From Oscillospiraceae bacterium (GTDB taxonomy: Bacteria; Bacillota; Clostridia; Oscillospirales; Acutalibacteraceae), in NCBI GenBank assembly GCA_015066225.1, contig SVOT01000009.1, positions 1 through 64,000 on the forward strand: 64,000 bases of DNA, read 5' to 3'. A model generated the notes under the pieces. The model ran no database searches. It had not been told where the DNA came from and was given only the letters and a program-made list of their open reading frames with translations. The translations under genes and the position numbers were made by a program. Shown here piece by piece: positions 1 through 64,000 of this stretch; position 1 is the stretch's first letter; the number at the start of each line of letters is the position of its first letter.

Positions 1-44
1 CCCTTAGCTTCAGCAGCCTTGTCAATATCTTTTAATTTTGCCAT
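1..44 (-). CDS. N-terminal fragment of an unidentified protein
   Basis: Only the first 14 complete codons are inside the window; the gene continues beyond the left edge. The start ATG is preceded by a strong AAAGGAG ribosome site eight bases upstream, and a good minus-strand promoter lies at 77-105. The visible N-terminus (MAKLKDIDKAAEAK) is charged and shows no signal peptide. It is too short to assign a family. It is transcribed divergently from rubrerythrin. Confidence 0.6.
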   Translation of the reverse strand, partial: MAKLKDIDKAAEAK

Positions 45-76
45 AGTATTGTCTCCTTTAATATGAGTTTGAAATG

Positions 77-105
77 ATACTATCACATTTGGGGTAATAA
101 GTCAA
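77..105 (-). promoter_or_regulatory. Sigma-A-type promoter for the left-edge gene
   Basis: On the minus strand, TTGACT and TAGTAT are separated by 17 bases, about 30 bases upstream of the start codon at 44. The remaining intergenic DNA between this promoter and the rubrerythrin promoter is AT-rich, with no other clear signal. Confidence 0.6.
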
Positions 106-170
106 TAAATTAACTTTTATCATTGTAAAAAAATATAAAAAACATTGGCAATCTTTTAACAAGTTGTGCA

Positions 171-199
171 TTGACAAATATTTATTCTGAGAGTATAGT
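171..199 (+). promoter_or_regulatory. Promoter of rubrerythrin gene
   Basis: TTGACA, 17 bases, TATAGT; a second TATAAT overlaps just downstream. It sits 57 bases before the chosen start codon. I see no obvious operator for a peroxide regulator. Confidence 0.65.
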
Positions 200-255
200 A
201 TAATTAATTTCCGATGGGAAACATTACTAATAACAAGCAGAAAGGAAGAATTTTT

Positions 256-789
256 ATGGAACTTAAAGGCTCAAAAACAGAACAGAATCTTCGTGCAGCA
301 TTTTCAGGCGAAAGTGAAGCAAGAAACAAATACACTTATTTTGCATCCGTAGCAAGAAAAGAGGGCTACCAGCAAATCTGCGCAATTTTTGAGGAAACCG
401 CAAACAACGAAAAGGAACACGCAAAAATGTGGTTCAAAGAGCTCAAGGGCATCGGCACAACAGCCGAAAACCTTGAATCAGCCGCCGCAGGCGAGAACTA
501 TGAGTGGACTGATATGTATGCTAATTTCGCGAAAGAGGCAGAGGAAGAGGGCTTCACAGAAATTGCAAGAAAGTTCAGACTTGTTGCAGAAGTTGAAAAA
601 ACTCACGAGGAAAGATACAGAAAGCTTCTTTCCAACGTCGAGATGCAGGCTGTTTTCGAAAAGGCAGAGGAAACAATGTGGGAATGCCGCAACTGCGGTC
701 ACCTTGTAATGGGTAAAAAGGCTCCCCAGGTTTGCCCCGTTTGCAACCATCCTCAGGCATATTTCCAGGTAAGAAAAGAAAACTATTGA
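256..789 (+). CDS. rbr: Rubrerythrin
   Basis: A cytoplasmic non-haem di-iron peroxidase, known in anaerobes to reduce hydrogen peroxide with electrons from NADH through rubredoxin-type carriers. The N-terminal ~135 residues are the ferritin-like four-helix domain, with Glu/His ligand motifs such as EANNEKEH-type and EKTHEERY. The C-terminal rubredoxin-like knuckle has C144xxC147 and C160xxC163. The length of 177 residues is usual for the family. The frame is open from 214, but the ATG at 256 is chosen because AAAGGAAG lies seven bases upstream and the family begins with a similar 'ELKGSKTE' segment. It is monocistronic, between its own promoter (171-199) and a hairpin terminator. Confidence 0.95.
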
Positions 790-799
790 TTTGTATTTT

Positions 800-827
800 G
801 AGCCGGTGCTGAGCATCGGCTCTTTTT
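800..827 (+). terminator. Intrinsic terminator after rubrerythrin
   Basis: A GAGCCG...CGGCTC hairpin with a short TGA loop (800-822) is followed by six T residues. Confidence 0.85.
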
Positions 828-874
828 TCGTGTTTTTAAACAATTTATAAGGAGTGTATTTGTAAGTTATTTCG

Positions 875-904
875 TTGACTTTATTTGTATGTATTTGGTA
901 AAAT
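875..904 (+). promoter_or_regulatory. Promoter of the ceramidase/GH84 operon
   Basis: TTGACT, 18 bases, TAAAAT, 35 bases before the ATG at 939. It is the only recognisable promoter upstream of the five-gene run ending at 7379. Confidence 0.6.
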
Positions 905-938
905 AAAGATGTATAAATATTACTTATGAGGTGTTATT

Positions 939-2363
939 ATGGGCTTTAATGAATTTGCCGCTAAAGCGGTTCGCTCACTTGCGAAATCAAGTTCAAAAAA
1001 ACTTGCAAAGAAAGGTATAAAGGCAACCCCCTTTGAGGTTAACGACCCGGTTGTTATCACGGGTGAGAGTTACGTTTGCGGCTACGCTGTTAAAGAGGTT
1101 ATGCCTGCAGATATCCACGCAAAAAAATATTGGGTAGCGGGTCACGGAATGGGCCACGTTATTGAAAAGGTTCACGACCCCATTACAGTCAGCGCAATGT
1201 GGATTGGCGCAGATGATAACGGTGGCTATATTCATATCAGTGCAGATATTATCGGTCTGACAAACTTCGAGCTCAACATTGTTCGTGATGCTCTCAAGGA
1301 TTTTTCGGCGAAAAGTAAATGTGCGGGCGTGTTTGTTTCCTGCACTCACACTCACGCAGGCTTTGACACCGTTGGTTATTGGGGTCAACTTTACAAATTG
1401 CAGTCGGGTAAAGACCCTGAATATATGGAGCTTCTTCTCAAATCTCTTGAGGCGGTTGCACGTGAGGCTTATGAAAACAGAAAGAGCGGTAAATTGTACG
1501 TTGGCACAGTTTCTGTTCCCGAGGCTCAGTTCTGCAAGCGTGAGCCCAACGCAATGCACGACGTTCTTACAAGAACAAGATTTGTTCCCGATGACGGCAG
1601 TGAAGAGACCTGGTTCCTTAACTATGAGGCTCACCCCAACACATTGGGCGGCGACAACCGTGAATGCAGTGCAGACTATCCCTATTGGGTAAGAAAAACA
1701 ATCAACGACGCAAAAAAGACAAACGTGCTTTACGGTGTTGGCGCTATCGGTGCGGTTGACCCCGGCGATTTCTGTGAGGATAAACCCGAAAGAACAAGGA
1801 TTCAGGGCGAAACCTTGGGTAAGGCGGCTCTCGCTATCTGCAACGACAAAGAAATGCCTGTTGAAATAAAGGTGCTTCAACACAAATATTTTTCACCTGT
1901 TGATAACGGTCTTCTTGCGCTTATGGCAATTATCAAAGCCTGCTCTTCTCAGAGATATGCCTGCGATAAGGGCGATTTGGGTCTTGCTCTTCAAACAGAG
2001 ATGGTTTACATAAAGCTCGGTACACAACAAATTCTTATGCTTCCCGGTGAGCCCTTCCCCGAGGTTGTTTACGGCGGTGCGGCTGAAGCAGAGCTTTCTG
2101 CAACCGGTAAGGGAACGGAAATCAATCCCACGCCCATTATTGATATAGTTGGCGACAAGGATTTGCTCGTTTACTGTGTAACAAACGATATGACAGGTTA
2201 TTGTGTCACACCAAACGATTACGTTCTTCATAAAACACAGCCCTACATTGAGCAAGGTACAGACGTTCACGACAGACGTCACTACCACGAAACAAACTCC
2301 TTGGGCTACCTTACAAATGAAACAATAGCCGAAAACGTAGCGGCAATAATGAAAAAAATCTGA
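939..2363 (+). CDS. Neutral/alkaline ceramidase-like hydrolase (copy 1)
   Basis: 474 residues resembling the N-terminal catalytic part of the neutral/alkaline non-lysosomal ceramidase family, zinc amidases that release a fatty acid from an N-acyl group. Seen motifs: CTHTHAG at about 135-141 (zinc-binding His pair), EAHPNTLGGDN with a downstream SADYP, MLPGEPFPE, and TNDMTGYCVTPNDY followed by YHETNSLG near the C-terminus. These follow the order in characterised ceramidases. There is no signal peptide, so it should be cytosolic, unlike secreted ceramidases. RBS GAGGTG precedes the ATG. It is first in an operon with a paralogue, a sugar kinase, a SIS protein and GH84. The true substrate (a lipid or another N-acyl amino sugar) is not deducible. 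Confidence 0.75.
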   Translation: MGFNEFAAKAVRSLAKSSSKKLAKKGIKATPFEVNDPVVITGESYVCGYAVKEVMPADIHAKKYWVAGHGMGHVIEKVHDPITVSAMWIGADDNGGYIHISADIIGLTNFELNIVRDALKDFSAKSKCAGVFVSCTHTHAGFDTVGYWGQLYKLQSGKDPEYMELLLKSLEAVAREAYENRKSGKLYVGTVSVPEAQFCKREPNAMHDVLTRTRFVPDDGSEETWFLNYEAHPNTLGGDNRECSADYPYWVRKTINDAKKTNVLYGVGAIGAVDPGDFCEDKPERTRIQGETLGKAALAICNDKEMPVEIKVLQHKYFSPVDNGLLALMAIIKACSSQRYACDKGDLGLALQTEMVYIKLGTQQILMLPGEPFPEVVYGGAAEAELSATGKGTEINPTPIIDIVGDKDLLVYCVTNDMTGYCVTPNDYVLHKTQPYIEQGTDVHDRRHYHETNSLGYLTNETIAENVAAIMKKI

Positions 2364-2395
2364 AATCTGAAGAAAGGTGAGGAGAAATCCTTTCG

Positions 2396-4090
2396 GTGAT
2401 TAAAATGGATAAGGATAAAAAAATAGCATTGACCGACAAAGCCATTACAGGCGTTGTTCAGGCTCTTGCAAATTCTCTTAAAGACGGTAACGACTTCATA
2501 AAGCCTCAGGCATACGTTACGGAAAACTTCTTTGAAGGAACAGGGGAGTTTCTTAAAAAGCCCGCGAAAAAAGCGAGGTGGAGTCTTGGCTATGCCAACA
2601 TAAATCTTACACCCCTTGATTATGCAAAAAGAAACTACTATATGGGTGGCTACATTTCACCCGACAACAAGTTTCAGAACCTTATCGAAGAGGTTGTTGA
2701 CGATATGCAGGGCAGAGCCATTGCCATTGACGACGGCTCCGGCAGAGGTGTTTCTGTTTTCTGCACCATTGACTGCATCGGCACAACAAACGCAGATATA
2801 AGAGTTATCAGAAGGAAATTCAAAGAAAAGTTTGAAAAGCTTTTCCCGGATAAAGCAATTGCTTCCGTGAACGTTTGCTCAACCCATACACACAGCTGTG
2901 TTGATACCGAGGGTATATGGACAGATTTCCCGGGAAAACTTATCAGAAACTTCAGAAAAAACCGCAAGGGTAAAGGTGTCCTTGAACGTGGTGCAGATGA
3001 ACAGTATATGCGATTTTTGTGCGACGGTGTCAGCGATACACTCATTAAAGCCGTTGCGGATATGTGCGAGGGTGAGCTGTATATTGCTCAGAAGGATATT
3101 ACAGAGGACTATTTCTCAAACAGAAATCGTCCCTCTGCCCCCAGTATTGTCACCGATATGACAAGGCTCACGTTCAAGCCCGATAATAAAGAGAAAACAC
3201 CCACAATGATTGTTAATTTACCTGCTCACCCCGATTGTGCAGGTCTCCCCGTTAGTGACGAGGAGGGCTCGGGCAGGCGTCTCAGCGGTGATTACGTTCA
3301 CTATATGGGCGAAATCATAAACAAAGCGGGTTATAACTTTATGTTCTTCAACGGCGCTATATGTGCCATATATATGGAACGTGAAAAATCAAACGACGGT
3401 ATTCAGTTTGAGCACCGTTACGAGCAATCTGCAAGGTTCGGCAGAGAGGTTGGCAGAATGGCTCTTTCTCTCACAAAATCTCTTAACGAAATCAAAAAAG
3501 ACAAGATTCTTTATAACGAAAAAGAAATTGTGAGCGATATGGCGCTTTCTGCTCAGTTCGGCGGTAAATACACTCTTTGGTGTGAGGGCTGGGAGCCTGT
3601 TAAAGAGAAAAAGGTTAAGCCCCTTCTCAATATAAGAATTGCAGAAGTTAAAATACCCATAAATAACCCCGTAATGGCTTTGGCAGGCAAGCTGAAGCTT
3701 GCAAACTTCAAGGTTATTACAGAGGGCAAAAACAAATACTCTGTTTATTCAGAAATCGGCTATATCGAATTCGGTGAGGAGCTGAAGGTTGCAATGGTAC
3801 CCGGCGAATTTTGTTGTGACTTGCTGACAGGCGGTGCATCGCTTTTTGCAGACGGTGCAGTTTCACACAAGGATTTCGGTTACCCGAGCGTGCGTGAAAT
3901 TTTCGGTGAAGATACAATAGCCTTTGGTCTCGCAAATGATGCTATCGGCTACATTGTGCCCGATAACGACTACACAATGGGCGACCCTGCAAACCACTAT
4001 CACGAGCTTGTATCCTTGGGTAATGAAACAGGCTCTTCGGTTATGAAGGGCTTTATGGATATGGCAAAAAAACTTGAGATTTCAGACTGA
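2396..4090 (+). CDS. Neutral/alkaline ceramidase-like hydrolase (copy 2)
   Basis: 564 residues, a diverged paralogue of the preceding gene with ~90 extra residues. Conserved family segments: CSTHTHSCVDT near residue 162, LPAHPDCAG followed by SGDYVHYMGE, MVPGEFCCDLLTGG, and LANDAIGYIVPDNDY with YHELVSLG. No signal peptide or membrane segment is seen. The GTG at 2396 is preferred over the ATG at 2405 because GAGGAG is better spaced to it; the choice is not certain. Keeping two unlike copies next to each other suggests two N-acyl substrates or a heteromer, which is inference. Confidence 0.7.
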   Translation: MIKMDKDKKIALTDKAITGVVQALANSLKDGNDFIKPQAYVTENFFEGTGEFLKKPAKKARWSLGYANINLTPLDYAKRNYYMGGYISPDNKFQNLIEEVVDDMQGRAIAIDDGSGRGVSVFCTIDCIGTTNADIRVIRRKFKEKFEKLFPDKAIASVNVCSTHTHSCVDTEGIWTDFPGKLIRNFRKNRKGKGVLERGADEQYMRFLCDGVSDTLIKAVADMCEGELYIAQKDITEDYFSNRNRPSAPSIVTDMTRLTFKPDNKEKTPTMIVNLPAHPDCAGLPVSDEEGSGRRLSGDYVHYMGEIINKAGYNFMFFNGAICAIYMEREKSNDGIQFEHRYEQSARFGREVGRMALSLTKSLNEIKKDKILYNEKEIVSDMALSAQFGGKYTLWCEGWEPVKEKKVKPLLNIRIAEVKIPINNPVMALAGKLKLANFKVITEGKNKYSVYSEIGYIEFGEELKVAMVPGEFCCDLLTGGASLFADGAVSHKDFGYPSVREIFGEDTIAFGLANDAIGYIVPDNDYTMGDPANHYHELVSLGNETGSSVMKGFMDMAKKLEISD

Positions 4091-4111
4091 TTTACGAAGG
4101 AAGGTTTTCTT

Positions 4112-5002
4112 GTGAAGTATTATCTCGGTATTGATGGCGGAGGAACAAAAACTGTTGCAGTTGTTTCCGACGAGTTCTCCAACGTGCTTTTTGAAGGCGT
4201 AGGAAAAACCATTAATTTTTATTCCGTTGGTATGGCTAAAGCAAGAGAAAACCTTTCTTCTCTTTTTGATGAAATTTATAAATCTCTGGGCAAAGTCAGC
4301 TTCAGTGGCGTGTGCATAGGCTGCTCGGCGCTTGATTGTGAGGCAACCCCTGATGTGACACGTGCTTTGTGCGACGGCATTTTTGAAACAGAAAAGCTAC
4401 ATGTTAACAGTGATGTTTACGTTGCCCTGCAGGCGGCGGGCGAAGAAAAGTGCCGTGCCGTTGCAATCTGCGGAACAGGCTCAATAGCAATCGGTGAAAA
4501 AGACGGTGAAACTATCGTCAAAGGCGGTTGGGGCCATATAGCAGGTGACGAGGGCTCGGCATATTCGATTGCAGTAAATTCTCTGAAAGCCGCGTTCATT
4601 TTATATGATGAAAATAAAACAACTCCCCTCGTTAATGCAGCTTGCAGCTTTTTCGGTGTTAATAATCTGAGAGATGCAATAGATAAATTATATTCCGACG
4701 ATATGACAAAAGACGTTCTTGCATCTTTTTCAGAAAAGGTTGGTGCAATTTCAGACGAGGATGTTATTGCGAAAACTGTTATTTTAAATGAAGCTCATGG
4801 CTTTTCGAGAACGGTTATTTCTTTACTCGATGAGCTTGGCGAATGCACACATCTTTATCTTTACGGTGGTGTTTTTAAAAACAACAGGCTATTTGAAGAG
4901 TGCTTCAGAAACGATATTTCCGAGGTTTTCCCCGATTTGAAAACAGAACATCTTTCGCTGACTCCACAGCGAGGCGCATTAAAGGTGGCACAAAGCTTAT
5001 GA
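4112..5002 (+). CDS. N-acetylglucosamine kinase-type BadF/BadG ATPase
   Basis: 296 residues of the ASKHA-fold BadF/BadG/BcrA/BcrD group, whose sugar members phosphorylate N-acetylglucosamine. Seen: phosphate-1 motif GIDGGGTKT at residues 6-14, CGTGSIAIG (phosphate 2) near the middle, the GGWGHIAGDEGSAY segment typical of GlcNAc kinases, and a C-terminal YGGVFKN adenosine motif. The GTG start follows AAGGAAGG. The stop overlaps the next ATG by four bases, so translation is coupled. Next to a GH84 enzyme, phosphorylation of released GlcNAc (or a relative) is the natural role. Confidence 0.8.
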   Translation: MKYYLGIDGGGTKTVAVVSDEFSNVLFEGVGKTINFYSVGMAKARENLSSLFDEIYKSLGKVSFSGVCIGCSALDCEATPDVTRALCDGIFETEKLHVNSDVYVALQAAGEEKCRAVAICGTGSIAIGEKDGETIVKGGWGHIAGDEGSAYSIAVNSLKAAFILYDENKTTPLVNAACSFFGVNNLRDAIDKLYSDDMTKDVLASFSEKVGAISDEDVIAKTVILNEAHGFSRTVISLLDELGECTHLYLYGGVFKNNRLFEECFRNDISEVFPDLKTEHLSLTPQRGALKVAQSL

Positions 5003-5739
5003 CAGATAAATACACAGAGTACATTGAAAACATTCAGACTATAATTGATAAAATAAAAACAGACGGTAAAGAAAATGCCGAAAAAGCGGCGGAGCTCCTC
5101 AAAGAGGCGCTGATGAATGACCGCAATGTGTTTTTGTTTGGTACGGGTCATTCCCATATGCTGGCAGAAGAATTGTTCTACAGGGCAGGCGGTCTTGTGA
5201 GAATACAGCCTATACTCCGACCTGTATTGATGCTTCACGAATCTGCATCTGAAAGCACCATTGCCGAAAGAAAAGACGGCTTTGCAGAGGAATTGTTCGA
5301 AGAATACCGCATACGGCAGGGTGACGTTATAATCATTATTTCAAACTCCGGCAGGAACGGTGTTGTGGTGGATATGGCTTTGCTTTGCAAAGAGAAACAG
5401 GTGTCGGTTATTGCCCTTACGAATCTTAACCATACCTTTGCGGGTGAGTCACGTCACAAAAGCGGTAAAAGGCTGTGTGAAATTGCAGATGTTGTTCTTG
5501 ACAATTTCGGTTGTGTTGGTGATGCCACCTTGCAGCTTGAGGGAGTTGAGGGTAAAATCTGCCCCACATCCACGGTGTGCGGAGCATTGATTCTTAATGC
5601 CGTTGTTGCATCAGCTGTTGAAAAATGCGTAAAAAACGGCTACGTGCCGGAGCATTTTGCAAGCTCCAATATTGACGGTGGCGACGAAATAAACGAAAAG
5701 CTTGTTGAAAAATATAAAAAGGAGATAAAGCATTTATGA
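4999..5739 (+). CDS. SIS-domain sugar-phosphate-binding protein
   Basis: 246 residues. A sugar isomerase (SIS) fold is indicated by FGTGHSHMLAEEL near 45-57, IIISNSGRNGVVVDMAL in the middle, and a C-terminal segment with a conserved NAV. It resembles stand-alone SIS proteins encoded with GlcNAc/MurNAc catabolic genes; whether it is an isomerase, etherase or regulator cannot be told. The start at 4999 is fixed by the ATGA overlap with the kinase; the frame is open upstream to 4900. Its own stop overlaps the GH84 start by four bases. It should bind the kinase product, an amino-sugar phosphate. Confidence 0.7.
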   Translation: MTDKYTEYIENIQTIIDKIKTDGKENAEKAAELLKEALMNDRNVFLFGTGHSHMLAEELFYRAGGLVRIQPILRPVLMLHESASESTIAERKDGFAEELFEEYRIRQGDVIIIISNSGRNGVVVDMALLCKEKQVSVIALTNLNHTFAGESRHKSGKRLCEIADVVLDNFGCVGDATLQLEGVEGKICPTSTVCGALILNAVVASAVEKCVKNGYVPEHFASSNIDGGDEINEKLVEKYKKEIKHL

Positions 5740-7379
5740 TATTTCCTGTTCCCGCAAAAACAGAATTAAGTGAAAATAAACTTGAAATCTGCGCCGTTTC
5801 TGTGCAGGGCGAATGTGTGCCGGTTGCCGAAAGGGTGCTTGATTCATACAATATAGCTTCTACCGGTTCATATAAAGTAACCGTAAAAATTGAAAATAGC
5901 GAAAAGACTACATGTGTAAAAGAAACAGATTCATTTTCAGATGAAAAATATTTTCTTGAAATCGGTCAAAGTGAATGTGTTGTTATTGCTTCTTGTGAAA
6001 AGGGTGTTTTCAGAGCGATTAATACACTTTCAAAAATGATTGTAAACGGCGAGTTGTATGTGGGCTCGGTTGAAGATTATCCATTGTTTTTTAAAAGGGG
6101 ATACATCGAGGGCTTTTACGGCAAAACCTGGAGCACGGAAAAAAGGCATTCTGTTATGAGGCTTATGGCGAAATACGGAATGAATACATTCTACTATGCT
6201 CCTAAGGATGACATTTACCACAGAGAAAAGTGGAAGGATTTTTATCCCGAAGCAGAATACAAAAATCTGGCGGATTTATATAAAGAGGCAACCGATAATT
6301 ATCTTTCATTTTATTGGTGTGTCGGTCCCGGCCTATCTTATAAATACACTTCTGCTGAGGATTTTAACGCTTTGATAAACAAAATCAAAAGCGTTTATGA
6401 AATCGGGGTTAAAAATTTTGGTCTTTTGCTTGACGATATCCCCGGTGAATTTCAGTATGATGAGGATGCGGCGGTGTATGATAGCGTTGTTGATGCCCAC
6501 GTAAGGCTTGTAAACGACACATATAAAGCCTTGAAAGAGTTCGACAGCGAAATCAATCTCACTGTTTGCCCCACTCAGTACAGCGGCGACGAACACGGTG
6601 AATATATTTCAAAATTCGGCAAAGGCATTTCTGCCGATGTCAGCCTTTTCTGGACAGGTGCCGAGATCTGCTCAAGAGTTCTTACCGTGCGTGAAGCAAA
6701 GGAGCTTTTTGACGCAACAAGCCACAAGCCTCTTTATTGGGATAATTACCCCGTTAACGATTGTGAAATGTTTCAGGAGATGCACCTGGGTGCAATAATC
6801 GGTAGGGATAAGGCGCTATATAAAGAGTGCGAGGGGCTAATTTCAAACGTTATGGAATATGCCGAATGCTCCAAAATTCCCCTTATGACCATTGCGGATT
6901 ATCTTTGGAATCCGTTGGCATATAACCCCCAAGAATCTCTCAAAAATGCCCACAAAGAAATTTTGGGGGATAAGGCGGATTTGTTCAGTTATTTTGCAGA
7001 TCATCTCGGTGTTTCCTGCCTTTCAAAATACAGCTCAGCATATATGAGCGAAAAATTATCACATATAAATTTCCTTGCATCAAAAGGCGATTTTGAGGGC
7101 GCATTGAACGAATTTAAAGAATATAATTCAAAAATGCGTTCTTGCTTTGAGATGATAAGTGACGAAACCGTTCCGCTTTTTGCAGAAATGAAAAAGTGGG
7201 TTAAAAAATTCGGTATGTGCTGTGATTTGCTTGACCAAATCTGCAAAACACGTGAAAATCCGACGGATGAAAATATGGAGTACCTTGCAGAGCTTACCGA
7301 AAAATATAATTCAGACGCAGTAATTCTGACAGGCTTCTGTCTGCGTGAAGCGGCGGAAAAAACCTTGAATTTGTATTAA
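5736..7379 (+). CDS. GH84-family beta-N-acetylglucosaminidase (O-GlcNAcase-like)
   Basis: 547 residues. The core matches glycoside hydrolase family 84: RGYIEGFYGKTW at about 118-129 opens the TIM barrel and LLLDDIPG near 230-237 holds the Asp-Asp pair that performs substrate-assisted catalysis on 2-acetamido sugars. Further family features are WDNYPVND and the YAPKDD segment. An N-terminal alpha/beta domain precedes the barrel and a helical C-terminal region follows. There is no signal peptide, so the enzyme should act inside the cell on an imported glycoconjugate, whereas many clostridial GH84 enzymes are secreted toxins or hyaluronidases. ATGA overlap with the SIS gene makes it the last member of the coupled operon. 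Confidence 0.85.
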   Translation: MIFPVPAKTELSENKLEICAVSVQGECVPVAERVLDSYNIASTGSYKVTVKIENSEKTTCVKETDSFSDEKYFLEIGQSECVVIASCEKGVFRAINTLSKMIVNGELYVGSVEDYPLFFKRGYIEGFYGKTWSTEKRHSVMRLMAKYGMNTFYYAPKDDIYHREKWKDFYPEAEYKNLADLYKEATDNYLSFYWCVGPGLSYKYTSAEDFNALINKIKSVYEIGVKNFGLLLDDIPGEFQYDEDAAVYDSVVDAHVRLVNDTYKALKEFDSEINLTVCPTQYSGDEHGEYISKFGKGISADVSLFWTGAEICSRVLTVREAKELFDATSHKPLYWDNYPVNDCEMFQEMHLGAIIGRDKALYKECEGLISNVMEYAECSKIPLMTIADYLWNPLAYNPQESLKNAHKEILGDKADLFSYFADHLGVSCLSKYSSAYMSEKLSHINFLASKGDFEGALNEFKEYNSKMRSCFEMISDETVPLFAEMKKWVKKFGMCCDLLDQICKTRENPTDENMEYLAELTEKYNSDAVILTGFCLREAAEKTLNLY

Positions 7380-7402
7380 AATAAACAGATTGGGTGAGAG
7401 TT

Positions 7403-9919
7403 ATGAAACGTGCTATCAGTATTATTTTATCATTGGTAATTGTTTTGGGCTTGATTTCAGGTGTGCCCTTTGCGGTTTCATCGGTTGCGGCGGATGGCGA
7501 TTTTTCATTTGTTGTTTCCGATGACGGCAAATCTTACTCTGTTTTTGCGGGCAGAAAGGATTTGAGCGGTGAGGTTACAATCCCCTCAACTCATAACGGA
7601 TTGCCCGTTGAAAAAATCGGTTACGGGGCATTTTACAACTGCTCAGGTATTACGGCGGTGGTCGTGCCCGACAGCGTTAAAACAATCGACGTTGAAGCCT
7701 TTTATAACTGTAATTCGCTTGAAAGCGTTTCCCTTGGAAAGGGCGTTGCGGAAATTGGCTACGGTGCATTCAGCGGTTGCGAAAAGCTTGACGAGGTTTA
7801 CATTCCCGACAGCGTTAACAGCATCGGCGACAATGTTTTTGCGGGCTGTGCAGTTTATCTTGATGAAAGCAATTGGGATAACGGTTGTTTTTATCTCGGT
7901 AACCATCTTATAAAAGTGAAGCCCGAAGCGGTTAACGGTGGTTTTGATATTAAAAACGGCACTAAAACCGTTGCCGGAGGTGCGTTTTTCGGTTGTGACG
8001 GTCTTGTTGAAATAAATATTCCATCGAGTGTTGTCAGCATCGGCGACAGCGCATTTGAGGATTGCTGTGAGCTAAAAAGTGTTGTAATCCCCGATAGCGT
8101 TGAAGAAATCGGTGAAAATGCGTTTTTAAACTGTACCGCACTTGAAGCTTTAAAAATCAGCAACAGCGTTTCCGAAATAAAATACGGAGCATTCAGCAGA
8201 TGCAACGGCTTGAAATATGTTGAAATTCCCGAAGGTGTCAGGGTTATTGATGCTCTCGCATTTTCTGAATGTATGAGCCTTAAAGCGGTTTATATACCCG
8301 ACGGTGTTGAAAGTATAAACTACGGTGCTTTTTATGCCTGCTTTGAGCTTGATAAAATTACTATTCCCGACAGTGTAACAACCATTGGTGAACAGGTGCT
8401 TTTCGGCACAGCGTTTTATGATGACGATAATAATTGGGATAATAAGGCTCTTTACGTGGGCAACCATCTTATTAAATCAAACGGTGTCCCAAATGGTGAA
8501 TTTTCTTTCAAGGACGGCACTGTTACTATGGCTGAGGGTGCGTTTTTCGGTTGCACAGGTCTTCAAAAGGTTACAATACCCGAAAGCATAAAGGCGATAA
8601 GCAATTATGCTTTCAACGATTGTGCGACCTTAAAAACAGTAGTGTTTCACGATAAGCTTTTAACCATTGGTGAAAGCGCTTTTTCGGGCTGTATTGCGAT
8701 TGACGATTTAGAGCTTCCTGAAGGTGTCAAGGAAATCGGCAAGGATGCTTTTTATGGCTGTAACGGCATCGAAAAACTTGTGTTGCCCGACGGAATTGTT
8801 TCTGTTGGTGACGGTGCATTCGGAAACTGCCGAAAGCTTGAATCAGCTATAATTCCCGAAAGCATTAAAACAATTGGTGCAGATGTTTTTGAAAATTGTG
8901 ATGGGTTCAGATATGTGTTCTATAAAGGCACAAAATCACAATGGGATAAAATTGATATTTCTTCTTCAAACGGTGTTTTGTTGGGTAGCGGTATTCATTA
9001 CCAATCAACCGACCACACCAAAAGTGATTGGATAACTGTTAAGGCTACCGTTCACAAGGCGGGTAAAAAATATATTGAATGCACTCAATGCGGAAAGGTT
9101 TTTGAGTCAAAGAAGCTTCCTCAGCTTTTGTGCAAAAAACCCGTTATCAGCGCTATTTCAAACAAATCGGACGGTGTTAAAATTGCCTGGGGCAAGGTTG
9201 AGGGTGCAGACAGCTATTCTCTTTACCGTAAGGTAAGCGGCGGTTCATATAAATACCTTGGCAAAACCACAAAAACCTCTTATACCGACAAAACTGCTAA
9301 GAGCGGTACTAAATACTACTATGTAGTGAAATCCGTAAATGAAGCAGGCAAATCCGAAAAATCAACAGCTAAAGGTATTTTATACGTTGCCGCACCTGTT
9401 TTGAAAAAGGCTTCAAACACAGCAAGCGGTGTTAAATTCACCTGGGAAAAGGTGAGTGGGGCTGACGGCTACATCGTTTACAGAAAATTAAAGGGCGGTA
9501 GCTGGGAAAATCTCGGCAAGACAACAAAAACCTCCTATACCGACAAAACAGCTAAAAGCGGCAAAACCTATTACTATACTGTTAAAGCCTATGACGGAAG
9601 TATTAAATCAAGCTATGATTCATCGGGCTTGAAAATAGTGGCAATTAAAACTCCTACTTTAAAGAGTGCAACAAGCACTAAATCGGGTGTTGTTGTGAAA
9701 TGGTCAAAGGTTACCGGCGCTGACGGATACATTATCTACCGCAAAACGGGCTCCGCTTCTTGGGAAAGAGTCGGAAAGGTCAAGGGAAGCGACAAAGTCA
9801 GCTTTACCGACAAAACAGCTAAAAAAGGAAAAACATACACATACACAGTCAAGGCATACAAGGGTAGTGAGAAAAGCTCCTATAATTCAAAAGGCTTGAC
9901 AGTAAAGGATAAATATTGA
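7403..9919 (+). CDS. Secreted leucine-rich-repeat protein with C-terminal Fn3-like repeats
   Basis: 838 residues. A classic signal peptide spans about 1-30 (MKRAIS, hydrophobic core, VAADGD). Residues ~35-500 are BspA-type LRR_5 repeats of ~23 residues with the recurring 'IPDSV..IG..AF..C' pattern. A short segment with CTQCGK follows, then three fibronectin-III-like repeats sharing SYTDKTAKSGK and YYYTVKA (~575-838). There is no LPxTG or SLH anchor, so secretion or loose wall binding is likely. The ATG at 7403 is chosen because GGGTGAG lies just upstream and the signal peptide starts there. BspA-like proteins elsewhere bind host or surface ligands; the ligand here is unknown. Confidence 0.85.
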   Translation: MKRAISIILSLVIVLGLISGVPFAVSSVAADGDFSFVVSDDGKSYSVFAGRKDLSGEVTIPSTHNGLPVEKIGYGAFYNCSGITAVVVPDSVKTIDVEAFYNCNSLESVSLGKGVAEIGYGAFSGCEKLDEVYIPDSVNSIGDNVFAGCAVYLDESNWDNGCFYLGNHLIKVKPEAVNGGFDIKNGTKTVAGGAFFGCDGLVEINIPSSVVSIGDSAFEDCCELKSVVIPDSVEEIGENAFLNCTALEALKISNSVSEIKYGAFSRCNGLKYVEIPEGVRVIDALAFSECMSLKAVYIPDGVESINYGAFYACFELDKITIPDSVTTIGEQVLFGTAFYDDDNNWDNKALYVGNHLIKSNGVPNGEFSFKDGTVTMAEGAFFGCTGLQKVTIPESIKAISNYAFNDCATLKTVVFHDKLLTIGESAFSGCIAIDDLELPEGVKEIGKDAFYGCNGIEKLVLPDGIVSVGDGAFGNCRKLESAIIPESIKTIGADVFENCDGFRYVFYKGTKSQWDKIDISSSNGVLLGSGIHYQSTDHTKSDWITVKATVHKAGKKYIECTQCGKVFESKKLPQLLCKKPVISAISNKSDGVKIAWGKVEGADSYSLYRKVSGGSYKYLGKTTKTSYTDKTAKSGTKYYYVVKSVNEAGKSEKSTAKGILYVAAPVLKKASNTASGVKFTWEKVSGADGYIVYRKLKGGSWENLGKTTKTSYTDKTAKSGKTYYYTVKAYDGSIKSSYDSSGLKIVAIKTPTLKSATSTKSGVVVKWSKVTGADGYIIYRKTGSASWERVGKVKGSDKVSFTDKTAKKGKTYTYTVKAYKGSEKSSYNSKGLTVKDKY

Positions 9920-9921
9920 TT

Positions 9922-10482
9922 ATGTACATTAACGAAAAAACATTTTCGGTTCACCCCGAATCGACAAAAACAGAAAAAGAAATGCAAAGCTACCTTTTCC
10001 TTGAGGAAAACGGTGTTGAATACATAAGGGCAGAGCATGACGAGGCGGCAACAATTGAGCTTTGTGAAGGTGTTGAAAAGGTTATTGATGCCAAAATTTG
10101 CAAAAATCTTCTTCTTTGCAACCGCCAGCAAACAAAGTTTTATATGCTTCTTATACCGGGTGATATGCCCTTTAAAACGAAATATCTGTCGGCACAAATT
10201 AATTCATCACGCCTTTCCTTTGCGAGCGGTGAGCAGATGGAACAGCTTCTCAACGTTTCACCCGGCTCGCTGACTGTGCTTTCTTTGATGTTTGACAAGG
10301 CAGAAAACGTGGAGCTTCTTATCGAGAAAAACGTTTTCAACGACGAGTATTTTGCTTGCCACCCTTGTGTCAATACCGCAACGGTTAAATTCAAAACCGC
10401 TGATTTAAAGGGGAAGGTTTTACCGGCTCTTAACAGAAGCTATACCGTCGTTGATTTGGAGTGTTACGAGAATGAAATATAA
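9922..10482 (+). CDS. YbaK/ProX-type prolyl-tRNA-editing domain protein
   Basis: About 187 residues, resembling free-standing prolyl-tRNA-synthetase-associated (YbaK/PrdX/ProXp-ala) proteins, which deacylate mischarged Ala-tRNA(Pro) in trans. Seen: the KICKNLLLCNRQQTKFYMLLIPG stretch with the family's Lys-Asn-Leu segment, LLNVSPGSLTVLSL in the middle, and HPCVNTATVKF near the C-terminus. The ATG at 9922 is used; an in-frame TTG at 9916 overlaps the preceding stop and is an alternative. Its end overlaps the next gene by 11 bases. Confidence 0.75.
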   Translation: MYINEKTFSVHPESTKTEKEMQSYLFLEENGVEYIRAEHDEAATIELCEGVEKVIDAKICKNLLLCNRQQTKFYMLLIPGDMPFKTKYLSAQINSSRLSFASGEQMEQLLNVSPGSLTVLSLMFDKAENVELLIEKNVFNDEYFACHPCVNTATVKFKTADLKGKVLPALNRSYTVVDLECYENEI

Positions 10483-11119
10483 TACAGTAGTTTTTGATTT
10501 GGATGGCACCTTGCTGGATACGTTATCTGATTTGCGAGACAGCGTTAATTTTGCACTTCTGAAAAATAGCTTACCTCTTCGTTCAACCGAAGAGGTAAGG
10601 GCTTTTGTAGGTAACGGAATACGTCTTCTCATAGAACGTGCCGTGCCCGAAAATACCGATGAAAAAATCATTGATAAATGCTTTGCTGATTTTAAAGAGC
10701 ACTATAAACAGAATTCTGCAAACAAAACGAAAGCCTATGACGGCGTGCTTGATATGCTTCAAATTCTTAAAGCAAAAGGTGTTAAAACAGCGGTTGTTTC
10801 CAACAAGGCTGATTTTGCCGTCAAAATACTTGCAAAAGAATACTTTGGGGGCCTGCTTGGTTGTGCGTACGGCGAAAGAGAGGGCGTAAAAAGAAAGCCC
10901 GACCCGGCAGGAGTTTTTGCCTGTATAGAAGAGATGGGTTCAACTCCTAACGAAAGTATTTATGTCGGTGATTCCGAGGTGGACGTTGAAACGGCGAAAA
11001 ACGCGGGGCTTCCCTGTGTTGCGGTTACGTGGGGCTTTCGTGATAAAGGTGTTTTAGAAAGTATGGAGCCTGAATATATTATAGACAGCCCCATGCAAAT
11101 TATGGATATTTTGATATGA
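10472..11119 (+). CDS. HAD-superfamily phosphatase, phosphoglycolate-phosphatase-like
   Basis: 215 residues, a cytosolic HAD hydrolase. Motif I DLDGTLLDT is at residues 9-17 (nucleophile Asp9), motif II is VVSNKAD, Lys in KRKPDP is motif III, and GDSEVDVETA is motif IV. A helical cap lies between motifs I and II, as in Gph/PpaX/YbbL-type enzymes. The substrate cannot be read from sequence. The ATG at 10472 overlaps the preceding gene, implying coupling. Confidence 0.8.
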   Translation: MKYNTVVFDLDGTLLDTLSDLRDSVNFALLKNSLPLRSTEEVRAFVGNGIRLLIERAVPENTDEKIIDKCFADFKEHYKQNSANKTKAYDGVLDMLQILKAKGVKTAVVSNKADFAVKILAKEYFGGLLGCAYGEREGVKRKPDPAGVFACIEEMGSTPNESIYVGDSEVDVETAKNAGLPCVAVTWGFRDKGVLESMEPEYIIDSPMQIMDILI

Positions 11120-11131
11120 AAGAGTGATTTT

Positions 11132-11758
11132 ATGAAAGTTTTGCTTGTTAACGGTGCACCTCACGAAAAAGGTTGCACATATACAGCCCTTTGCGAAATC
11201 GAAAAGGAGCTTAACAAAAACAATATTGATACCGAGATTTTCTGGCTCGGCAACAAGCCTGTCAGAGGTTGTATCGGTTGCGGCGGTTGTGCAAATAACG
11301 GCGGAAAGTGTGTTTTCGACGATGACGTTGCAAATGTATTAATAGAAAAAGCGGGTGAGGCTGACGGCTTTATTTTCGGCTCTGCGGTTCACTACGCGGC
11401 ACCATCGGGAACAATCTGTGCAATTCTTGACAGAGCTTTTTATGCCGGCGGCAAGAATTTTAAATACAAGCCCGGTGCGGCAGTTCTCAGCTGTCGAAGA
11501 GCAGGCTCAACTGCGGCGTTTGACGTTTTGAATAAGTATTTTACAATCAGCAATATGCCGCTTGTTTCGTCGGGCTATTGGAATATGGTCCACGGCTCAA
11601 AGGCTGAGGACGTTCTTAAGGATGAAGAGGGTCTGCAGGTGATGAGAACTCTCGGCAGAAATATGGCTTGGCTTCTTAAATGTATTGAGCTTGGTAAATG
11701 TAATGGTGTTACAAGACCCGATGATGAGCCTAAAATCCGAACTAATTTTATCAGATAA
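11132..11758 (+). CDS. Flavodoxin-fold NAD(P)H-dependent reductase with CxxCxxC motif
   Basis: 208 residues. An N-terminal flavodoxin-like fold (VLLVNGAPHEKGCTYTAL, the FMN phosphate loop) is followed by CIGCGGC near residue 48 and another Cys, as in iron-sulfur flavoproteins and multimeric flavodoxin reductases. The GSAVHYAAPSG stretch matches the second FMN-contact loop. Probably a cytosolic redox protein; partner unknown. It starts 12 bases after the HAD gene and probably shares its transcript. Confidence 0.75.
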   Translation: MKVLLVNGAPHEKGCTYTALCEIEKELNKNNIDTEIFWLGNKPVRGCIGCGGCANNGGKCVFDDDVANVLIEKAGEADGFIFGSAVHYAAPSGTICAILDRAFYAGGKNFKYKPGAAVLSCRRAGSTAAFDVLNKYFTISNMPLVSSGYWNMVHGSKAEDVLKDEEGLQVMRTLGRNMAWLLKCIELGKCNGVTRPDDEPKIRTNFIR

Positions 11759-11787
11759 TTGATTTTATATTTTAATGGTGATATACT
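11759..11787 (+). promoter_or_regulatory. Promoter of phosphoglucomutase gene
   Basis: TTGATT, 17 bases, TATACT, 35 bases upstream of the pgm start codon; the -35 box overlaps the end of the preceding stop region. Confidence 0.6.
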
Positions 11788-11822
11788 ACTAAGGATTACG
11801 ATACACAGAAAGGAACTTTTCT

Positions 11823-13526
11823 ATGAACGACATTAATGCTCTTTATTCCCGTTGGTGTGAAAAAGCGGTGCTTGACGCTGATTTGCAGGCTGAGCTCAAG
11901 GCTATCGACGGTAAAGAAGATGAAATACTTGACAGGTTTTATAAGAATCTTGAATTCGGCACAGGTGGTCTGCGTGGCGTTATCGGCGCGGGCACAAACA
12001 GAATGAACGTTTACACCGTTGGCCAGGCAACACAGGGCCTTGCGGATTACCTCAACGAAGCCTTTGAGGAGCCCTCAGTTGCTATTGCATACGATTCAAG
12101 AATCAAATCCGACGTTTTTGCCGAGTGTGCCGCGGGCGTTCTTGCGGCAAACGGCATCAAGGTGTATATTTACCCTGAGCTTATGCCTACACCTATGCTT
12201 TCTTTCGCTGTGAGAAGACTCGGTTGCTCCTCGGGTATTGTGCTTACTGCAAGCCACAACCCCTCAAAATACAACGGTTTTAAATGCTATGACCCCCGTG
12301 GCTTCCAGATAACTGATGAAGCCGCCGCTAAAACATATGAATATATGAAAAAGGTTGATATGTTCGACGGCGTCAAACGAATGAGCTTTGAGGATGCTCT
12401 TGCAGAGGATTACGTTGATTATATCGAGGATTGGCTCAAAGATGAATTTATTGAGTGTGTTCTTGATTGCTCTGTTAACAAAGATGTTGTTAAAAAGAGC
12501 GGCATAAAGGTTCTTTACACACCACTTAACGGAACAGGCAACAAGCCCGTTCGCCGTGTTCTCAAAAAACTGGGTGTTAGCGACCTTCGTGTTGTAAAAA
12601 GTCAGGAGAAGCCCGATGGCAATTTCCCCACCTGTCCTTATCCAAACCCCGAAATCCGTCAGGTATTTGAGGAAGGTCTTAAAATGACCGAGGAATTCCC
12701 CGCAGATATTATGATTGCTACCGACCCTGACTGTGACCGTGTTGGTATCGCTGTTCGTGACAATGGTGAATACAAGCTGATGACAGGTAACGAGGTTGGC
12801 GCAATGCTTTGTGAATACATTCTCACTCAGCTTAAAGAAAAAGGTAAATTACCCGAAAATCCTGTTGTTGTTAAAACTATTGTTACAACACCCCTTATTT
12901 CCGCCATCTGCAAAGAATACGGCGCAGAAATGGCAGACCTTCTCACAGGCTTCAAATACATCGGCGAGCTTGTAACAGAGCTTGACGAAAAGGGTGAAGG
13001 CGAGCGATATGTTCTTGGTCTTGAAGAGAGCTATGGCTACCTCACAGGCACACACGCCCGTGATAAGGATGGCGTTAATGCCGCAATGATCATTTGTGAA
13101 ATGGCTGCTTTCTATAAATCAAAGGGCGTAACTCTCTGGCAGTTTATGAACAGCATCTATGAAAAATACGGCTTCTTCTTCAATCAGCTTGATAACTACG
13201 CATTTGAAGGTGCGGCAGGTATGCAGAAAATGGCTGATATGATGGATTCTCTTCGTAACAATCCGCCGGCAGAAATCTGCGGAAGCAAGGTTGTTTGGGT
13301 TGGGGACTACAAAACAGGCAAAACAACTGACGGTGAAACAGGTCTCCCGAAATCAAACGTGCTCTCATACAGAATGGAAAGTGGCGATGCAGTAATCGTC
13401 AGACCTTCAGGCACAGAGCCCAAAATCAAGATTTATATTACTGCAAAAGCAACATCAAGAGAGGAAGCAGAAGCAAAGCTTGCAACGGTTTCAGCAAGCG
13501 TAAAGGAGCTTTTGGGAATTGAATAA
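11823..13526 (+). CDS. pgcA: Phosphoglucomutase/phosphomannomutase (alpha-D-phosphohexomutase)
   Basis: 567 residues, full length for PgcA-type enzymes, which interconvert glucose-1-P and glucose-6-P for glycolysis and UDP-glucose supply. Seen in order: GTGGLRG near residue 48, catalytic serine loop TASHNPSKYNG near 141, metal loop DPDCDR near 302, sugar loop GLEESYGYL near 400, and phosphate loop RPSGTEPKIKIY near 530. RBS GAAAGGAAC precedes the ATG. The stop shares one base with the start of a tiny downstream gene. Confidence 0.93.
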   Translation: MNDINALYSRWCEKAVLDADLQAELKAIDGKEDEILDRFYKNLEFGTGGLRGVIGAGTNRMNVYTVGQATQGLADYLNEAFEEPSVAIAYDSRIKSDVFAECAAGVLAANGIKVYIYPELMPTPMLSFAVRRLGCSSGIVLTASHNPSKYNGFKCYDPRGFQITDEAAAKTYEYMKKVDMFDGVKRMSFEDALAEDYVDYIEDWLKDEFIECVLDCSVNKDVVKKSGIKVLYTPLNGTGNKPVRRVLKKLGVSDLRVVKSQEKPDGNFPTCPYPNPEIRQVFEEGLKMTEEFPADIMIATDPDCDRVGIAVRDNGEYKLMTGNEVGAMLCEYILTQLKEKGKLPENPVVVKTIVTTPLISAICKEYGAEMADLLTGFKYIGELVTELDEKGEGERYVLGLEESYGYLTGTHARDKDGVNAAMIICEMAAFYKSKGVTLWQFMNSIYEKYGFFFNQLDNYAFEGAAGMQKMADMMDSLRNNPPAEICGSKVVWVGDYKTGKTTDGETGLPKSNVLSYRMESGDAVIVRPSGTEPKIKIYITAKATSREEAEAKLATVSASVKELLGIE

Positions 13527-13621
13527 TGTTTTCTAAGAAGTTTATAAGAGGACTCTGCATTTTTTTGGCGGGCTTGATGGTTCTCAGCGTTGGAGCAGCA
13601 GTTCTTTCGGTAATATTTTAA
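13526..13621 (+). CDS. 31-residue single-span membrane peptide
   Basis: MFSKKFIRG is followed by ~20 hydrophobic residues (LCIFLAGLMVLSVGAAVLSV) and IF-stop. The ATG shares its first base with the pgm stop (TAATG), the arrangement used for translational coupling, and the ORF ends just before a terminator, so it belongs to the pgm transcript. Positive N-terminus and a single helix suggest an inside-to-outside membrane anchor. It recalls small DUF4044-type proteins, but that is only a resemblance. Function unknown. Confidence 0.6.
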   Translation: MFSKKFIRGLCIFLAGLMVLSVGAAVLSVIF

Positions 13622-13625
13622 AAAA

Positions 13626-13660
13626 AGTGACCAAACATATTGTTTGGTCACTTCTTTTTT
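13626..13660 (+). terminator. Bidirectional terminator between pgm and the zinc-ribbon gene
   Basis: A 12-bp perfect stem AGTGACCAAACA/TGTTTGGTCACT with a TAT loop is flanked by an A run on the left and T runs on the right, so it serves both converging genes. Confidence 0.9.
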
Positions 13661-13666
13661 GCTTTA

Positions 13667-14815
13667 TCAGTTTGTATTGAGGATTTCTAAAGTGTATGTG
13701 CCGGGTGCAAGGTCGTAGATTGTTTCTTTGCAATCCTTGTATTTTTCGCCGGGCTTCACGGCTGTTGTGTAAACTGTTTCTGATTCAACAACGTAGCCTT
13801 CTGCATCGTAAAGCTTCCAGCTGATTTTACAGCTGTCACTCTGACCTGCTCCGTTTTCGTCATATGTTTTTTCACCGGAGAAATAAAGCTCAACGTCAAC
13901 TGTACCATCATCGCTGTTTTCTTTGATAACGTATCTGATGCCGGTGACTTTTGTAGTTGACTGAACCTTGTCATCATAACCATAGTGGTTTAAGGTTATC
14001 GGAACTGTGGGTAAGTTAAGCTTGCATTGTGAAATAAGGTCTTCTGAAACGGTAACGTGGAAATAGGCTGTTGTGTAGCCGTTTGCAGCTTTTGCCGTAA
14101 TCATTGCTTTACCTGAACCGATGCCTTTGATTACACCGCTACTGCTGACAGTTGCAACATTGGGGTTGTTGCTTGTCCATGTGAGTGTTTTGTTCGTTGC
14201 GTTTGAAGGCGTGATAACGTAGCCGATTGTAAAGGTGTCACCGATATGTATGCTTGCACTGTCCTGTGGGAATTCAATATCGCTGACTTTAATCTCGGAG
14301 CTTTGTGTCTGAGGCGGATTAGTCGGGGTATTATTTGAATTATTATTGTTATTGTTATTATTGTTATTGTTTGCGTTTGCATTTGCGTTTACAAAGTTGG
14401 GGTCTGAAACGCCACAGTTTACACAAACACCGGAATTAAAGTCGTAGTTGTGACCTAAAGCAGAGCCGTTGGTAATACCGCAATTAATACAGTGTTCGGG
14501 CATTTCGCAGGTTGCAAATGCCCATTGGTGTGAACATTCGTTGTTATTGTTGTTTGAAGTAAGGCTGCCGATTACGTTAAACAAAATTGGTAAAAGAACA
14601 ACGAGGATAACGATAACTGCGGCGGCAATACCCAAACCGATTAAAACGGTTTTGCCTTTTGAGTTTTTTTCAGGTTTAGCCGTTTGAACGTTTTTTACAG
14701 GTGGCGGAGCAGCCTTTTTTTCTTCTACAGACTTTTCGCTTGAAACTTCACCCTCACAAAACGGGCAAATTGTTGCCGAATCTTCAATTTCTTTTTTGCA
14801 ATGGTTACATATCAT
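13667..14815 (-). CDS. Membrane-anchored zinc-ribbon protein with Ig-like (BIG2) domain
   Basis: 382 residues. The N-terminal cytosolic zinc ribbon (CNHC...CPFC) is followed by a charged linker, one membrane span at ~60-85, a second Cys cluster (CSHQW, CEMPEHCINC, CVNC), an Asn-rich linker, a bacterial Ig-like group 2 domain (~175-255), and a C-terminal beta-rich domain of unknown type (~265-382). The C-terminal part should face outward. MICNHCKK at 14815 is chosen because GGAGG is eight bases upstream; the ATG at 14821 lies too close. Its promoter overlaps putative operators of the divergent XRE regulator. Confidence 0.75.
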   Translation of the reverse strand: MICNHCKKEIEDSATICPFCEGEVSSEKSVEEKKAAPPPVKNVQTAKPEKNSKGKTVLIGLGIAAAVIVILVVLLPILFNVIGSLTSNNNNNECSHQWAFATCEMPEHCINCGITNGSALGHNYDFNSGVCVNCGVSDPNFVNANANANNNNNNNNNNNSNNTPTNPPQTQSSEIKVSDIEFPQDSASIHIGDTFTIGYVITPSNATNKTLTWTSNNPNVATVSSSGVIKGIGSGKAMITAKAANGYTTAYFHVTVSEDLISQCKLNLPTVPITLNHYGYDDKVQSTTKVTGIRYVIKENSDDGTVDVELYFSGEKTYDENGAGQSDSCKISWKLYDAEGYVVESETVYTTAVKPGEKYKDCKETIYDLAPGTYTLEILNTN

Positions 14816-14844
14816 ACTCATTACCTCCACATAATAAAAAGACA

Positions 14845-14913
14845 ATTCTTATCTTTAACACAATTATATGCAAATAATGTGTTAATGTCAAGAAAAATTC
14901 TTGTTTTTAACAC
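14845..14913. promoter_or_regulatory. Divergent control region with three operator-like repeats
   Basis: A perfect minus-strand promoter TTGACA-17-TATAAT (-35 at 14886-14891, -10 at 14863-14868) serves the zinc-ribbon gene. Three copies of a TTCTT.....TTAACAC-type motif surround it: 14845-14861 and 14897-14913 on the plus strand, 14879-14894 on the minus strand. The middle copy covers the -35 box and the first lies at the start of transcription, a layout expected for repression by the adjacent XRE protein (inference). Confidence 0.65.
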
Positions 14914-14923
14914 GGAGGTTGCT

Positions 14924-15166
14924 ATGAAGATTTATGATTATAATGGTAAGAAAAACATCTGTGGTGACAGAGTTCACGAGGCTCGCACAAGAATGCGCCT
15001 GACCCAGAGTGATTTGGCGGCACGGCTGCAGGTTAACGGAATTATAATTGAAAGAGATAGCATTTCAAGAATTGAAATTGGCACAAGATTTGTCGCAGAT
15101 TACGAATTGTTTGAGCTTTCAAATATACTCGGTGTTTCTGTTGATTGGTTGTTGGGAAAGGATTAA
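14924..15166 (+). CDS. XRE-family HTH transcriptional regulator
   Basis: 80 residues, essentially one Cro/C1-type helix-turn-helix (about 15-75): RVHEARTRMRLTQSDLAARL is the first half, followed by ISRIEIGTRFVADYELFELSNILGVSVDWLLG. The start at 14924 follows GGAGG by six bases; an open frame extends upstream without an RBS. It is divergent from the zinc-ribbon/BIG2 gene, and three matching motifs lie between them, so it probably represses itself and that neighbour. No sensor domain is present. Confidence 0.85.
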   Translation: MKIYDYNGKKNICGDRVHEARTRMRLTQSDLAARLQVNGIIIERDSISRIEIGTRFVADYELFELSNILGVSVDWLLGKD

Positions 15167-15173
15167 AAAAAGT

Positions 15174-15216
15174 CCCTATTCTTAACGGTAAACGTTAAGA
15201 ATAGGGGTGTTTTTTT
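15174..15216. terminator. Bidirectional terminator
   Basis: A 14-bp perfect stem (CCCTATTCTTAACG and its complement, 15174-15206) is flanked by an A run on the left and seven T on the right. It ends the XRE transcript and the converging Cys-rich mini-gene. Confidence 0.88.
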
Positions 15217-15218
15217 AC

Positions 15219-15359
15219 TTAGCAGCAGCCACAATCGTTGCCGCGGTAGTTGTTGCAGCCACAGCCACAGTCGTTGCCGTTACCGTTACCGCAGAACAAA
15301 ATGAGGATAATAAGGATAATGATCCAGGAGCAGTTGTTTCCGTTGAATAAGCAGTTCAT
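15219..15359 (-). CDS. 46-residue Cys/Gly/Asn-rich membrane peptide
   Basis: A complete small ORF: MNCLFNGNNCSW, then a hydrophobic stretch (IIILIILILFC), then a Gly/Asn/Cys tail ending DCGCC; eight of the 46 residues are Cys. AAAGGGGG lies eight bases upstream of the ATG. The pattern resembles tiny YjcZ-like or 'high-cysteine' proteins of sporeforming Firmicutes, some linked to the spore; that assignment is by resemblance only. It is divergent from the acidic mini-gene at 15467 across a 10-bp inverted repeat. Confidence 0.7.
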   Translation of the reverse strand: MNCLFNGNNCSWIIILIILILFCGNGNGNDCGCGCNNYRGNDCGCC

Positions 15360-15400
15360 TCTTTAACCCCCTTTCAATGCATAATATGTTATTGTGAGAA

Positions 15401-15431
15401 ATTTGTTACACAATGAATATATGTAACAAAT
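15401..15431. repeat. Inverted repeat between two divergent mini-genes
   Basis: Perfect 10-bp arms ATTTGTTACA and TGTAACAAAT are separated by 11 bases. No T run follows, so it is more like a dimeric protein-binding site than a terminator. It lies midway between the divergent starts at 15359 and 15467. Confidence 0.6.
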
Positions 15432-15466
15432 GGGAACAGAATATGGGTTGAAAAGAGGTGAGCGTT

Positions 15467-15613
15467 GTGGCATTCGATTTTGATTTTGACAGATTTCAAA
15501 GAAGAAAATCCAACTCATACAGTGATTTCGACAGTGATGAATTCGATTATGAATTTGCAGAGGATTTCGATTTTGACGAGGAATTTGATGACGAGGACGG
15601 TTTTGCACTTTAA
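15467..15613 (+). CDS. 48-residue Asp/Phe-rich acidic peptide
   Basis: A GTG start is preceded by GAGGTGAG. The product has 13 Asp, 6 Glu and 11 Phe in 48 residues, in repeating DFDFD, SDFDSDEFDYEF and EDFDFDEEFDDED blocks; a short basic patch (RFQRRK) lies at 9-14. There is no signal peptide or membrane span. Low complexity with alternating acidic and aromatic residues suggests disorder or metal/protein binding. It stands where ctsR stands in the classical ctsR-mcsA-mcsB-clpC operon but has no similarity to CtsR. No known family recognised. Confidence 0.6.
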   Translation: MAFDFDFDRFQRRKSNSYSDFDSDEFDYEFAEDFDFDEEFDDEDGFAL

Positions 15614-15615
15614 TC

Positions 15616-15644
15616 TTGAATTGTTTTAGTTTTTATCGTATAAT
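15616..15644 (+). promoter_or_regulatory. Promoter of mcsA-mcsB
   Basis: TTGAAT, 17 bases, TATAAT, 33 bases before the mcsA start. No CtsR-type heptad repeat is recognised nearby. Confidence 0.65.
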
Positions 15645-15676
15645 ATTAAAAGATTATTATTTTTGAGGTGTTTGCC

Positions 15677-16171
15677 GTGCTTTGTCAGAATTGCAATAAA
15701 AACGAAGCGAATATGCATATGAAACGCATCATAAACGGTCATGCCGCTGAGGTTCATCTTTGCTCGGATTGTGCCCGTTCTCTCGGGTATGGTGATGCTT
15801 TTTCGGGCGTCGGCCTCGGCTTCAGTGATTTTTTTGAGGATTTGTTTCATAAAAACGAATTAAGTGCTTCTACCGTGCGTTGTCACGGGTGCAACAAAAG
15901 CTTTGAAGAAATTGCTTCGGACGGTGAAATGGGCTGTGCCGAATGCTACGTCACGTTCTTCGACAAAATCCAACCACTTATACACCGTTTGCATGGCAGG
16001 GCAACCCATATCGGTAAAAAGCCACACTCTGAAAATAGCTTTTCACCCGATGAAAGGCTTCAACAGTTGAAAGTTGCCCTTCAATCTGCGGTTGATAACC
16101 AGGATTTTGAGCTTGCAGTAAAGCTCAGAGATGAAATAAACGGTTTAATTGCTGAAGGGGGTGCTTTCTGA
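15677..16171 (+). CDS. mcsA: McsA-like zinc-finger, UVR-motif protein
   Basis: 164 residues. Four CxxC knuckles (CQNC, CSDC, CHGC, CAEC) form the two zinc fingers typical of McsA, the activator of the McsB arginine kinase. The C-terminal ~35 residues are a UVR motif (LQQLKVALQSAVDNQDFELA). The GTG at 15677 is chosen because it gives the family start MLCQNC and GAGG lies eight bases upstream. The stop overlaps mcsB (TGATG). In Bacilli McsA and McsB mark proteins with phospho-arginine for ClpCP; neither ctsR nor clpC is adjacent here. Confidence 0.85.
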   Translation: MLCQNCNKNEANMHMKRIINGHAAEVHLCSDCARSLGYGDAFSGVGLGFSDFFEDLFHKNELSASTVRCHGCNKSFEEIASDGEMGCAECYVTFFDKIQPLIHRLHGRATHIGKKPHSENSFSPDERLQQLKVALQSAVDNQDFELAVKLRDEINGLIAEGGAF

Positions 16172-17181
16172 TGGGTGCAAAATGGTATCTCGGCACAGGT
16201 GCCCAGAACGATGTTGTTATCAGCACAAGTCTTCATCTTGCAAGAAACCTCAGGCAATTTCCTTTCCCTTCCAGGTTATCCGTACCCGAAAAAATAAAGG
16301 TTAACAGTATTGTGAAATCTGCAGTTGACTCTGTGGAGGGTTATGATTTCAATTATTTCGAATTGAAAACCTTGTCACAATCCGAGTTGGTTTCCTTGGC
16401 AGAAAGGTACCTTGTCAGTCCCGAGTTCGCCTCATCAAGAGACGGTAAGGCGTTACTTCTTACCGATGATGAATCGGTGAGTGTTATGCTTAATGAGGAG
16501 GACCATATACGGCTACAGGTTATGTATGCGGGCTTCGCTCTTGAGGAAGCATACAGAACGGCTGACAGAATCGACAATGAGCTTAACCGCAAGCTTGAGT
16601 ATGCGTTTGACGATAACCTCGGTTATCTCGCCCAGAATCCTATGGCATTGGGCACGGGTATGAGAGCTTCCGTGGTTCTTCACCTGCCTGCACTTGTTGC
16701 GGCATCACAGATAACAAAGCTCATTACCACGGTTTCAAAGCTTGGTCTTTCCTTACAGGGTTCTTACGGTGAGGGTGCTGCGGCAAAGGGCGATTTGTTC
16801 AGACTCAGCAACACCTTGACTCTGGGAATTTCTGAAAAAGCGGCAATAGATAACCTTAAATCCATAGCGTTACAGATTGCGGCACAGGAGCGAATTGCAA
16901 GAGAAGAAATTTTCAAAAACGCAATTACAGAGGATAAAATATACAGAGCATACGGTGTTCTCAAATATGCAAGGCTTATTGACACCAACGAGTTTATGGA
17001 GCTTATTTCATTAGTTCGCCTTGGTGCCGTTAAAGGGCTCATTAAAATGGATACAGCTAAAATAGAGGCACTTATGATTCAGATGCAGCCCGCAACAATA
17101 TCCCTTTCTGTTGACAGACCGCTTGACAGAGTGGAGCGGGATAAGCTTCGGGCACTTCTCGTCAGACAAAATCTTATGTGA
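16171..17181 (+). CDS. mcsB: McsB-like protein with degraded arginine-kinase active site
   Basis: 336 residues, full length for the phosphagen-kinase-fold McsB family, directly coupled to mcsA. Family landmarks remain: LARNLRQFPFP near 23-33, NEEDHIRLQ near 108, LGTGMRASVVLHLPAL near 160, and an ERD..RA C-terminus. However, the usual SSRxRLARN at the N-terminus reads STSLHLARN, the SCPTN active-site loop reads AQNPMA (~154-159), and GEGSE reads GEGAA (~201-205). From family knowledge these positions supply ATP-binding arginines, the substrate-loop Cys and a catalytic Glu. It is therefore probably a weak or inactive kinase, perhaps an adaptor binding phospho-arginine or ClpC. Confidence 0.8.
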   Translation: MGAKWYLGTGAQNDVVISTSLHLARNLRQFPFPSRLSVPEKIKVNSIVKSAVDSVEGYDFNYFELKTLSQSELVSLAERYLVSPEFASSRDGKALLLTDDESVSVMLNEEDHIRLQVMYAGFALEEAYRTADRIDNELNRKLEYAFDDNLGYLAQNPMALGTGMRASVVLHLPALVAASQITKLITTVSKLGLSLQGSYGEGAAAKGDLFRLSNTLTLGISEKAAIDNLKSIALQIAAQERIAREEIFKNAITEDKIYRAYGVLKYARLIDTNEFMELISLVRLGAVKGLIKMDTAKIEALMIQMQPATISLSVDRPLDRVERDKLRALLVRQNLM

Positions 17182-17186
17182 AACTA

Positions 17187-17216
17187 CTGTCGGAATTAAT
17201 ATTCCGACAGTTTTTC
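17187..17216 (+). terminator. Terminator after mcsB
   Basis: A perfect 10-bp stem CTGTCGGAAT/ATTCCGACAG with a TAAT loop is followed by TTTTTC. Confidence 0.9.
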
Positions 17217-17245
17217 TTGATAATAATACAAAACTGTGTTATCAT
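17217..17245 (+). promoter_or_regulatory. Promoter of the EamA transporter gene
   Basis: TTGATA, 17 bases, TATCAT, starting directly after the mcsB terminator and 36 bases before the ATG. Confidence 0.65.
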
Positions 17246-17281
17246 AGTCAGCGTTTGTATAATGAGTTAACAGAGGTAGTT

Positions 17282-18211
17282 ATGTTACAAAAAGTAAATT
17301 CAAAAAGCTTGTTTTCATCACTTTTGATGATTCTTGCCGCTTTTATATGGGGCACGGCATTTGTTGCTCAAAGCACGGGGCTTGAAAAAATCGGTAATTT
17401 TACATTTCTTGCATTCAGGTCATATCTTGCGGTAATTGTTCTTTTGCCCGTTTCATTTTTTATTTACAAAAATAATAAGAAAAGGGTAGGTAACGGAGAG
17501 CATAATCAAAATAAGACCTTTATTTCAAAAAAACTGGTAATAGGTGCATTTTTTTGCGGGATTGCGCTTTGCCTTGCATCGGCTTCGCAGCAATACGGAA
17601 TTGTTCTTTCAGGTGTGGGAAAATCGGGCTTTCTGACTACACTTTATATTCTTATGGTGCCGATTATCGGTTTGTTTCTGAAAAAGAAGATCAAGCCCGT
17701 TCTGTGGCTGTGCATTGCTATTGCTCTTTGCGGTATGTATTTCCTTTGTGTAACCGAAACCGGCAGAATAACCGTTGGTGATGCACTTCTTATTCTTTGC
17801 GCTTTTCTTTTTGCGGTTCAGATAATGATAGTTGACCACTTTGTGCAAACGGTTGACGGAGTGCGCTTGTCTTTGGTTCAGTTTGCAGTAACCGCAGTTA
17901 TTTCAACGATATGTATGTTTGCCTTTGAAAGCCCCGATATTGAAGCCATAAAAAGTGCGTGGGTTTCAATTTTTTATGCCGGTGTGCTGTCATCGGGCGT
18001 GGCTTTCACCCTGCAGATTGTTGCACAGAAAAACCTCAACCCGACGGTTGCAAGCCTTCTTATGAGTCTAGAGTCGGTTTTTGCCGTTCTTGCCGGAGCT
18101 GTCTTCGGCGAAAGACTTTCGGCAAACGAAATTTTCGGTTGCGTTCTTGTGTTTGCTGCAATAATAATTGCACAGCTTCCCGTTGAAAAACTAACAAAAA
18201 ATAAAAAATAA
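17282..18211 (+). CDS. EamA/DMT-superfamily transporter
   Basis: 309 residues with about ten hydrophobic segments arranged as two EamA repeats of five helices each. Family marks are AAFIWGTAFVAQ in helix 1 and the helix-4 glycine-rich stretch, with the second repeat starting near residue 160. Members export metabolites or amino acids across the cytoplasmic membrane; substrate unknown. The ATG at 17282 is preceded by GAGGTAG; the frame is open further upstream inside the mcsB gene but without a ribosome site. Monocistronic between its own promoter and terminator. Confidence 0.82.
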   Translation: MLQKVNSKSLFSSLLMILAAFIWGTAFVAQSTGLEKIGNFTFLAFRSYLAVIVLLPVSFFIYKNNKKRVGNGEHNQNKTFISKKLVIGAFFCGIALCLASASQQYGIVLSGVGKSGFLTTLYILMVPIIGLFLKKKIKPVLWLCIAIALCGMYFLCVTETGRITVGDALLILCAFLFAVQIMIVDHFVQTVDGVRLSLVQFAVTAVISTICMFAFESPDIEAIKSAWVSIFYAGVLSSGVAFTLQIVAQKNLNPTVASLLMSLESVFAVLAGAVFGERLSANEIFGCVLVFAAIIIAQLPVEKLTKNKK

Positions 18212-18218
18212 AAAAATC

Positions 18219-18257
18219 AGTCGTGTTCACAGTGGCAAAAGAACACGACTTTTTTTG
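18219..18257 (+). terminator. Terminator after the EamA gene
   Basis: Ten-bp arms AGTCGTGTTC and GAACACGACT with a 12-base loop are followed by seven T. Confidence 0.88.
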
Positions 18258-18281
18258 TGCATAAAGTCAAGGCCCAAAACA

Positions 18282-18310
18282 TTGTCAATGTGTTTATTAT
18301 GTGTTAAAAT
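18282..18310 (+). promoter_or_regulatory. Promoter of the MFS/LRR pair
   Basis: TTGTCA, 17 bases, TAAAAT, 30 bases before the MFS start, whose ribosome site is AGGGGGAA. Confidence 0.6.
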
Positions 18311-18339
18311 AATATAAATATATTTTTAGGGGGAACCTT

Positions 18340-20109
18340 ATGAGCAACGAAAACAAAAGCTCTATCGTCGATAAGGGGAAAATGCTGTTCGGCGAAATCA
18401 AGGAGCATTGGAATACCCCAGCCGAGGGTAAATATGTTCCGTACAAGGAATATAAGGACGTTGTAATCGGTGTCGGTGCAAACTACACGGGCACAAAAAC
18501 GCTTGAGTATATCGGCTTCTGGTCAAGCTGCTTCCTCATTATGCACCACTACAAATTGCCGTATCTTACATTCTCGGTTATCGGCCTTTTGAATATGCCC
18601 TTGGGTTATATTTCTGCACTTATATGGTGGTATGTTTGCGATAACCTTGGCTTCTTGCCGAAAAAGACCGAGAAAAAGGTATATCTTGTCTATGGTCTTA
18701 TGATGGGGTTCGGTATTTCAACGTTATTATTTGACTATTCAAGGCTATTCGACCAATCGGGCTCGTTTATTACCATTCTCAACAGCTTTGAGGGTATGAA
18801 CGCAACGGCTTGCTTTAAAACCTTTGGTACCCATTTCCTGTATACGGGTTGGGTGGGTGCCCGTAATATATTCTGGCGTAAAAAGCTTATTCCCAAATAC
18901 GGCAGATATAAATACAGCCTCTATTGTGACGTTATACCGAAATGTGTAATGGTTATTCTCATCGGCTGGCTTCCCGTTTATAACATTGCAGATGTTGCAA
19001 CGCGTGTTTGGGTAGCGAACCTTCTTTTTGCTACATACAACGTATTCGGCTTTGGTAACGTGCTTGAGGAATGCTCAAAGCGAATCAGCCCCAATTTGCA
19101 GGAAAGAATCCTTGTCAGAAGCTATCCTGTAAAAATATCACACATTTTTAACTCAATTCTTGCGATTATTCTACCGGCAGTTGTTGGTATGCTCCGCCAC
19201 GAATGGGCAGATATCAACTTTTATAGGTTTGTTATCCCGATAACGTTCTGCATATCAGCGGCGTTTACAATGGGGCTTGCGGGCAGAATTAAAGAAAGAA
19301 TTCCTCAACCGCCCATTGAAAAGAAGGTTCAGATTAAATTCTGGGACGGTATGCTGGGTGTTATGAAGAATAAATACCTGCTTATTAAAACCGTTGTTGA
19401 CCTTATTGATGCTTTGGGTAACGGTATGCTTCCTTTTGCAACAATTCTTTATTTCTACACGTTCCGTCTCAGCGGTCTGCCATACAGCCTTATTGTTGCA
19501 CTCATATCCTTTGCGGGCACTCCGCCGGATCTGCTTTCCCCCTATTTCCTCAAGAGATTTTCATACAAACAGATTATGATTTTCTATCAGCTCAGCCGTG
19601 CCATCGGTAATGTCGTTATCGCTGTTGCAATGTGGACTCTTGGTGATAATCTTGCCCTTTGCGGAACAATCTGTATTGTAGTTCTCTTCTTTATGGAAAT
19701 GACAAAGACCGTTCCAACAACCGCAGGTCATGATATGGGTGTGCGTATCAATGACTATCAAATGTATTTGTCGGGTGAACGTCTTGAAAGCTTTGCCGGT
19801 ATTTTCGGCTGGTTTACAGGACCCATCACAACCTTTATTGGTCTTATAATCCCCATTTTCTTGTTGAAATACGGCTTTAACAGCAACTGGGAAATCCTTT
19901 TCTTTGACGGTTCAAGACGAAATATTGTTGTTATTCCCATTATTGTTGATGCAATCGGCTTCTTCCTTATGACGATTCCGTATCTTTTCTGGGATTACGA
20001 TAACAAAAAGCAGAACCTTGTTATGGAGGTTCTTAAGCGCCGAGCCGAGGTAACGGAAAAGAAGGCACAGGAAGAGGGAGTCACCATTTCCGGTGGCTAT
20101 AAAGGTTAA
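18340..20109 (+). CDS. MFS-type membrane transporter
   Basis: 589 residues with roughly 11-12 hydrophobic segments, a long cytosolic N-terminus (~60 residues) and a charged C-terminal tail. The layout resembles the glycoside-pentoside-hexuronide/MFS carriers; a central loop (KERIPQPPIEKKVQIKFW) separates the two halves. It is longer than the usual 400-450 residues. Substrate cannot be assigned. It is followed after 13 bases by a membrane-anchored LRR protein, so the two may act together. The GC-rich conserved motifs of sugar porters are not evident. Confidence 0.65.
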   Translation: MSNENKSSIVDKGKMLFGEIKEHWNTPAEGKYVPYKEYKDVVIGVGANYTGTKTLEYIGFWSSCFLIMHHYKLPYLTFSVIGLLNMPLGYISALIWWYVCDNLGFLPKKTEKKVYLVYGLMMGFGISTLLFDYSRLFDQSGSFITILNSFEGMNATACFKTFGTHFLYTGWVGARNIFWRKKLIPKYGRYKYSLYCDVIPKCVMVILIGWLPVYNIADVATRVWVANLLFATYNVFGFGNVLEECSKRISPNLQERILVRSYPVKISHIFNSILAIILPAVVGMLRHEWADINFYRFVIPITFCISAAFTMGLAGRIKERIPQPPIEKKVQIKFWDGMLGVMKNKYLLIKTVVDLIDALGNGMLPFATILYFYTFRLSGLPYSLIVALISFAGTPPDLLSPYFLKRFSYKQIMIFYQLSRAIGNVVIAVAMWTLGDNLALCGTICIVVLFFMEMTKTVPTTAGHDMGVRINDYQMYLSGERLESFAGIFGWFTGPITTFIGLIIPIFLLKYGFNSNWEILFFDGSRRNIVVIPIIVDAIGFFLMTIPYLFWDYDNKKQNLVMEVLKRRAEVTEKKAQEEGVTISGGYKG

Positions 20110-20122
20110 GGGGGTGAGTTGA

Positions 20123-21337
20123 ATGAGTAAAAAAGAAAAGAAAAGTGTTAACGATTGGGCAACCGATGTTCATCTTGATATTCCGGAGGACGAAATATGG
20201 ACCTATCAGGTACCGGGTCTTGCGGCACCTCATATCAACAAGCCCTATAAGCATTATAATTTAAAAAAGACAGTTTTCGTCATTGTTATTTTAATAGCGG
20301 TTTCGCTTTCTATGTTTTTCAGTATAATGGCTTTGCAAAATGATACTTTTGAATATACCGAAACCAAAAATGGTATTGAGTTTTCAAAATTCAGCAACAC
20401 AGGTTATCTTTATGAGCTTGATATTGATTATGTCAGCGATATTGAGTATATTCCCGGCAACAATGATCCCAATACCAACTTTAGAGTTGTTAAGGATGAA
20501 GATAAGCCCATCACGTCAGTCAGACAGTTTACCCTTAACTGCGATGATAAAATAAAAACAATCAGAATAGGCGAAAACGTTGAGTTTGTTGACACTAAAG
20601 CGTTTTATTCCTGCTGGGCATTGCAGAATATTGAGGTTGATGAAAATAACCCCAACTACTGCGACGTTGACGGGGTTCTTTACAATAAAGATAAAACCGC
20701 ACTTCTTTGCTATCCCTGTGACCACGACGAATATCTTCGCCGGAAATACGGCTATGAGAGAGAGCTTTATAAAGACGAGGTCACACCCGAATATGAAATA
20801 GATGTTCAGACCTATGTTGTTCCCGCAACGGTTGTGAAGCTTGATGAAATGTGCTTTAACTACGCAAATCTCAGAAAAATCTATTTACCTGAGGGACTCA
20901 GGAGGATTGAAACCCTGGCGGTTTTCAAGCTTCACGAGAAGGTTGACCAATGGGGCACAACACCATCGCTTACCAATATTTATTCATATAAATCTGATGA
21001 TGTGACCGATACTCATTTTACATCAGAGAAAGCTCTCGGCGAGGTTTATAACTCGTTACCCGAGGGGCTTGAATTTATCGGCTCCGATGCTTTCAGTTAT
21101 AATCAAGCACTTTCCTACGTCTATATTCCCGAAAGTGTTACCTATATAGGACATCACGCTTTCTGGGATACGGTGTATAAAGAGGGCGGCGAGCTCAAGG
21201 GCGTTACCGTTATGAACGTGGCTGTTTCTGAAGAGGAATTTGATAAACTGGAAATAGGCGACGACTGGAAGCCTAAATACGACTATCTGCTCTTTAAAAA
21301 GGCTGTTGACACAGCGTTTAACGCAGAAAGGAAATAA
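20123..21337 (+). CDS. Membrane-anchored leucine-rich-repeat (BspA-like) protein
   Basis: 404 residues. A cytosolic N-terminus of ~50 residues is followed by one membrane span (VFVIVILIAVSLSMFFSIMAL, about 51-71). An outward domain follows with scattered LRR_5 units: VEFVDTKAFYSCWALQNIEV, LRKIYLPEGLRRIETLAV, and LEFIGSDAFSYNQALSYVYI. Type II membrane topology is inferred. The RBS GGGGGTGAG precedes the ATG. Co-transcribed with the MFS gene; a receptor or accessory role is possible but unproven. Confidence 0.75.
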   Translation: MSKKEKKSVNDWATDVHLDIPEDEIWTYQVPGLAAPHINKPYKHYNLKKTVFVIVILIAVSLSMFFSIMALQNDTFEYTETKNGIEFSKFSNTGYLYELDIDYVSDIEYIPGNNDPNTNFRVVKDEDKPITSVRQFTLNCDDKIKTIRIGENVEFVDTKAFYSCWALQNIEVDENNPNYCDVDGVLYNKDKTALLCYPCDHDEYLRRKYGYERELYKDEVTPEYEIDVQTYVVPATVVKLDEMCFNYANLRKIYLPEGLRRIETLAVFKLHEKVDQWGTTPSLTNIYSYKSDDVTDTHFTSEKALGEVYNSLPEGLEFIGSDAFSYNQALSYVYIPESVTYIGHHAFWDTVYKEGGELKGVTVMNVAVSEEEFDKLEIGDDWKPKYDYLLFKKAVDTAFNAERK

Positions 21338-21343
21338 AAAAAT

Positions 21344-21375
21344 AACTGTGTATTCATCTCTTTGAATACACAGTT
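21344..21375. terminator. Bidirectional terminator between LRR gene and trkA
   Basis: Thirteen-bp perfect arms (AACTGTGTATTCA and complement) with a TCTCTT loop have A-rich DNA on the left and T-rich on the right, suiting both converging transcripts. Confidence 0.88.
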
Positions 21376-21383
21376 TTATTTTT

Positions 21384-22034
21384 TTAGTTTTTATCAGCAA
21401 GTCTGAACACATCCTCCTGCTTGCCGATTACCATTATGTAATCGCCTTGGCTGAAGGTGTAGTTTGCACCCGGGGCGGGGGTTATGGTGTCGCCGTTTTT
21501 AACTGCAATAATATTGACCTTGAATTTTTTTCTGACATCAATTTCAACAATTGTCTTGCCAATCCAACCCGAAACCACGGGGATTTCATAAATTGCATAT
21601 TCATCGGTAATTTGTATAAGGTCAACGATGTTTTTAGCATTGTATCTTATACCTGTTTTTTCTGCGATCTGCTTTTCAGCATAAATTACGTCGTCAGCAC
21701 CGATTTTTAAAAGCAGATTTGCCTGTCTGTCACGGTTGGCAGTTGAAACAACAAATTTTGCACCAAGCTCCTTGAGCATTGAGGTTATTTCAAGCGAAGC
21801 CTGAAAATCCTGTGCTGTGCAGACAAAGCACACGTCAAAATTGTTTATGCCAAGTGACCTGAGAACACCTTCGTTACGGCAATCGCCCACAAAGGAGTCT
21901 GTGAAAATTGTTGTTAATCTGTCAATTTTTTCTGCATCCTTGTCAACAACTACAACGTCGTTACCAAGCTCTATGAGCTTCATTGCAAGATGCTTACCGA
22001 ATCTGCCTGTGCCTATTATAAGAAAAGATTTCAT
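21384..22034 (-). CDS. trkA: Potassium-uptake regulatory subunit, TrkA/KtrA type
   Basis: 216 residues, a cytosolic RCK protein gating a TrkH/KtrB channel. The N-terminal Rossmann domain has the nucleotide loop GTGRFGKHLA followed by VVVVDKDAEKID; the C-terminal TrkA_C domain spans ~135-216 (SGWIGKTIVEID, then PAPGANYTFSQGDYIMVIG). The ATG at 22034 is chosen, with AAAGGTG six bases upstream; the GTG nine bases further upstream overlaps that site. It follows trkH by 11 bases in the same operon, as expected for a channel-gate pair. Confidence 0.9.
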   Translation of the reverse strand: MKSFLIIGTGRFGKHLAMKLIELGNDVVVVDKDAEKIDRLTTIFTDSFVGDCRNEGVLRSLGINNFDVCFVCTAQDFQASLEITSMLKELGAKFVVSTANRDRQANLLLKIGADDVIYAEKQIAEKTGIRYNAKNIVDLIQITDEYAIYEIPVVSGWIGKTIVEIDVRKKFKVNIIAVKNGDTITPAPGANYTFSQGDYIMVIGKQEDVFRLADKN

Positions 22035-22045
22035 ATTTTTCACCT

Positions 22046-23389
22046 TTAACCAACCAATATTTTTTCTTCGGGTCTGTCTAACGGAACGTTCATACGTTTT
22101 TCTGCAAGTGATAGCATTAACGTTAAACCTCCAACACGTCCGCCAAACATTAAAAGAACAATAATAATTTTCGATGCTATGCAGAGGGTGGGGGTGATTC
22201 CTCTTGTGAGCCCAACCGTGCCCACTGCAGAAATGACTTCAAACAAAACAGTTGTAATGTCGCTGCTTTCGATAGCAGAAATTACAATAGCCGCAACCAA
22301 GGAAGCTGACACGTAAACCGTGAAAATTGCTGATGCTTGTTTTAGTGCATCGTCGGGCAGACGTCTTTTGAAAATCTGCGGGTGGGTGTCGTGTCGTGCG
22401 GCGGCAATCATTGAAAGAACAAGCACAGCGAGTGTGGTTGTTTTCAAACCGCCTGCGGTGGAGCCGGGGCTACCGCCGACAAGCATCAGAATATCGGTTA
22501 TTATTTCACTGCTGTCACCAATAGCGTTGAGGTCAACTGTGTTCATACCTGCGGTTCTCGGCGAAACTGCCATAAATGCAGCGTTAACTATTTTGTCGAA
22601 TAAATTCATATCCCTTAATACGCCGTTGTATTCAAAAGCTAAGAACAGAATCAAGGGTACAAAAACGAGAATTGCAGACGTTGATAAAACAAGCTTTGAG
22701 TGTAAGGAATATTTCTTTAGCTTTGTTTTGAATGTTAAAACGTCTGACCAGACGAGGAAGCCTATACCACCGATAGTAATAAGAAGTATTATGGTTATGA
22801 GAACTATCGGGTCATCTGAAAAATGGGTGAAGGATGAGAATTTTTCGTATTTACCCATTAAATCGAAGCCTGCGTTGCAGAAAGCGGAGATTGAGTGGAA
22901 CACAGCATTGTAAACACCTTGCCCCCATCCCATTTTCGGAATGAATCTGAAGGCAAGGATAATTGCACCAAGCCCCTCGAAAAGAAGAGTGCCTTTAATA
23001 ATGCGTTTGAGAAGAACCACAACACCGCTCAATCTCAGGTTACCCTCTGCCTGCATTAACAATCTGCGTTCATACAAGCCAATCCGCTTTTTTAAGAATA
23101 CGGAAAAGGTGGATATAAATACCATAAAACCCAATCCGCCGATTTGTATAAGAGTTAAAATAACAATTTGACCGAAAAGTGACCAATAGGTGCAGGTGTC
23201 AAAAACAATAAGACCCGTTACACAGCTTGCACTCGTTGCGGTAAATAACGCATCAATGGGGGCGGTGAATTCACCGCTTGCAGATGATATGGGCAGGCAC
23301 AGCAGAATTGTGCCCAATAGTATCATCATAACAAAGCTCAGAACGATTATCTGGGTGTATGTAAGTTTTTTGAATAACTTTTTTATCAT
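22046..23389 (-). CDS. trkH: Potassium-uptake membrane subunit, TrkH/KtrB type
   Basis: 447 residues, the polytopic pore subunit of a Trk/Ktr potassium system. Four repeated membrane-pore-membrane units are visible, with selectivity-filter-like segments ATSASCVTGL, HSISAFCNAGF, VGGSPGSTAGG and SAVGTVGLTRG. Its gene lies seven bases after comM and directly before trkA, so the channel and its RCK gate come from one transcript. The ribosome site is weak, suggesting coupling to comM. Confidence 0.92.
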   Translation of the reverse strand: MIKKLFKKLTYTQIIVLSFVMMILLGTILLCLPISSASGEFTAPIDALFTATSASCVTGLIVFDTCTYWSLFGQIVILTLIQIGGLGFMVFISTFSVFLKKRIGLYERRLLMQAEGNLRLSGVVVLLKRIIKGTLLFEGLGAIILAFRFIPKMGWGQGVYNAVFHSISAFCNAGFDLMGKYEKFSSFTHFSDDPIVLITIILLITIGGIGFLVWSDVLTFKTKLKKYSLHSKLVLSTSAILVFVPLILFLAFEYNGVLRDMNLFDKIVNAAFMAVSPRTAGMNTVDLNAIGDSSEIITDILMLVGGSPGSTAGGLKTTTLAVLVLSMIAAARHDTHPQIFKRRLPDDALKQASAIFTVYVSASLVAAIVISAIESSDITTVLFEVISAVGTVGLTRGITPTLCIASKIIIVLLMFGGRVGGLTLMLSLAEKRMNVPLDRPEEKILVG

Positions 23390-23396
23390 AGTTTAA

Positions 23397-24929
23397 TCAG
23401 GCTTTCCAAAATTTTCTGTCAAGACTTCTGTATTGTATGGCCTCAAGAATGTGCTTGTTCTCAATGGTTTCGCTTCCGTCAAGGTCAGCAATGGTTCTTG
23501 AAACCTTTAATATTTTGTCGTAGGCTCTTGCGGATAAGCCGAGCTTTTCAAAGGACATCTCCAAGGTTTTGGAGGCGGCTTCGGAAAGCACGCAAAACTT
23601 TCTTGTTAATGCAGAGTTCATTCGTGCGTTACAGCTTATACCCGTTCCCTCAAAGCGTTCAAGCTGAATTTTTCTTGCCGCATTGACTCTTTCACGTATC
23701 ATTGCGGAGGGCTCAGCCTCATCTGTGTCGGAAAGGTTGTTGTAATCAACGGGCGGGACCTCTATATGTATATCAAGCCTGTCAAGAAGCGGACCGGATA
23801 CCTTTGAAAGATAGCGGGCGGGCGCACCCTTGGGACAGGTACATTCACGTGTGGGGTGGCTGAAGTATCCGCAAGGGCAGGGATTCATTGCACAAACAAG
23901 CATAACCGAGCAAGGGTATGTCAGAGCGCAAGCCGCACGGGATATTGTAATTGTGCCGTTTTCAATAGGCTGGCGCAAAACTTCCATTGTGCTTCTTGAA
24001 AATTCGGGCAATTCATCGAGGAATAATACGCCGTTATGGGCAAGTGAAAGCTCGCCGGGCTTAGGTATTGTTCCGCCACCGGAAAGACCGGCGGGTGAAA
24101 CGGAGTGGTGAGGTGCCCTGAATGGGCGGTAGTTAATTATGGGCTTGTCCTTTGAAAGGTGACCCGATAATGAATAAATCTTTGTAGTTTCAAGTGCTTC
24201 TTCCACCGTTATATCGGGCAAAATTGACGGTATGCGCTTTGAAAGCATGCTTTTACCCGAGCCGGGTGGGCCAATCATCATAACGTTGTGCCCGCCTGCG
24301 GCGGCAACCTCCAAGGCACGCTTTGCCGCAAACTGACCTTTAACATCCTTGAAATCGGGTAGATAATCGGGTAAATCATAGTGTCTGAAGGATTGAAACT
24401 CAACGGGCTCAATTTTCACCGTATCGTTTATATGGTTAACAAGCTGGTTGAGAGTTGAAACACCGTAAACGTTGATTCCTTCAATAACAGCGGCTTCTGA
24501 GCAGTTGTCAAAGGGAACGTAAACGTCCTTGATGCCGTGGGCTTTAGCCGCAATTACCATTGGCAAAACACCCTTAATGCCCTTAACGGCACCCGAAAGG
24601 GAAAGCTCGCCCACAAAAACGGCGTCCTTGTAATCGCCCCTTATTTGCTTTGTGGCTGAAAGAACCGCAACAGCCATTGGCAAATCATAGACGGAGCCCT
24701 CCTTCTTTATGTCGGCAGGTGCGAGGTTAAAGGTGTGGTGTGAACTCATATGCATCTGAAGACCTGAGTTGTTTATTGCAGCAACAACTCTTTGTTTCGA
24801 TTCGCTTACAGCAGTATCCGGCAAGCCAACAACGTCAACGGTGAATTTGCCGCCGGTTATATTAAGTTCAACGTCAATCATATAGGACTCAAGACCAAGG
24901 AGCCCTATACTTTTTATTTTAGCAAACAT
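23397..24929 (-). CDS. comM: YifB/ComM-family Mg-chelatase-like AAA+ ATPase
   Basis: 510 residues, usual length. The N-terminal Lon-protease-like domain is at ~1-165, the AAA+ Mg-chelatase core at ~190-400 with Walker A GPPGSGKS near 216 and Walker B VLFLDELPEF, and a C-terminal Mg_chelatase_C domain at ~405-505 with SARAYDKILKVSRTIADL. ComM proteins are hexameric helicases that promote branch migration in natural transformation in some species; here the role is assigned by family. A Cys cluster (CNPCPCGYFSHPTRECTC) is family-typical. It sits between the yfhO-like gene and trkH. Confidence 0.92.
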   Translation of the reverse strand: MFAKIKSIGLLGLESYMIDVELNITGGKFTVDVVGLPDTAVSESKQRVVAAINNSGLQMHMSSHHTFNLAPADIKKEGSVYDLPMAVAVLSATKQIRGDYKDAVFVGELSLSGAVKGIKGVLPMVIAAKAHGIKDVYVPFDNCSEAAVIEGINVYGVSTLNQLVNHINDTVKIEPVEFQSFRHYDLPDYLPDFKDVKGQFAAKRALEVAAAGGHNVMMIGPPGSGKSMLSKRIPSILPDITVEEALETTKIYSLSGHLSKDKPIINYRPFRAPHHSVSPAGLSGGGTIPKPGELSLAHNGVLFLDELPEFSRSTMEVLRQPIENGTITISRAACALTYPCSVMLVCAMNPCPCGYFSHPTRECTCPKGAPARYLSKVSGPLLDRLDIHIEVPPVDYNNLSDTDEAEPSAMIRERVNAARKIQLERFEGTGISCNARMNSALTRKFCVLSEAASKTLEMSFEKLGLSARAYDKILKVSRTIADLDGSETIENKHILEAIQYRSLDRKFWKA

Positions 24930-24942
24930 ATTTACCCCTCAA

Positions 24943-27774
24943 TTATTCGTCTGTATTGCTGTTTGTTTCATCCGCAGCTTCAGTAGCAACAGGGACATCA
25001 ACAGTCTCAAAAACTGTTTCAGCCTCCTCTTCTTTATATAATTCAGGCTTGAATTCAAAAAAGCCTGTTTTGCTGATATAAAGAAGAATGAGCATTATAA
25101 CCAAGGTAACACCCGAGATTATGCAACCCTCTATTAATCCTTTAGGTGTATATTTCAATCTTACATCGTGCTCACCCTTGGTGATTTCAACACCGAGAAG
25201 AGCGTCGTTGCCGATTGACACGATTTTATCTTGAGATACTTTTTCGCCGTCGATATATACAGACCAGCCTGTGTCATAGTTTATGGAGGTGTAGAGTATG
25301 CCGTTTTCAGAAACGTTTATTTTGCCTTCTATTTCAGTTTCATCAAATCTTTCAATGTTGAGTGAATCTGCTTTGAGCTGTTTGTAGCCGGCATCGAAAG
25401 CACCCTGGTTAAGGCTTACGGCATAAAGATAAATATAGCCCTCATTGCCCTCTTTGATGGGGGCGAAAATTTTGACTGTGTCGCCGGCTTTCATATAGCC
25501 AAGATCCATTACGTAGGGCTTTGTATCAATAGTCTGTGCAACAACGTTGCCGTCGGGGAGTGTGTAGGTAACACTCTGAATGTTTGTTGCACCTGTCTTG
25601 AGATAAACATAAACGTTACCGCTTTGAACAACCTCAAGGTTAAAGGTCAGCGATGAGCCTGCAACCTCGCCGGCTGTTTTGTAGGGATAGCATCCCGAGC
25701 CCGCAAACATAGCGTCGTTACAGCTTGCGCCAACGCCCGAAATATCGGTTACTTCAACTTCGCTGAAAACGTTATATATACCTGTTGCATGGCCGAACAT
25801 ATCGCTCTGCACCTCAAAGGGATTGCTGTTGTCGTGGGACCATTGTGCCATTTCTTCGTTAACTCTGAAGGCAATGGGCAAAGAATATTTATTCTCGTAT
25901 GCTGTATATTTATCAACCGTGAATAGTTCGTTGTAGATATCGGGGTTCATAGGTGCTTTGGGTCCGTTAACGTTATCCACAATATAGTCAAGGGAGAAGA
26001 AGGTGTTGTAAATCGGTGTTTGTCTGTGATATGTGTAGCTGTTTATGAAGTTGCTGAACATACCAAGGTGGGAGTGCATATTTGAAACCTTTTCATACGC
26101 CATTGACGAGAAGGTTGATACGCCGTTGTAATAATACCAGCAGGGATCCATTCTTGCTCTGAGCGAGGTCAACTCCATTCGGTAATCGTCGTTGCCCTCG
26201 TATTCGTCAAGCTTTTCTTTCATTTGAGTAAAGCCCTCGTAATCGCCGACAAAGTTGTGCTTTGTTTGGTCCATGCTGTAGTTGTTGGTGTTGGCAACCG
26301 TGTATTCTGCACAAACAGAGCAGAGTATAAGTGCCGCCGCCGCAACAGCGGGATATTTGTCGCTTTTGAGAATACCCAATGCAAGGCAATAGATACCGAT
26401 AAATGCAACGCAGACCCATACACCCGTTTCGCTGAAATTCTTTGAGCCGATTTCCTGAACCATTATTATGAAAAATACTGTGGCAGTTCCCACGCCGATA
26501 ATCTGGCGGGATGTATATTCCTTTATGAAGGTGAGTGCCTTGAAGGCAAAGGTCAGCAAAAGGAATGAATACATATATGAGAATCTGTAGGGCAGGTCAT
26601 TGGGGAAGTGAAGGCCGTGCCAGATAAAGTTAAGGTAGTTGGTGTAAAAGCTTGCGAACATAACGCCCATAATACCAACGCTGAAAACCTTTTCCTTGAG
26701 AGAAACCTTATTGGAAAAGATGAATAACGGCACAAGCATAACGGTGAGAATACCGCAATAAATATTGGGTAAAACGTCTTCACCACTGCTTCTGATTGTG
26801 GGGTCAAGGTATGCAAGGTGGTTTGCAAGAAAATCGAAAATTGAGAAATAGGTTCTGAATTCCTGTGGCCACGTGCCCGACGTTGCGGAGCAGTTTGTGA
26901 GGATGTTGTAAACGGGCAAAAGAACGCAGGCAGAAAGCAAGCCCGCACCAACAGAAGCAAAGGCAAATCTCACACCGCTGTCGAAAAACCTGGAATTTCT
27001 GAGGGCGTTTACGATGTTTGTGAAAAATCCTTTGATTGATTTGGGGCGTTTTGCAAGCTTTCCGAAATAGGTTTCGGTGAAAGAGTAGTTTGCAAAATAG
27101 TAATAAATAAAATAAAGAACTGAGAAAATGCAGACCATATAGCCCATATAGTAGTTTGTTACGAGTGTAAGGGCAAGGGTAATGGTATAGAGCTTCATTT
27201 TACGCTGACTGATGAGCTTTTCAAGACCAAGCATTACAAGGGGGAAAAGATAAAACGCATCAATCCACATTACGTTCCAGTAATATGCAATAAAGAAGCC
27301 GCTGCAGGCGTAAAGCACACCGAAAGCCGATGCAAGAGGCGAGCGGTGGTCGAATTTTTTAGTGATGAAATATGAGAAAGTAAAGGATGCCAATACAGCC
27401 TTGACAAATATCATTGCCGCGATAGCCTCGGGCATATTTTCATGGCCGAAAAGAAGCATAAAAATAAGCGTCGGAGATGAAAGGTAATTGAAGAAGTTGC
27501 CGAGAAATGGCCCGCCACCGCCGGAGGTCCACGAATAAATAAGGCTGTCGCCACCCATTATTCTTTCATAAAGCTCGGCAAAAAGCGGACCGTACTGGTG
27601 GTAAAGGTCCATACGGAGAATGGTCGTTGTGCCGAAGGGGGCAAGGTCATAGCAATAATACACAACAAGCATTATTGCGGCGGTGCAAAGCCCACCAAGA
27701 AAGCAATAGCGAGTGTTGTATGCCTTTCTAGCCAATGGGTTACGATTAAACTTTTTCTTCAAGAAATTTATCAT
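24943..27774 (-). CDS. YfhO-family polytopic membrane glycosyltransferase-like protein
   Basis: 943 residues. The N-terminal ~560 residues contain about 12-13 membrane segments in a GT-C-like layout, with an early loop holding RMDLYHQYGP and Asp residues. The following ~340 residues are an extracytoplasmic beta-rich domain, ended by one last membrane span near 905 and an acidic tail. YfhO in Bacilli glycosylates lipoteichoic acid; substrate here is unknown. MINFLKKK at 27774 is chosen because AAAGGATG lies about eight bases upstream; the frame is open further to 27831. It is first in the operon with comM-trkH-trkA. Confidence 0.82.
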   Translation of the reverse strand: MINFLKKKFNRNPLARKAYNTRYCFLGGLCTAAIMLVVYYCYDLAPFGTTTILRMDLYHQYGPLFAELYERIMGGDSLIYSWTSGGGGPFLGNFFNYLSSPTLIFMLLFGHENMPEAIAAMIFVKAVLASFTFSYFITKKFDHRSPLASAFGVLYACSGFFIAYYWNVMWIDAFYLFPLVMLGLEKLISQRKMKLYTITLALTLVTNYYMGYMVCIFSVLYFIYYYFANYSFTETYFGKLAKRPKSIKGFFTNIVNALRNSRFFDSGVRFAFASVGAGLLSACVLLPVYNILTNCSATSGTWPQEFRTYFSIFDFLANHLAYLDPTIRSSGEDVLPNIYCGILTVMLVPLFIFSNKVSLKEKVFSVGIMGVMFASFYTNYLNFIWHGLHFPNDLPYRFSYMYSFLLLTFAFKALTFIKEYTSRQIIGVGTATVFFIIMVQEIGSKNFSETGVWVCVAFIGIYCLALGILKSDKYPAVAAAALILCSVCAEYTVANTNNYSMDQTKHNFVGDYEGFTQMKEKLDEYEGNDDYRMELTSLRARMDPCWYYYNGVSTFSSMAYEKVSNMHSHLGMFSNFINSYTYHRQTPIYNTFFSLDYIVDNVNGPKAPMNPDIYNELFTVDKYTAYENKYSLPIAFRVNEEMAQWSHDNSNPFEVQSDMFGHATGIYNVFSEVEVTDISGVGASCNDAMFAGSGCYPYKTAGEVAGSSLTFNLEVVQSGNVYVYLKTGATNIQSVTYTLPDGNVVAQTIDTKPYVMDLGYMKAGDTVKIFAPIKEGNEGYIYLYAVSLNQGAFDAGYKQLKADSLNIERFDETEIEGKINVSENGILYTSINYDTGWSVYIDGEKVSQDKIVSIGNDALLGVEITKGEHDVRLKYTPKGLIEGCIISGVTLVIMLILLYISKTGFFEFKPELYKEEEAETVFETVDVPVATEAADETNSNTDE

Positions 27775-27813
27775 TTGTTTTTCATCCTTTGTTGGCATTA
27801 ATATACATAATAA

Positions 27814-27842
27814 ATAATACCATAACAGCATTTTTCTTTCAA
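27814..27842 (-). promoter_or_regulatory. Promoter of yfhO-comM-trkHA operon
   Basis: On the minus strand, TTGAAA, 17 bases, TATTAT, 40 bases before the chosen start. The spoIIIA operon runs away on the other side. Just before spoIIIAA the sequence AATACAAT (near 27904) resembles the sigma-E -10 box CATACAnT, but I could not find a convincing -35. Confidence 0.55.
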
Positions 27843-27932
27843 TGCTTTTACGGTTTTATTTTTTAATAAAGGGTTAATTTTGTTCTAAAACGGGACAAGT
27901 GAAAATACAATGTTTTGAAAGGACTGGTCAAT

Positions 27933-28853
27933 ATGAAGGAATTTTTAAATGCCGTGTCGTTATTGCCCCGTGAATACGGTGAGCTGTTTAGCGAAATTGA
28001 TAAAAATATTATTCAGCAAATCCGCGAGATTCGTTTCAGAAGCGGTGAAGCCATAACGCTGAACACAAGAAACGAAAAATATTACATTAACAAAAGCGGT
28101 AGTCTGAGCGTGGCGTATTCCGAGGGTGTAGTCAAGGTCGATGACAAAGCCTTGCAGGAGATTGTTTTCTGCCTTGCAAGACGGTCGCTTCATACATATC
28201 AGGATATGATTGCAAAAGGCTTTATCCCGTTAAAAGGCGGTTGCAAGGCAGGGGTTGCGGGCAGAGCCGTTATGAAAAACGGCTCCGTGTATTCCGTTTC
28301 GCATTTTAATTCGGTGAATATAAGAATATCAAGGGAATATTACGGCTGTTCAAAAGAAATAACAGATTTACTTGGCAGTAATTATGAATCGTTTCTAATA
28401 ATCGGTTCGCCGCTTTCGGGCAAAACCACGCTGTTGCGCGATTTGTGCAGATACTTTTCGGGTAAAAAGCAAATGACTCCTCTGAAAACAGCCATAGTTG
28501 ACGAGCGTGATGAAATAGCATCAAGGTCCTTCGGCGAGGGACCCGATGTAGGTGTGCACACCGACGTTCTGACTCTTTACCCAAAAGCCGTTGGCATAGA
28601 AATAGCCTTGCGTACGCTGTCGCCCGATATCATTGTTGTTGACGAAATCGGCACCGAGGAGGAAGCCAGAGCTATGCTTTCGGGTATGAACAGCGGCGTT
28701 AAATTTATTGCCACCGCACACGGTGATTCCTTTGAAGAGGTGCTGAAAAGGCCCAACATTAAAACATTGGTGGATGCAAAGGTTTTCACAAAAGCCATTG
28801 TTCTTGAGGGCAAGGGCAAGCCCTGTAAGGTACGGGAGATGATATCAATTTGA
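27933..28853 (+). CDS. spoIIIAA: Stage III sporulation protein AA (ATPase)
   Basis: 306 residues. A secretion-ATPase-like protein of the SpoIIIA-SpoIIQ channel between mother cell and forespore, made in the mother cell. Walker A GSPLSGKTT is near residue 158; Walker B is DIIVVDEIG near 232, with the ATAHGDS box after it. The ATG at 27933 has GAAAGGA upstream; the frame is open to 27915. Start of an eight-gene operon with nearly all genes overlapping or abutting. Confidence 0.95.
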   Translation: MKEFLNAVSLLPREYGELFSEIDKNIIQQIREIRFRSGEAITLNTRNEKYYINKSGSLSVAYSEGVVKVDDKALQEIVFCLARRSLHTYQDMIAKGFIPLKGGCKAGVAGRAVMKNGSVYSVSHFNSVNIRISREYYGCSKEITDLLGSNYESFLIIGSPLSGKTTLLRDLCRYFSGKKQMTPLKTAIVDERDEIASRSFGEGPDVGVHTDVLTLYPKAVGIEIALRTLSPDIIVVDEIGTEEEARAMLSGMNSGVKFIATAHGDSFEEVLKRPNIKTLVDAKVFTKAIVLEGKGKPCKVREMISI

Positions 28854-29296
28854 AAATGTTTTTTTCGTTGGTAATGGCAATAAGCTTTGTGTATTTCTGC
28901 GTTTGTGATTCGCAAAAGCAAAAGAATAAAACCCGGCTTCTGGACGAGGTGGTAAGGTTCATCGGCTTTGTTAAAAGTGAATTGAACTACAGAAACTCGG
29001 ACTATGAATCACTGTACGAGATAAGTCGTGGCGAGGGCTATAAATACATAACATTTGAAGATAAGAAAATAGGGCTGGACAGATGTGCAGATGACAAGGT
29101 TTCGGCGGAGTTTTCAGCTTTTATTGAAAAAATCGGCACAACCGACGGTGAGGGGCAATTATCAATGTGCGAAGAGTACAGGGAAAGATTTGCAGATATT
29201 CTCAACTCTCAACGTCAGAAGGAGAAGGAAAAACTCAGGGTAAACGCCGCTGTCAGCGTAATGGGTGCGTTGAGTGTGTTCATTTTCTTTTTGTAG
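28850..29296 (+). CDS. spoIIIAB: Stage III sporulation protein AB
   Basis: 148 residues with an N-terminal membrane span, a cytosolic helical middle (KTRLLDEVVRFIGFVKSELNYRN matches the family's RP.EL..L...L..L..EI region) and a C-terminal span. The TTG start overlaps the spoIIIAA stop by four bases; an ATG two codons later is possible but less well spaced from GGGAG. It resembles GspF-like secretion components. Confidence 0.88.
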   Translation: MKMFFSLVMAISFVYFCVCDSQKQKNKTRLLDEVVRFIGFVKSELNYRNSDYESLYEISRGEGYKYITFEDKKIGLDRCADDKVSAEFSAFIEKIGTTDGEGQLSMCEEYRERFADILNSQRQKEKEKLRVNAAVSVMGALSVFIFFL

Positions 29297-29304
29297 GAGG
29301 CAAA

Positions 29305-29499
29305 ATGGATTTAACGTTAGTTTTTAAGATTGTTATTGTGGGAATAGTCATATCAATAATGAATCAGCTTTTGCAAAAGGCGGGCAAAGAGGAATACACC
29401 CTGCTCACCACAATAGTGGGCTTGATTATTGTTCTGATGATGGTTCTGCCTCACATAACAGAGCTAAAAGACGTTTTAACGTCTGTGATGGAGTTTTGA
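29305..29499 (+). CDS. spoIIIAC: Stage III sporulation protein AC
   Basis: 64 residues, the usual small two-span membrane protein (LVFKIVIVGIVISIMNQLL, then KEEYTLLTTIVGLIIVLMMV). The ATG follows GTAGGAGG by four bases. The stop overlaps the spoIIIAD TTG start. Confidence 0.93.
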   Translation: MDLTLVFKIVIVGIVISIMNQLLQKAGKEEYTLLTTIVGLIIVLMMVLPHITELKDVLTSVMEF

Positions 29500-29876
29500 A
29501 TGTATTCGTTTTAGCCGGTGCTTCAATAATCGGCATAGTTATGCTATCCGTTCTTAAAAATTCTTCGGGTGAAATCGCAACAATTGCCCGAGTCGGCTTT
29601 GTTTTTGTTATATTATTGGCTGTTTTGCCCGAGATTAATACGCTGAAAAATTCTTTAGCCCTTTTGGAGAAATATGATTTTTTCAGTACCTCGTCTATGA
29701 AAATTCTCTTTAAAGCATTCGGTATTCTGAGCATCGGCTCAGTTGCGGCGGATATCTGCCGGGATAATTCAGAGGGTGCAATAGCCAATGTTATTGAGAT
29801 TTGTGTAAAAATACTTGCCCTTTGCTGTGCATTGCCTGTTTTTACGGCAGTTATCGAGATTGCGGCATCTTTTTGA
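29496..29876 (+). CDS. spoIIIAD: Stage III sporulation protein AD
   Basis: 126 residues with about four membrane segments, matching the AC/AD family in length and order. The TTG start overlaps the spoIIIAC stop (TTGA); no ATG exists in frame at the start, so TTG is taken with fair confidence. Acts in the mother-cell membrane as part of the feeding-tube complex. Confidence 0.9.
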   Translation: MNVFVLAGASIIGIVMLSVLKNSSGEIATIARVGFVFVILLAVLPEINTLKNSLALLEKYDFFSTSSMKILFKAFGILSIGSVAADICRDNSEGAIANVIEICVKILALCCALPVFTAVIEIAASF

Positions 29877-29883
29877 ATTTGAA

Positions 29884-30996
29884 ATGGTAAAAAAGTGTTT
29901 AATTTTATTCTTTAGTGTTGTTTTTGCGTTTTTATTTTCTGTTACCTGCTTTGGCGGCTATGAGAACATTGATCAATATGCCGAGGAGTTTGATTTTGAT
30001 GAAATGGTGGATTCCGTTGATGATGAAACTGTCGGCATTCTCAATGAAATCGGCATTGATGAAATAAGCTATGAGGCTTTGTTTTCTGTAAATCTTCGCA
30101 AAATTTCGGACGTCTTGTTTGATTTGTTCAAAAAATCATTTACAGAGCCATTTTCATTTCTTGTGACAGCGATGAGCATTGTTCTTGTAACCTACGTGCT
30201 GACAGTTTTCGTTTCGTCAAAGGAAATTGTGGCAACCATAGGCTCCGCTGTGTTGGTGCTTTGCGCCGCTGTGCCTGTTGCGGGGGCGGTGACTAACGCT
30301 TTTTCCGTGCTGGAAGCAACGGGTGCGTTCACAACTGTTTTCACAGGCATTTTTTGTGCTTTGATTTCTTCGTCGGGCAATATTGCCCTCGGCACGTCAT
30401 ACGCATCGTTGGCGGTGTTTTCAAATGCTGCCTTTTCGGGGCTTTTGTCGGGCTTCAGCAAACCCGCCGTAAGCGCTATGTGTTCTCTCAGCTTTCTTTC
30501 ATGCTTTGACGTTTATAAATTCAGCTCCAAGCTGTCGTCAACAATAAAGAAAATATATATTTCGTTTCTGGGCTTTGTTGCAACTTTTTTTTCGGGGATT
30601 GTTACTCTCAAGGGTGTTCTCGGAGCGGGGGCGGATTCCTTAACTGCAAGAGGTGTTAAGTTTGTTGTCGGCAGAACCGTTCCCATTGTGGGCGGCACCG
30701 TGAGTGATACATATTCTGCACTTGTTTCAAGTCTGACGCTTATAAGAAGCACGGTTGGCGTTTTCGGCATAGCTACTGTGATTCTTACCGTTCTGCCGAC
30801 ACTTTTTCAGCTTCTTTCATGGGTTTTGGTGTTAAACATAGTGATAATGCTCTCGGAGTTTCTGGGTAGTGAGGGCGTTTTCGGAATGCTCAGCGTTTTA
30901 AAAGATGCACTTATTCTCTTAGTTGCAACAATCATATTTTCAGCTGTTATTTTTGTTGTGTCGGTTGGCATTATTATTTTTATAAAAGGTGTCTGA
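29884..30996 (+). CDS. spoIIIAE: Stage III sporulation protein AE
   Basis: 370 residues. A signal-peptide-like N-terminus (KKCLILFFSVVFAFLFSVTCF), an acidic outward segment (~25-75), then about seven membrane segments, the family plan. The ATG at 29884 lies seven bases after the AD stop with a weak ribosome site, so coupling is probable; an open frame upstream to 29815 lies inside spoIIIAD and is not used. Confidence 0.92.
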   Translation: MVKKCLILFFSVVFAFLFSVTCFGGYENIDQYAEEFDFDEMVDSVDDETVGILNEIGIDEISYEALFSVNLRKISDVLFDLFKKSFTEPFSFLVTAMSIVLVTYVLTVFVSSKEIVATIGSAVLVLCAAVPVAGAVTNAFSVLEATGAFTTVFTGIFCALISSSGNIALGTSYASLAVFSNAAFSGLLSGFSKPAVSAMCSLSFLSCFDVYKFSSKLSSTIKKIYISFLGFVATFFSGIVTLKGVLGAGADSLTARGVKFVVGRTVPIVGGTVSDTYSALVSSLTLIRSTVGVFGIATVILTVLPTLFQLLSWVLVLNIVIMLSEFLGSEGVFGMLSVLKDALILLVATIIFSAVIFVVSVGIIIFIKGV

Positions 30997-30997
30997 A

Positions 30998-31468
30998 ATG
31001 GCGGATGTAATTAAAACTGTTCTTTTTAACTATGCCTGTTGTGCCTTTGCGGGCGGGTTTATGGAGTACGTTTTACCCGGCAAAGCAAGAGGTATGCTAA
31101 GGGGCATTGTGGCGGTTGTTCTTATACTTTCAGTTGCTCTGCCGGTTGTTGACTCAGAGATTGAAATACCCGATTTTGTTCCCCAATACGTTGAAAACGA
31201 AAATCAGACGGTTGACAGCCTTATGCACACAGCAAACCTTACTGAAAGAAAAATTAAAAAGGAAGTGCAGGAAATACTCATAAACGAAGGGGTAAATGAA
31301 TATGAAATATATGTAACCACAACTGTTGACGAGGAAAGCGTTACTGTTTTTCTTGAGAGTGTGTATATTGAAATCGGTAAAGCCTTTGAAAATAAAAAGG
31401 ATTCAATATTGCAAAAAATTACAGGTGACTATAAAAGCGTGACAAAAATCGGAGTTAAAAATGAATAA
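30998..31468 (+). CDS. spoIIIAF: Stage III sporulation protein AF
   Basis: 156 residues, with two N-terminal membrane spans around YVLPGKARGMLRGIVAVVLILSVA and an outward-facing ring-building-motif-like domain (~85-156, KIKKEVQEILINEG...VYIEIG). The ATG at 30998 follows AAAGGTG; an upstream in-frame GTG at 30989 overlaps that ribosome site. It overlaps spoIIIAG by eight bases. Confidence 0.9.
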   Translation: MADVIKTVLFNYACCAFAGGFMEYVLPGKARGMLRGIVAVVLILSVALPVVDSEIEIPDFVPQYVENENQTVDSLMHTANLTERKIKKEVQEILINEGVNEYEIYVTTTVDEESVTVFLESVYIEIGKAFENKKDSILQKITGDYKSVTKIGVKNE

Positions 31469-31997
31469 TATTTTCACAAAGCTCAAGAGGTTGAATTTAT
31501 CAAAAAAACAAACGGCTTTTGTTATAATCGGCATAATCGTATTTATAATTATGGTGGCGGGTGAGCTTTTGGGCTCGTCAACGGAGGTTGATTCTTCAAC
31601 AGGGGAATCAATAAACTCCGAAGAATACATAAAAAATACCGAAAAAGAGCTTGAAAATATAATTGGTGACATACAAGGGGCGGGCAAGGTTAAGGTTATG
31701 ATTACCCTTGAAAGCTGCTACGAAAACGTGTATGCAACGGGTTCAAATGTGAAAACAGATGAAGAAGCAGATGCCAGCAAGGCTGAATATCAAGAGGAAT
31801 ACATAGTGCTCAAAAACGGCTCAAATAACGAGGAATGTCTTGTTATAAAGGTTTTTGAACCAACGGTAAAGGGTGTTGCTGTGGTGGCACAGGGGGCAGA
31901 CAACCCGACTGTTAAAAACGCAATATTGCAGACGGTGTGTGCTTTGTTTGATATCAGCAGTGCTAAGGTTTCTGTTGAAAAAATGCAAAATAATTGA
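31461..31997 (+). CDS. spoIIIAG: Stage III sporulation protein AG
   Basis: 178 residues, with an N-terminal span (FVIIGIIVFIIMVAGELLG, ~22-40), a linker, and a ring-building domain containing the family's LE.IIG.I.GAGKVKVMITLES signature. AG forms the large periplasm-side ring of the channel. The start lies inside the last codons of spoIIIAF. Confidence 0.93.
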   Translation: MNNIFTKLKRLNLSKKQTAFVIIGIIVFIIMVAGELLGSSTEVDSSTGESINSEEYIKNTEKELENIIGDIQGAGKVKVMITLESCYENVYATGSNVKTDEEADASKAEYQEEYIVLKNGSNNEECLVIKVFEPTVKGVAVVAQGADNPTVKNAILQTVCALFDISSAKVSVEKMQNN

Positions 31998-32010
31998 GAG
32001 GTGGCAAAAA

Positions 32011-32547
32011 ATGAATTTGCTAATAAAAAAACGTCAGCTTATACTTGCGATTCTTGTTATCGCTCTTGGTGCCGCAGTATTTGTTAATTGGTACTATTCG
32101 GGTGAAAATTCAAACGTTAAAAACCCTTCAGAAACAACAGACGGCGAATACGTGCAGAACCTTGGTGAGGCAAAATATGTTAACGCAAGCGGTGAAGCCG
32201 TTAACTATTTTGACGAGGTTAAGCTTAACAGACAAAAAACAAGGGATGAAGCCCTCGACAAGCTCAACAAATCACTAAAAAATGCAAAAAGCGGCTCAAA
32301 AGAGGCGGGGGAAATCACGGCTTCTATAGATAAGCTCTCAACAACAATAAAGCTCGAAAGCGATATCGAAGCGCTTATCGGCGCCAAGCTTTCAAGTGAG
32401 TGCGTTGTGGTTTTAAATGAAGGCTCGGCACAGGTCGTTGTGGCAAAGGGAGCGCTGAGTGGTGATTCTGCTTTGCAGATTATGGATATTATCACCTCAA
32501 ACACATCCCTTGACTCTTCACAGATAGCTATAACGGAATCGAAATAG
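32011..32547 (+). CDS. spoIIIAH: Stage III sporulation protein AH
   Basis: 178 residues, with an N-terminal span (QLILAILVIALGAAVFVNWYYS), a variable linker, and the C-terminal YscJ/FliF-like ring-building domain that in Bacillus binds forespore SpoIIQ. The ATG at 32011 follows GAGGTGG. Last gene of the operon; a hairpin follows at 32556. Confidence 0.93.
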   Translation: MNLLIKKRQLILAILVIALGAAVFVNWYYSGENSNVKNPSETTDGEYVQNLGEAKYVNASGEAVNYFDEVKLNRQKTRDEALDKLNKSLKNAKSGSKEAGEITASIDKLSTTIKLESDIEALIGAKLSSECVVVLNEGSAQVVVAKGALSGDSALQIMDIITSNTSLDSSQIAITESK

Positions 32548-32555
32548 AAAAAGAA

Positions 32556-32581
32556 AAAGAGGAACACATTGGTTCCTCTTT
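32556..32581 (+). terminator. Terminator after spoIIIAH
   Basis: Arms AAAGAGGAAC and GTTCCTCTTT are separated by six bases; the T run after it is broken (TTTACTGTTTT), but A-rich DNA on the left also lets it serve the converging gene. Confidence 0.7.
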
Positions 32582-32597
32582 ACTGTTTTAGATTTTT

Positions 32598-34319
32598 TTA
32601 TTCTATTTCTATTGAGTTGAGAATTTTGCAGGCAAGCTCTTTGCTGTCACTCTCGTACTCGTCACTAATGCTGATAGTAACGGAATAATCCATATAATCG
32701 TTTGAACTTTTACAGCAATTCAAGGAGTAAATCGTTCCGCCGGGTGATGCTGTTACGCTGAGAATGCCGTCAACTTTTTCGGATTGATAAATATAATGTG
32801 TTGTGTTATCGCCGGTATAATAAACGGTCATTAAATAGATTGATATAAATGCGGCGGCTTCGTATTTGTTGCTTGTGTCAAATTCAGAAATCTTTGCTGA
32901 GAGCTTTTGCCAATCTAACGCAGACCGGGGATAATAGCCCAGCTTTTCTTCTACAATATCACGTATCTGCTTGAGAGCTTTTTTGCTTGTTGCATCATAC
33001 TCGTTATAATCGAAAGCGTCAAGTAAAAGATCATCTGTGCCACAGTAATCATAAATAATATTGCAATAAAGCATCACAGAATTATCCTTGTTTGAATAAA
33101 TCGTTGTGTCTTCCTTAATTTTTAAATCTGCAGGGATGTCACAGGTTAGATTTCCTTCTGTTATTGTATAAACCTTTTCCGCATCGCTGAAAGCAACAGA
33201 GTAATTATCAAATTCTTTCAGCTCGTTGATATAGTAACCGTTGCTTTTTATGCTTTCAACTAAATCCTGTATAATCTTTGATGAATATATGTTAAATGCA
33301 GAAAATGATATAGTAACTGCTAAAATAACAGCCACAACTCCGATAACGGATTTTTTCACATTTACAGGTTCTTTTTCGGGGAGTGGTCTGTAGTATTTTT
33401 CAAGGTACAGAGCGCATCTGTATATAAACATACTTTCGAAAACAAATATAAAAGCAAAGCACGTGAAAAGAAACATCAGATTACTAAGGTGAAAAAAGCG
33501 ATATGTAAAATCTGATACGGTTTCTTCAGCGTCTATGGTAGAAATGGTGTTTTTAAAAAACAAAAACATATAACCCAAGAGTGGGGCTGCAACTAAAAAA
33601 CCGCAAAATAGCTCTTTAAACAGGTGTTTTTGGGGCTTGTATTTAAAAATGCAATCGCTGAAAACAAATAGCAGGCTTGCAAGAAACGCAACGCACCAAA
33701 GAACAAGCAAGAGCATCGTTGAATATCCGGCATAAATCAATGACGCATTGTGGCAAAGAATACCCGCCATAATGCCGACATAACCCTTTAAATAGGTCGA
33801 TTTGCTGTGAATAAGCGCTTTTGTTGGAATGCTTTTGATTTTAAAAAGTGACCAGAGAATTAAGACGCAGGGTACTATAAAGGCTGTATAAAATATTGTA
33901 ACGTTTGTTAAAGGCTTTTCTGTGATATTCAGAAATAAAAACCAAGCAGTCAAAGCGATAACGGCAAAACCCGCAACAAAAGTGAAAAAAGCAAGGGCTT
34001 TGCAAGTAATTATATCTGCCATGAAACGCTTTTGGTAGTATGAATAAAGTGTTTCGTGATTTGCTTGTTTGATGAAGCGTGAGCGATAAATGTTGCCGTT
34101 ATCAGAAGCGATGTTATATTTTAACATTTTTAAATCATCGGTTTCTGTTGTTGCACCGCACAAGGCTTCAAGATATGCAATTTGCTTGCGTGAGGGCTCC
34201 TTTTGACCAACTAAAAACAAATCAATGTTTTTTTCTTTTGTTTTCAAAAGTCCCGCAATATCAGCTTTTGAAAATTTTCTTTCATCAATAAGATATTGAA
34301 TTAAATTGCCGCAGTTCAT
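32598..34319 (-). CDS. HTH-domain multispan membrane protein of unknown function
   Basis: 573 residues. The first ~50 form an XRE-like helix-turn-helix (FSKADIAGLLKTKEKNIDLFLVGQKEPSRKQIAYLEALCG). Two N-terminal spans (~110-160), four or five more to ~300, and a span near 335 follow. The last ~230 residues form a soluble domain, probably extracytoplasmic, with acidic and aromatic residues. GAGGAGG lies five bases upstream of the ATG and a perfect-spaced promoter at 34349-34377. A DNA-binding-like head on a polytopic protein suggests a membrane-tethered regulator; the family is not one I can name. Confidence 0.6.
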   Translation of the reverse strand: MNCGNLIQYLIDERKFSKADIAGLLKTKEKNIDLFLVGQKEPSRKQIAYLEALCGATTETDDLKMLKYNIASDNGNIYRSRFIKQANHETLYSYYQKRFMADIITCKALAFFTFVAGFAVIALTAWFLFLNITEKPLTNVTIFYTAFIVPCVLILWSLFKIKSIPTKALIHSKSTYLKGYVGIMAGILCHNASLIYAGYSTMLLLVLWCVAFLASLLFVFSDCIFKYKPQKHLFKELFCGFLVAAPLLGYMFLFFKNTISTIDAEETVSDFTYRFFHLSNLMFLFTCFAFIFVFESMFIYRCALYLEKYYRPLPEKEPVNVKKSVIGVVAVILAVTISFSAFNIYSSKIIQDLVESIKSNGYYINELKEFDNYSVAFSDAEKVYTITEGNLTCDIPADLKIKEDTTIYSNKDNSVMLYCNIIYDYCGTDDLLLDAFDYNEYDATSKKALKQIRDIVEEKLGYYPRSALDWQKLSAKISEFDTSNKYEAAAFISIYLMTVYYTGDNTTHYIYQSEKVDGILSVTASPGGTIYSLNCCKSSNDYMDYSVTISISDEYESDSKELACKILNSIEIE

Positions 34320-34348
34320 TTTTCTACCTCCTCGTATTTATTAACTAC

Positions 34349-34377
34349 ATTTTATACTCAATACAATTTTTTGTCAA
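34349..34377 (-). promoter_or_regulatory. Promoter of the HTH membrane-protein gene
   Basis: On the minus strand, TTGACA, 17 bases, TAAAAT, 30 bases before the start codon and directly after the cysK terminator. Confidence 0.7.
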
Positions 34378-34383
34378 TTAAAA

Positions 34384-34411
34384 AGCGTTTGCACCGTTTG
34401 GTGCAAACGCT
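34384..34411 (-). terminator. Terminator after cysK
   Basis: Twelve-bp perfect arms AGCGTTTGCACC/GGTGCAAACGCT with a four-base loop; on the minus strand a T run follows. Confidence 0.9.
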
Positions 34412-34419
34412 CAATTTGT

Positions 34420-35349
34420 TTATTCGTCAAAAAGGGGAGTTGAGAAGTATCTTTCAGCGGTGTCGGGAAGAACAGCGATAACGGTTTTGCCTTTGCCAAG
34501 CTTTTTTGCAAGCTTTTTTGCCGCCGCAACGTTGGTGCCGCTTGAAATACCGCAAAGAATACCCTCTTTTGAAGCAAGCTCCTTTGCTGTGTTGAGTGCT
34601 TCTTCGTCTGTAACGATGCAGATGTCGTTATAAATTTCGGTGTTGAGAATGGGGGGGATAAGACCGTCGCCAATGCCCATCTGAATGTGTGTGCCGATAA
34701 GACCACCGGAAAGAATAGCGGCATCTTCGGGCTCAACTGCCCAGATTTCCATATCGGGGTTAGCCTCTTTAAGAACCTCGCCGATACCGGTGAGCGTGCC
34801 GCCCGTGCCGATGCCCGCACAGAAGCCGTCAATGGGCTTGCCGACCTGCTCAAGAATTTCCATAGCAGTTTTTTTGCGCTGTATTTCGGGGTTTGCGGGA
34901 TTTTCGAATTGTTGTGGAACAAAAACGTTTTTATCCTCACGCTGCATTTTCAAAGCAAGCTCAAGACATTCGTCAATGCATTTGCCGATGTTACCCGCAT
35001 CGTGAACAAGAATAACCTCTGCGCCGTAGTGCTTGACAAGCTTTCTTCTTTCTTCGCTGACGGAGTCGGGCATAATAATTATTGTTTTGTAGCCCTTAAC
35101 AGCACCGACAAGGGCAAGACCGATTCCCTGGTTGCCGCTTGTGGGCTCAACGATTATTGTATCTTTATTGATTTTTCCCTCTTCTTCAGCCTTGAGAATC
35201 ATGTTGTATGCCGTTCTTGTTTTAATTGAACCGCCAACATTGAGACCCTCAAATTTAACAAGGATTTCTGCACTGTCTTCATCAACAATTTTGTTAAGAC
35301 GTATAACAGGCGTGTTTCCCATTGCCTCTAAAATATTGTTGCAAATCAT
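34420..35349 (-). CDS. cysK: Cysteine synthase (O-acetylserine sulfhydrylase)
   Basis: 309 residues, PLP fold type II; makes cysteine from O-acetylserine and sulfide. The PLP lysine lies in GGSIKTRTA near residue 43 (usual SVKDRxA), the substrate loop is PTSGNQGIGLA, the phosphate loop is GIGTGGTLTG, and SSGTNVAAA is near the C-terminus. MICNNILE at 35349 is chosen because GAGGTG is correctly placed; the frame is open a little further. Monocistronic with its own terminator. Confidence 0.93.
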   Translation of the reverse strand: MICNNILEAMGNTPVIRLNKIVDEDSAEILVKFEGLNVGGSIKTRTAYNMILKAEEEGKINKDTIIVEPTSGNQGIGLALVGAVKGYKTIIIMPDSVSEERRKLVKHYGAEVILVHDAGNIGKCIDECLELALKMQREDKNVFVPQQFENPANPEIQRKKTAMEILEQVGKPIDGFCAGIGTGGTLTGIGEVLKEANPDMEIWAVEPEDAAILSGGLIGTHIQMGIGDGLIPPILNTEIYNDICIVTDEEALNTAKELASKEGILCGISSGTNVAAAKKLAKKLGKGKTVIAVLPDTAERYFSTPLFDE

Positions 35350-35414
35350 TAATTGCACCTCAAAAAATAATATATATTACCATATTATGTATTTTATAAA
35401 CACAGTTTACAAGT

Positions 35415-36254
35415 TTAGCATATTATCTGTTTTATTTCAAGAATATTGCATAAATTGTCGTGTAGAATTTTTTGCAAATCTTGTTCGCTCAATCCGAGGT
35501 CGAATAAAAATGCTAATTCATCCTCTTGTCTCCACATCGGAAAATCTGTTCCGAAAATTACTCTGTTTGTGCCGTAAAGGTCGATTATTTCTTTTGCTTT
35601 TTCTTTCGAAAGGGCATAGAAGCTGGAGCAGGTGTCAACATAGAAGTTTTTGTATTTGCACAATATCTGAGGCGCCGTATCCCAAATTGACCATCCGCCG
35701 AAATGGGCACCGATTATTGTCAATTCGGGGAACATTTTGAGGATTTTCTCGACTCTGTCGGGGTTGGAATTATCAAATCTTGAATCGCCCGTGTGCAAAA
35801 GCACGGGCAGACGATGCTTGTTGCAGATTTCAAAAATTCTGATTACCTTTGGGTCATCAACCTTGAAATTCTGAATATCCGGATGAAGCTTGACACCCTT
35901 TAATCCAAGATCGATAAGGTGCGCTACATCATCCTCAAGACATTCGCTTTCGGGGTGAAGTGAACCAAAGCCAATGAACCTTTCGGGGAATTGCCTGACC
36001 TCCTCTGCTATAAAGGTGTTTATGCTTTGTGCGTGGTGTGGGGTTGTTGCAACCGAGGTTACAAGGCATTTTTCAACACCGACCGAATCGCATTGGTTTA
36101 TGAGTGCCTTTGCCGTGCCAACAAAACCACAACCGTTAATAACCCCGGATTCGCTTATGTGATAAAATGTATCAATGCTGTCTGTTGCCTTTCGGGCGAT
36201 TTTGTCCGGGAAAATGTGACAATGGGAATCTATTACTTTGAAATTTTTATACAT
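35415..36254 (-). CDS. Amidohydrolase-family (PF04909-like) metal hydrolase
   Basis: 279 residues, a TIM-barrel amidohydrolase of the ACMSD/2-pyrone-dicarboxylate type. The N-terminal metal motif DSHCHIFP is at 9-16, GVKLHPDIQ near 120, LLHTGD near 150, GAHFGGW near 177, and FGTDFPMW near 230 with its metal-binding Asp. The reaction could be decarboxylation or hydrolysis; the substrate is unknown. The start follows GAAGG by eight bases. It lies downstream of the Leu T-box operon but behind a strong hairpin, and no separate promoter is clear. Confidence 0.78.
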   Translation of the reverse strand: MYKNFKVIDSHCHIFPDKIARKATDSIDTFYHISESGVINGCGFVGTAKALINQCDSVGVEKCLVTSVATTPHHAQSINTFIAEEVRQFPERFIGFGSLHPESECLEDDVAHLIDLGLKGVKLHPDIQNFKVDDPKVIRIFEICNKHRLPVLLHTGDSRFDNSNPDRVEKILKMFPELTIIGAHFGGWSIWDTAPQILCKYKNFYVDTCSSFYALSKEKAKEIIDLYGTNRVIFGTDFPMWRQEDELAFLFDLGLSEQDLQKILHDNLCNILEIKQIIC

Positions 36255-36277
36255 AACTGAAACCTTCTTTAAAACAC

Positions 36278-36302
36278 AAAAGTCGGGCATTGCCCGACTT
36301 TT
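36278..36302 (-). terminator. Terminator after the TIM-barrel/ligase fusion gene
   Basis: Twelve-bp arms AAAAGTCGGGCA/TGCCCGACTTTT with a one-base gap (the real loop takes a few of these bases); it separates the fusion gene from the amidohydrolase and may allow partial readthrough. Confidence 0.85.
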
Positions 36303-36313
36303 CGTTATGCTTT

Positions 36314-38785
36314 TTACACGCTGGCGGATTTTTGAGAATTGTATCTGTCGATTGATTCCTCTCGCATTTTGTATTTGAGAATTTTACCTGCAGCGTTCAT
36401 CGGGAATTCGTTTACAAACAAGAAATATTTAGGAACCTTGTGCTTAGCAATAGATGCATATCCGTACTCCTTCATTTCCTTTTCATCGGCTGTTTCGCCC
36501 TTGTGAAGAATAATCCAGGCACAGCATTCCTCACCGTATTGCTCATCGGGAACGCCAACAACCTGAACGTCACGAACCTTGGGATTGGTAAGGTAGAATT
36601 CCTCAATTTCACGTGGGTAGAGGTTTTCACCGCCACGGATAATCATATCCTTGAGTCTGCCGGTAACCTTATAATATCCGTCGGGAGTTCTCATACAGAT
36701 ATCGCCGGAATGGAGCCAGCCCTCGCTGTCTATTGCCTGAGCGGTTGCTTCGGGCATTTTGTAGTAGCCCTTCATAATGTTGAAGCCGCGGGCAACAAAT
36801 TCGCCGCTCTGACCGTCGGGGAGCTCATTGCCTGTTTCGGGGTCAATAATCTTGCATTCAACACCCGGGAAGGCGCTTCCGACTGTTTCAACACGGTGGT
36901 CAAGGTCTTCGTTAACTTCACCCATAGTGCAGCCGGGCGAGGCTTCTGTCTGACCGTAAACCGAAATAATTTCACGCATATTCATTTCAACCGAGGCACG
37001 GCGCATAAGGTCAGGGGGGCAGTTTGCACCTGCCATAATGCCCGTTCTCATATATGAAAAATCGGTTTTTGCAAAATCAGGGTGGCTGAACATCGCAATA
37101 AACATTGTGGGCACACCGTTAAAGCAAGTGATACGCTCATCGTTGACACAAGCAAGCGATGACTTGGGTGAGAAATAGGGGATTGGGTAAAGCGTGCCGC
37201 CGTGAGTCATCATAGAGGTCATAGAAAGCACCATTCCGAAGCAATGGAACATGGGCACCTGTATCATCATACGGTCAGCAGTGGACAAGTCCATTCTGTC
37301 ACCGATTGTTTTACCGTTGTTTATAATGTTGCGGTGTGTGAGCATAACGCCCTTCGGGAAGCCTGTTGTACCCGAAGTGTATTGCATATTACAAACGTCA
37401 TCGGGCTTTACAAGAGATGAGCGTCTGCGTACCTCTTCTCTCGGAATAAGTGCAGAGCGTGAAAGCATCTGCTCCCAGGTAAGGCAACCGTCCATATCAA
37501 AGCCGACGGTTACAACATTGCGAAGGAAGGGGAGATTTTTTGAATACAGAGGTGAGCCGGGCTCAAGTGTTTTTAACTCGGGGCAAAGCTCCTCGATTAT
37601 TTCCTTGTAGTTAATGTCCTTGCAATACTCAATCATAACAAGAGTATGCGTGTCAGACTGTCTGAGCAAGTATTCAATTTCGTGAATTTTATATGCCGTG
37701 TTAACAGTAACAAGAACTGCACCGATTTTTGTTGTTGCCCAGAAGGTGAGAAACCACTGGGGAACGTTGGTTGCCCATATTGCAACATGGTCACCCGCTT
37801 TTACGCCAAGCGAAATCAAGGCAGCGGCACATTCGTCAACATCGCGACGGAATTGCTCATAGGTTCTTGTATAGTCCAAGGTGGGATATTTGAATGCGTA
37901 CTGGTCAGGGTATTTTTCTGCCATTGTGTCAAGCACATCGGAAAAAGTTGCATCAATAATGTCATATTTTTTCCACGCAAAGGTACCTGTTTTATCACGG
38001 TTGTAATACGCACGGTCGTAGCCCTTTTTTTCACGGCCCAAAGAGGAAATGTAGTTTGTGAAGTGTGTAAGAACAATATCAGCATCACTTATTTCTTCAT
38101 TCCACGCGGCACATATAAAGCCTTCGTAATTGAGTGAAGAAAGTGCGCTTAATAATTTCTCAACATCTAAATCGCCTTCGCCGATTAAAACGGTTTTGCC
38201 GTCCTTCATATCACCAAGGCGCACATATTTAATGTATGCACCAAGATTTTTTATTGTGGTTTCAGCGGTTTCACCCGCACCGAAATAGGTCCGTCTTACG
38301 TTCCACGACACACCGATAGCCGCAGAAGCAAAGTGGTTGATAAGACCGATTACGTTTTCTGTTCTTGCGAGGTAACCGACGGTTTCGAATAAAATATTAA
38401 CATCGCCTGCTTCTGCACGCTTGATTGCTGCAGCCATTTTTTCGTCGAGTGTTTCAAAAGGCAATTTGATTTCTGTGCGAACAATAACGTTTTCAATACC
38501 CGATGCTGCAGCCATAGCAACATATTTTTCAATGAGCTCGGCGGTGGTGTTTTCGCTTTCAATGGGCTCCGGCATACGGAGTGCGGAAACGGAGAGGCTT
38601 CTGTTAACAAGCTTTCTTTTTGCGTCGGCAATACGTTCGCGTCTTAATATACTATCGTGATGAGAGCTTCGTTCTTTTATGGCATCGTATATTTCAAAGC
38701 CTTCAAAACCGTAGTCAAAGGCATAACGACAGGTGTCAAGGAATGAGGCCCGACTCACGTTTTTTGTCGAAAATACAATTTTCAT
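36314..38785 (-). CDS. Fusion: xylose-isomerase-like TIM barrel plus acyl-CoA ligase
   Basis: 823 residues. Residues 1-~265 look like a sugar-phosphate isomerase/AP-endonuclease-2 TIM barrel, but most metal positions are changed: one Glu (ILFETVG) remains while the usual D..H pair reads WNVRR and the final Glu reads AAW. Residues ~285-823 are an ANL-superfamily ligase: P-loop YTSGTTGFPKG near 467, YGQTEAS, SGDICMR, GRLKDMIIRGGENLYP, and the C-terminal catalytic Lys in AAGKI. The ligase should adenylate a carboxylate and transfer it to CoA. The start at 38785 follows GAGGAGG. One base separates it from the LeuA-like gene, so the Leu T-box controls it; isovalerate is the predicted acid. Confidence 0.82.
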   Translation of the reverse strand: MKIVFSTKNVSRASFLDTCRYAFDYGFEGFEIYDAIKERSSHHDSILRRERIADAKRKLVNRSLSVSALRMPEPIESENTTAELIEKYVAMAAASGIENVIVRTEIKLPFETLDEKMAAAIKRAEAGDVNILFETVGYLARTENVIGLINHFASAAIGVSWNVRRTYFGAGETAETTIKNLGAYIKYVRLGDMKDGKTVLIGEGDLDVEKLLSALSSLNYEGFICAAWNEEISDADIVLTHFTNYISSLGREKKGYDRAYYNRDKTGTFAWKKYDIIDATFSDVLDTMAEKYPDQYAFKYPTLDYTRTYEQFRRDVDECAAALISLGVKAGDHVAIWATNVPQWFLTFWATTKIGAVLVTVNTAYKIHEIEYLLRQSDTHTLVMIEYCKDINYKEIIEELCPELKTLEPGSPLYSKNLPFLRNVVTVGFDMDGCLTWEQMLSRSALIPREEVRRRSSLVKPDDVCNMQYTSGTTGFPKGVMLTHRNIINNGKTIGDRMDLSTADRMMIQVPMFHCFGMVLSMTSMMTHGGTLYPIPYFSPKSSLACVNDERITCFNGVPTMFIAMFSHPDFAKTDFSYMRTGIMAGANCPPDLMRRASVEMNMREIISVYGQTEASPGCTMGEVNEDLDHRVETVGSAFPGVECKIIDPETGNELPDGQSGEFVARGFNIMKGYYKMPEATAQAIDSEGWLHSGDICMRTPDGYYKVTGRLKDMIIRGGENLYPREIEEFYLTNPKVRDVQVVGVPDEQYGEECCAWIILHKGETADEKEMKEYGYASIAKHKVPKYFLFVNEFPMNAAGKILKYKMREESIDRYNSQKSASV

Positions 38786-38786
38786 G

Positions 38787-40175
38787 TTATGCCTCCTCAA
38801 ATACGATTTTGTTCAATGCATTGATATATGCTCTGATGCTTGCGGCAACAATGTCTGTAGATGTGCCGTTACCGGAATAAAGCTTGCCGTTATTGCGAAG
38901 TCTTACAAGTGCAGAGCCAAGAGCTTCCTTTCCCTCTGTTACGGATTGAACCTGGAAGTCATCAAGCTCGTAGTGGTGGCCTATGCATTGCTCAATTGCG
39001 CGGAAAACGGAATCAATAGGACCGTCGCCGTTACTTACACCGCAAATAATTTCGTCGTTGCATTTCAAGGTGACCTGTGACATGGATGTAGAAACGTTGC
39101 TGCTTGTGGTTGTATATGTTTCAAAGTGGTAGGTGGAGGGAGCCTGCATAGCTGAGCTTGCAATAATAGCTTCGAATTCTTTGTAGCCGACAGCACCCTT
39201 CTTTTCGCATACCTGCTTAATAACCTTGTGCACGTTGCCGATATCGGAATCTGAAAGCTCATAGCCCAAAACAGCAGCAGCCTGAGCAACCTGAACAACT
39301 GTGGAATCTGAATCAATAAGAATCTTTTTGCCTTCACTTATTGACTTGCTGTTTTCATATTCGTCGTGGTTAATGCTTGACAACATATCATCAATGCTTG
39401 TATGGATTTTTGTATTGTTAAGCTTTATTTCTGCGTTAACCTGTTTGCCGCAAGCGTTTATTGCATCGGAAAACTCACCTGTGAGAAGTGCGTTTTTACC
39501 TGCCATTGCACATTTAATGCCGTCGGCACCGCTTTTGATTGCAGAAAAAGCAGATGCAACCGCCATGTTGATGCAATCGGAAACCTGCACGTAAACAGGG
39601 ATGCTTACAGCATCTTTCACCTTTGAAACCATTTCTGCGATATCGTCGGGAGTTGAAACGCCTGCATCGTCGCATATTGTAACCATACTTGCGCCGCAAG
39701 CCTCGGCTTCTTTAACTGCGGCAACAAGGAAATCTTCATCTGCTCTTGTTGCATCGAGTGCGGCAAATTCAACGTCGGGGCACAATGCTTTTGCTTCTTT
39801 GATAAGTGCTGTGATTTTCTCGAGCATTTTTGCCTGCTTTACGTGATAAGTGTATTCCATCTGAATGGTGGATACGGGAAGCTCAATTTGAAGGCGGGGC
39901 TTCTGTGCATCTTTGACACACTCCCATGCAACAGCAACATCCTCGTTGATGAAGCCCACAGGGATTGCCAAAACTGCATTCTGTATATTCTGTGCGATTG
40001 TTTTATAGATGATTTTATCTTCGGAAGGGGATTTAACTGCAGGAATTTCAATTACATCCACACCGATTTTGTCGGCACAGTTTGCGATGGCCGATTTTTC
40101 ACGGAATAGCAAGGAAACAGCTCTGTCCTCTGAAATCTTTTTAAGTGTGATGTCTGAAATAATAATTTTTTTCAT
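38787..40175 (-). CDS. LeuA-like protein with eroded active site and intact regulatory domain
   Basis: 462 residues aligning over full length with 2-isopropylmalate synthase. The hallmark DTTLRDGEQ reads SDITLKKISED, the metal HxH segment (VHTHDDLG in E. coli) reads VQVSDCINM near 195-203, and NGIGERAGN reads AGKNALLTG. From family knowledge these hold the catalytic Arg and divalent-metal ligands, so condensation is unlikely. The C-terminal LeuA dimer/allosteric domain (~345-462) is well kept: NGDGPIDSVFRAI, GKEALGSALVRL, and TDIVAASIRAYINALNKI. The second ATG (40175) is chosen, with AAAGGAT upstream. It is first gene behind a T-box reading Leu, which supports a leucine-related, probably sensory, role. 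Confidence 0.75.
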   Translation of the reverse strand: MKKIIISDITLKKISEDRAVSLLFREKSAIANCADKIGVDVIEIPAVKSPSEDKIIYKTIAQNIQNAVLAIPVGFINEDVAVAWECVKDAQKPRLQIELPVSTIQMEYTYHVKQAKMLEKITALIKEAKALCPDVEFAALDATRADEDFLVAAVKEAEACGASMVTICDDAGVSTPDDIAEMVSKVKDAVSIPVYVQVSDCINMAVASAFSAIKSGADGIKCAMAGKNALLTGEFSDAINACGKQVNAEIKLNNTKIHTSIDDMLSSINHDEYENSKSISEGKKILIDSDSTVVQVAQAAAVLGYELSDSDIGNVHKVIKQVCEKKGAVGYKEFEAIIASSAMQAPSTYHFETYTTTSSNVSTSMSQVTLKCNDEIICGVSNGDGPIDSVFRAIEQCIGHHYELDDFQVQSVTEGKEALGSALVRLRNNGKLYSGNGTSTDIVAASIRAYINALNKIVFEEA

Positions 40176-40223
40176 TTTGCTCATCCTTTCAGCAGATAAA
40201 ATATAATGTAATGTAAAAGACCA

Positions 40224-40507
40224 ATAAAAAAGCCCTGAGATTCGAAAATCTCAGGGACGAATTTTTTTGAAAATCCGCGGTACCACCCCGGTTACTGACA
40301 ATGGTCAGTCACTCATTAGGACTCGTTATTAAGTCTGTAGCCATGGTAACGGGGCTGCCGTAACTCCTTACACGAATTGTCGGTTGGGGAGTTCTGCTCC
40401 GGAACGAGACCGAATTTTTGTAACGCACCGACTCACAGCAACCGTCGGCTCTCTGGAACGTCAAACCAAAAACACGTAATTCCTTCATTGCATTTGAAAA
40501 ATATTGA
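40224..40507 (-). promoter_or_regulatory. T-box leader, putative Leu specifier (CTC)
   Basis: Minus-strand leader of the LeuA-like/ligase operon. Seen: CAGAGAG and a GCCGAC...GTCGGT stem-I hairpin with GGTTGCTGTGAG, putative specifier CTC at 40406-40408 followed by GTTCCGGAG, the T-box core TGGTACCGCGG (complement of 40275-40285), and a terminator CCCTGAGAT...ATCTCAGGG plus T run (40233-40256). Binding of uncharged tRNA(Leu) should favour the antiterminator. The UGGU bulge suits tRNAs with discriminator A, as leucine tRNAs have. Confidence 0.88.
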
Positions 40508-40511
40508 GTGA

Positions 40512-40540
40512 ATGATAACACTCTTTGATTTCTTTGTCAA
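40512..40540 (-). promoter_or_regulatory. Promoter of the Leu T-box operon
   Basis: On the minus strand, TTGACA, 17 bases, TATCAT. Its -35 box is only 39 bases from the -35 box of the divergent Ile T-box promoter. Confidence 0.8.
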
Positions 40541-40579
40541 CACTTTTTTGAAAAAACACAAAAATTTTTAAAAAAACTA

Positions 40580-40608
40580 TTGACAGTGGATTTCTAAAGT
40601 GCTAATAT
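40580..40608 (+). promoter_or_regulatory. Promoter of the Ile T-box gene
   Basis: TTGACA, 17 bases, TAATAT. Transcription should begin near 40615, just before T-box stem I. Confidence 0.82.
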
Positions 40609-40614
40609 CTTTGC

Positions 40615-40900
40615 AATTGAAAATATCACAAATAAAAGCTGTGACGAAGACGGTTGAAAATTACAACTTTCAGAGAGTCGGCGGTTGCTGTGAGCCGATA
40701 GCTTGTGTTTTCAAAACCTATCACTTCTGAGCTGAAGGTCCGAAAGATTCTTTCCTGTAGGCGCCTTCCGAGAATGCTGCGTTAGTGCAACGGGGTTGTT
40801 GGACTCCTGAGTGGCAATTTTATTGCAATTTGAGTGGTACCGCGGATTAATTTTCGTCTCAAAGTAAAACCGAAAGGTTTTATTTTGAGGCGTTTTTTAT
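40615..40900 (+). promoter_or_regulatory. T-box leader, putative Ile specifier (ATC)
   Basis: Seen in order: GTGACGAAGAC at the base of stem I, CAGAGAG, the GTCGGC...GCCGAT hairpin with GGTTGCTGTGA, putative specifier ATC at 40720-40722 followed by ACTTCTGAG, the T-box core TGGTACCGCGG at 40835-40845, and a terminator of 17-base arms around a GAAA loop with T run (40855-40898). The specifier register is shared with the Leu and Val leaders in this window. It precedes the first XRE-cupin-ligase. Confidence 0.88.
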
Positions 40901-40941
40901 TTGTGAGTTTTTGATAATGTTTTATGAAAGAAGGAATCATT

Positions 40942-43215
40942 ATGCAGAACAATTCAGTTACAAACAAGCTTGCAGAGGTCGCAAAGCGTATCGGTGAACT
41001 CCGTGATATTTATGGCTTTTCTGCTGAGGAGATGGCTGAAAAAACCGAACTCACATTGGAGGAATATCTCTCTTTTGAACAAGCAAAAGAGGATTTGCCC
41101 TTCTCTTTTATTCACAAGTGTGCTCTTGCATTTGATGTTGAAATAACAGACCTGCTTGAGGGTCAGAGTGCAAAGCTCACAGCATACAACGTAACACGCA
41201 GGGGAAAGGGTCAGACAACTGCAAATGAAGATGGTATTCTGATTCAGAACCTTGCGCCTAAGTTCAGAAATAAGCTTGCAAACCCCTATTGGGTTAAATA
41301 TGAATACAGAAGCGAGCTTCAGTCTATGCCCATTGAGCTTGCAACTCACTCGGGTCAGGAATTTGACCTTGTTATCAAGGGCTCTCTTAAGGTTCAGATC
41401 GGCGAGCACACAGAAATTCTTCACGAGGGTGACAGCATTTTCTATAAAAGCTCAATTCCTCACGGTATGATTGCCGTTAACGGCGAGGATTGTCTTTTCC
41501 TTGCTATGGTTATGGCTGAGGACGAAGAGGTTGCAGACACAAATATGAACGCTGTCAGCGTTGCCGATACAACAAAGAGAATTCCTCTTATCTGCGACAA
41601 ATTCATCAAAACAACCGAGGACGAGAACGGCGTTTGCACCGGCATAGATTTCGAAAACGAGGATGAATTCAACTTTGCTTTCGACGTTGTTGATGAAATC
41701 GGCAGACAGTATCCCGAAAAGCTTGCTATGCTTCATATTGCAGAGGATATGACTGAGCGCCGCTTTACCTTCAAGGATATTAAAGAGGGCTCATCACAGG
41801 CGGCAAACTACTTCAAATCATTGGGTATCAAAAAGGGCGACAGAGTTCTTCTTGTTCTCAAGCGCAACTATCAGTTCTGGTTGGCAATTCTTGGTCTTCA
41901 CAAGCTTGGTGCTATTGCAATTCCTGCAACAAACCAGCTTGTTACTCACGATTATGAATACCGCTTTAATGCTGCCGGTGTTTCTGCAGTTGTTGTTACT
42001 GCAGACGGTGTAGCAACAGATTATGTTGATGAGGCACAGAAAAATTGCCCGACTCTTAAAACAAAAATCGTTGCAAACGGTAAAAAAGACGGTTGGCATT
42101 GTTTTGATGAAGAATATGCTCTCTTCAGCCGTCGTTTTGTACGTGATGAAGAATCTCCCTGTGGTGATGATCCGATGCTTATGCTCTTTACTTCGGGTAC
42201 AACGGGTTATCCCAAAATTGCTACTCACAGCCACAAATATCCTCTCGGACACTTTATTACAGCAAAGTACTGGCACTGTGTTCAGCGAGACGGTATTCAC
42301 TTTACAATATCCGAGACCGGTTGGGGTAAAGCTCTTTGGGGCAAGCTATACGGTCAGTGGCTTTGCGAGGGTGCTGTTTTTGTTTATGACTTTGATCGCT
42401 TTGATGCATCAAAAATTCTTCCTATGTTTGCAAAGTACAATATCACAACCTTCTGCGCACCCCCCACAATGTACAGAATGCTTATAAAACAGGATATTTC
42501 TCAGTACGACCTTTCATCAATTCAACATGCAACAACAGCAGGTGAAGCTCTTAACCCTGAGGTTTTCAAGCAATTTGAAAAATCAACAGGTCTTCGTATC
42601 CACGAAGGCTTCGGTCAGACAGAAACAACCCTTTCTATCGCTACTCTTAACGGTACGAATATTAAGATCGGTTCAATGGGTAAGCCCACACCGCTTTATG
42701 ATGTTGATATTGTCGATCCCGACGGCAGACCCGTTGCCGATGGTGAAACAGGCGAAATAGTTATCCATACAGATTCAACTGTTCCGTGCGGTCTTTTCCT
42801 TGGCTATTACAATAATGAGGAAGCAACAAATGAGGTTTATCACGACGGGCTTTACCATACCGGTGACACTGCTTGGCGTGACGAGGATGGTTATCTCTGG
42901 TATGTCGGCCGTGTTGATGACGTTATCAAATCATCCGGTTACCGTATCGGGCCTTTCGAAATAGAAAACGTTATCATGGAGCTTCCCTATGTTCTTGAAT
43001 GCGGTGTTTCTGCCGCACCCGATGAGGTAAGAGGTCAGGTTGTTAAAGCAAGCATCGTTCTGACACCCGGCACAGAAGGAACAGAAGAACTCAAGAAAGA
43101 GATTCAGAAATATGTCAAGGAGCATACAGCACCTTACAAGTATCCCAGAATCGTTGTTTTCCGTGACGAACTTCCCAAGACCATTAGCGGAAAAATCATA
43201 AGAAATAAGCTTTGA
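40942..43215 (+). CDS. XRE-cupin-acyl-CoA ligase fusion, Ile T-box controlled
   Basis: 757 residues. An XRE helix-turn-helix is at ~8-65 (AKRIGELRDIYGFSAEEMAE...CALAFDVEITDLL) and a cupin at ~100-190 with THSGQEFDLVIKG, GDSIFYKSSIPHG. An ANL-family ligase follows from ~225: P-loop FTSGTTGYPK near 416, EGFGQTETT, TGDTAWRDEDG, YVGRVDDVIKSSGYRIGP, and catalytic Lys751 in ISGKI. The ligase part resembles short/medium-chain acyl-CoA synthetases. HTH-cupin heads normally belong to transcription factors, so the fusion may sense product or bind DNA. The ATG at 40942 follows AAGGAA by eight bases. Predicted acid: 2-methylbutyrate, from its Ile leader (inference). Confidence 0.85.
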   Translation: MQNNSVTNKLAEVAKRIGELRDIYGFSAEEMAEKTELTLEEYLSFEQAKEDLPFSFIHKCALAFDVEITDLLEGQSAKLTAYNVTRRGKGQTTANEDGILIQNLAPKFRNKLANPYWVKYEYRSELQSMPIELATHSGQEFDLVIKGSLKVQIGEHTEILHEGDSIFYKSSIPHGMIAVNGEDCLFLAMVMAEDEEVADTNMNAVSVADTTKRIPLICDKFIKTTEDENGVCTGIDFENEDEFNFAFDVVDEIGRQYPEKLAMLHIAEDMTERRFTFKDIKEGSSQAANYFKSLGIKKGDRVLLVLKRNYQFWLAILGLHKLGAIAIPATNQLVTHDYEYRFNAAGVSAVVVTADGVATDYVDEAQKNCPTLKTKIVANGKKDGWHCFDEEYALFSRRFVRDEESPCGDDPMLMLFTSGTTGYPKIATHSHKYPLGHFITAKYWHCVQRDGIHFTISETGWGKALWGKLYGQWLCEGAVFVYDFDRFDASKILPMFAKYNITTFCAPPTMYRMLIKQDISQYDLSSIQHATTAGEALNPEVFKQFEKSTGLRIHEGFGQTETTLSIATLNGTNIKIGSMGKPTPLYDVDIVDPDGRPVADGETGEIVIHTDSTVPCGLFLGYYNNEEATNEVYHDGLYHTGDTAWRDEDGYLWYVGRVDDVIKSSGYRIGPFEIENVIMELPYVLECGVSAAPDEVRGQVVKASIVLTPGTEGTEELKKEIQKYVKEHTAPYKYPRIVVFRDELPKTISGKIIRNKL

Positions 43216-43326
43216 TAAATTGCGAATCGGGGCAGTTACTTACACCACCGTGCCTTTGGCTTATAAAAAGCTTTGATTCATTAATTAATTCGTGCTTAGA
43301 ATTTGATATAAATTATGATAAAAAAC

Positions 43327-43355
43327 TTGACATTTACCTTATATTATGGTATCTT
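43327..43355 (+). promoter_or_regulatory. Promoter of the Val T-box operon
   Basis: TTGACA, 17 bases, TATCTT, ~110 bases after the first ligase gene. I see no clear terminator between that gene and this promoter (43216-43326). Confidence 0.78.
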
Positions 43356-43361
43356 TGAGGA

Positions 43362-43634
43362 AATTGAATAAAAAGGCGTTGAAGAAAAGGGCGCAATTAT
43401 TTCACCTTGCAGAGAAGTGGCGGTTGGTGCAAGCCACAGGTTGAGAGATTGATGTTTGTAGTTTCTGAGCCGGGAGGAAGAACAGCTTTCGCTTAGTAGA
43501 ACCTCTCCGTGATTGCTGCGTAAAGGCATAGAGGTTGTTTGACTTCGAGAGAGGCAGTTTATACTGCAATTTGAGTGGTACCGCGGGTATATTTTTACTC
43601 GTCTCAAAGAATATCTTTGGGACGGGTTTTTTAT
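43362..43634 (+). promoter_or_regulatory. T-box leader, putative Val specifier (GTA)
   Basis: Seen: GGCGTTGAAGA at the stem I base pairing with GAGCC, CAGAGA, a GTGGC...GCCAC hairpin with GGTTGGTGCAA, putative specifier GTA at 43458-43460 followed by GTTTCTGAG, the T-box core TGGTACCGCGG at 43576-43586, and a GTCTCAAAGA/TCTTTGGGAC terminator (43601-43623) followed by a T run. It heads the operon ligase-NTPase-VOR-IlvE. Confidence 0.88.
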
Positions 43635-43663
43635 TGTGTCCCTACAAAAACGGAGGATAGATT

Positions 43664-45958
43664 ATGGACAAAATCACCGGTCTTGATTTTAAAATCAAGG
43701 AGATGGCTGCCCGTATTCGGGAATTGCGTGAAATTGAGGGCTACACCACAGACGAGATGGCGTTGAAAACGGGTGTTGCCGAAAGTGAATACATTGCTTG
43801 CGAAAATGGTGAAAGCGACCTTAACTTTGCGTTCATTTACCGTTGTGCGCTTGCATTCAATGTTGACGTTTCGAGTATTATAGAGGGTAGCACACCCAAG
43901 CTCACCAACTACGTTTTCACAAAAGCAGGTAAAGGTCAGAAGATTGAAAAAGCTCACGGAATGACTTATTTCAACCTTGCTTCAAAATTCAAAAATAAAA
44001 TTGCCGAGCCGCTTTTTGTTGAGGCTACATACAGTGAAGAAAATCAGAATAAGGATATTGAGCTCACTTCTCACGACGGTCAGGAGCTTGATATTGTTGT
44101 TGAAGGTAAGTTAAAGGTTCAGGTGGGCGAGCATTCCGAGATTCTCGGCCCCGGTGACAGTATCTATTACGATTCTCTTACACCTCACGGTATGATTGCC
44201 GTTGACGGTAAGGATTGCACGTTCTACGCTATTGTTCTTAATCCGTCGGGTGAGCCTATCCCTGAGCTTCAGCACGTGAAGACTGAGGAATATAAAGAAC
44301 CCGTAAAGGTTAAAGAGGATAAGAAAGAAAGAATTTATCACAAGTTTATTGACGTTGAGCGCAACGAAAAAGGCACACCCACATCAATCAAATTTAAAAA
44401 TACAGAAAATTTCAACTTTGCATATGACCTTATCGATGCTCTTGCAGACAGAGAGCCCGATAAATTGGCAATGCTTCATATTGCAAGAGATAAAACTGAA
44501 AGAAGATTTACATTTAAGGATATGAAGCGTGGCTCTGCTCAGGCGGCGAACTACTTCAAATCCTTGGGCATCAAAAAGGGCGACAGAGTTATGCTTATAC
44601 TCAAGCGCCACTATCAGTATTGGTTTGCGATGCTCGGACTTAATAAATTAGGCGCTATCGGCATCCCTGCACCCAACCAGCTGCAGGAGCACGACCTTGA
44701 ATATCGCTTCCGGGCTGCAGGAATCAAAGCGATTATTTGTACAACAGACGGCGATGTAGCAAATCAGGTTGATATGGCGGCGGCAAAATGCCCCGACCTT
44801 AAAATTAAAATTGCTGTTGGCGAAGATCGCGACGGTTGGAGAAACTACGACGAAGAAAGCAAGCTGTTCAGCTCTCATTACGAAAGGGGCGAAAATGCTC
44901 CCGGCGGCGATGATTTGATGCTTATGTTCTTCACATCGGGCACAACAGGTTATCCCAAAATTGCCGCACACAGCTACACTTATGCTCTCGGTCATTTCCA
45001 CACAGCGAAATATTGGCACAACGTTGACCCCGACGGTCTTCATTTCACAATATCCGATACAGGCTGGGCAAAGTCTATGTGGGGCAAATTCTATGGACAA
45101 TGGCTCTGCGAAGCGGCTCTTTTTGTTTACGACTTTGATCGCTTTGATGCAGCAGACATTCTTCCCATGTTTGCAAAACACAATATTACAACGTTCTGTG
45201 CACCGCCCACAATGCTCAGAATGATGATAAAACAAGATATTTCAAAATACGATTTCTCCTCCGTTAAGCATATGACAACAGCGGGCGAGGCTCTTAACCC
45301 CGAGGTTTACCGCCAGTTTGAAAAGGCAACGGGTCTTCAGATTCTTGAGGGCTTTGGTCAGACTGAAAGCACAATGATTATCGGTAATATGACAGGCGCG
45401 CCCCACAAAATCGGTTCAATGGGTAAGCCTGCTCCGATTTATGACGTTTGCCTTGTTGATGCAGACGGTAACAAGGTTAACGTTGGTGAAAACGGTGAAA
45501 TTGTTGTTAATGTAAAAGACGGTGCTCCCTGCGGTCTCTTCAAGGGCTACTATAATGATGAAGAAAAAACCAAAGAGGTTTGGCACGATGGCTACTATCA
45601 TACAGGTGATGTTGCCTGGATGGACGAAGACGGCTTCTATTGGTATGTTGGTCGCGTGGATGACGTTATTAAATCTTCAGGCTACCGTATCGGGCCTTTC
45701 GAAATTGAAAGTGTTATTATGGAGCTTCCCTATGTTCTTGAGTGCGGTGTTTCAGCCGCTCCCGACGAGGTGAGGGGACAGGTTGTTAAAGCAAGCATTG
45801 TTCTTGTTCCCGGCACAGAGGGTACTGAAGAGCTCAAAAAAGAAATCCAGCAGTACGTTAAGAAGAAAACCGCTCCTTATAAATACCCCCGTATCGTTGT
45901 ATTCCGTGATGAATTGCCAAAAACAACCAGTGGAAAGATACAGAGGAATAAATTATAA
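43664..45958 (+). CDS. XRE-cupin-acyl-CoA ligase fusion, Val T-box controlled
   Basis: 764 residues, a close paralogue of the preceding fusion with identical domain order: XRE ~10-70, cupin ~105-195 (TSHDGQELDIVVEG, GDSIYYDSLTPHG), ligase ~230-764. Motifs: FTSGTTGYPK near 424, EGFGQTEST, TGDVAWMDEDG, YVGRVDDVIKSSGYRIGP and catalytic Lys758 in TSGKI. Similarity is highest in the last ~120 residues. The ATG follows CGGAGG. It is the first gene of a probable operon with the VOR subunits and IlvE. From its Val leader the predicted acid is isobutyrate (inference). The cupin keeps His/Glu/His candidates for metal binding. Confidence 0.85.
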   Translation: MDKITGLDFKIKEMAARIRELREIEGYTTDEMALKTGVAESEYIACENGESDLNFAFIYRCALAFNVDVSSIIEGSTPKLTNYVFTKAGKGQKIEKAHGMTYFNLASKFKNKIAEPLFVEATYSEENQNKDIELTSHDGQELDIVVEGKLKVQVGEHSEILGPGDSIYYDSLTPHGMIAVDGKDCTFYAIVLNPSGEPIPELQHVKTEEYKEPVKVKEDKKERIYHKFIDVERNEKGTPTSIKFKNTENFNFAYDLIDALADREPDKLAMLHIARDKTERRFTFKDMKRGSAQAANYFKSLGIKKGDRVMLILKRHYQYWFAMLGLNKLGAIGIPAPNQLQEHDLEYRFRAAGIKAIICTTDGDVANQVDMAAAKCPDLKIKIAVGEDRDGWRNYDEESKLFSSHYERGENAPGGDDLMLMFFTSGTTGYPKIAAHSYTYALGHFHTAKYWHNVDPDGLHFTISDTGWAKSMWGKFYGQWLCEAALFVYDFDRFDAADILPMFAKHNITTFCAPPTMLRMMIKQDISKYDFSSVKHMTTAGEALNPEVYRQFEKATGLQILEGFGQTESTMIIGNMTGAPHKIGSMGKPAPIYDVCLVDADGNKVNVGENGEIVVNVKDGAPCGLFKGYYNDEEKTKEVWHDGYYHTGDVAWMDEDGFYWYVGRVDDVIKSSGYRIGPFEIESVIMELPYVLECGVSAAPDEVRGQVVKASIVLVPGTEGTEELKKEIQQYVKKKTAPYKYPRIVVFRDELPKTTSGKIQRNKL

Positions 45959-45981
45959 TCTATAAAAAGAAGGTGATGAAG

Positions 45982-46644
45982 ATGCAAAGTAAACGAATGA
46001 CTCTTTTTGCGGGGCACTACGGCAGCGGCAAAACAAATATTGCCGTTAACTACGCTTTGTATCTTAAAAGCCTTGGCGAAAACGTCGTCATTGCTGACCT
46101 TGATATCGTTAACCCCTATTTCAGAACAAGAGACAGTCTTGAGGATTTGGACAAAGCGGGGATTAAATTGATTTCCTCTGAGTTCGCAAACTCAAATGTG
46201 GATTTACCTGCTTTACCTCAGGATGTATATTCTCTTCTTGACAAACGTGAAGAAAAGGCGATAATGGATATTGGCGGTGATGACCGCGGCGCTTATGCCC
46301 TTGGTAGGTATGCAGACGCTATTAAAGAAGAAAACGACTATGAAATGCTTTTTGTTTTCAATAAATATCGTCCTTTAACACCCGATGCAGAATCTGCTTT
46401 TGAAATAATGCAGGAAATTGAAGCGGCGTGTAAGGTTAAATTCACTGCAATAGTCAATAACTCCAACCTTGGTGAGAGCACCACGGCAGAGGATGTTTTA
46501 AATTCGGTTGACAGTGCCGAAAAATTGTCTGAATTAACAGGCTTGCCTGTTAAAATGACAACTGTCACAGAAAAATTAGTTAATAATCTCAACGGAAAAA
46601 TTTCAAATCTGTTTCCGCTGACTTTACAAAAAAAGATAATTTAG
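45982..46644 (+). CDS. ParA/MinD/CobB-like P-loop NTPase in the VOR operon
   Basis: 220 residues. Walker A GHYGSGKTN is at about 11-19, followed by VVIADLDIVNPYFRTRD, where a switch-I-like Asp sits, and AIMDIGGDDRG as Walker B. The deviant-Walker lysine of true ParA proteins is not present; the fold is nearer to dethiobiotin synthetase/CobQ-type NTPases. Cytosolic, function unknown; placed before the ferredoxin subunit it could help assemble or load the oxidoreductase (inference). The ATG at 45982 is eight bases after AGAAGG; an earlier in-frame GTG/ATG lies too close. Confidence 0.7.
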   Translation: MQSKRMTLFAGHYGSGKTNIAVNYALYLKSLGENVVIADLDIVNPYFRTRDSLEDLDKAGIKLISSEFANSNVDLPALPQDVYSLLDKREEKAIMDIGGDDRGAYALGRYADAIKEENDYEMLFVFNKYRPLTPDAESAFEIMQEIEAACKVKFTAIVNNSNLGESTTAEDVLNSVDSAEKLSELTGLPVKMTTVTEKLVNNLNGKISNLFPLTLQKKII

Positions 46645-46655
46645 GAGGCAGAAAA

Positions 46656-46862
46656 ATGGCAAAAGTAACATTCGCAGAAAATGTTTGCAAGGGTTGCGGT
46701 TTGTGCGTAACTGCTTGTCCCAAGAAAATTGTGGAACTTGATTCTGCAAAGCTCAACGCAAAAGGTCATCATCCGGCACATTGCATCGATGAAAGCAAGT
46801 GTATCGGTTGCGCATTTTGTGCAACAATGTGCCCCGACTGCGCTATAACTGTTGAAAGGTAA
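46656..46862 (+). CDS. vorD: 2-oxoacid:ferredoxin oxidoreductase delta subunit (2x4Fe-4S ferredoxin)
   Basis: 68 residues with two cluster motifs, CKGCGLCVTACP (~11-22) and CIGCAFCATMCP (~49-60), and the 'KGHHPAHCIDESKC' linker typical of the VOR/KOR delta subunit. It passes electrons between the TPP subunit and ferredoxin. RBS TTTAGGAGG precedes the ATG; it lies 12 bases after the NTPase gene and 10 before the alpha subunit. Confidence 0.92.
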   Translation: MAKVTFAENVCKGCGLCVTACPKKIVELDSAKLNAKGHHPAHCIDESKCIGCAFCATMCPDCAITVER

Positions 46863-46872
46863 GGTGAAATAA

Positions 46873-47937
46873 ATGGGTGAGAAAGTTTTAATGAAAGGTA
46901 ATGAGGCTATCGCCGAAGCTGCAATCAGAGCAGGTTGTATGCATTATTTCGGTTACCCCATTACTCCCCAGACAGAAATTGCCGCATATATGGCAAAAAG
47001 AATGCCCAAGGTGGGTGGCGTATTCCTTCAGGCTGAAAGTGAAATCGCCGCAATCAATATGGTTCTCGGCGTTGCCGCGACAGGCAAACGTGTTATGACC
47101 TCTTCTTCAAGCCCCGGAGTTTCTCTCAAGAGTGAGGGTATTTCTTACATAGCAGGCTCAGATGTTCCTGCACTTATCGTTAACGTTCAGCGTGGTGGCC
47201 CCGGTCTCGGTGGTATCCAGCCCTCTCAGTCCGATTATTTCCAGGCTGTTAAAGGCGGTAGCCACGGCGACTTCAAGAAAATTGTTCTTGCGCCCGCTTC
47301 TGTTCAGGAGATGGCAGACCTTACAAGCACTGCGTTTGACCTCGCAGATAAATACAGAATGCCCGCTATGATTCTTGCGGACGGTACTCTCGGTCAGATG
47401 ATGGAGCCTGTTGAGCTTCCCGAAACAGCTCCCAACAGCTTCGAAAAGCCCTGGGCACTTACAGGCACAAAAGGGGAGAGAAAGCATAATATTGTCAACT
47501 CCCTCTACCTCAAGCCCGAAGAGCTCGAAAAAACTAACTTCGAGCGTTATGCAAGATATAAAACAGTTGAAGAGAATGAGGTTCTCTTTGAAGAATATCT
47601 TATGGATGATGCAGATATCTGCGTTGTTTCTTTTGGTATCACAGCCCGTGTTGCTAAAAATGCTATTGTTGAAGCACGTGCAAAGGGTATCAAGGTCGGT
47701 ATGATTCGTCCCATAACTCTCTGGCCCTTCCCCGATAAGGTTCTCAGAGCAGCGGCTGACAAATGCAAAGCATTCCTCACAGTTGAAATGAATATGGGTC
47801 AGATGATTGAAGATGTTAAGCTTGCAACAGAATGCAAGAAGCCCGTATATCTTTGCAACCGCACAGGCGGTATGATTCCCTCACCTGAAGAGGTACTTGC
47901 AAAGATTGAAGAAATCAATGAAGGAGGCGACAAATAA
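46873..47937 (+). CDS. vorB: 2-oxoacid:ferredoxin oxidoreductase alpha subunit (VorB type)
   Basis: 354 residues. N-terminal pyrimidine-binding domain: [28 protein letters not shown], then [37 protein letters not shown]. The C-terminal part is a transketolase-C-like domain from ~230. Together with VorA/C/D it interconverts a 2-oxoacid plus CoA with acyl-CoA, CO2 and reduced ferredoxin. The family typed as 3-methyl-2-oxobutanoate (branched-chain) oxidoreductase shares this layout; KOR-like alternatives are not excluded by sequence alone. The last base is shared with vorA. Confidence 0.9.
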
Positions 47938-48689
47938 TGGTAGTATTTGAAAAACCCAAAACGTTAACAGATGCACCGCTTCATTACTGTCCCGGTTGCA
48001 CTCACGGTATTATTCACCGACTTGTTGCCGAGGTTATTGATGAACTCGGTATCGACGGCAGAACTATCGGTGTTGCTCCCGTTGGTTGCTCTGTTATGGC
48101 TTATGACTATTTTACATGTGATTTCATTCAGGCACCTCACGGCAGAGCTCCTGCTGTTGCAACGGGTGTAAAAAGAGCAGACCCCGAAAACAACGTTGTT
48201 TTCACATATCAGGGCGACGGTGACCTTGCCGCTATCGGTACTGCTGAAACTGTTCATGCCGCTGCAAGACGTGAAAACATCACAGTTATTTTCGTAAACA
48301 ACGCAATCTACGGTATGACAGGCGGTCAGATGGCTCCCACAACTCTTCCCGGTCAGGTTACCCAGACCTCTCCCTACGGCAGAGACGTTAACACTGTTGG
48401 TTACCCCGTTAAGGTTTGCGAGCTTCTTCAGAACGTTGACGGTGCGGCATATCTCGAAAGAGTTTCCGTAAACAATCCTGCAAACGTTAAAAAGGCAAAA
48501 GCCGCTATCAAAAAAGCATTCCAGAATCAGCTTGACGGCAAGGGCTTCTCTCTTGTTGAGGTTGTTTCAACTTGCCCCACAAACTGGGGTATGACACCCG
48601 AAAAAGCACTTAAATGGCTTGAGGAAAATATGCTTCCTTATTACCCCTTGGGTGTTTATAAAGATATCTACGCAGAGGAGGCAAAATAA
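47937..48689 (+). CDS. vorA: 2-oxoacid:ferredoxin oxidoreductase beta subunit (TPP-binding, VorA type)
   Basis: 250 residues. CPGCTHG near 18-24, the TPP motif GDGDLAAIG...[11 protein letters not shown] near 95-130, and [12 protein letters not shown] before it. It binds thiamine diphosphate and forms the active site with VorB. TAATG coupling at both ends (shared base with vorB stop and with vorC start) shows tight stoichiometric expression. Confidence 0.92.
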
Positions 48690-49225
48690 TGAGTAAAGCA
48701 TGTAACATTCTTTTTGCCGGTTTCGGCGGTCAGGGTATTCTTTTTGCAGGCAAATTCGTTGCATATAAAGGTCTTCTTGAAAACAAACAGGTTTCATGGC
48801 TTCCTTCATACGGTCCCGAAATGCGTGGCGGCACAGCTAACTGCAGCGTTATCGTCAGCGACGAGCCCATCGGCTCTCCCATTGTCGGCAAACCCGACGT
48901 TCTTGTTGCAATGAACCTTCCTTCTCTTGACAAATACGAAAATGAAGTTGTTTCAGGCGGTAAAATTTTCGTTGATTCAACTCTTATTTCACGCAAGGTT
49001 GAGAGAACAGACGTTGATGTTTTCTATATCCCCGCAACACAGATTGCTAACGAAAAAGGCATCAGCACACTTGCAAATATGATTATAACCGGTAAGCTTC
49101 TTAAAGAAGTTCCTCAGATTGGCTTTGACGGTATCGATGCACCTCTCGCAAAGGTTGTTTCTGCCCGTCACCAGGACCTTCTTGAGGTTAACAAAACAGC
49201 ACTCAAGCTCGGTTACGACTATTAA
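48689..49225 (+). CDS. vorC: 2-oxoacid:ferredoxin oxidoreductase gamma subunit (VorC type)
   Basis: 178 residues. [17 protein letters not shown] at ~10-26 and [22 protein letters not shown] near 45-65 are signatures of the gamma/CoA-interacting domain. Full length for a separate gamma subunit. The operon order D-B-A-C, ending with an aminotransferase gene 24 bases later, ties the complex to amino-acid interconversion. Confidence 0.92.
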
Positions 49226-49249
49226 TTTTCAGAAAAGAGGTTATTTTCA

Positions 49250-50326
49250 ATGAGCTACAATTTCAAAATTGAAAAAACAACAGCACCTAAGGCTAAACCT
49301 CAGGATGAAAGCAAACTCGGTTTCGGTAAACTTTTTACTGACCATATGTTTATTATGAACTATGACGAAGGTCAGGGCTGGCATGACGGCAGAGTTGTTC
49401 CCTACGGTCCTCTTCAGCTTGACCCCTCTTCAATGGTTTTCCACTATGCACAGGAGCTTTTCGAGGGTCTTAAAGCATACAGAACTGCTGACGGCAGCAT
49501 TCAGCTTTTCCGTCCTCAGAAAAACATTGAAAGAATGAACAACACCTGCGACCGTCTTTGTGTTCCCCGCCTTGATCCCGATATGGTTCTTGAGGCTATC
49601 AAAACTGTTGTTGATGTTGATAAGGATTGGGTTCCCCACAACGACGGAACATCACTTTACATCCGCCCCTTCATCATTGCTACAGACGCTTTTCTTGGTG
49701 TTCACGCTTCCCACAGCTACATTTTCGCAATTATCCTTTCACCCGTTGGCTCTTACTATGCAAACGGTATGGATCCTGTTAAGATTTACATTGAACGTGA
49801 ATACGTTCGCTGTGTAAAAGGCGGCACAGGCATGGCTAAAGCCGGCGGTAACTATGCTGCATCTCTCATCGGTCAGGAAAAGGCAGATAAAATGGGCTAT
49901 GCTCAGGTTCTTTGGCTCGATGGTGTTGAGAGAAAATATATCGACGAAGTTGGCGCAATGAACGTTTTCTTTGTTATTGACGGTACGGTTATCACACCCT
50001 CTCTTGAAGACGGTAACATTCTTCCCGGTGTCACAAGAGCATCCTGCGTTGAGGTTCTTAAGGCAAACGGATACAAGGTTGAAGAGAGAAAAATATCTAT
50101 TGATGAGGTTAAAGAGGCTCATAAGAACGGCACACTTACCGAATCCTTCGGTACAGGTACAGCCGCAGTTATTTCACCCGTTGGTGAATATATCGACGGT
50201 GACGAGCATCTTATTATCAACGATTCAAAAATCGGTCCTGTTGCTCAGTTCCTTTATGATGAGCTCACAGGAATTCAGTGGGGTAAGAAGGAAGATAAGC
50301 TCGGCTGGATTGTAAAAGTTAACTAA
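49250..50326 (+). CDS. ilvE: Branched-chain amino-acid aminotransferase
   Basis: 358 residues, PLP fold type IV, long BCAT form. Seen: YGPLQLDPSSMVFHYAQELFEGLKAYR near the substrate pocket, KGGTGMAKAGGNYAAS, the PLP-binding Lys in GVERKYIDEVGAMNVFF, GNILPGVTRASC, and SFGTGTAAVISPVG. Transfers an amino group between glutamate and the 2-oxoacids of Val, Leu and Ile. As the last gene behind the Val T-box and VOR it completes the path from acyl-CoA to amino acid. RBS AAGAGG precedes the ATG and a terminator follows. Confidence 0.95.
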   Translation: MSYNFKIEKTTAPKAKPQDESKLGFGKLFTDHMFIMNYDEGQGWHDGRVVPYGPLQLDPSSMVFHYAQELFEGLKAYRTADGSIQLFRPQKNIERMNNTCDRLCVPRLDPDMVLEAIKTVVDVDKDWVPHNDGTSLYIRPFIIATDAFLGVHASHSYIFAIILSPVGSYYANGMDPVKIYIEREYVRCVKGGTGMAKAGGNYAASLIGQEKADKMGYAQVLWLDGVERKYIDEVGAMNVFFVIDGTVITPSLEDGNILPGVTRASCVEVLKANGYKVEERKISIDEVKEAHKNGTLTESFGTGTAAVISPVGEYIDGDEHLIINDSKIGPVAQFLYDELTGIQWGKKEDKLGWIVKVN

Positions 50327-50334
50327 ACACTCTG

Positions 50335-50364
50335 AACCCCGTTTATTCGTGAACGGGGTTTTTT
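50335..50364 (+). terminator. Terminator after ilvE
   Basis: AACCCCGTT/AACGGGGTT nine-bp stem with an eight-base loop and TTTT. Confidence 0.9.
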
Positions 50365-50365
50365 G

Positions 50366-50394
50366 TTGCAAATTTTCTAATAATATGATAAAAT
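50366..50394 (+). promoter_or_regulatory. Promoter of the LCP gene
   Basis: TTGCAA, 17 bases, TAAAAT, immediately after the ilvE terminator and 28 bases before the ATG. Confidence 0.65.
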
Positions 50395-50422
50395 CATCAG
50401 AGTTTATCAAAGGAGAAATAAA

Positions 50423-51802
50423 ATGTCAGATAAAAAATATTCTAACGATGATAGCTACTCTGAGTTGTTAAAAATGATTGAGGAAGACTACGAGCTCAAC
50501 AAAAAAATCAACGAGCCTGTTGTTGAATATGAGGATGTTTACAGCAACTCAACACCAACAGAATACGAGGATGTATACAGCTTCTCGGATTCTTCTGTTG
50601 ATTATCCGGATTCTTCAAAGGACGTGTATATCGGCAGAACCCCTAAAGCAGACGACGTATATATCAGCAAACCCAAGGAAATAAAAAAAGTCAGCAAATT
50701 CCCTACTGAGGATATACCCGTGGTGAAACAGCCTGCTCCCGTTTATAATACCGACGATGACGAGGATTCTGTATCGGATTTTGAGGCAAAAAGAAAGAAA
50801 AAGCATAAAAAGAAACCCGTAAAGCTTGTGGTTCTTGCGGTTTTGCTTGCCGTTATAATCGGTCTTGGCAGCTTTGCTTCCTCTGCCGTTAACAGCATTG
50901 TCGGTAAATTTCAGGAGGCTGAGCCGATTGAACACATTGAGAACGTTGAATCTCTTGTCAGCGATAAAAACGTTCGCAATATTTTGTTTATCGGCGCAGA
51001 TAAAGAAAGCGGCGGCAATTCACGAAGCGACAGTATAATGTTAATCTCTGTCAATAAAAAAACGGGCAGAATAACCGTTTGTTCAATTCTTCGTGATACC
51101 CATCTTGATATCCCCGGTGAGCGTGAAGCAAAGGTTAATGCCGCATATTCCTGGGGCGGTGCCAATCTTCTCATTCAGACCATTGAGCAGAATTTCGGTA
51201 TAAAAATTGACGATTACGCAACTGTCGATTTTGAAATGTTTACCGATTTGGTTGATGCCTTAGGCGGTATTGAGGTTGAAGTAACTGAAAACGAGGCGGA
51301 TTATATAAACAATCGCCACAGATACGGTAACGAGGTGAAGCCCGATTATTTTGAAAGTGGCGAAAGTGTTCATCTTAACGGATACCAGGCTTTGTGGTAT
51401 TCACGAATCAGAAAGCTTGACTCTGACTTTATGCGAACAGAACGACAGAGAAAGGTTATAACCGCTATTTTCGAAAAGGTAAAGGACAAAATGAATCCTG
51501 CAGGTGTGTTTGAGCTTATGGATACAGCTGAAGCAGTTGCACCGTTTGTTAAAACTACTCTTTCTGCATCGGATTTCTGGAGTCTTGCCACAAGCGTTTT
51601 CGGTTGCTTTTCAAAGTCGGGGATGAATATGGAAAAACTCATTGTTCAACAGCAGATACCCTTTGAGGATACCTGGCATTATTCAAGCGAATGGGACGGT
51701 TCAAGCATCAGCATAGATGTTGAAGAGAATAAACAGCTTCTTTATACTCTTCTTTATGAGGATTACGAAATTCCGGAGGATGAGAGCACAAATTCAGAAT
51801 AA
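50423..51802 (+). CDS. LytR-CpsA-Psr (LCP) family cell-wall glycopolymer ligase
   Basis: 459 residues. The N-terminal cytosolic part (~135 residues) is rich in Asp, Ser and Tyr, with repeated EYEDVYS/DDVYIS blocks. A Lys cluster and a membrane span follow at ~138-158, then the LCP domain: NILFIGADKESGGNSRSDSIML, SILRDTHLDIPG, KVNAAYSWGG and a late RQRKVITAIF. LCP enzymes attach teichoic acids or capsules to peptidoglycan outside the membrane. The repeated tyrosines in the cytosolic tail could be phosphorylation sites (inference). RBS AAAGGAG. Confidence 0.87.
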   Translation: MSDKKYSNDDSYSELLKMIEEDYELNKKINEPVVEYEDVYSNSTPTEYEDVYSFSDSSVDYPDSSKDVYIGRTPKADDVYISKPKEIKKVSKFPTEDIPVVKQPAPVYNTDDDEDSVSDFEAKRKKKHKKKPVKLVVLAVLLAVIIGLGSFASSAVNSIVGKFQEAEPIEHIENVESLVSDKNVRNILFIGADKESGGNSRSDSIMLISVNKKTGRITVCSILRDTHLDIPGEREAKVNAAYSWGGANLLIQTIEQNFGIKIDDYATVDFEMFTDLVDALGGIEVEVTENEADYINNRHRYGNEVKPDYFESGESVHLNGYQALWYSRIRKLDSDFMRTERQRKVITAIFEKVKDKMNPAGVFELMDTAEAVAPFVKTTLSASDFWSLATSVFGCFSKSGMNMEKLIVQQQIPFEDTWHYSSEWDGSSISIDVEENKQLLYTLLYEDYEIPEDESTNSE

Positions 51803-51824
51803 TTATTAAGAATAACAACAATAG

Positions 51825-51862
51825 CTCCCTCATATACTTTCATAGAAGGTATATGAAGGGAG
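51825..51862 (+). promoter_or_regulatory. Hairpin that encloses the ribosome-binding site of the SPOCS-LysM gene
   Basis: Arms CTCCCT-CATATAC (51825-51837) and GTATATGAAGGGAG (51849-51862) pair with one bulged base; the right arm contains the Shine-Dalgarno GAAGGGAG of the ATG at 51871. The following bases (TTAATTTTATGG) are a poor T run, so it could be a weak terminator of the LCP transcript, a translation switch, or both. Confidence 0.55.
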
Positions 51863-51870
51863 TTAATTTT

Positions 51871-53394
51871 ATGGATATTTCTTTAAAACACGAGGATTAC
51901 AAATTTCTGAAAAATGTCAACGACAATTCAATTGAAGAGTGTATTGAGGCGGATTTAGCTTTACCGGAATATATGCCGGAGATACTTCGAATCATAAAAT
52001 CAAGTGCCGAGCCAAGAATAGTTTCCTGCAAGCTTGTGGGCGAGCGAGTGACTGTTGACGGTATTTGTGAGTTGAGAATGATATATACCGCAGAAGACGG
52101 TTGTATTTACTGCTTTTCACAGTCAAGACCTTTTACAAGGCATTGTGAAAACGAAGCTTTCGGAGATGCAGTTGACGTAACTGCTGATCTTGACGTGTCT
52201 TATGTGAATTGTCGTGCAACCGGCACAAAGCGGGCAGAGATAAAGTGCGGCGTAGTTATCAGGGTTTCTGCATTTGTACAGGACTGCATTGATATCGTAT
52301 CTTTAAAGGAAAAGTCTAATATTCAAGAGAAAACCGAGAACATCAAGGCAATGTCGCTGGGCTGCAGAAAAACCCGTCAGTTTTCAATGAGTGACAGCGT
52401 GTCGCTGAAAATCCCCGCGGCGTTCGTTGTAAGCGTGGGCGCTGTTGCAAATTGTACCGATATTCGAAAAATCAGCAATAAAATAATGGTAAAGGGTGAC
52501 GCTGTTGTTGACATTTGCTACGTAAATGCAGATGATAAAACGTCAACAGAGCATTTGAAGCATACGTTACCCATAAATCAGATTCTTGAATTTGACGGCA
52601 TGGAAGAACGCTTTTCGGGTGACGTTGTTTTGAGAGTTGTTTCGGCAGAGGTTATACAGAGAAATGAATCCGATTATTCAGAGGGCGTGTTTGACATTTC
52701 CCTGGGGATTGATGCTTCCGCAACCATGTGGGAGGAAAAGGAGCTTTCAGTTATAAGCGATGCTTATGCCGTCGGCGGTAGCGTGGAGCTGGAGAAAAGT
52801 CCTTGCACCTTCTATTCTCATTGCGCAAACATCAGTGAAACACAAATTATAAGAAGCGACGTAAAAGTATCGGGCGAGGGAATAAAAGCTATTGTTAACG
52901 TAACAGGAAAAATCATCAGTGCCGAAGCAAACAAAAAAGATGATTGCCTTGTTGTTTCGGGAACAATCGGTGCGTCGCTTTTGTTGAAGGATGCAACAGG
53001 CAGCCTTTTTTGCACAGAAAAGATAATTGATTATAAATATGAGCATAAAGGGGAGTTTGCAGAACGGGACGTTGTCTGTGTGCCTGAGGTTGTGCTTTCC
53101 GCTATTGATTGCTCTGTAAACGGCGGCAACAGCGTTGACGTGAAATGTGAGCTGAGGATTAAGGGAACAATTTTCCAAAAAAGGATGATTGACGTTGTTA
53201 CGAATCTTATTCCTTGCGAATGCACCGTTGAAAGAAAGATAAATGCAATTACGGTTTATTTCCCCGATGAAGAGGAGAGTCTGTGGTCAATTGCAAGAAA
53301 ATATAACACAACAGTTGAAGCCATAGCTAAGGAAAACGAGCTTGATGGCGACACAACTGCAAACCATAGCATCATATTTATCCCTGCTGTTTAA
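51871..53394 (+). CDS. SPOCS (DUF3794)-LysM spore-coat-type protein
   Basis: 507 residues. Two to three SPOCS/DUF3794 units: one around 40-125 starting IIKSSAEPRIVSCKLVGERVTVDG, one around 175-260 with the KIPAAFVVSVGAV region, and a third at ~320-430. A C-terminal LysM motif (SLWSIARKYNTTVEAIAKENEL, ~460-505) binds peptidoglycan. In Bacillus, SPOCS-LysM proteins such as SpoVID organise coat assembly. No signal peptide, consistent with mother-cell cytosol. The ATG at 51871 follows GGGAG by eight bases. Confidence 0.85.
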   Translation: MDISLKHEDYKFLKNVNDNSIEECIEADLALPEYMPEILRIIKSSAEPRIVSCKLVGERVTVDGICELRMIYTAEDGCIYCFSQSRPFTRHCENEAFGDAVDVTADLDVSYVNCRATGTKRAEIKCGVVIRVSAFVQDCIDIVSLKEKSNIQEKTENIKAMSLGCRKTRQFSMSDSVSLKIPAAFVVSVGAVANCTDIRKISNKIMVKGDAVVDICYVNADDKTSTEHLKHTLPINQILEFDGMEERFSGDVVLRVVSAEVIQRNESDYSEGVFDISLGIDASATMWEEKELSVISDAYAVGGSVELEKSPCTFYSHCANISETQIIRSDVKVSGEGIKAIVNVTGKIISAEANKKDDCLVVSGTIGASLLLKDATGSLFCTEKIIDYKYEHKGEFAERDVVCVPEVVLSAIDCSVNGGNSVDVKCELRIKGTIFQKRMIDVVTNLIPCECTVERKINAITVYFPDEEESLWSIARKYNTTVEAIAKENELDGDTTANHSIIFIPAV

Positions 53395-53401
53395 CATTTT
53401 T

Positions 53402-53438
53402 AAAAGCTCCATCTGTTGTTGACACGGATGGAGCTTTT
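53402..53438 (+). terminator. Terminator after the SPOCS-LysM gene
   Basis: AAAAGCTCCATC/GATGGAGCTTTT arms with a 13-base loop. Confidence 0.82.
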
Positions 53439-53497
53439 ATGTATAATTCAATAGTTGCATATAGGTATAAACTTTTGAAAATATTTGTATAAAAGTG

Positions 53498-53526
53498 TTG
53501 ATTTTTTCGTTTCTTTGTGATATTAT
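53498..53526 (+). promoter_or_regulatory. Promoter of rplS
   Basis: TTGATT, 17 bases, TATTAT; transcription would start near 53533 and give a ~105-base leader. Confidence 0.65.
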
Positions 53527-53532
53527 TATCCA

Positions 53533-53625
53533 GTCTATGTGTGCGTTGTTTCCAAACAACGGCAGTTAATGGCAACATTAAAGCTGGCGGTCCGCTACCA
53601 TTTCGGCACGAACGCTTGAAAAAAA
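53533..53625 (+). promoter_or_regulatory. Putative L19 ribosomal-protein leader
   Basis: The untranslated leader holds a GTTGTTTCCAAACAAC hairpin, then GGCAGTTAATGGCAACATTAAAGCTGGCGGTCCGCTACC, which can form stems around AATG/CATT and GGCGGTCCGC. Position and size match the autoregulatory L19 leader known in Firmicutes; the fold is judged by eye only. Confidence 0.55.
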
Positions 53626-53638
53626 TCGGAGGTTTATT

Positions 53639-53983
53639 ATGGACGCATTAAAACTTATTGCACAGGACAGCCTTAAGGCTGAGAAGCCCGCTTTCAACGT
53701 TGGTGACACAGTTCGTGTTGACGTTAAAATCCGTGAAGGCGAAAGAGAAAGAATTCAGGCTTTCGAAGGTACTGTAATCGCTAAAAGAGGCAGCGGTGTC
53801 AGCGAAACATTCACAGTTCGCCGTGTTTCTTACGGTGTTGGTGTTGAAAGGGTATTCCCCGTTCACTCTCCCAACGTTGCAGCAGTTAAAGTTGTTCGCT
53901 ACGGTAAAGTACGCAGAGCAAAGCTTTACTATCTTCGTGACAGAGTCGGCAAGGCTTCTAAGGTTAAGGAAAAAATCGGCTGA
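53639..53983 (+). CDS. rplS: Ribosomal protein L19
   Basis: 114 residues, normal length. Characteristic stretches: [56 protein letters not shown], and [23 protein letters not shown] 50S protein at the subunit interface. Start after CGGAGG. It lies upstream of signal peptidase, rbgA and rnhB genes, the conserved Firmicutes order rplS-(lepB)-ylqF-rnhB. Confidence 0.97.
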
Positions 53984-54000
53984 TTTTAGTCGGGATGTAG

Positions 54001-54028
54001 GGGCAGATGTAAATCTGCCCTTGATTTC
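54001..54028 (+). terminator. Terminator after rplS
   Basis: GGGCAGAT/ATCTGCCC stem with a four-base loop and T-rich tail; probably partial, since the downstream genes lack a clear promoter of their own. Confidence 0.7.
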
Positions 54029-54123
54029 TTTTAGGGTCAAGCTCATCAAAGCAGCCTAAAATGGTGATGTATAGGTGCGTTTACCCGATTTGCCCGTTAA
54101 AGCTTTAAACAGAGGTGAGCACA

Positions 54124-54690
54124 TTGCGAAAAACCGAAGAATATAACATCAAGTTGTCAAACGAAGCTGAAGAAGGTCGCAAAAAAACACGTGAAAAGCT
54201 TTCTGTTTTTCAGGTGTTTGAAATGATTGTATTTGCATTTGTTGCCGTTGTAATTATTTTCACTTTCTTTTTCAGAGTCTTTGACGTTGAGGGCCCGTCT
54301 ATGAAGCCCGTTCTTGAGGATGGCAATAAAATTGTTGTTTCCGCCATCGGCTACAAGCCCGAAAGGGGCGACGTTGTAGTCCTGTCAGGGCCCGATAACA
54401 AGCCCATAGTTAAAAGAATCATTGCCGTTGCCGGTGACGAGGTGGATATTAACTTCACTACAGGTGTTGTTACCGTCAATGGCACTGAAGAAGAATATAC
54501 ACAAGAATTAACAACTCAACAGTTTGATATTGCTTTCCCCATAAAGGTTCCTGAGGGAACGGTATTTGTTTTGGGCGATAACAGAGGCAATTCTTTTGAT
54601 AGCCGCTCTACTGCGTTGGGTTGCGTAGATGAACGAATGATTGTTGGCAAGGTTTTGTTTAAGCTTTTGCCTCCCGGAAAGGTAGAGTAA
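54124..54690 (+). CDS. lepB: Signal peptidase I (copy 1)
   Basis: 188 residues, with one N-terminal membrane span (~33-52) and the S26 catalytic domain outside. The nucleophile Ser is in GPSMKPV (~59), the general-base Lys in VKRIIAVAGD (~97), and box E is GDNRGNSFDSR. The TTG at 54124 is preferred, with GAGG eight bases upstream; a GTG at 54115 would lie inside that ribosome site. Followed by a second, unlike copy after three bases. Confidence 0.88.
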   Translation: MRKTEEYNIKLSNEAEEGRKKTREKLSVFQVFEMIVFAFVAVVIIFTFFFRVFDVEGPSMKPVLEDGNKIVVSAIGYKPERGDVVVLSGPDNKPIVKRIIAVAGDEVDINFTTGVVTVNGTEEEYTQELTTQQFDIAFPIKVPEGTVFVLGDNRGNSFDSRSTALGCVDERMIVGKVLFKLLPPGKVE

Positions 54691-54693
54691 TCT

Positions 54694-55341
54694 ATGGATA
54701 AAGACGAAAGAATCATCGATGTTACATCTGAAAAAGAAGAGGTTTCTTCTGAAGATGGTGACGTAGTTGTATTAAAAAACGACACACGTAAAAAACAAGA
54801 GAATAAAAAGCAGGCATACGTTGCTGTTTACGATTTGATATCTGTTGTGATGTCTTCGTTTGTTATAATAGCATTGTTGTTCACATTTGCTTTCCGCCTG
54901 GTTGGTGTTAAAGGCTCTTCTATGACTAACACCCTCAATGACGGTGATTGGCTTCTTACCTATCAGAAGGAGTCTTATGTGCACGGCGATATTGTTGTTA
55001 TAACGGGCCCAAACTATTTTAATGAGCCGTTGATTAAGCGTGTCATAGCTACCGGTGGCGAAACCGTTAACATCGACTATAGCACTTCTACCGTTTACGT
55101 TAACGGCAAGGCTATTGATGAGCCTTATATAAGAGATAACTTTATTTTGCAGAATCTTGATGATATAAAGTTCCCTTATACCGTTCCCGAGGGCTTCTTG
55201 TTCTGTATGGGTGACAACAGAAACGGTTCAACCGACAGCAGATCAAATCTTATTGGACCGATAGACGAAAGATACGTTCTGGGTAAAGCATTTGTACGAG
55301 TTTTACCCCTTGGTGATTTTAATATTTACGATTATGAATGA
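54694..55341 (+). CDS. lepB: Signal peptidase I (copy 2)
   Basis: 215 residues. An acidic cytosolic head of ~38 residues, a span at ~45-67, Ser in GSSMTNT (~75), Lys in IKRVIATGGE (~114), and GDNRNGSTDSR. It differs from copy 1 in the head and in the substrate-pocket loops, so it may process other preproteins. Its end overlaps rbgA by eight bases. Confidence 0.9.
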   Translation: MDKDERIIDVTSEKEEVSSEDGDVVVLKNDTRKKQENKKQAYVAVYDLISVVMSSFVIIALLFTFAFRLVGVKGSSMTNTLNDGDWLLTYQKESYVHGDIVVITGPNYFNEPLIKRVIATGGETVNIDYSTSTVYVNGKAIDEPYIRDNFILQNLDDIKFPYTVPEGFLFCMGDNRNGSTDSRSNLIGPIDERYVLGKAFVRVLPLGDFNIYDYE

Positions 55342-56200
55342 TAACCAGAAACAAGTAGTTCAATGGTTTCCGGGTCATATGGCAAAAACGCGCAGACTTA
55401 TTAAAGAAAGTCTGCCGTTTGTCGATTTGGTGACAGAAATCGTTGATGCAAGAATACCCCTGAGCTCCTCTAACCCCGAGCTTGCCGAGCTTATAGGCAA
55501 CAAGCCACGAATTGTTTTATTAAATAAGTGCGATGTTGCAGATGAAAAAGCAACCTCAAGGTGGGTCGAATATTATAAAAGCAACGGCATTTATGCAATT
55601 CCCGTTGATTGTCGCTCCGGCAAAGGGCTCAATGCCTATTTGCCGTTAGTCAGAGAGGTTCTTAAAGATAAAATCAGACGTAACACCGAAAAGGGTATGC
55701 AGGGCAAGCCCTTGCGCGTTATGGTTGTTGGCATACCCAACACCGGTAAGTCATCTTTTATTAACAAAATGGCGGGCAGAAACCGTGCCAAGGTTGCAGA
55801 TAAACCGGGTGTTACCCGTTCAAACAGTTGGTTTGCTGTTGGTAACGGTGTTGAGCTTCTTGATACACCGGGTGTGTTGTGGCCCAAGTTTGAGGATAAG
55901 GAAGTGGGCGACAAATTAGCCTTTATCGGCTCAGTTAAAGACGAAATACTCGATAGCGAGATGTTAGCCCTCAGATTGATCAACGTGCTTAAAAACGGCT
56001 ATTGTGACCGTATTGCTGAGCGTTTTAAAATAAGCGGCTTTGAGGATAAAGAGGATTACGAAATTCTTGAGATGATAGGTCGCAAAAGAGGAATGCTCAT
56101 TTCAGGTGGAGAAATAGATTACGAAAGAGCTTCTGTTATGCTTCTTGATGAATACCGTGCAGGTAAGCTTGGCAGATTAACTCTTGATTTACCACAATAA
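55334..56200 (+). CDS. ylqF: Ribosome biogenesis GTPase YlqF/RbgA
   Basis: 288 residues, a circularly permuted GTPase for late 50S assembly. The order is G4 NKCD (~65), then G1 GIPNTGKSS (~133) and G3 DTPG (~176). The N-terminal WFPGHMAKTRRL is diagnostic and a C-terminal RNA-binding domain closes the protein. The ATG at 55334 lies in the overlap with lepB copy 2. The neighbour order with rplS and rnhB supports orthology. Confidence 0.95.
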   Translation: MNDNQKQVVQWFPGHMAKTRRLIKESLPFVDLVTEIVDARIPLSSSNPELAELIGNKPRIVLLNKCDVADEKATSRWVEYYKSNGIYAIPVDCRSGKGLNAYLPLVREVLKDKIRRNTEKGMQGKPLRVMVVGIPNTGKSSFINKMAGRNRAKVADKPGVTRSNSWFAVGNGVELLDTPGVLWPKFEDKEVGDKLAFIGSVKDEILDSEMLALRLINVLKNGYCDRIAERFKISGFEDKEDYEILEMIGRKRGMLISGGEIDYERASVMLLDEYRAGKLGRLTLDLPQ

Positions 56201-56213
56201 ATGTATTAAAATT

Positions 56214-56246
56214 AATCTCAAGGATTTTTCCTTGAGATTTTTTATT
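56214..56246 (+). terminator. Terminator after ylqF
   Basis: Perfect 11-bp arms AATCTCAAGGA/TCCTTGAGATT with a TTTT loop and T-rich tail. No promoter is visible before rnhB, so readthrough or a promoter inside ylqF must serve it. Confidence 0.85.
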
Positions 56247-56259
56247 TTATGGTGATATT

Positions 56260-56871
56260 ATGCTTGATTTTTCATATGAAACCGAAGCCCATAACAAAGG
56301 CTACAGGGTTGTCTGCGGTGTGGATGAGGCGGGCAGGGGGCCTTTGGCGGGTCCCGTGTTTGCGGCGGCTGTAATTTTGCCCGAAAACTATTCGCACGAA
56401 ATTCTTAACGATTCCAAAAAGCTTTCGGAGAAAAAAAGAGATATTGTTTACGACGATATAATTCGCGATGCCGTCAGTTGGTCTGTGGGCGTTGCAACCG
56501 AGCAGGAGATTGACGATATAAACATTCTTAATGCCACCTTTCTTGCAATGAAAAGGGCTATTGACGGTCTTAGCATAAGACCGGACCTTGCATATATTGA
56601 TGGTAACCGTGAGCCCAAATCAAGCGTTAAAGAAATCACCATAATTAAAGGTGATGCCAAATGTATGTCTGTTGCGGCGGCGTCAATTATAGCAAAGGTA
56701 AGTCGTGACAGATTTATGCTTGAAATAGATAAAAAATATCCCCAATATCAGTTTTCAAAGCACAAGGGCTACGGCACAAAGCTCCACTATGAAATGATTG
56801 AGCAGTTCGGCATATCAGAAGTTCATAGAAAATCATTCTTAAAGAAAATAATCGGTGAGGGTAATGAATAA
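56260..56871 (+). CDS. rnhB: Ribonuclease HII
   Basis: 203 residues; cleaves RNA in RNA-DNA hybrids and at single ribonucleotides. VCGVDEAGRGPLAGPV (~18-33) supplies the first two acidic residues, DGNREPK and AAASIIAKVSRDRFM the others; HKGYGTKLH is the conserved late motif. RBS GGTGAT. The end overlaps yraN by eight bases. Confidence 0.96.
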   Translation: MLDFSYETEAHNKGYRVVCGVDEAGRGPLAGPVFAAAVILPENYSHEILNDSKKLSEKKRDIVYDDIIRDAVSWSVGVATEQEIDDINILNATFLAMKRAIDGLSIRPDLAYIDGNREPKSSVKEITIIKGDAKCMSVAAASIIAKVSRDRFMLEIDKKYPQYQFSKHKGYGTKLHYEMIEQFGISEVHRKSFLKKIIGEGNE

Positions 56872-57214
56872 TAATTTATTGGGTGCTCTCGGTGAACAGG
56901 AGGCGGCAAGGTACCTTCGCCATGAGGGGTATATGATTTTAGCCGCAAACTATGAAACCTATGTAGGCGAGCTGGACATTGTTGCCCAAAAAGGGAAAAA
57001 GCTTTGTTTTGTTGAAATAAAAACCCGAACTGAGGGTGGTATGACCAGCCCCGCAGATGCTGTTGACGGCAGAAAAAAAGATAATATACGGGGTAGTGCA
57101 GCTGCATTTATGAATGCTAACTCCTTGGATATGAAATATCGGTTTGATATTATTGAAGTATTTGTCAGAGATGAAAAAGTGGTGAAAATCAATCACATTA
57201 AGAATGCATTCTGA
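56864..57214 (+). CDS. yraN: YraN/UPF0102-family nuclease-fold protein
   Basis: 116 residues, standard for UPF0102. GALGEQEAARYLRHEGYMILAANY at the N-terminus, then GELDIVAQKGKKLCFVEIKTR with the PD-(D/E)xK-like E-x-D...E-x-K pattern. Function in the cell is not established. Usual neighbour of rnhB. The ATG at 56864 follows GGTGAGG. Confidence 0.9.
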   Translation: MNNNLLGALGEQEAARYLRHEGYMILAANYETYVGELDIVAQKGKKLCFVEIKTRTEGGMTSPADAVDGRKKDNIRGSAAAFMNANSLDMKYRFDIIEVFVRDEKVVKINHIKNAF

Positions 57215-57221
57215 GGTTTAT

Positions 57222-58127
57222 ATGAATTTAGTTGATTTACATTGTGACACCATAGGCGAATGCTACAAAAGAAAGCTCGCTTTAAGAAATAATAACCTTC
57301 ATTTTGACCTTGAAAGGGCAAGCGGAATAAATAAGCTTGTTCAATCCTTTGCCGTGTGGATACCCGACGAGTTAAGGGGCAAAGAGGCATCAGAGTATTT
57401 TGAGAACGTTTCGGATTATCTCTATAGTCAGATTGAAGAGAACAGCGATAAAGCCACTGTATTTAACGGTAACCCGTCAGTGGGCGTAAATGCCATTCTC
57501 TCAGTTGAGGGCGGCTCCGCGGCAGGTGGGTCTCTTGAGGGGCTTGAGCGATTGCACGAAAAAGGTGTTCGCATTATAACGCTGACGTGGAATGCACGCA
57601 ATGAAATTGCAGGCGGTGCTTTTTCTGACGGTGGCTTCACCCAATTCGGTAAAGAGTTCGTGAAAAAGGCAGAAAGCCTGGGTATTATTATTGATGCATC
57701 GCACCTGAACCGTGAAAGCTTTTTTGAGCTGGCTGATATTGCCGGCAAAACGTTTATTGCAAGTCATTCCAATGCGGATATTGTTAACAAGCTCAAAGGC
57801 AAAAAAAGAAACCTGACTTATGAGCAGGTGAAAATAATCAATGAATTCGGTGGCGTTGTAGGAATTAATTTTTACAATGCTTTCCTTGATGATGAAAATG
57901 CCGAGGGTGTTGACGGCGTTTGCAGGCAGATTGATTGGTTTCTTGAAAACGGATTTGAGAAAGCTATTGCAATCGGGAGTGACTTTGACGGTTGCACAAT
58001 TAACGGGCAAATCAACGGTGTTGAAAAAATGAAGCCCCTGTATGAAGAACTGCTGAAAAGAGGATATCCACAGAAAAGCATTGACGATATGTTTTTTTAT
58101 AACGCAATAAGATTATTAAACAGATAA
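57222..58127 (+). CDS. Membrane dipeptidase-family (M19) zinc hydrolase
   Basis: 301 residues, amidohydrolase-fold renal-dipeptidase family. Metal motif DLHCDT at ~5-10, SVEGG (metal-bridging Glu) near 94, IIDASHLN near 163, ASHSNA near 187, and IGSDFDG near 255. No signal peptide, so probably a cytosolic dipeptidase. The ATG at 57222 with GAGG upstream is preferred over 57204, which overlaps yraN. Ends before a strong terminator. Confidence 0.9.
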   Translation: MNLVDLHCDTIGECYKRKLALRNNNLHFDLERASGINKLVQSFAVWIPDELRGKEASEYFENVSDYLYSQIEENSDKATVFNGNPSVGVNAILSVEGGSAAGGSLEGLERLHEKGVRIITLTWNARNEIAGGAFSDGGFTQFGKEFVKKAESLGIIIDASHLNRESFFELADIAGKTFIASHSNADIVNKLKGKKRNLTYEQVKIINEFGGVVGINFYNAFLDDENAEGVDGVCRQIDWFLENGFEKAIAIGSDFDGCTINGQINGVEKMKPLYEELLKRGYPQKSIDDMFFYNAIRLLNR

Positions 58128-58131
58128 AAAA

Positions 58132-58170
58132 CCCGCTTAGAGCTTTATCAGAGCTTCTAAGCGGGGTCTT
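58132..58170. terminator. Bidirectional terminator between M19 and prsA genes
   Basis: CCCGCTTAGA/TCTAAGCGGG ten-bp stem with a loop that can pair further (AGCT/AGCT); A run on the left, T-rich on the right. Confidence 0.88.
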
Positions 58171-58174
58171 TTAT

Positions 58175-59941
58175 TTAATATGAAAAGGATGATGAGTTGG
58201 ACGATGAAGCAGACGATTTATAATATTCTGCGTTTTTTGCCAATGTCTTTTCAAGGTCTTTAGCAAACCAGTTGATAAGTGAGTCATTAGCGGAGATTTT
58301 TTCTTTTATCTCGTTGTGGATATCTGTTACAAAATCCTCTGCTTTTTCTGTTGAGATAGCATTACGAACGTCGCTTTCCCATTTAACGTCTTCTTCTGCG
58401 TCAACAAAGTACATAATGTGGTAACCGTAATCTGTTTTGATTATACCGGTATCACCTTTTTTGTGCTCTGCAAGAGCCCAGTCAAGGAACTCGGGAACAT
58501 AGCTGCTTGTTGCTGTGATGTCTTCATAAAGACCGCCGGATTCAGCAGAAGCTGTATCATCGGTTTTGTCTGCGGCAAGCTTTGAGAATGTCTCTTCTGT
58601 TGCTTCGCCTTTTTTCCACTCAGCAAGAAGAGCATCTGCCTCTTTCTTTGCTTCTGCAAAATTCTTTTCGATTTCTTTATCCGAAAGGTTGATTGTATTA
58701 CCTTCGGTATCCTGTTTTGTTGTTTCAGCCTTGACAAGAATGTGACGAACGTCTGCGCCTGCTGTCTGTGTGTCGGGTGCAGCGGTGTCAACCATCAAAG
58801 CGATGTAATAAAGCTCGTTTTTGCTGTCATCAATAACAACCTTGTCGCCAACTGCTCTTTCAGAAGCGAACATCCATTTTGCGAGGTCCTTAGAAGTGGA
58901 TTCAACCTGTGATTTAAGAATCTTACCGGAATCTGTTGCTGTTTCTTTCTTGAAATCGTCTTTTTCAGAGGGAATAGCGTATTCCTTTGCTGTTGCTACG
59001 AATGAAGCGGGGTCTGTAACCTTACCGAGGAATTCGTCAGCAAGCTTCTTTGCCTCTTTCTTAGTGTAAACGGGGTCTTTGCTGTCCTTATCTGTTTCCT
59101 TGGGCTCTGCATAAGAAATTCTGAAAATCTTTGCAGAAGCGTAGTCGTAATTTTCTTTGTTTTCTTCGTAGTATGCCTTTATTTCTTTGTCTGTAAGTGA
59201 TTCAGAAGTGTGTGTGCGATACCATGCAACGTATTCTTCAACAATGGCATCTCTTTCAACAAGAGCCTTGTATGTTTTTGCATTGAGACCTTTACCGCAT
59301 GTGTTGGAGATGTAGGTGTCAAGTGCAAAATCCTGTTCTTTAGCACTCTGCTCAAGCTCTCTCATAACATCCGCAATTTCTGTGTCAATAGCAGTTTTCT
59401 GCTCCTCTGTAAGAGCAAAGCCTTCTTTCTTTGCAGCTTCACTCATTGCAATATCGTAAATTGCTTTGTTGAGAATAGCCTTCTGGCTTGCTGAGTATTT
59501 GAAATAATCTGCCCAAGTTACAATGGTTTCGGGGAGGTCTTCGTGTACGCAATCCTGCTGGGCGGGGTCTGTGTACATATCAAAGCCTGTTGCGTAAACA
59601 CCATAGCCTGTGCCATAGTATGATTCATACTGCTGAGCCTGTGAAAGCACCTGACGGTAAAGTGAGAGATAGTAGTAGTTGAACTCTGCAACAGAAACCT
59701 TTTCGTCTTCATAAGTTGCAGCTGTAAGAACCTTCTGAGGTACAAAAAATACCTTTGATAAAATATTGCCGACACCGTAAATTACAATACCTGCAATAAG
59801 AACGATGCAAAGTGTTTTGAGAAGAACTCTCACAACCTTGTCGCCTTTGCCGGATTTTTTCTTTTTCGCTGCTTTTGCAAGGCGAGCCTTGCGTTGCTCA
59901 CGATAGATTTCGGCATTTGTTTTGATTTCGTTGTTTGCCAT
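58175..59941 (-). CDS. PrsA/SurA-like membrane-anchored peptidyl-prolyl isomerase
   Basis: 588 residues. A very basic cytosolic head (KARLAKAAKKKKSGKGDK), one span at ~45-66, then a SurA-N-like chaperone region (~75-270) and a PpiC parvulin domain at ~395-510 (ADVRHILVKAET, SGGLYEDITATSSYVPEF, VKTDYGYHIMYF-type end). The tail is Ser-rich. Folds exported proteins outside the membrane. No lipobox is seen; the anchor is the N-terminal helix, unlike lipoprotein PrsA. MANNEIK at 59941 is chosen because AAAGGATG is correctly spaced. Confidence 0.85.
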   Translation of the reverse strand: MANNEIKTNAEIYREQRKARLAKAAKKKKSGKGDKVVRVLLKTLCIVLIAGIVIYGVGNILSKVFFVPQKVLTAATYEDEKVSVAEFNYYYLSLYRQVLSQAQQYESYYGTGYGVYATGFDMYTDPAQQDCVHEDLPETIVTWADYFKYSASQKAILNKAIYDIAMSEAAKKEGFALTEEQKTAIDTEIADVMRELEQSAKEQDFALDTYISNTCGKGLNAKTYKALVERDAIVEEYVAWYRTHTSESLTDKEIKAYYEENKENYDYASAKIFRISYAEPKETDKDSKDPVYTKKEAKKLADEFLGKVTDPASFVATAKEYAIPSEKDDFKKETATDSGKILKSQVESTSKDLAKWMFASERAVGDKVVIDDSKNELYYIALMVDTAAPDTQTAGADVRHILVKAETTKQDTEGNTINLSDKEIEKNFAEAKKEADALLAEWKKGEATEETFSKLAADKTDDTASAESGGLYEDITATSSYVPEFLDWALAEHKKGDTGIIKTDYGYHIMYFVDAEEDVKWESDVRNAISTEKAEDFVTDIHNEIKEKISANDSLINWFAKDLEKTLAKNAEYYKSSASSSNSSSFSY

Positions 59942-59968
59942 AAGTTTCATCCTTTGCTTTCATTTGTA

Positions 59969-59991
59969 GTGTGCACAAGACATATGCACAC
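59969..59991. repeat. Inverted repeat in the prsA 5' leader
   Basis: Perfect seven-bp arms GTGTGCA/TGCACAC with nine bases between, located between the prsA promoter and its start codon. No T run; a protein site or mRNA hairpin is possible. The rest of the 259-base gap holds the two divergent promoters listed separately. Confidence 0.5.
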
Positions 59992-60002
59992 AAAGTACAT
60001 CT

Positions 60003-60031
60003 ATTCTATACCAAATCAAACAATTTTACAA
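60003..60031 (-). promoter_or_regulatory. Promoter of the prsA-like gene
   Basis: On the minus strand, TTGTAA, 17 bases, TAGAAT, giving a ~55-base leader. Confidence 0.55.
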
Positions 60032-60136
60032 GTGTATTTTACATTTTTATTTATTCACATTATAGTTGTTTACAATAATTTAAGAATTTTAGCACAATTT
60101 TGTTACAAGATTAACCCTTATTCGTTGTCTAATCGG

Positions 60137-60165
60137 TTGCAAAAATCGTAGCGGTGTGTTATCAT
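60137..60165 (+). promoter_or_regulatory. Promoter of the DUF5696-like gene
   Basis: TTGCAA, 17 bases, TATCAT, 35 bases before the chosen ATG. Confidence 0.6.
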
Positions 60166-60200
60166 AAACAAGTATTTTTCAAAAGGAAATGTTATTAGAT

Positions 60201-62297
60201 ATGAAAAAATCAAAATTAAAAATAATTGTACCGCTAGTTGCAGTTTTTCTGATTGCCGCCATAGTTGCAGGGGTCTTGATTTTTCCTGTAAAAAAAGCCT
60301 CTGACAGCAAGCTTTTTTCATATGTCAGTGATAAACAGGATGCGGTTGAATTCGGCGAAAATTTTAAAGAAGCAATGAAAACCACATATGCCTCTTTTTT
60401 TTATGACGAGGCCACCTCGGCTGTTGCCGTCAGTACGGGTGATTCTGTTTTTAACAGCTTTTCTGCTTCGGCGGCAGGGGGTAAAAATGCGTCGATAATC
60501 AACGTGTCGTTAAGGGATGAAAACGGCAATGCATATATTATGAACAGTACCGATAACAGCGTTGCGTTTGATTCTTTTGAGATTTCTGCCGAAAAGAATA
60601 AGCTGTCGTTTAAATTTTCTTTGTTTGCCGATGAAAAGAGTGCCCGAGATAAAGGTAACGGCTCTGCCCTGGCAACGATTCCTGTTGTGTTCTCGTTAGT
60701 TAACGGTGCATTTAAGGTCAGCGTTAACACTAGTGAAATTAAGTGTTCAGACGGGATTTGTGTTGAAAAAATAAGTCTTTTACCCGGTCTTTTCAGTGTT
60801 GATATCCCTGAAGAGAATATGGCGTACACTGTGCCTGACGGTAGTGGTGCTGAAATTCTTCTCGATGTTGTTACAGAAGAGGAGCTGGCGAAAACATTTT
60901 ATGTTTACGGCAGTGATGTGGCATTTGAGGAATATTCTGCAGGAGCAAATCTTCCCTGCTTTTCATTTTTTAACGGCAAAGCACTTAACTCCGTTGTAAT
61001 TGACGGCGGTGATGCGTTGTCACAGATTACCGTTAAACGAAACAAAAACGGCGGCGGAATGCTTTACAACACTTTTGTTGTAACATCTTTCGGTAAGGTC
61101 AACGGTGAGCTTTTGCGCGGCGAAACCTATGAAGGGGAGTTGTCACAGCTTTACTATATAGATGACGATAACGGTTCAGACTATAATCAGCTTGCATCTG
61201 TTGTTCGTGATTTGCTTATAGAAAAACAATACCTGCCTTCTGAATTCAGCGGTGAATTTGCGGATTTACCCTTTTTCGTTAATGTTATTGGCAGCTATAA
61301 CGGAAAGAGTGAATCTGTTTACACAACATTTGAAAATTCGGCAGAAATTGTAGCGTTGCTGAAATCACGTGGAGTGCGAAGCACGGCGTTGCGCTTTTCA
61401 GGTGGCTTGACCGATGGTATTTCGGAAGATAATAAAAAGAAATATAAATTAAACAAAAATCTGGGCGACGTCAATGATTACAATGAATTCTGCAACATCG
61501 CAATTGAAAATAACGGTAGTGCGTGGCTCGATATAAACCTGATGTCAACACCCGCAAAGGAAGGTGCTTTTGGCTACAAGTTAAACGGCAGAATCAGCGA
61601 TTTGTTGGGCGGAGCTGTTTCAAAATCATCAAGCCTCGGCTACAACAAGGTCTATTCAAACATTTCGTCTGCCTATAAATTTATGGATAACTTCGAAAAC
61701 AGTAACGTTTGTCTTAACGACGCTTCGTTTTTGCTATACACCGACGTTGATTCCGGTATCGGAAGGCAGACAGCCCTGAACTCCCTGCGCGATAAGCTTG
61801 AGGCACTTGGTGTCAGTGGGGGAATAATGCTTGATTCTCCTGCGGTTTATTTAATGAACAGTGCCGATGCAGTATTTGATATGCCCGAAACGTCTTCATT
61901 GGAAAAGCTTGAGGGTGTATCATCGGTGCCGCTTCTGCAGATGGTTCTTCACGGCAGTGTTTGCTACGGCACTTCTTCTGTGAATCTCAGCGATAATCCC
62001 ACCGATGCTATTCTTAAAGCGGTTGAATTCGGTGCAGCGCCAAGCTTTACCTTTACCTATAGCGATGGCGGTGACCTGGATTACGGTCCCTATGCATCGC
62101 AGGTTGCAAAGTTTTATTCTGACGTTAAAAAGATAATGCCACTTATGGATATGCAGATAACAAATCACGAAAAGGTTGTTTCCGGTGTTTATAAGGTGGT
62201 TTATGATTACAGTAAAACTGTTTACGTAAACTACAACCCTTCGGTTGTTGAGGTTGACGGCATCCTGATTTCTGCGAAGGATTATGTAATAATATGA
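60201..62297 (+). CDS. DUF5696-like extracytoplasmic protein
   Basis: 698 residues. An N-terminal anchor/signal (KLKIIVPLVAVFLIAAIVAGVLIF, ~5-28), then a long exported region with a beta-rich N-terminal half and a probable TIM-barrel-like C-terminal half. The stretch YTVPDGSGAEILLD (~207-220) is typical of DUF5696 proteins, often found with carbohydrate uptake genes. LLLDD-type catalytic pairs are not evident. The ATG at 60201 is chosen; an ATG at 60189 lies too close to AAAGGAAA. Monocistronic. Function unknown; carbohydrate binding or hydrolysis is a guess. Confidence 0.68.
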   Translation: MKKSKLKIIVPLVAVFLIAAIVAGVLIFPVKKASDSKLFSYVSDKQDAVEFGENFKEAMKTTYASFFYDEATSAVAVSTGDSVFNSFSASAAGGKNASIINVSLRDENGNAYIMNSTDNSVAFDSFEISAEKNKLSFKFSLFADEKSARDKGNGSALATIPVVFSLVNGAFKVSVNTSEIKCSDGICVEKISLLPGLFSVDIPEENMAYTVPDGSGAEILLDVVTEEELAKTFYVYGSDVAFEEYSAGANLPCFSFFNGKALNSVVIDGGDALSQITVKRNKNGGGMLYNTFVVTSFGKVNGELLRGETYEGELSQLYYIDDDNGSDYNQLASVVRDLLIEKQYLPSEFSGEFADLPFFVNVIGSYNGKSESVYTTFENSAEIVALLKSRGVRSTALRFSGGLTDGISEDNKKKYKLNKNLGDVNDYNEFCNIAIENNGSAWLDINLMSTPAKEGAFGYKLNGRISDLLGGAVSKSSSLGYNKVYSNISSAYKFMDNFENSNVCLNDASFLLYTDVDSGIGRQTALNSLRDKLEALGVSGGIMLDSPAVYLMNSADAVFDMPETSSLEKLEGVSSVPLLQMVLHGSVCYGTSSVNLSDNPTDAILKAVEFGAAPSFTFTYSDGGDLDYGPYASQVAKFYSDVKKIMPLMDMQITNHEKVVSGVYKVVYDYSKTVYVNYNPSVVEVDGILISAKDYVII

Positions 62298-62301
62298 TTA
62301 G

Positions 62302-62332
62302 AAATCTGTCGGGAAATTCCGACAGATTTTTT
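62302..62332 (+). terminator. Terminator after the DUF5696-like gene
   Basis: Perfect 11-bp arms AAATCTGTCGG/CCGACAGATTT, six-base loop, T run. Confidence 0.92.
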
Positions 62333-62370
62333 TCTTTTTCGAAATAGTTATCTTTTTAACAAAAAAGTGT

Positions 62371-62398
62371 TTGCAATTTTCGGGATTTATGATACAAT
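62371..62398 (+). promoter_or_regulatory. Promoter of the aconitase-X pair
   Basis: TTGCAA, 16 bases, TACAAT, 42 bases before the ATG. Confidence 0.6.
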
Positions 62399-62440
62399 TA
62401 TTTGTGATAAAAAAATCTGTGTTCAGAAAGGACGGATACA

Positions 62441-63727
62441 ATGAATTACAAAATGGAATTGACAGCTGAACAGGCTGCCATTCTCAACGGTGAACAAGGC
62501 GAAACAATGGCAAAGGTAATGAAAACCCTTGTTATGTACGGTGAAGCCTTCGGTGCAACTAAAATGGTGCCCGTAACAAGTGAAAAAGGTCACCTTGTTA
62601 CAAGCTTTGGTCTCAAGGTTATGACCCCTGTTTATGACCTTATGGATCAGCTTATCAACGCAGGTATCACTTCAAAGCAGAAGTTCAGTGTTGACCCCAA
62701 GCCCGTTGACCCCAAGGTTCCTTCAAACTTCATTAAAAACTTTGTTTTCAACAAATTTATGTATACAAAACAGGACAGCTACGATGAACAGCTCAGAAAG
62801 CTCGGTCTTGTCAGTGACGATGCATACACCTGCACCTGCTATATGGACCAGGTTGGCAACCTCCCCAAAAAGGGAGACGTTCTTTCATGGGCAGAGTCAA
62901 GCGCTGTTGTTTATGCAAACTCTGTTCTCGGTGCGCGTTGCAACCGTAACTCCGGTATCATTGAGCTTTTCGGTTCTATCGTTGGCTACGTTCCTTATTT
63001 CGGCCTTGTTACTGACGAAGGCAGAAAAGCAACATGGGTTGTTGAGGTTAAATGCTCAAAGAAGCCCGAAGCACAGGTTCTCGGCTCTGCAATCGGTATG
63101 AAGGTTATGGAAGATGTTCCCTACGTTAAGGGTCTCACAGAGTGGATCGGCACAGAGCTCAATGATGATGCAAAGGCATATCTCAAAGACTTCGGTGCTG
63201 CTACAGCTTCCAATGGTGCGGTTGGTCTTTACCACATCGCAGGTCTTACACCCGAAGCAGTCGAAATGGGCGAGGACATTATCGCAGAAAATGCTCAGGT
63301 TTACGTTGTAGATGATGCTGAGCTTGAAAGAGTTAAGGCTTCTTACCCCGTAATGTGGAAGGATCCCGACAAGGCACCTCAGCTTTGCTTCATCGGTTGC
63401 CCCCACCTTTCTCTTCAGCAGCTTAAGGAGTGGACTGATAACGTTTGTGAAGGTCTTAAAAAGAACGGCAGAGCAAAGGTTTCAATCCCCACAGTTTTCA
63501 CAGCAGCTCCCGCTGTTTGTGATGAATTCAATAAAACAGAGTACGCTGCAAGGCTTGCCGCAACAGGTGTAACTCTCAGCTATATCTGTCCTCTTATGTA
63601 TATGAATAACCCCGTTGCTAAAAAGGGCAGAGTTATCACCAACTCAAACAAACTTCGTACTTATACAACATCTCGTTACTACACAAGTGAAGAGATTCTT
63701 GACATAATCACAAAGGGGGTAAAATAA
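62441..63727 (+). CDS. Aconitase X catalytic (large) subunit
   Basis: 428 residues, AcnX/DUF521 family. N-terminal LTAEQAAILNGEQGETMAKVMKTLVMYGEA, a CTCYM Cys pair near 126, AESSAVVYANSVLGARCNRNSG near 150, FIGCPHLSLQQL near 318, and a late SYICPLMYM give the expected cluster/active-site Cys set. Known members dehydrate cis-3-hydroxyproline or mevalonate-5-phosphate; which reaction applies here is open. RBS AAAGGA. The small swivel subunit starts one base after the stop, as in two-gene AcnX systems. Confidence 0.88.
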   Translation: MNYKMELTAEQAAILNGEQGETMAKVMKTLVMYGEAFGATKMVPVTSEKGHLVTSFGLKVMTPVYDLMDQLINAGITSKQKFSVDPKPVDPKVPSNFIKNFVFNKFMYTKQDSYDEQLRKLGLVSDDAYTCTCYMDQVGNLPKKGDVLSWAESSAVVYANSVLGARCNRNSGIIELFGSIVGYVPYFGLVTDEGRKATWVVEVKCSKKPEAQVLGSAIGMKVMEDVPYVKGLTEWIGTELNDDAKAYLKDFGAATASNGAVGLYHIAGLTPEAVEMGEDIIAENAQVYVVDDAELERVKASYPVMWKDPDKAPQLCFIGCPHLSLQQLKEWTDNVCEGLKKNGRAKVSIPTVFTAAPAVCDEFNKTEYAARLAATGVTLSYICPLMYMNNPVAKKGRVITNSNKLRTYTTSRYYTSEEILDIITKGVK

Positions 63728-63728
63728 A

Positions 63729-64000
63729 ATGAAAACTTTTAAAGGTCGTCCGGTAGTACCCGGAACAGCAGAAGCAACTGCTCTTGTTTCTCACGGTGGT
63801 TTCAATACCCTCGCATCATTCCAGAATGCACTTCAGTTCGGCGACAAGGAAGCTAAGTGCGGTGACCAGAACAATAAAGACATTTTTGAAAAGCCAATGG
63901 TTGGAACAGCTCTTTGCCTTCCTCAGACAATCGGCTCAACAACAGGCGGTATGGTTCTTTACTGTGCAAAGGTTATGGAAAGAAGCCCTGCTTGTATGCT
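63729..64000 (+). CDS. Aconitase X swivel (small) subunit, truncated by the window end
   Basis: The first 90 complete codons are present and the frame runs off the edge. KGRPVVPGTAEATALVSHGGFNTLASF and the later GTALCLPQTIGSTTGGMVLYC match the AcnX swivel domain (DUF126), which closes over the large subunit's active site. AAAGGGGG precedes the ATG and overlaps the end of the large-subunit gene. Confidence 0.85.
   Translation, partial: MKTFKGRPVVPGTAEATALVSHGGFNTLASFQNALQFGDKEAKCGDQNNKDIFEKPMVGTALCLPQTIGSTTGGMVLYCAKVMERSPACM

Follow-up and report, generated by a model that had tools for sequence, protein, structure and literature searches.

Three acyl-CoA ligases, each governed by a T-box leader of its own, stand beside a 2-oxoisovalerate:ferredoxin oxidoreductase (VOR) and a branched-chain aminotransferase (IlvE) in the window (the whole stretch of 64,000 nucleotides of Oscillospiraceae bacterium DNA that was analysed), and this raises the question of whether branched-chain amino acids are built or degraded there. 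The reading favoured here, with a probability of about 0.83, is that of an anabolic isoacid-salvage module which replaces a missing de novo pathway, with one T-box per acid and with a LeuA homologue, termed pLeuA, as the probable sensor. Isovalerate, 2-methylbutyrate and isobutyrate, apparently leftovers of other microbes, would be converted to their CoA thioesters by the ligases LIG1, LIG2 and LIG3, respectively. A common VOR would then use ferredoxin for the reductive carboxylation of the acyl-CoAs to 2-oxo acids, and IlvE would aminate these to Leu, Ile and Val. From the sequences described below we infer which acid each ligase takes, the direction of the reactions, and that pLeuA binds leucine and makes contact with LIG1.

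The covariance-model search with specifier reading that the first-pass annotation had suggested identified three leaders, all of which match the T-box model RF00230 over its full length (E at most 5.6e-19) and contain a Stem I with specifier loop, an AG-bulge and the T-box antiterminator sequence. Leader 1 lies on the minus strand (40250..40497; 105.5 bits, E 6.6e-23) with the specifier CUC (Leu) at 40408-40406. Leader 2 (40632..40864; 105.0 bits, E 8.8e-23) and leader 3 (43370..43609; 90.2 bits, slightly below the gathering score of 93 bits, E 5.6e-19) are on the plus strand and carry AUC (Ile) at 40720-40722 and GUA (Val) at 43458-43460. In the covariance-model alignment, CUC is followed by G, AUC by A and GUA by G, and then in each case by a four-nucleotide helix strand, one base and GAG, which bears out the earlier reading of CTC, ATC and GTA in one register, nine bases to GAG. 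A terminator-like hairpin with T-run overlaps the 3' end of every leader (40256-40233 on the minus strand, 40855-40892 and 43597-43627 on the plus strand), and a TG-extended promoter-like site lies 5' of each (TTGACA-17-TATCAT at 40540-40512 on the minus strand, 40580-40608 and 43327-43355 on the plus strand), both predicted by consensus scan only. The host genome encodes tRNA-Leu(GAG) and tRNA-Val(UAC), the exact partners of two specifiers; a tRNA-Ile(GAU) was not found in the draft. The leaders are proposed on sequence grounds to be transcription attenuators switched by uncharged tRNA for Ile, Val and Leu, through which each ligase would be turned on by its own tRNA. That three T-boxes govern three ligases had been claimed before and holds for all three, with the correction that the Leu T-box is followed first by the LeuA homologue, which the ligase abuts; the third T-box also heads VOR and IlvE, as described.

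Specifiers were also called in relatives by a codon-blind rule, in which the expected codon was not used. Upstream of 97 distinct pLeuA genes, the rule read CTC in 72 and CTG in four cases, gave no call in 21 and never another codon, so that Leu was called for 76 of the 97. Among 94 ligases with an HTH-cupin part, 49 were preceded by ATC, 30 by GTA and one each by GTC and GAA, with 13 left without a call. These genes were drawn from 314 records (286 after dropping identical first 300 residues), which stem from 53 loci (window included; 48 yielded a record) and 80 further loci, contain some genomes twice and do not form a random sample. Covariance-model readings of 20 T-boxes at loci of 13 relatives concur with the rule. 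A chance reading of the specifiers was rejected, since all 76 calls that the rule, blind to the expected codon, made at the 97 pLeuA genes were Leu.

The rule is imperfect, however. Applied to the host's six other T-boxes, it read the codon to be expected at pheS, thrS, trpB and ileS but a wrong triplet at alaS, and it left aspS uncalled (gene names assigned by eye from the translations). An earlier version left several loci without a call and read GTT at locus L082, where the final rule reads GTA; the discordant GAA of the final rule, at locus L107, had been read as ATC by that version. The CTC T-box that entered the count stands 302 to 404 bases upstream of pLeuA at loci L193, L196-L199 and L207, and a second T-box was found between the two in all four of these loci that were scanned. 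At L196 the nearer one reads AUC, and the rule counted the farther CTC T-box.

The gene heading the Leu operon, pLeuA (38787..40184, minus strand), matches PF00682 and PF08502 and is, judged by its motifs, a 2-isopropylmalate synthase homologue with a lost active site. It scores far under the NCBIfam cut-offs for this enzyme (253 bits versus 532 for NF002086 and 229.8 versus 598.7 for TIGR00973), and neither the RD pair nor the HxH metal site is present in any of 95 members, all of which have also lost the GxGER (IGER) loop and the HESGIH(Q) segment by deletion. The fold and the LeuA_dimer domain are shared with true LeuA, but the pattern of conservation is inverted: the LeuA_dimer domain (PF08502), the leucine allosteric domain, was matched in 36 of 36 members with its GDGPxD loop retained and is the best-conserved part of pLeuA, ahead of the catalytic domain, and it is conserved better than in true LeuA itself. 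In 79 of 80 loci, pLeuA lies directly upstream of a gene of the LIG1 type; the remaining locus has the N-terminal part of LIG1 only, at a contig end. A random pseudogene was considered and rejected, as the frames are uninterrupted in relatives whose pLeuA is 34 to 89% identical to that of the window, and the regulatory domain is more conserved than that of true LeuA.

It is most likely that pLeuA serves as a leucine sensor, which would bind leucine through the retained domain and tune LIG1, and would in this way preserve the feedback control that the lost pathway once had. Alternatively, pLeuA might still be an enzyme with a new activity, such as another acyl transfer or a lyase reaction, that is required for leucine synthesis. 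Intact frames across such wide distances would suit this, and the HMGL fold is still recognised in 36 of 36 members, but the missing catalytic residues and segments, the weaker conservation of the catalytic domain and the occurrence of LIG1-type genes under Leu T-boxes without pLeuA in other genomes make it unlikely. In such pLeuA-free relatives, the T-boxes scanned with the covariance model read CUC in six of six; by motif scan, a T-box was not seen in four of 12 loci. The first-pass annotation had overlooked this dead isopropylmalate synthase. As a sensor, pLeuA would be a clear test case for the idea that the feedback sensor of a pathway can outlive the pathway, and automatic annotation might be expected to name it LeuA and thereby report a leucine pathway which is not present.

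All three ligases were recognised by profile searches as AMP-forming acyl-CoA ligases. LIG2 (40924..43215) and LIG3 (43664..45958), both on the plus strand, are fusions of an HTH-cupin part with a ligase domain for which MbcS (NF047394) is the best NCBIfam model, although their 443.5 and 441.4 bits are well under its cut-off of 850. The nearest solved structure to LIG3 is 3etc (635 bits), the Macs of Methanosarcina, for which a preference for 2-methylbutyrate is given in an excerpt of PMC10455477. MbcS of Staphylococcus aureus is described in part of PMC10026030 as selective for 2-methylbutyrate and isobutyrate and poor on isovalerate. In the libraries searched, these enzymes with their preference for small branched acids are thus nearest to the LIG2 and LIG3 ligase domains, which differ from them in the HTH-cupin fusion, T-box control, the VOR and IlvE partners and a score of about half the MbcS cut-off. 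LIG2 is proposed to be a 2-methylbutyrate-CoA ligase and LIG3 an isobutyrate-CoA ligase.

LIG1 (36314..38800, minus strand; PF01261, PF00501 and PF13193) carries an AP_endonuc_2-like TIM barrel at its N-terminus, where LIG2 and LIG3 have the HTH-cupin part, and its best-scoring ligase family is also a different one (NF009233, 665.8 bits, below the cut-off of 832). It is the proposed isovalerate-CoA ligase, and the poor activity of MbcS on isovalerate fits a Leu ligase of another family. Searches of the PDB gave no matches for the TIM domain and only one weak match, to an HTH protein, for the HTH-cupin part.

In a tree of 90 of the 94 HTH-cupin ligases (rows under 680 residues or with identical starts were dropped, and the label of the L107 ligase was set to Ile by hand), the Ile- and Val-switched enzymes form sister clades. 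The sole ligase-domain residue separating them aligns with the acyl-pocket position V310 of ACS. Of 48 Ile ligases, 47 have Gly there (Gly468 in LIG2; the exception, L086_39, carries Ala), and all 31 Val ligases have Ala (Ala469 in LIG3). Of 13 clade-distinguishing residues, 12 lie within the first 223 residues, with none inside the matched cupin core (132-190).

The resemblance to MbcS could also mean that the ligases chiefly supply the synthesis of branched-chain fatty acids for the membrane and that VOR and IlvE are incidental, as the known role of MbcS in Staphylococcus is, according to a portion of PMC10026030, in membrane lipid synthesis. Against this stand the amino-acid-specific T-boxes and the operons that join the ligases with VOR and IlvE across relatives, so a chiefly membrane-directed function is very unlikely, but amino-acid and membrane-lipid fates of the isoacids may coexist.

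Behind LIG3 on the plus strand follow a P-loop NTPase (45973..46644; weak CbiA/ParA-type matches), which is an operon partner of VOR in relatives, and a complete four-subunit VOR. VorB (46873..47937) was identified by NF005507 (560.7 bits over a cut-off of 399), and the frames of the other subunits are adjacent: VorD (46656..46862), a small ferredoxin-like protein of 68 residues with two CxxCxxC..C motifs and homologues beside VorB in relatives, the TPP-binding VorA (47937..48689; PF02775, with PorB/KorB-type matches under the NCBIfam cut-off) and the gamma subunit VorC (48689..49225; PF01558, NCBIfam cut-offs not reached). IlvE (49250..50326) exceeds the cut-offs of both TIGR01123 (422.3 over 250) and NF009897 (499.6 over 307). 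As VOR and IlvE lie behind the Val T-box in the window, their increase on Leu starvation alone requires an assumed read-through or basal expression. In some relatives, a Leu T-box lies upstream of a pLeuA-LIG1-IlvE-VOR array.

In the draft genome (95.45% complete, 18 contigs) of the host, a gut bacterium, IlvC (KARI) and IlvD gave no matches, and each was found in 14 of 14 control genomes. An intact LeuA was likewise not found in the draft, which has only two HMGL-type proteins, one of them pLeuA. This makes isoacid activation followed by VOR and IlvE the likely route. The first-pass annotation had proposed this sequence of reactions and an anabolic set of genes with one ligase and one T-box per acid, and both proposals gain support from the conserved specifiers, from the failure to find the de novo genes in the host draft, from the substrate preferences of the nearest characterised enzymes and from the arrays behind Leu T-boxes in relatives. 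A catabolic module, with the reactions of IlvE, VOR and the ligases reversed and branched-chain amino acids fermented to isoacids, would use the same enzyme set; VOR and IlvE are reversible and present in amino-acid fermenters. However, little energy is conserved by AMP-forming ligases, all three leaders belong to the type that responds to tRNA starvation and have conserved specifiers, and the biosynthetic genes were not found in the host draft; taken together, this renders fermentation highly improbable. That the de novo genes merely sit in the missing 5% of a draft in 18 contigs is scarcely credible, because three markers are absent together and, by the count described below, neither IlvC nor IlvD is present in 18 of the 22 genomes of the genus (draft assemblies, 76 to 98% complete apart from the host). 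The T-box logic would stand in either case.

The salvage module is not strictly a replacement, as pLeuA occurs together with IlvC/IlvD in five genomes (G006, G008, G009, G019 and G085). In this count, low-score matches were excluded by eye and lists were transcribed by hand: at E 1e-3, KARI_N matches occur in 94 of the 118 genomes, of which 52 with at least 188 bits were counted, and PF00920 matches in 55 genomes, of which the 51 scoring about 429 bits or higher and the partial match of G019 were counted as IlvD. Three pLeuA genomes (G025, G031 and G112) have PF00920 matches of 346 to 358 bits, which were not counted.

The carboxylation of isoacids to branched-chain amino acids by rumen bacteria is old biochemistry (Allison 1962, 1966, Allison and Peel 1971, Robinson and Allison, as cited in a part of PMC7356843). 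The conversions proposed here are the same, isovalerate to Leu, 2-methylbutyrate to Ile and isobutyrate to Val, but a separate ligase and T-box would be devoted to every acid. T-box leaders are also known from biosynthesis genes such as leuA of Geobacter and Pelobacter (Wels 2008, seen in part of PMC2494555); there the same kind of RNA precedes a LeuA homologue, whereas that of the window is dead and its operon serves acid activation instead of de novo synthesis. The genetic logic, which the first-pass annotation believed to be undescribed, and the pseudoenzyme appear to be so in the literature searched. Within the portions of that literature covered, the isoacid requirement of the rumen, known for sixty years, is tied to no gene set. 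The module would supply candidate genes together with a scheme of regulation from which the substrate of every ligase could be read; specifier codons would allow a substrate prediction that acyl-CoA ligase sequences alone rarely do. It might also serve as a genomic marker for organisms living on the branched acids of their neighbours.

More tentatively, and at somewhat less than even odds, each isoacid ligase would be under double control by a T-box RNA and a dedicated protein sensor, the feedback of the lost pathway having moved to salvage. For Leu, the sensor may be the pseudoenzyme pLeuA, feedback-regulating an unrelated acyl-CoA ligase, and for Ile and Val the fused HTH-cupin part of the ligases, to which the crowding of clade-distinguishing residues in the first 223 positions points, although the cupin core has none of them. 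The Val branch would have originated as a duplicate of the Ile branch with an altered specifier and one changed pocket residue. An Amidohydrolase_2 gene (35415..36290, minus strand; PF04909) lies next to LIG1 in the window and often adjoins it in relatives.

According to the annotation of the window, region 36314–50326 consists of two divergent operons. On the minus strand, T-box leader 1 (40497–40250) lies 5' of pLeuA (40184–38787), a homologue of 2-isopropylmalate synthase (LeuA), followed by LIG1 (38800–36314), a TIM-barrel/acyl-CoA-ligase fusion with its start at or inside the 3' end of pLeuA, and by an amidohydrolase. On the plus strand, leader 2 (40632–40864) lies 5' of LIG2 (40924–43215) and leader 3 (43370–43609) 5' of LIG3 (43664–45958); both ligases share the domain order HTH, cupin, ligase. 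Next come a P-loop NTPase with weak family matches only (45973–46644), VorD, VorB, VorA and VorC of 2-oxoisovalerate:ferredoxin oxidoreductase (VOR), and the aminotransferase IlvE, ending at 50326. All three leaders come with a TG-extended promoter-like site and a terminator-like hairpin of their own. The gene map bears out the first-pass annotation, which had described three T-box leaders before three acyl-CoA ligases, the third also heading VOR and IlvE. Across relatives, the P-loop NTPase accompanies the VOR genes.

The Leu, Ile and Val specifiers proposed earlier were confirmed by a covariance-model T-box search, as the Rfam alignment places CUC in leader 1, AUC in leader 2 and GUA in leader 3. 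After each specifier come one base and then four nucleotides that pair with the 5' strand of Stem I. The host draft contains tRNA-Leu(GAG) and tRNA-Val(UAC); tRNA-Ile(GAU) was not found among its 43 tRNA matches (which span 18 of 30 loci and 13 further stretches), and an rRNA operon missing from the draft is suspected. Nine T-boxes were detected in the host genome, three at this locus and six preceding pheS, thrS, trpB, alaS, ileS and aspS (gene identities by reading).

IlvC and IlvD of the de novo pathway had no match in the host genome and were both found in 14 of 14 control genomes; apart from pLeuA, the host has just one further HMGL-type match. By our own count of strong matches, IlvC and IlvD are both lacking in 18 of 22 genomes of the genus. 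Among 118 related genomes, the pLeuA query matched 59 at the threshold used, 34 of them with at least 200 bits; the remaining, weaker matches appear to be either true LeuA or some other HMGL protein. By the same count of strong matches, 29 of these 34 genomes lack IlvC and IlvD and five have both, and IlvC is present in 47 of the 84 genomes without pLeuA (Fisher p 3.5e-5, uncorrected for kinship and including drafts of all completeness). Weaker PF00920 matches (346 to 358 bits) in three of the 29 (G025, G031, G112) could represent either divergent IlvD or different dehydratases. The finding is real, and its interpretation as an anabolic module with one ligase and one T-box per acid is very probably right. 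The physiology, the RNA family and the enzyme families are already known. Among the matches listed in PMC full-text searches, judged by titles and abstract starts, no paper linked T-boxes to acyl-CoA ligases or described an inactive isopropylmalate synthase as a sensor. Supplements aside, "acyl-CoA" does not occur in Wels 2008 (PMC2494555), nor do "acyl-CoA" and "branched-chain" in PMC3766115 (2013); the claim to novelty is limited to these searches.

The HTH-cupin-ligase query matched 84 of the 118 genomes at the threshold used. Mapped loci of these relatives show one and the same gene order in every sufficiently long stretch, some rearrangement aside. At least 567 stretches in the species-genome collection encode relatives of pLeuA, not all necessarily pLeuA itself, and 80 of these loci were analysed. 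Their titles mark most of them as Clostridia and Oscillospiraceae drafts, with ruminant hindgut a frequent source, and four as Spirochaetota drafts. TIM-LIG1 lies directly 3' of pLeuA in 79 of 80 loci; in the remaining one (L176), the TIM part directly follows pLeuA before the contig ends. When specifiers were called automatically without knowledge of the expected codon, 97 distinct pLeuA genes gave 72 CTC, 4 CTG and 21 no calls, and 94 HTH-cupin ligases gave 49 ATC, 30 GTA, 1 GTC, 1 GAA and 13 no calls; several no-calls are genes at contig starts. For 20 T-boxes in 13 relatives' loci, covariance-model alignments read by eye agreed with these calls. Gut-1 RNA repeats were noted near T-box-controlled genes (L009:1976-2050, L009:2069-2148, L092:331-407), of which only L009:1976-2050 exceeds the gathering score. 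In a Sphaerochaetaceae draft from horse faeces, an Ile T-box below the gathering score (L175:9131-9385, 68.7 bits) precedes an HTH-cupin ligase, and three Spirochaetales drafts (L176, L182, L183) have pLeuA followed by TIM or TIM-LIG1 and gave no match in a T-box scan. These spirochaete genes may reflect horizontal transfer or mis-binning.

The most interesting part, which merits experiment, is the pseudoenzyme pLeuA. The first-pass annotation had put LIG1 under the Leu leader and had overlooked pLeuA as the first gene there. The HMGL and LeuA_dimer domains are kept in 36 of 36 members. All 95 distinct members carry deletions that remove the IGER portion of the GxGER loop and the HESGIH segment, and none keeps the catalytic RD pair or the metal-binding HxH pair (L084 retains one His, L207 the Asp). 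Members share on average 49% pairwise identity over the HMGL part and 69% over the LeuA_dimer part, the reverse of seven true LeuA proteins from related genomes (70% and 49%), so that selection appears to have shifted from the catalytic function to the regulatory domain, whose GDGPxD loop is kept. From this conservation pattern and the constant gene order, we infer that pLeuA would bind leucine and contact LIG1. The best NCBIfam models for pLeuA and its relatives are all 2-isopropylmalate synthase, at scores less than half of the curated cut-offs, which is likely to cause mis-annotation.

The link of LIG1 to leucine is independent of pLeuA, since CUC T-boxes also precede TIM-LIG1 where pLeuA is missing. 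A further 19 genomes, all without pLeuA, have TIM matches in frames longer than 700 aa. Of 12 such loci examined, eight have a T-box before the fusion, and four (L254, L257, L260, L263) showed none by motif scan. The covariance model, applied to six of the eight, found six T-boxes, all CUC (registration by eye); the automatic rule read CTC in L255, L258, L261 and L262 and CTG in L265; for L256, L259 and L264 it failed or returned a different triplet. LIG1 is tied directly to VOR in six loci (L193, L196, L197, L198, L199, L207) in which a Leu T-box precedes a single array of pLeuA-LIG1, IlvE, NTPase and VOR genes (the L193 contig ends after VorD). The covariance model confirmed the Leu T-box in the four scanned (L193, L196, L197, L207), where T-boxes occur in tandem before pLeuA: in L196 they read CUC (4475–4691) and AUC (4793–5002), and a large part of Stem I is gone from the second T-box of the other three. 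In LIG1, conservation of the N-terminal TIM barrel (residues 1–265) is below that of the ligase (column means 0.64 versus 0.88, 74 sequences); the barrel had no match among solved structures by sequence and is possibly another non-catalytic sensor.

A tree of 90 HTH-cupin ligases, built by a quick method, contains an Ile clade (33 Ile-switched and 2 uncalled rows, SH-aLRT 99) and its sister clade (31 Val-switched and 3 uncalled rows, SH-aLRT 100); the remaining 15 called rows fall outside both and are all Ile. This topology is most simply explained by a single origin of the Val switch, via duplication of an Ile-switched ligase. Column-by-column comparison of the 31 Val and 33 Ile rows (cut-off 85% or more) yielded 13 diagnostic positions, 12 at residues 11–223, none within the matched cupin core (132–190). 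The sole one in the ligase domain is LIG3 residue 469, in the motif GW[G/A]K, where 47 of 48 Ile-switched ligases have Gly and all 31 Val-switched ones Ala. It aligns by HMMER with the Val of GWVT in an acetyl-CoA synthetase, which by motif would correspond to V310 of the Salmonella enzyme. In PMC8511477, V310, T311, V386 and W414 are reported to lie within 4 Å of the acetyl group and to change specificity. As in the Ile-switched ligases, Gly occupies this position in Methanosarcina Macs, described as preferring 2-methylbutyrate (PMC10455477). As a correlation, the extra methyl in the Val-ligase pocket would suit an acid one carbon smaller. Staphylococcus aureus MbcS accepts 2-methylbutyrate and isobutyrate, and isovalerate poorly (PMC10026030), which fits a different ligase family serving leucine. 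The one exception at residue 469, L086_39, has Ala despite an Ile T-box; its 1.1 Mb genome (G043) holds a single HTH-cupin-ligase match, combining the Ile T-box with the Ala typical of Val ligases.
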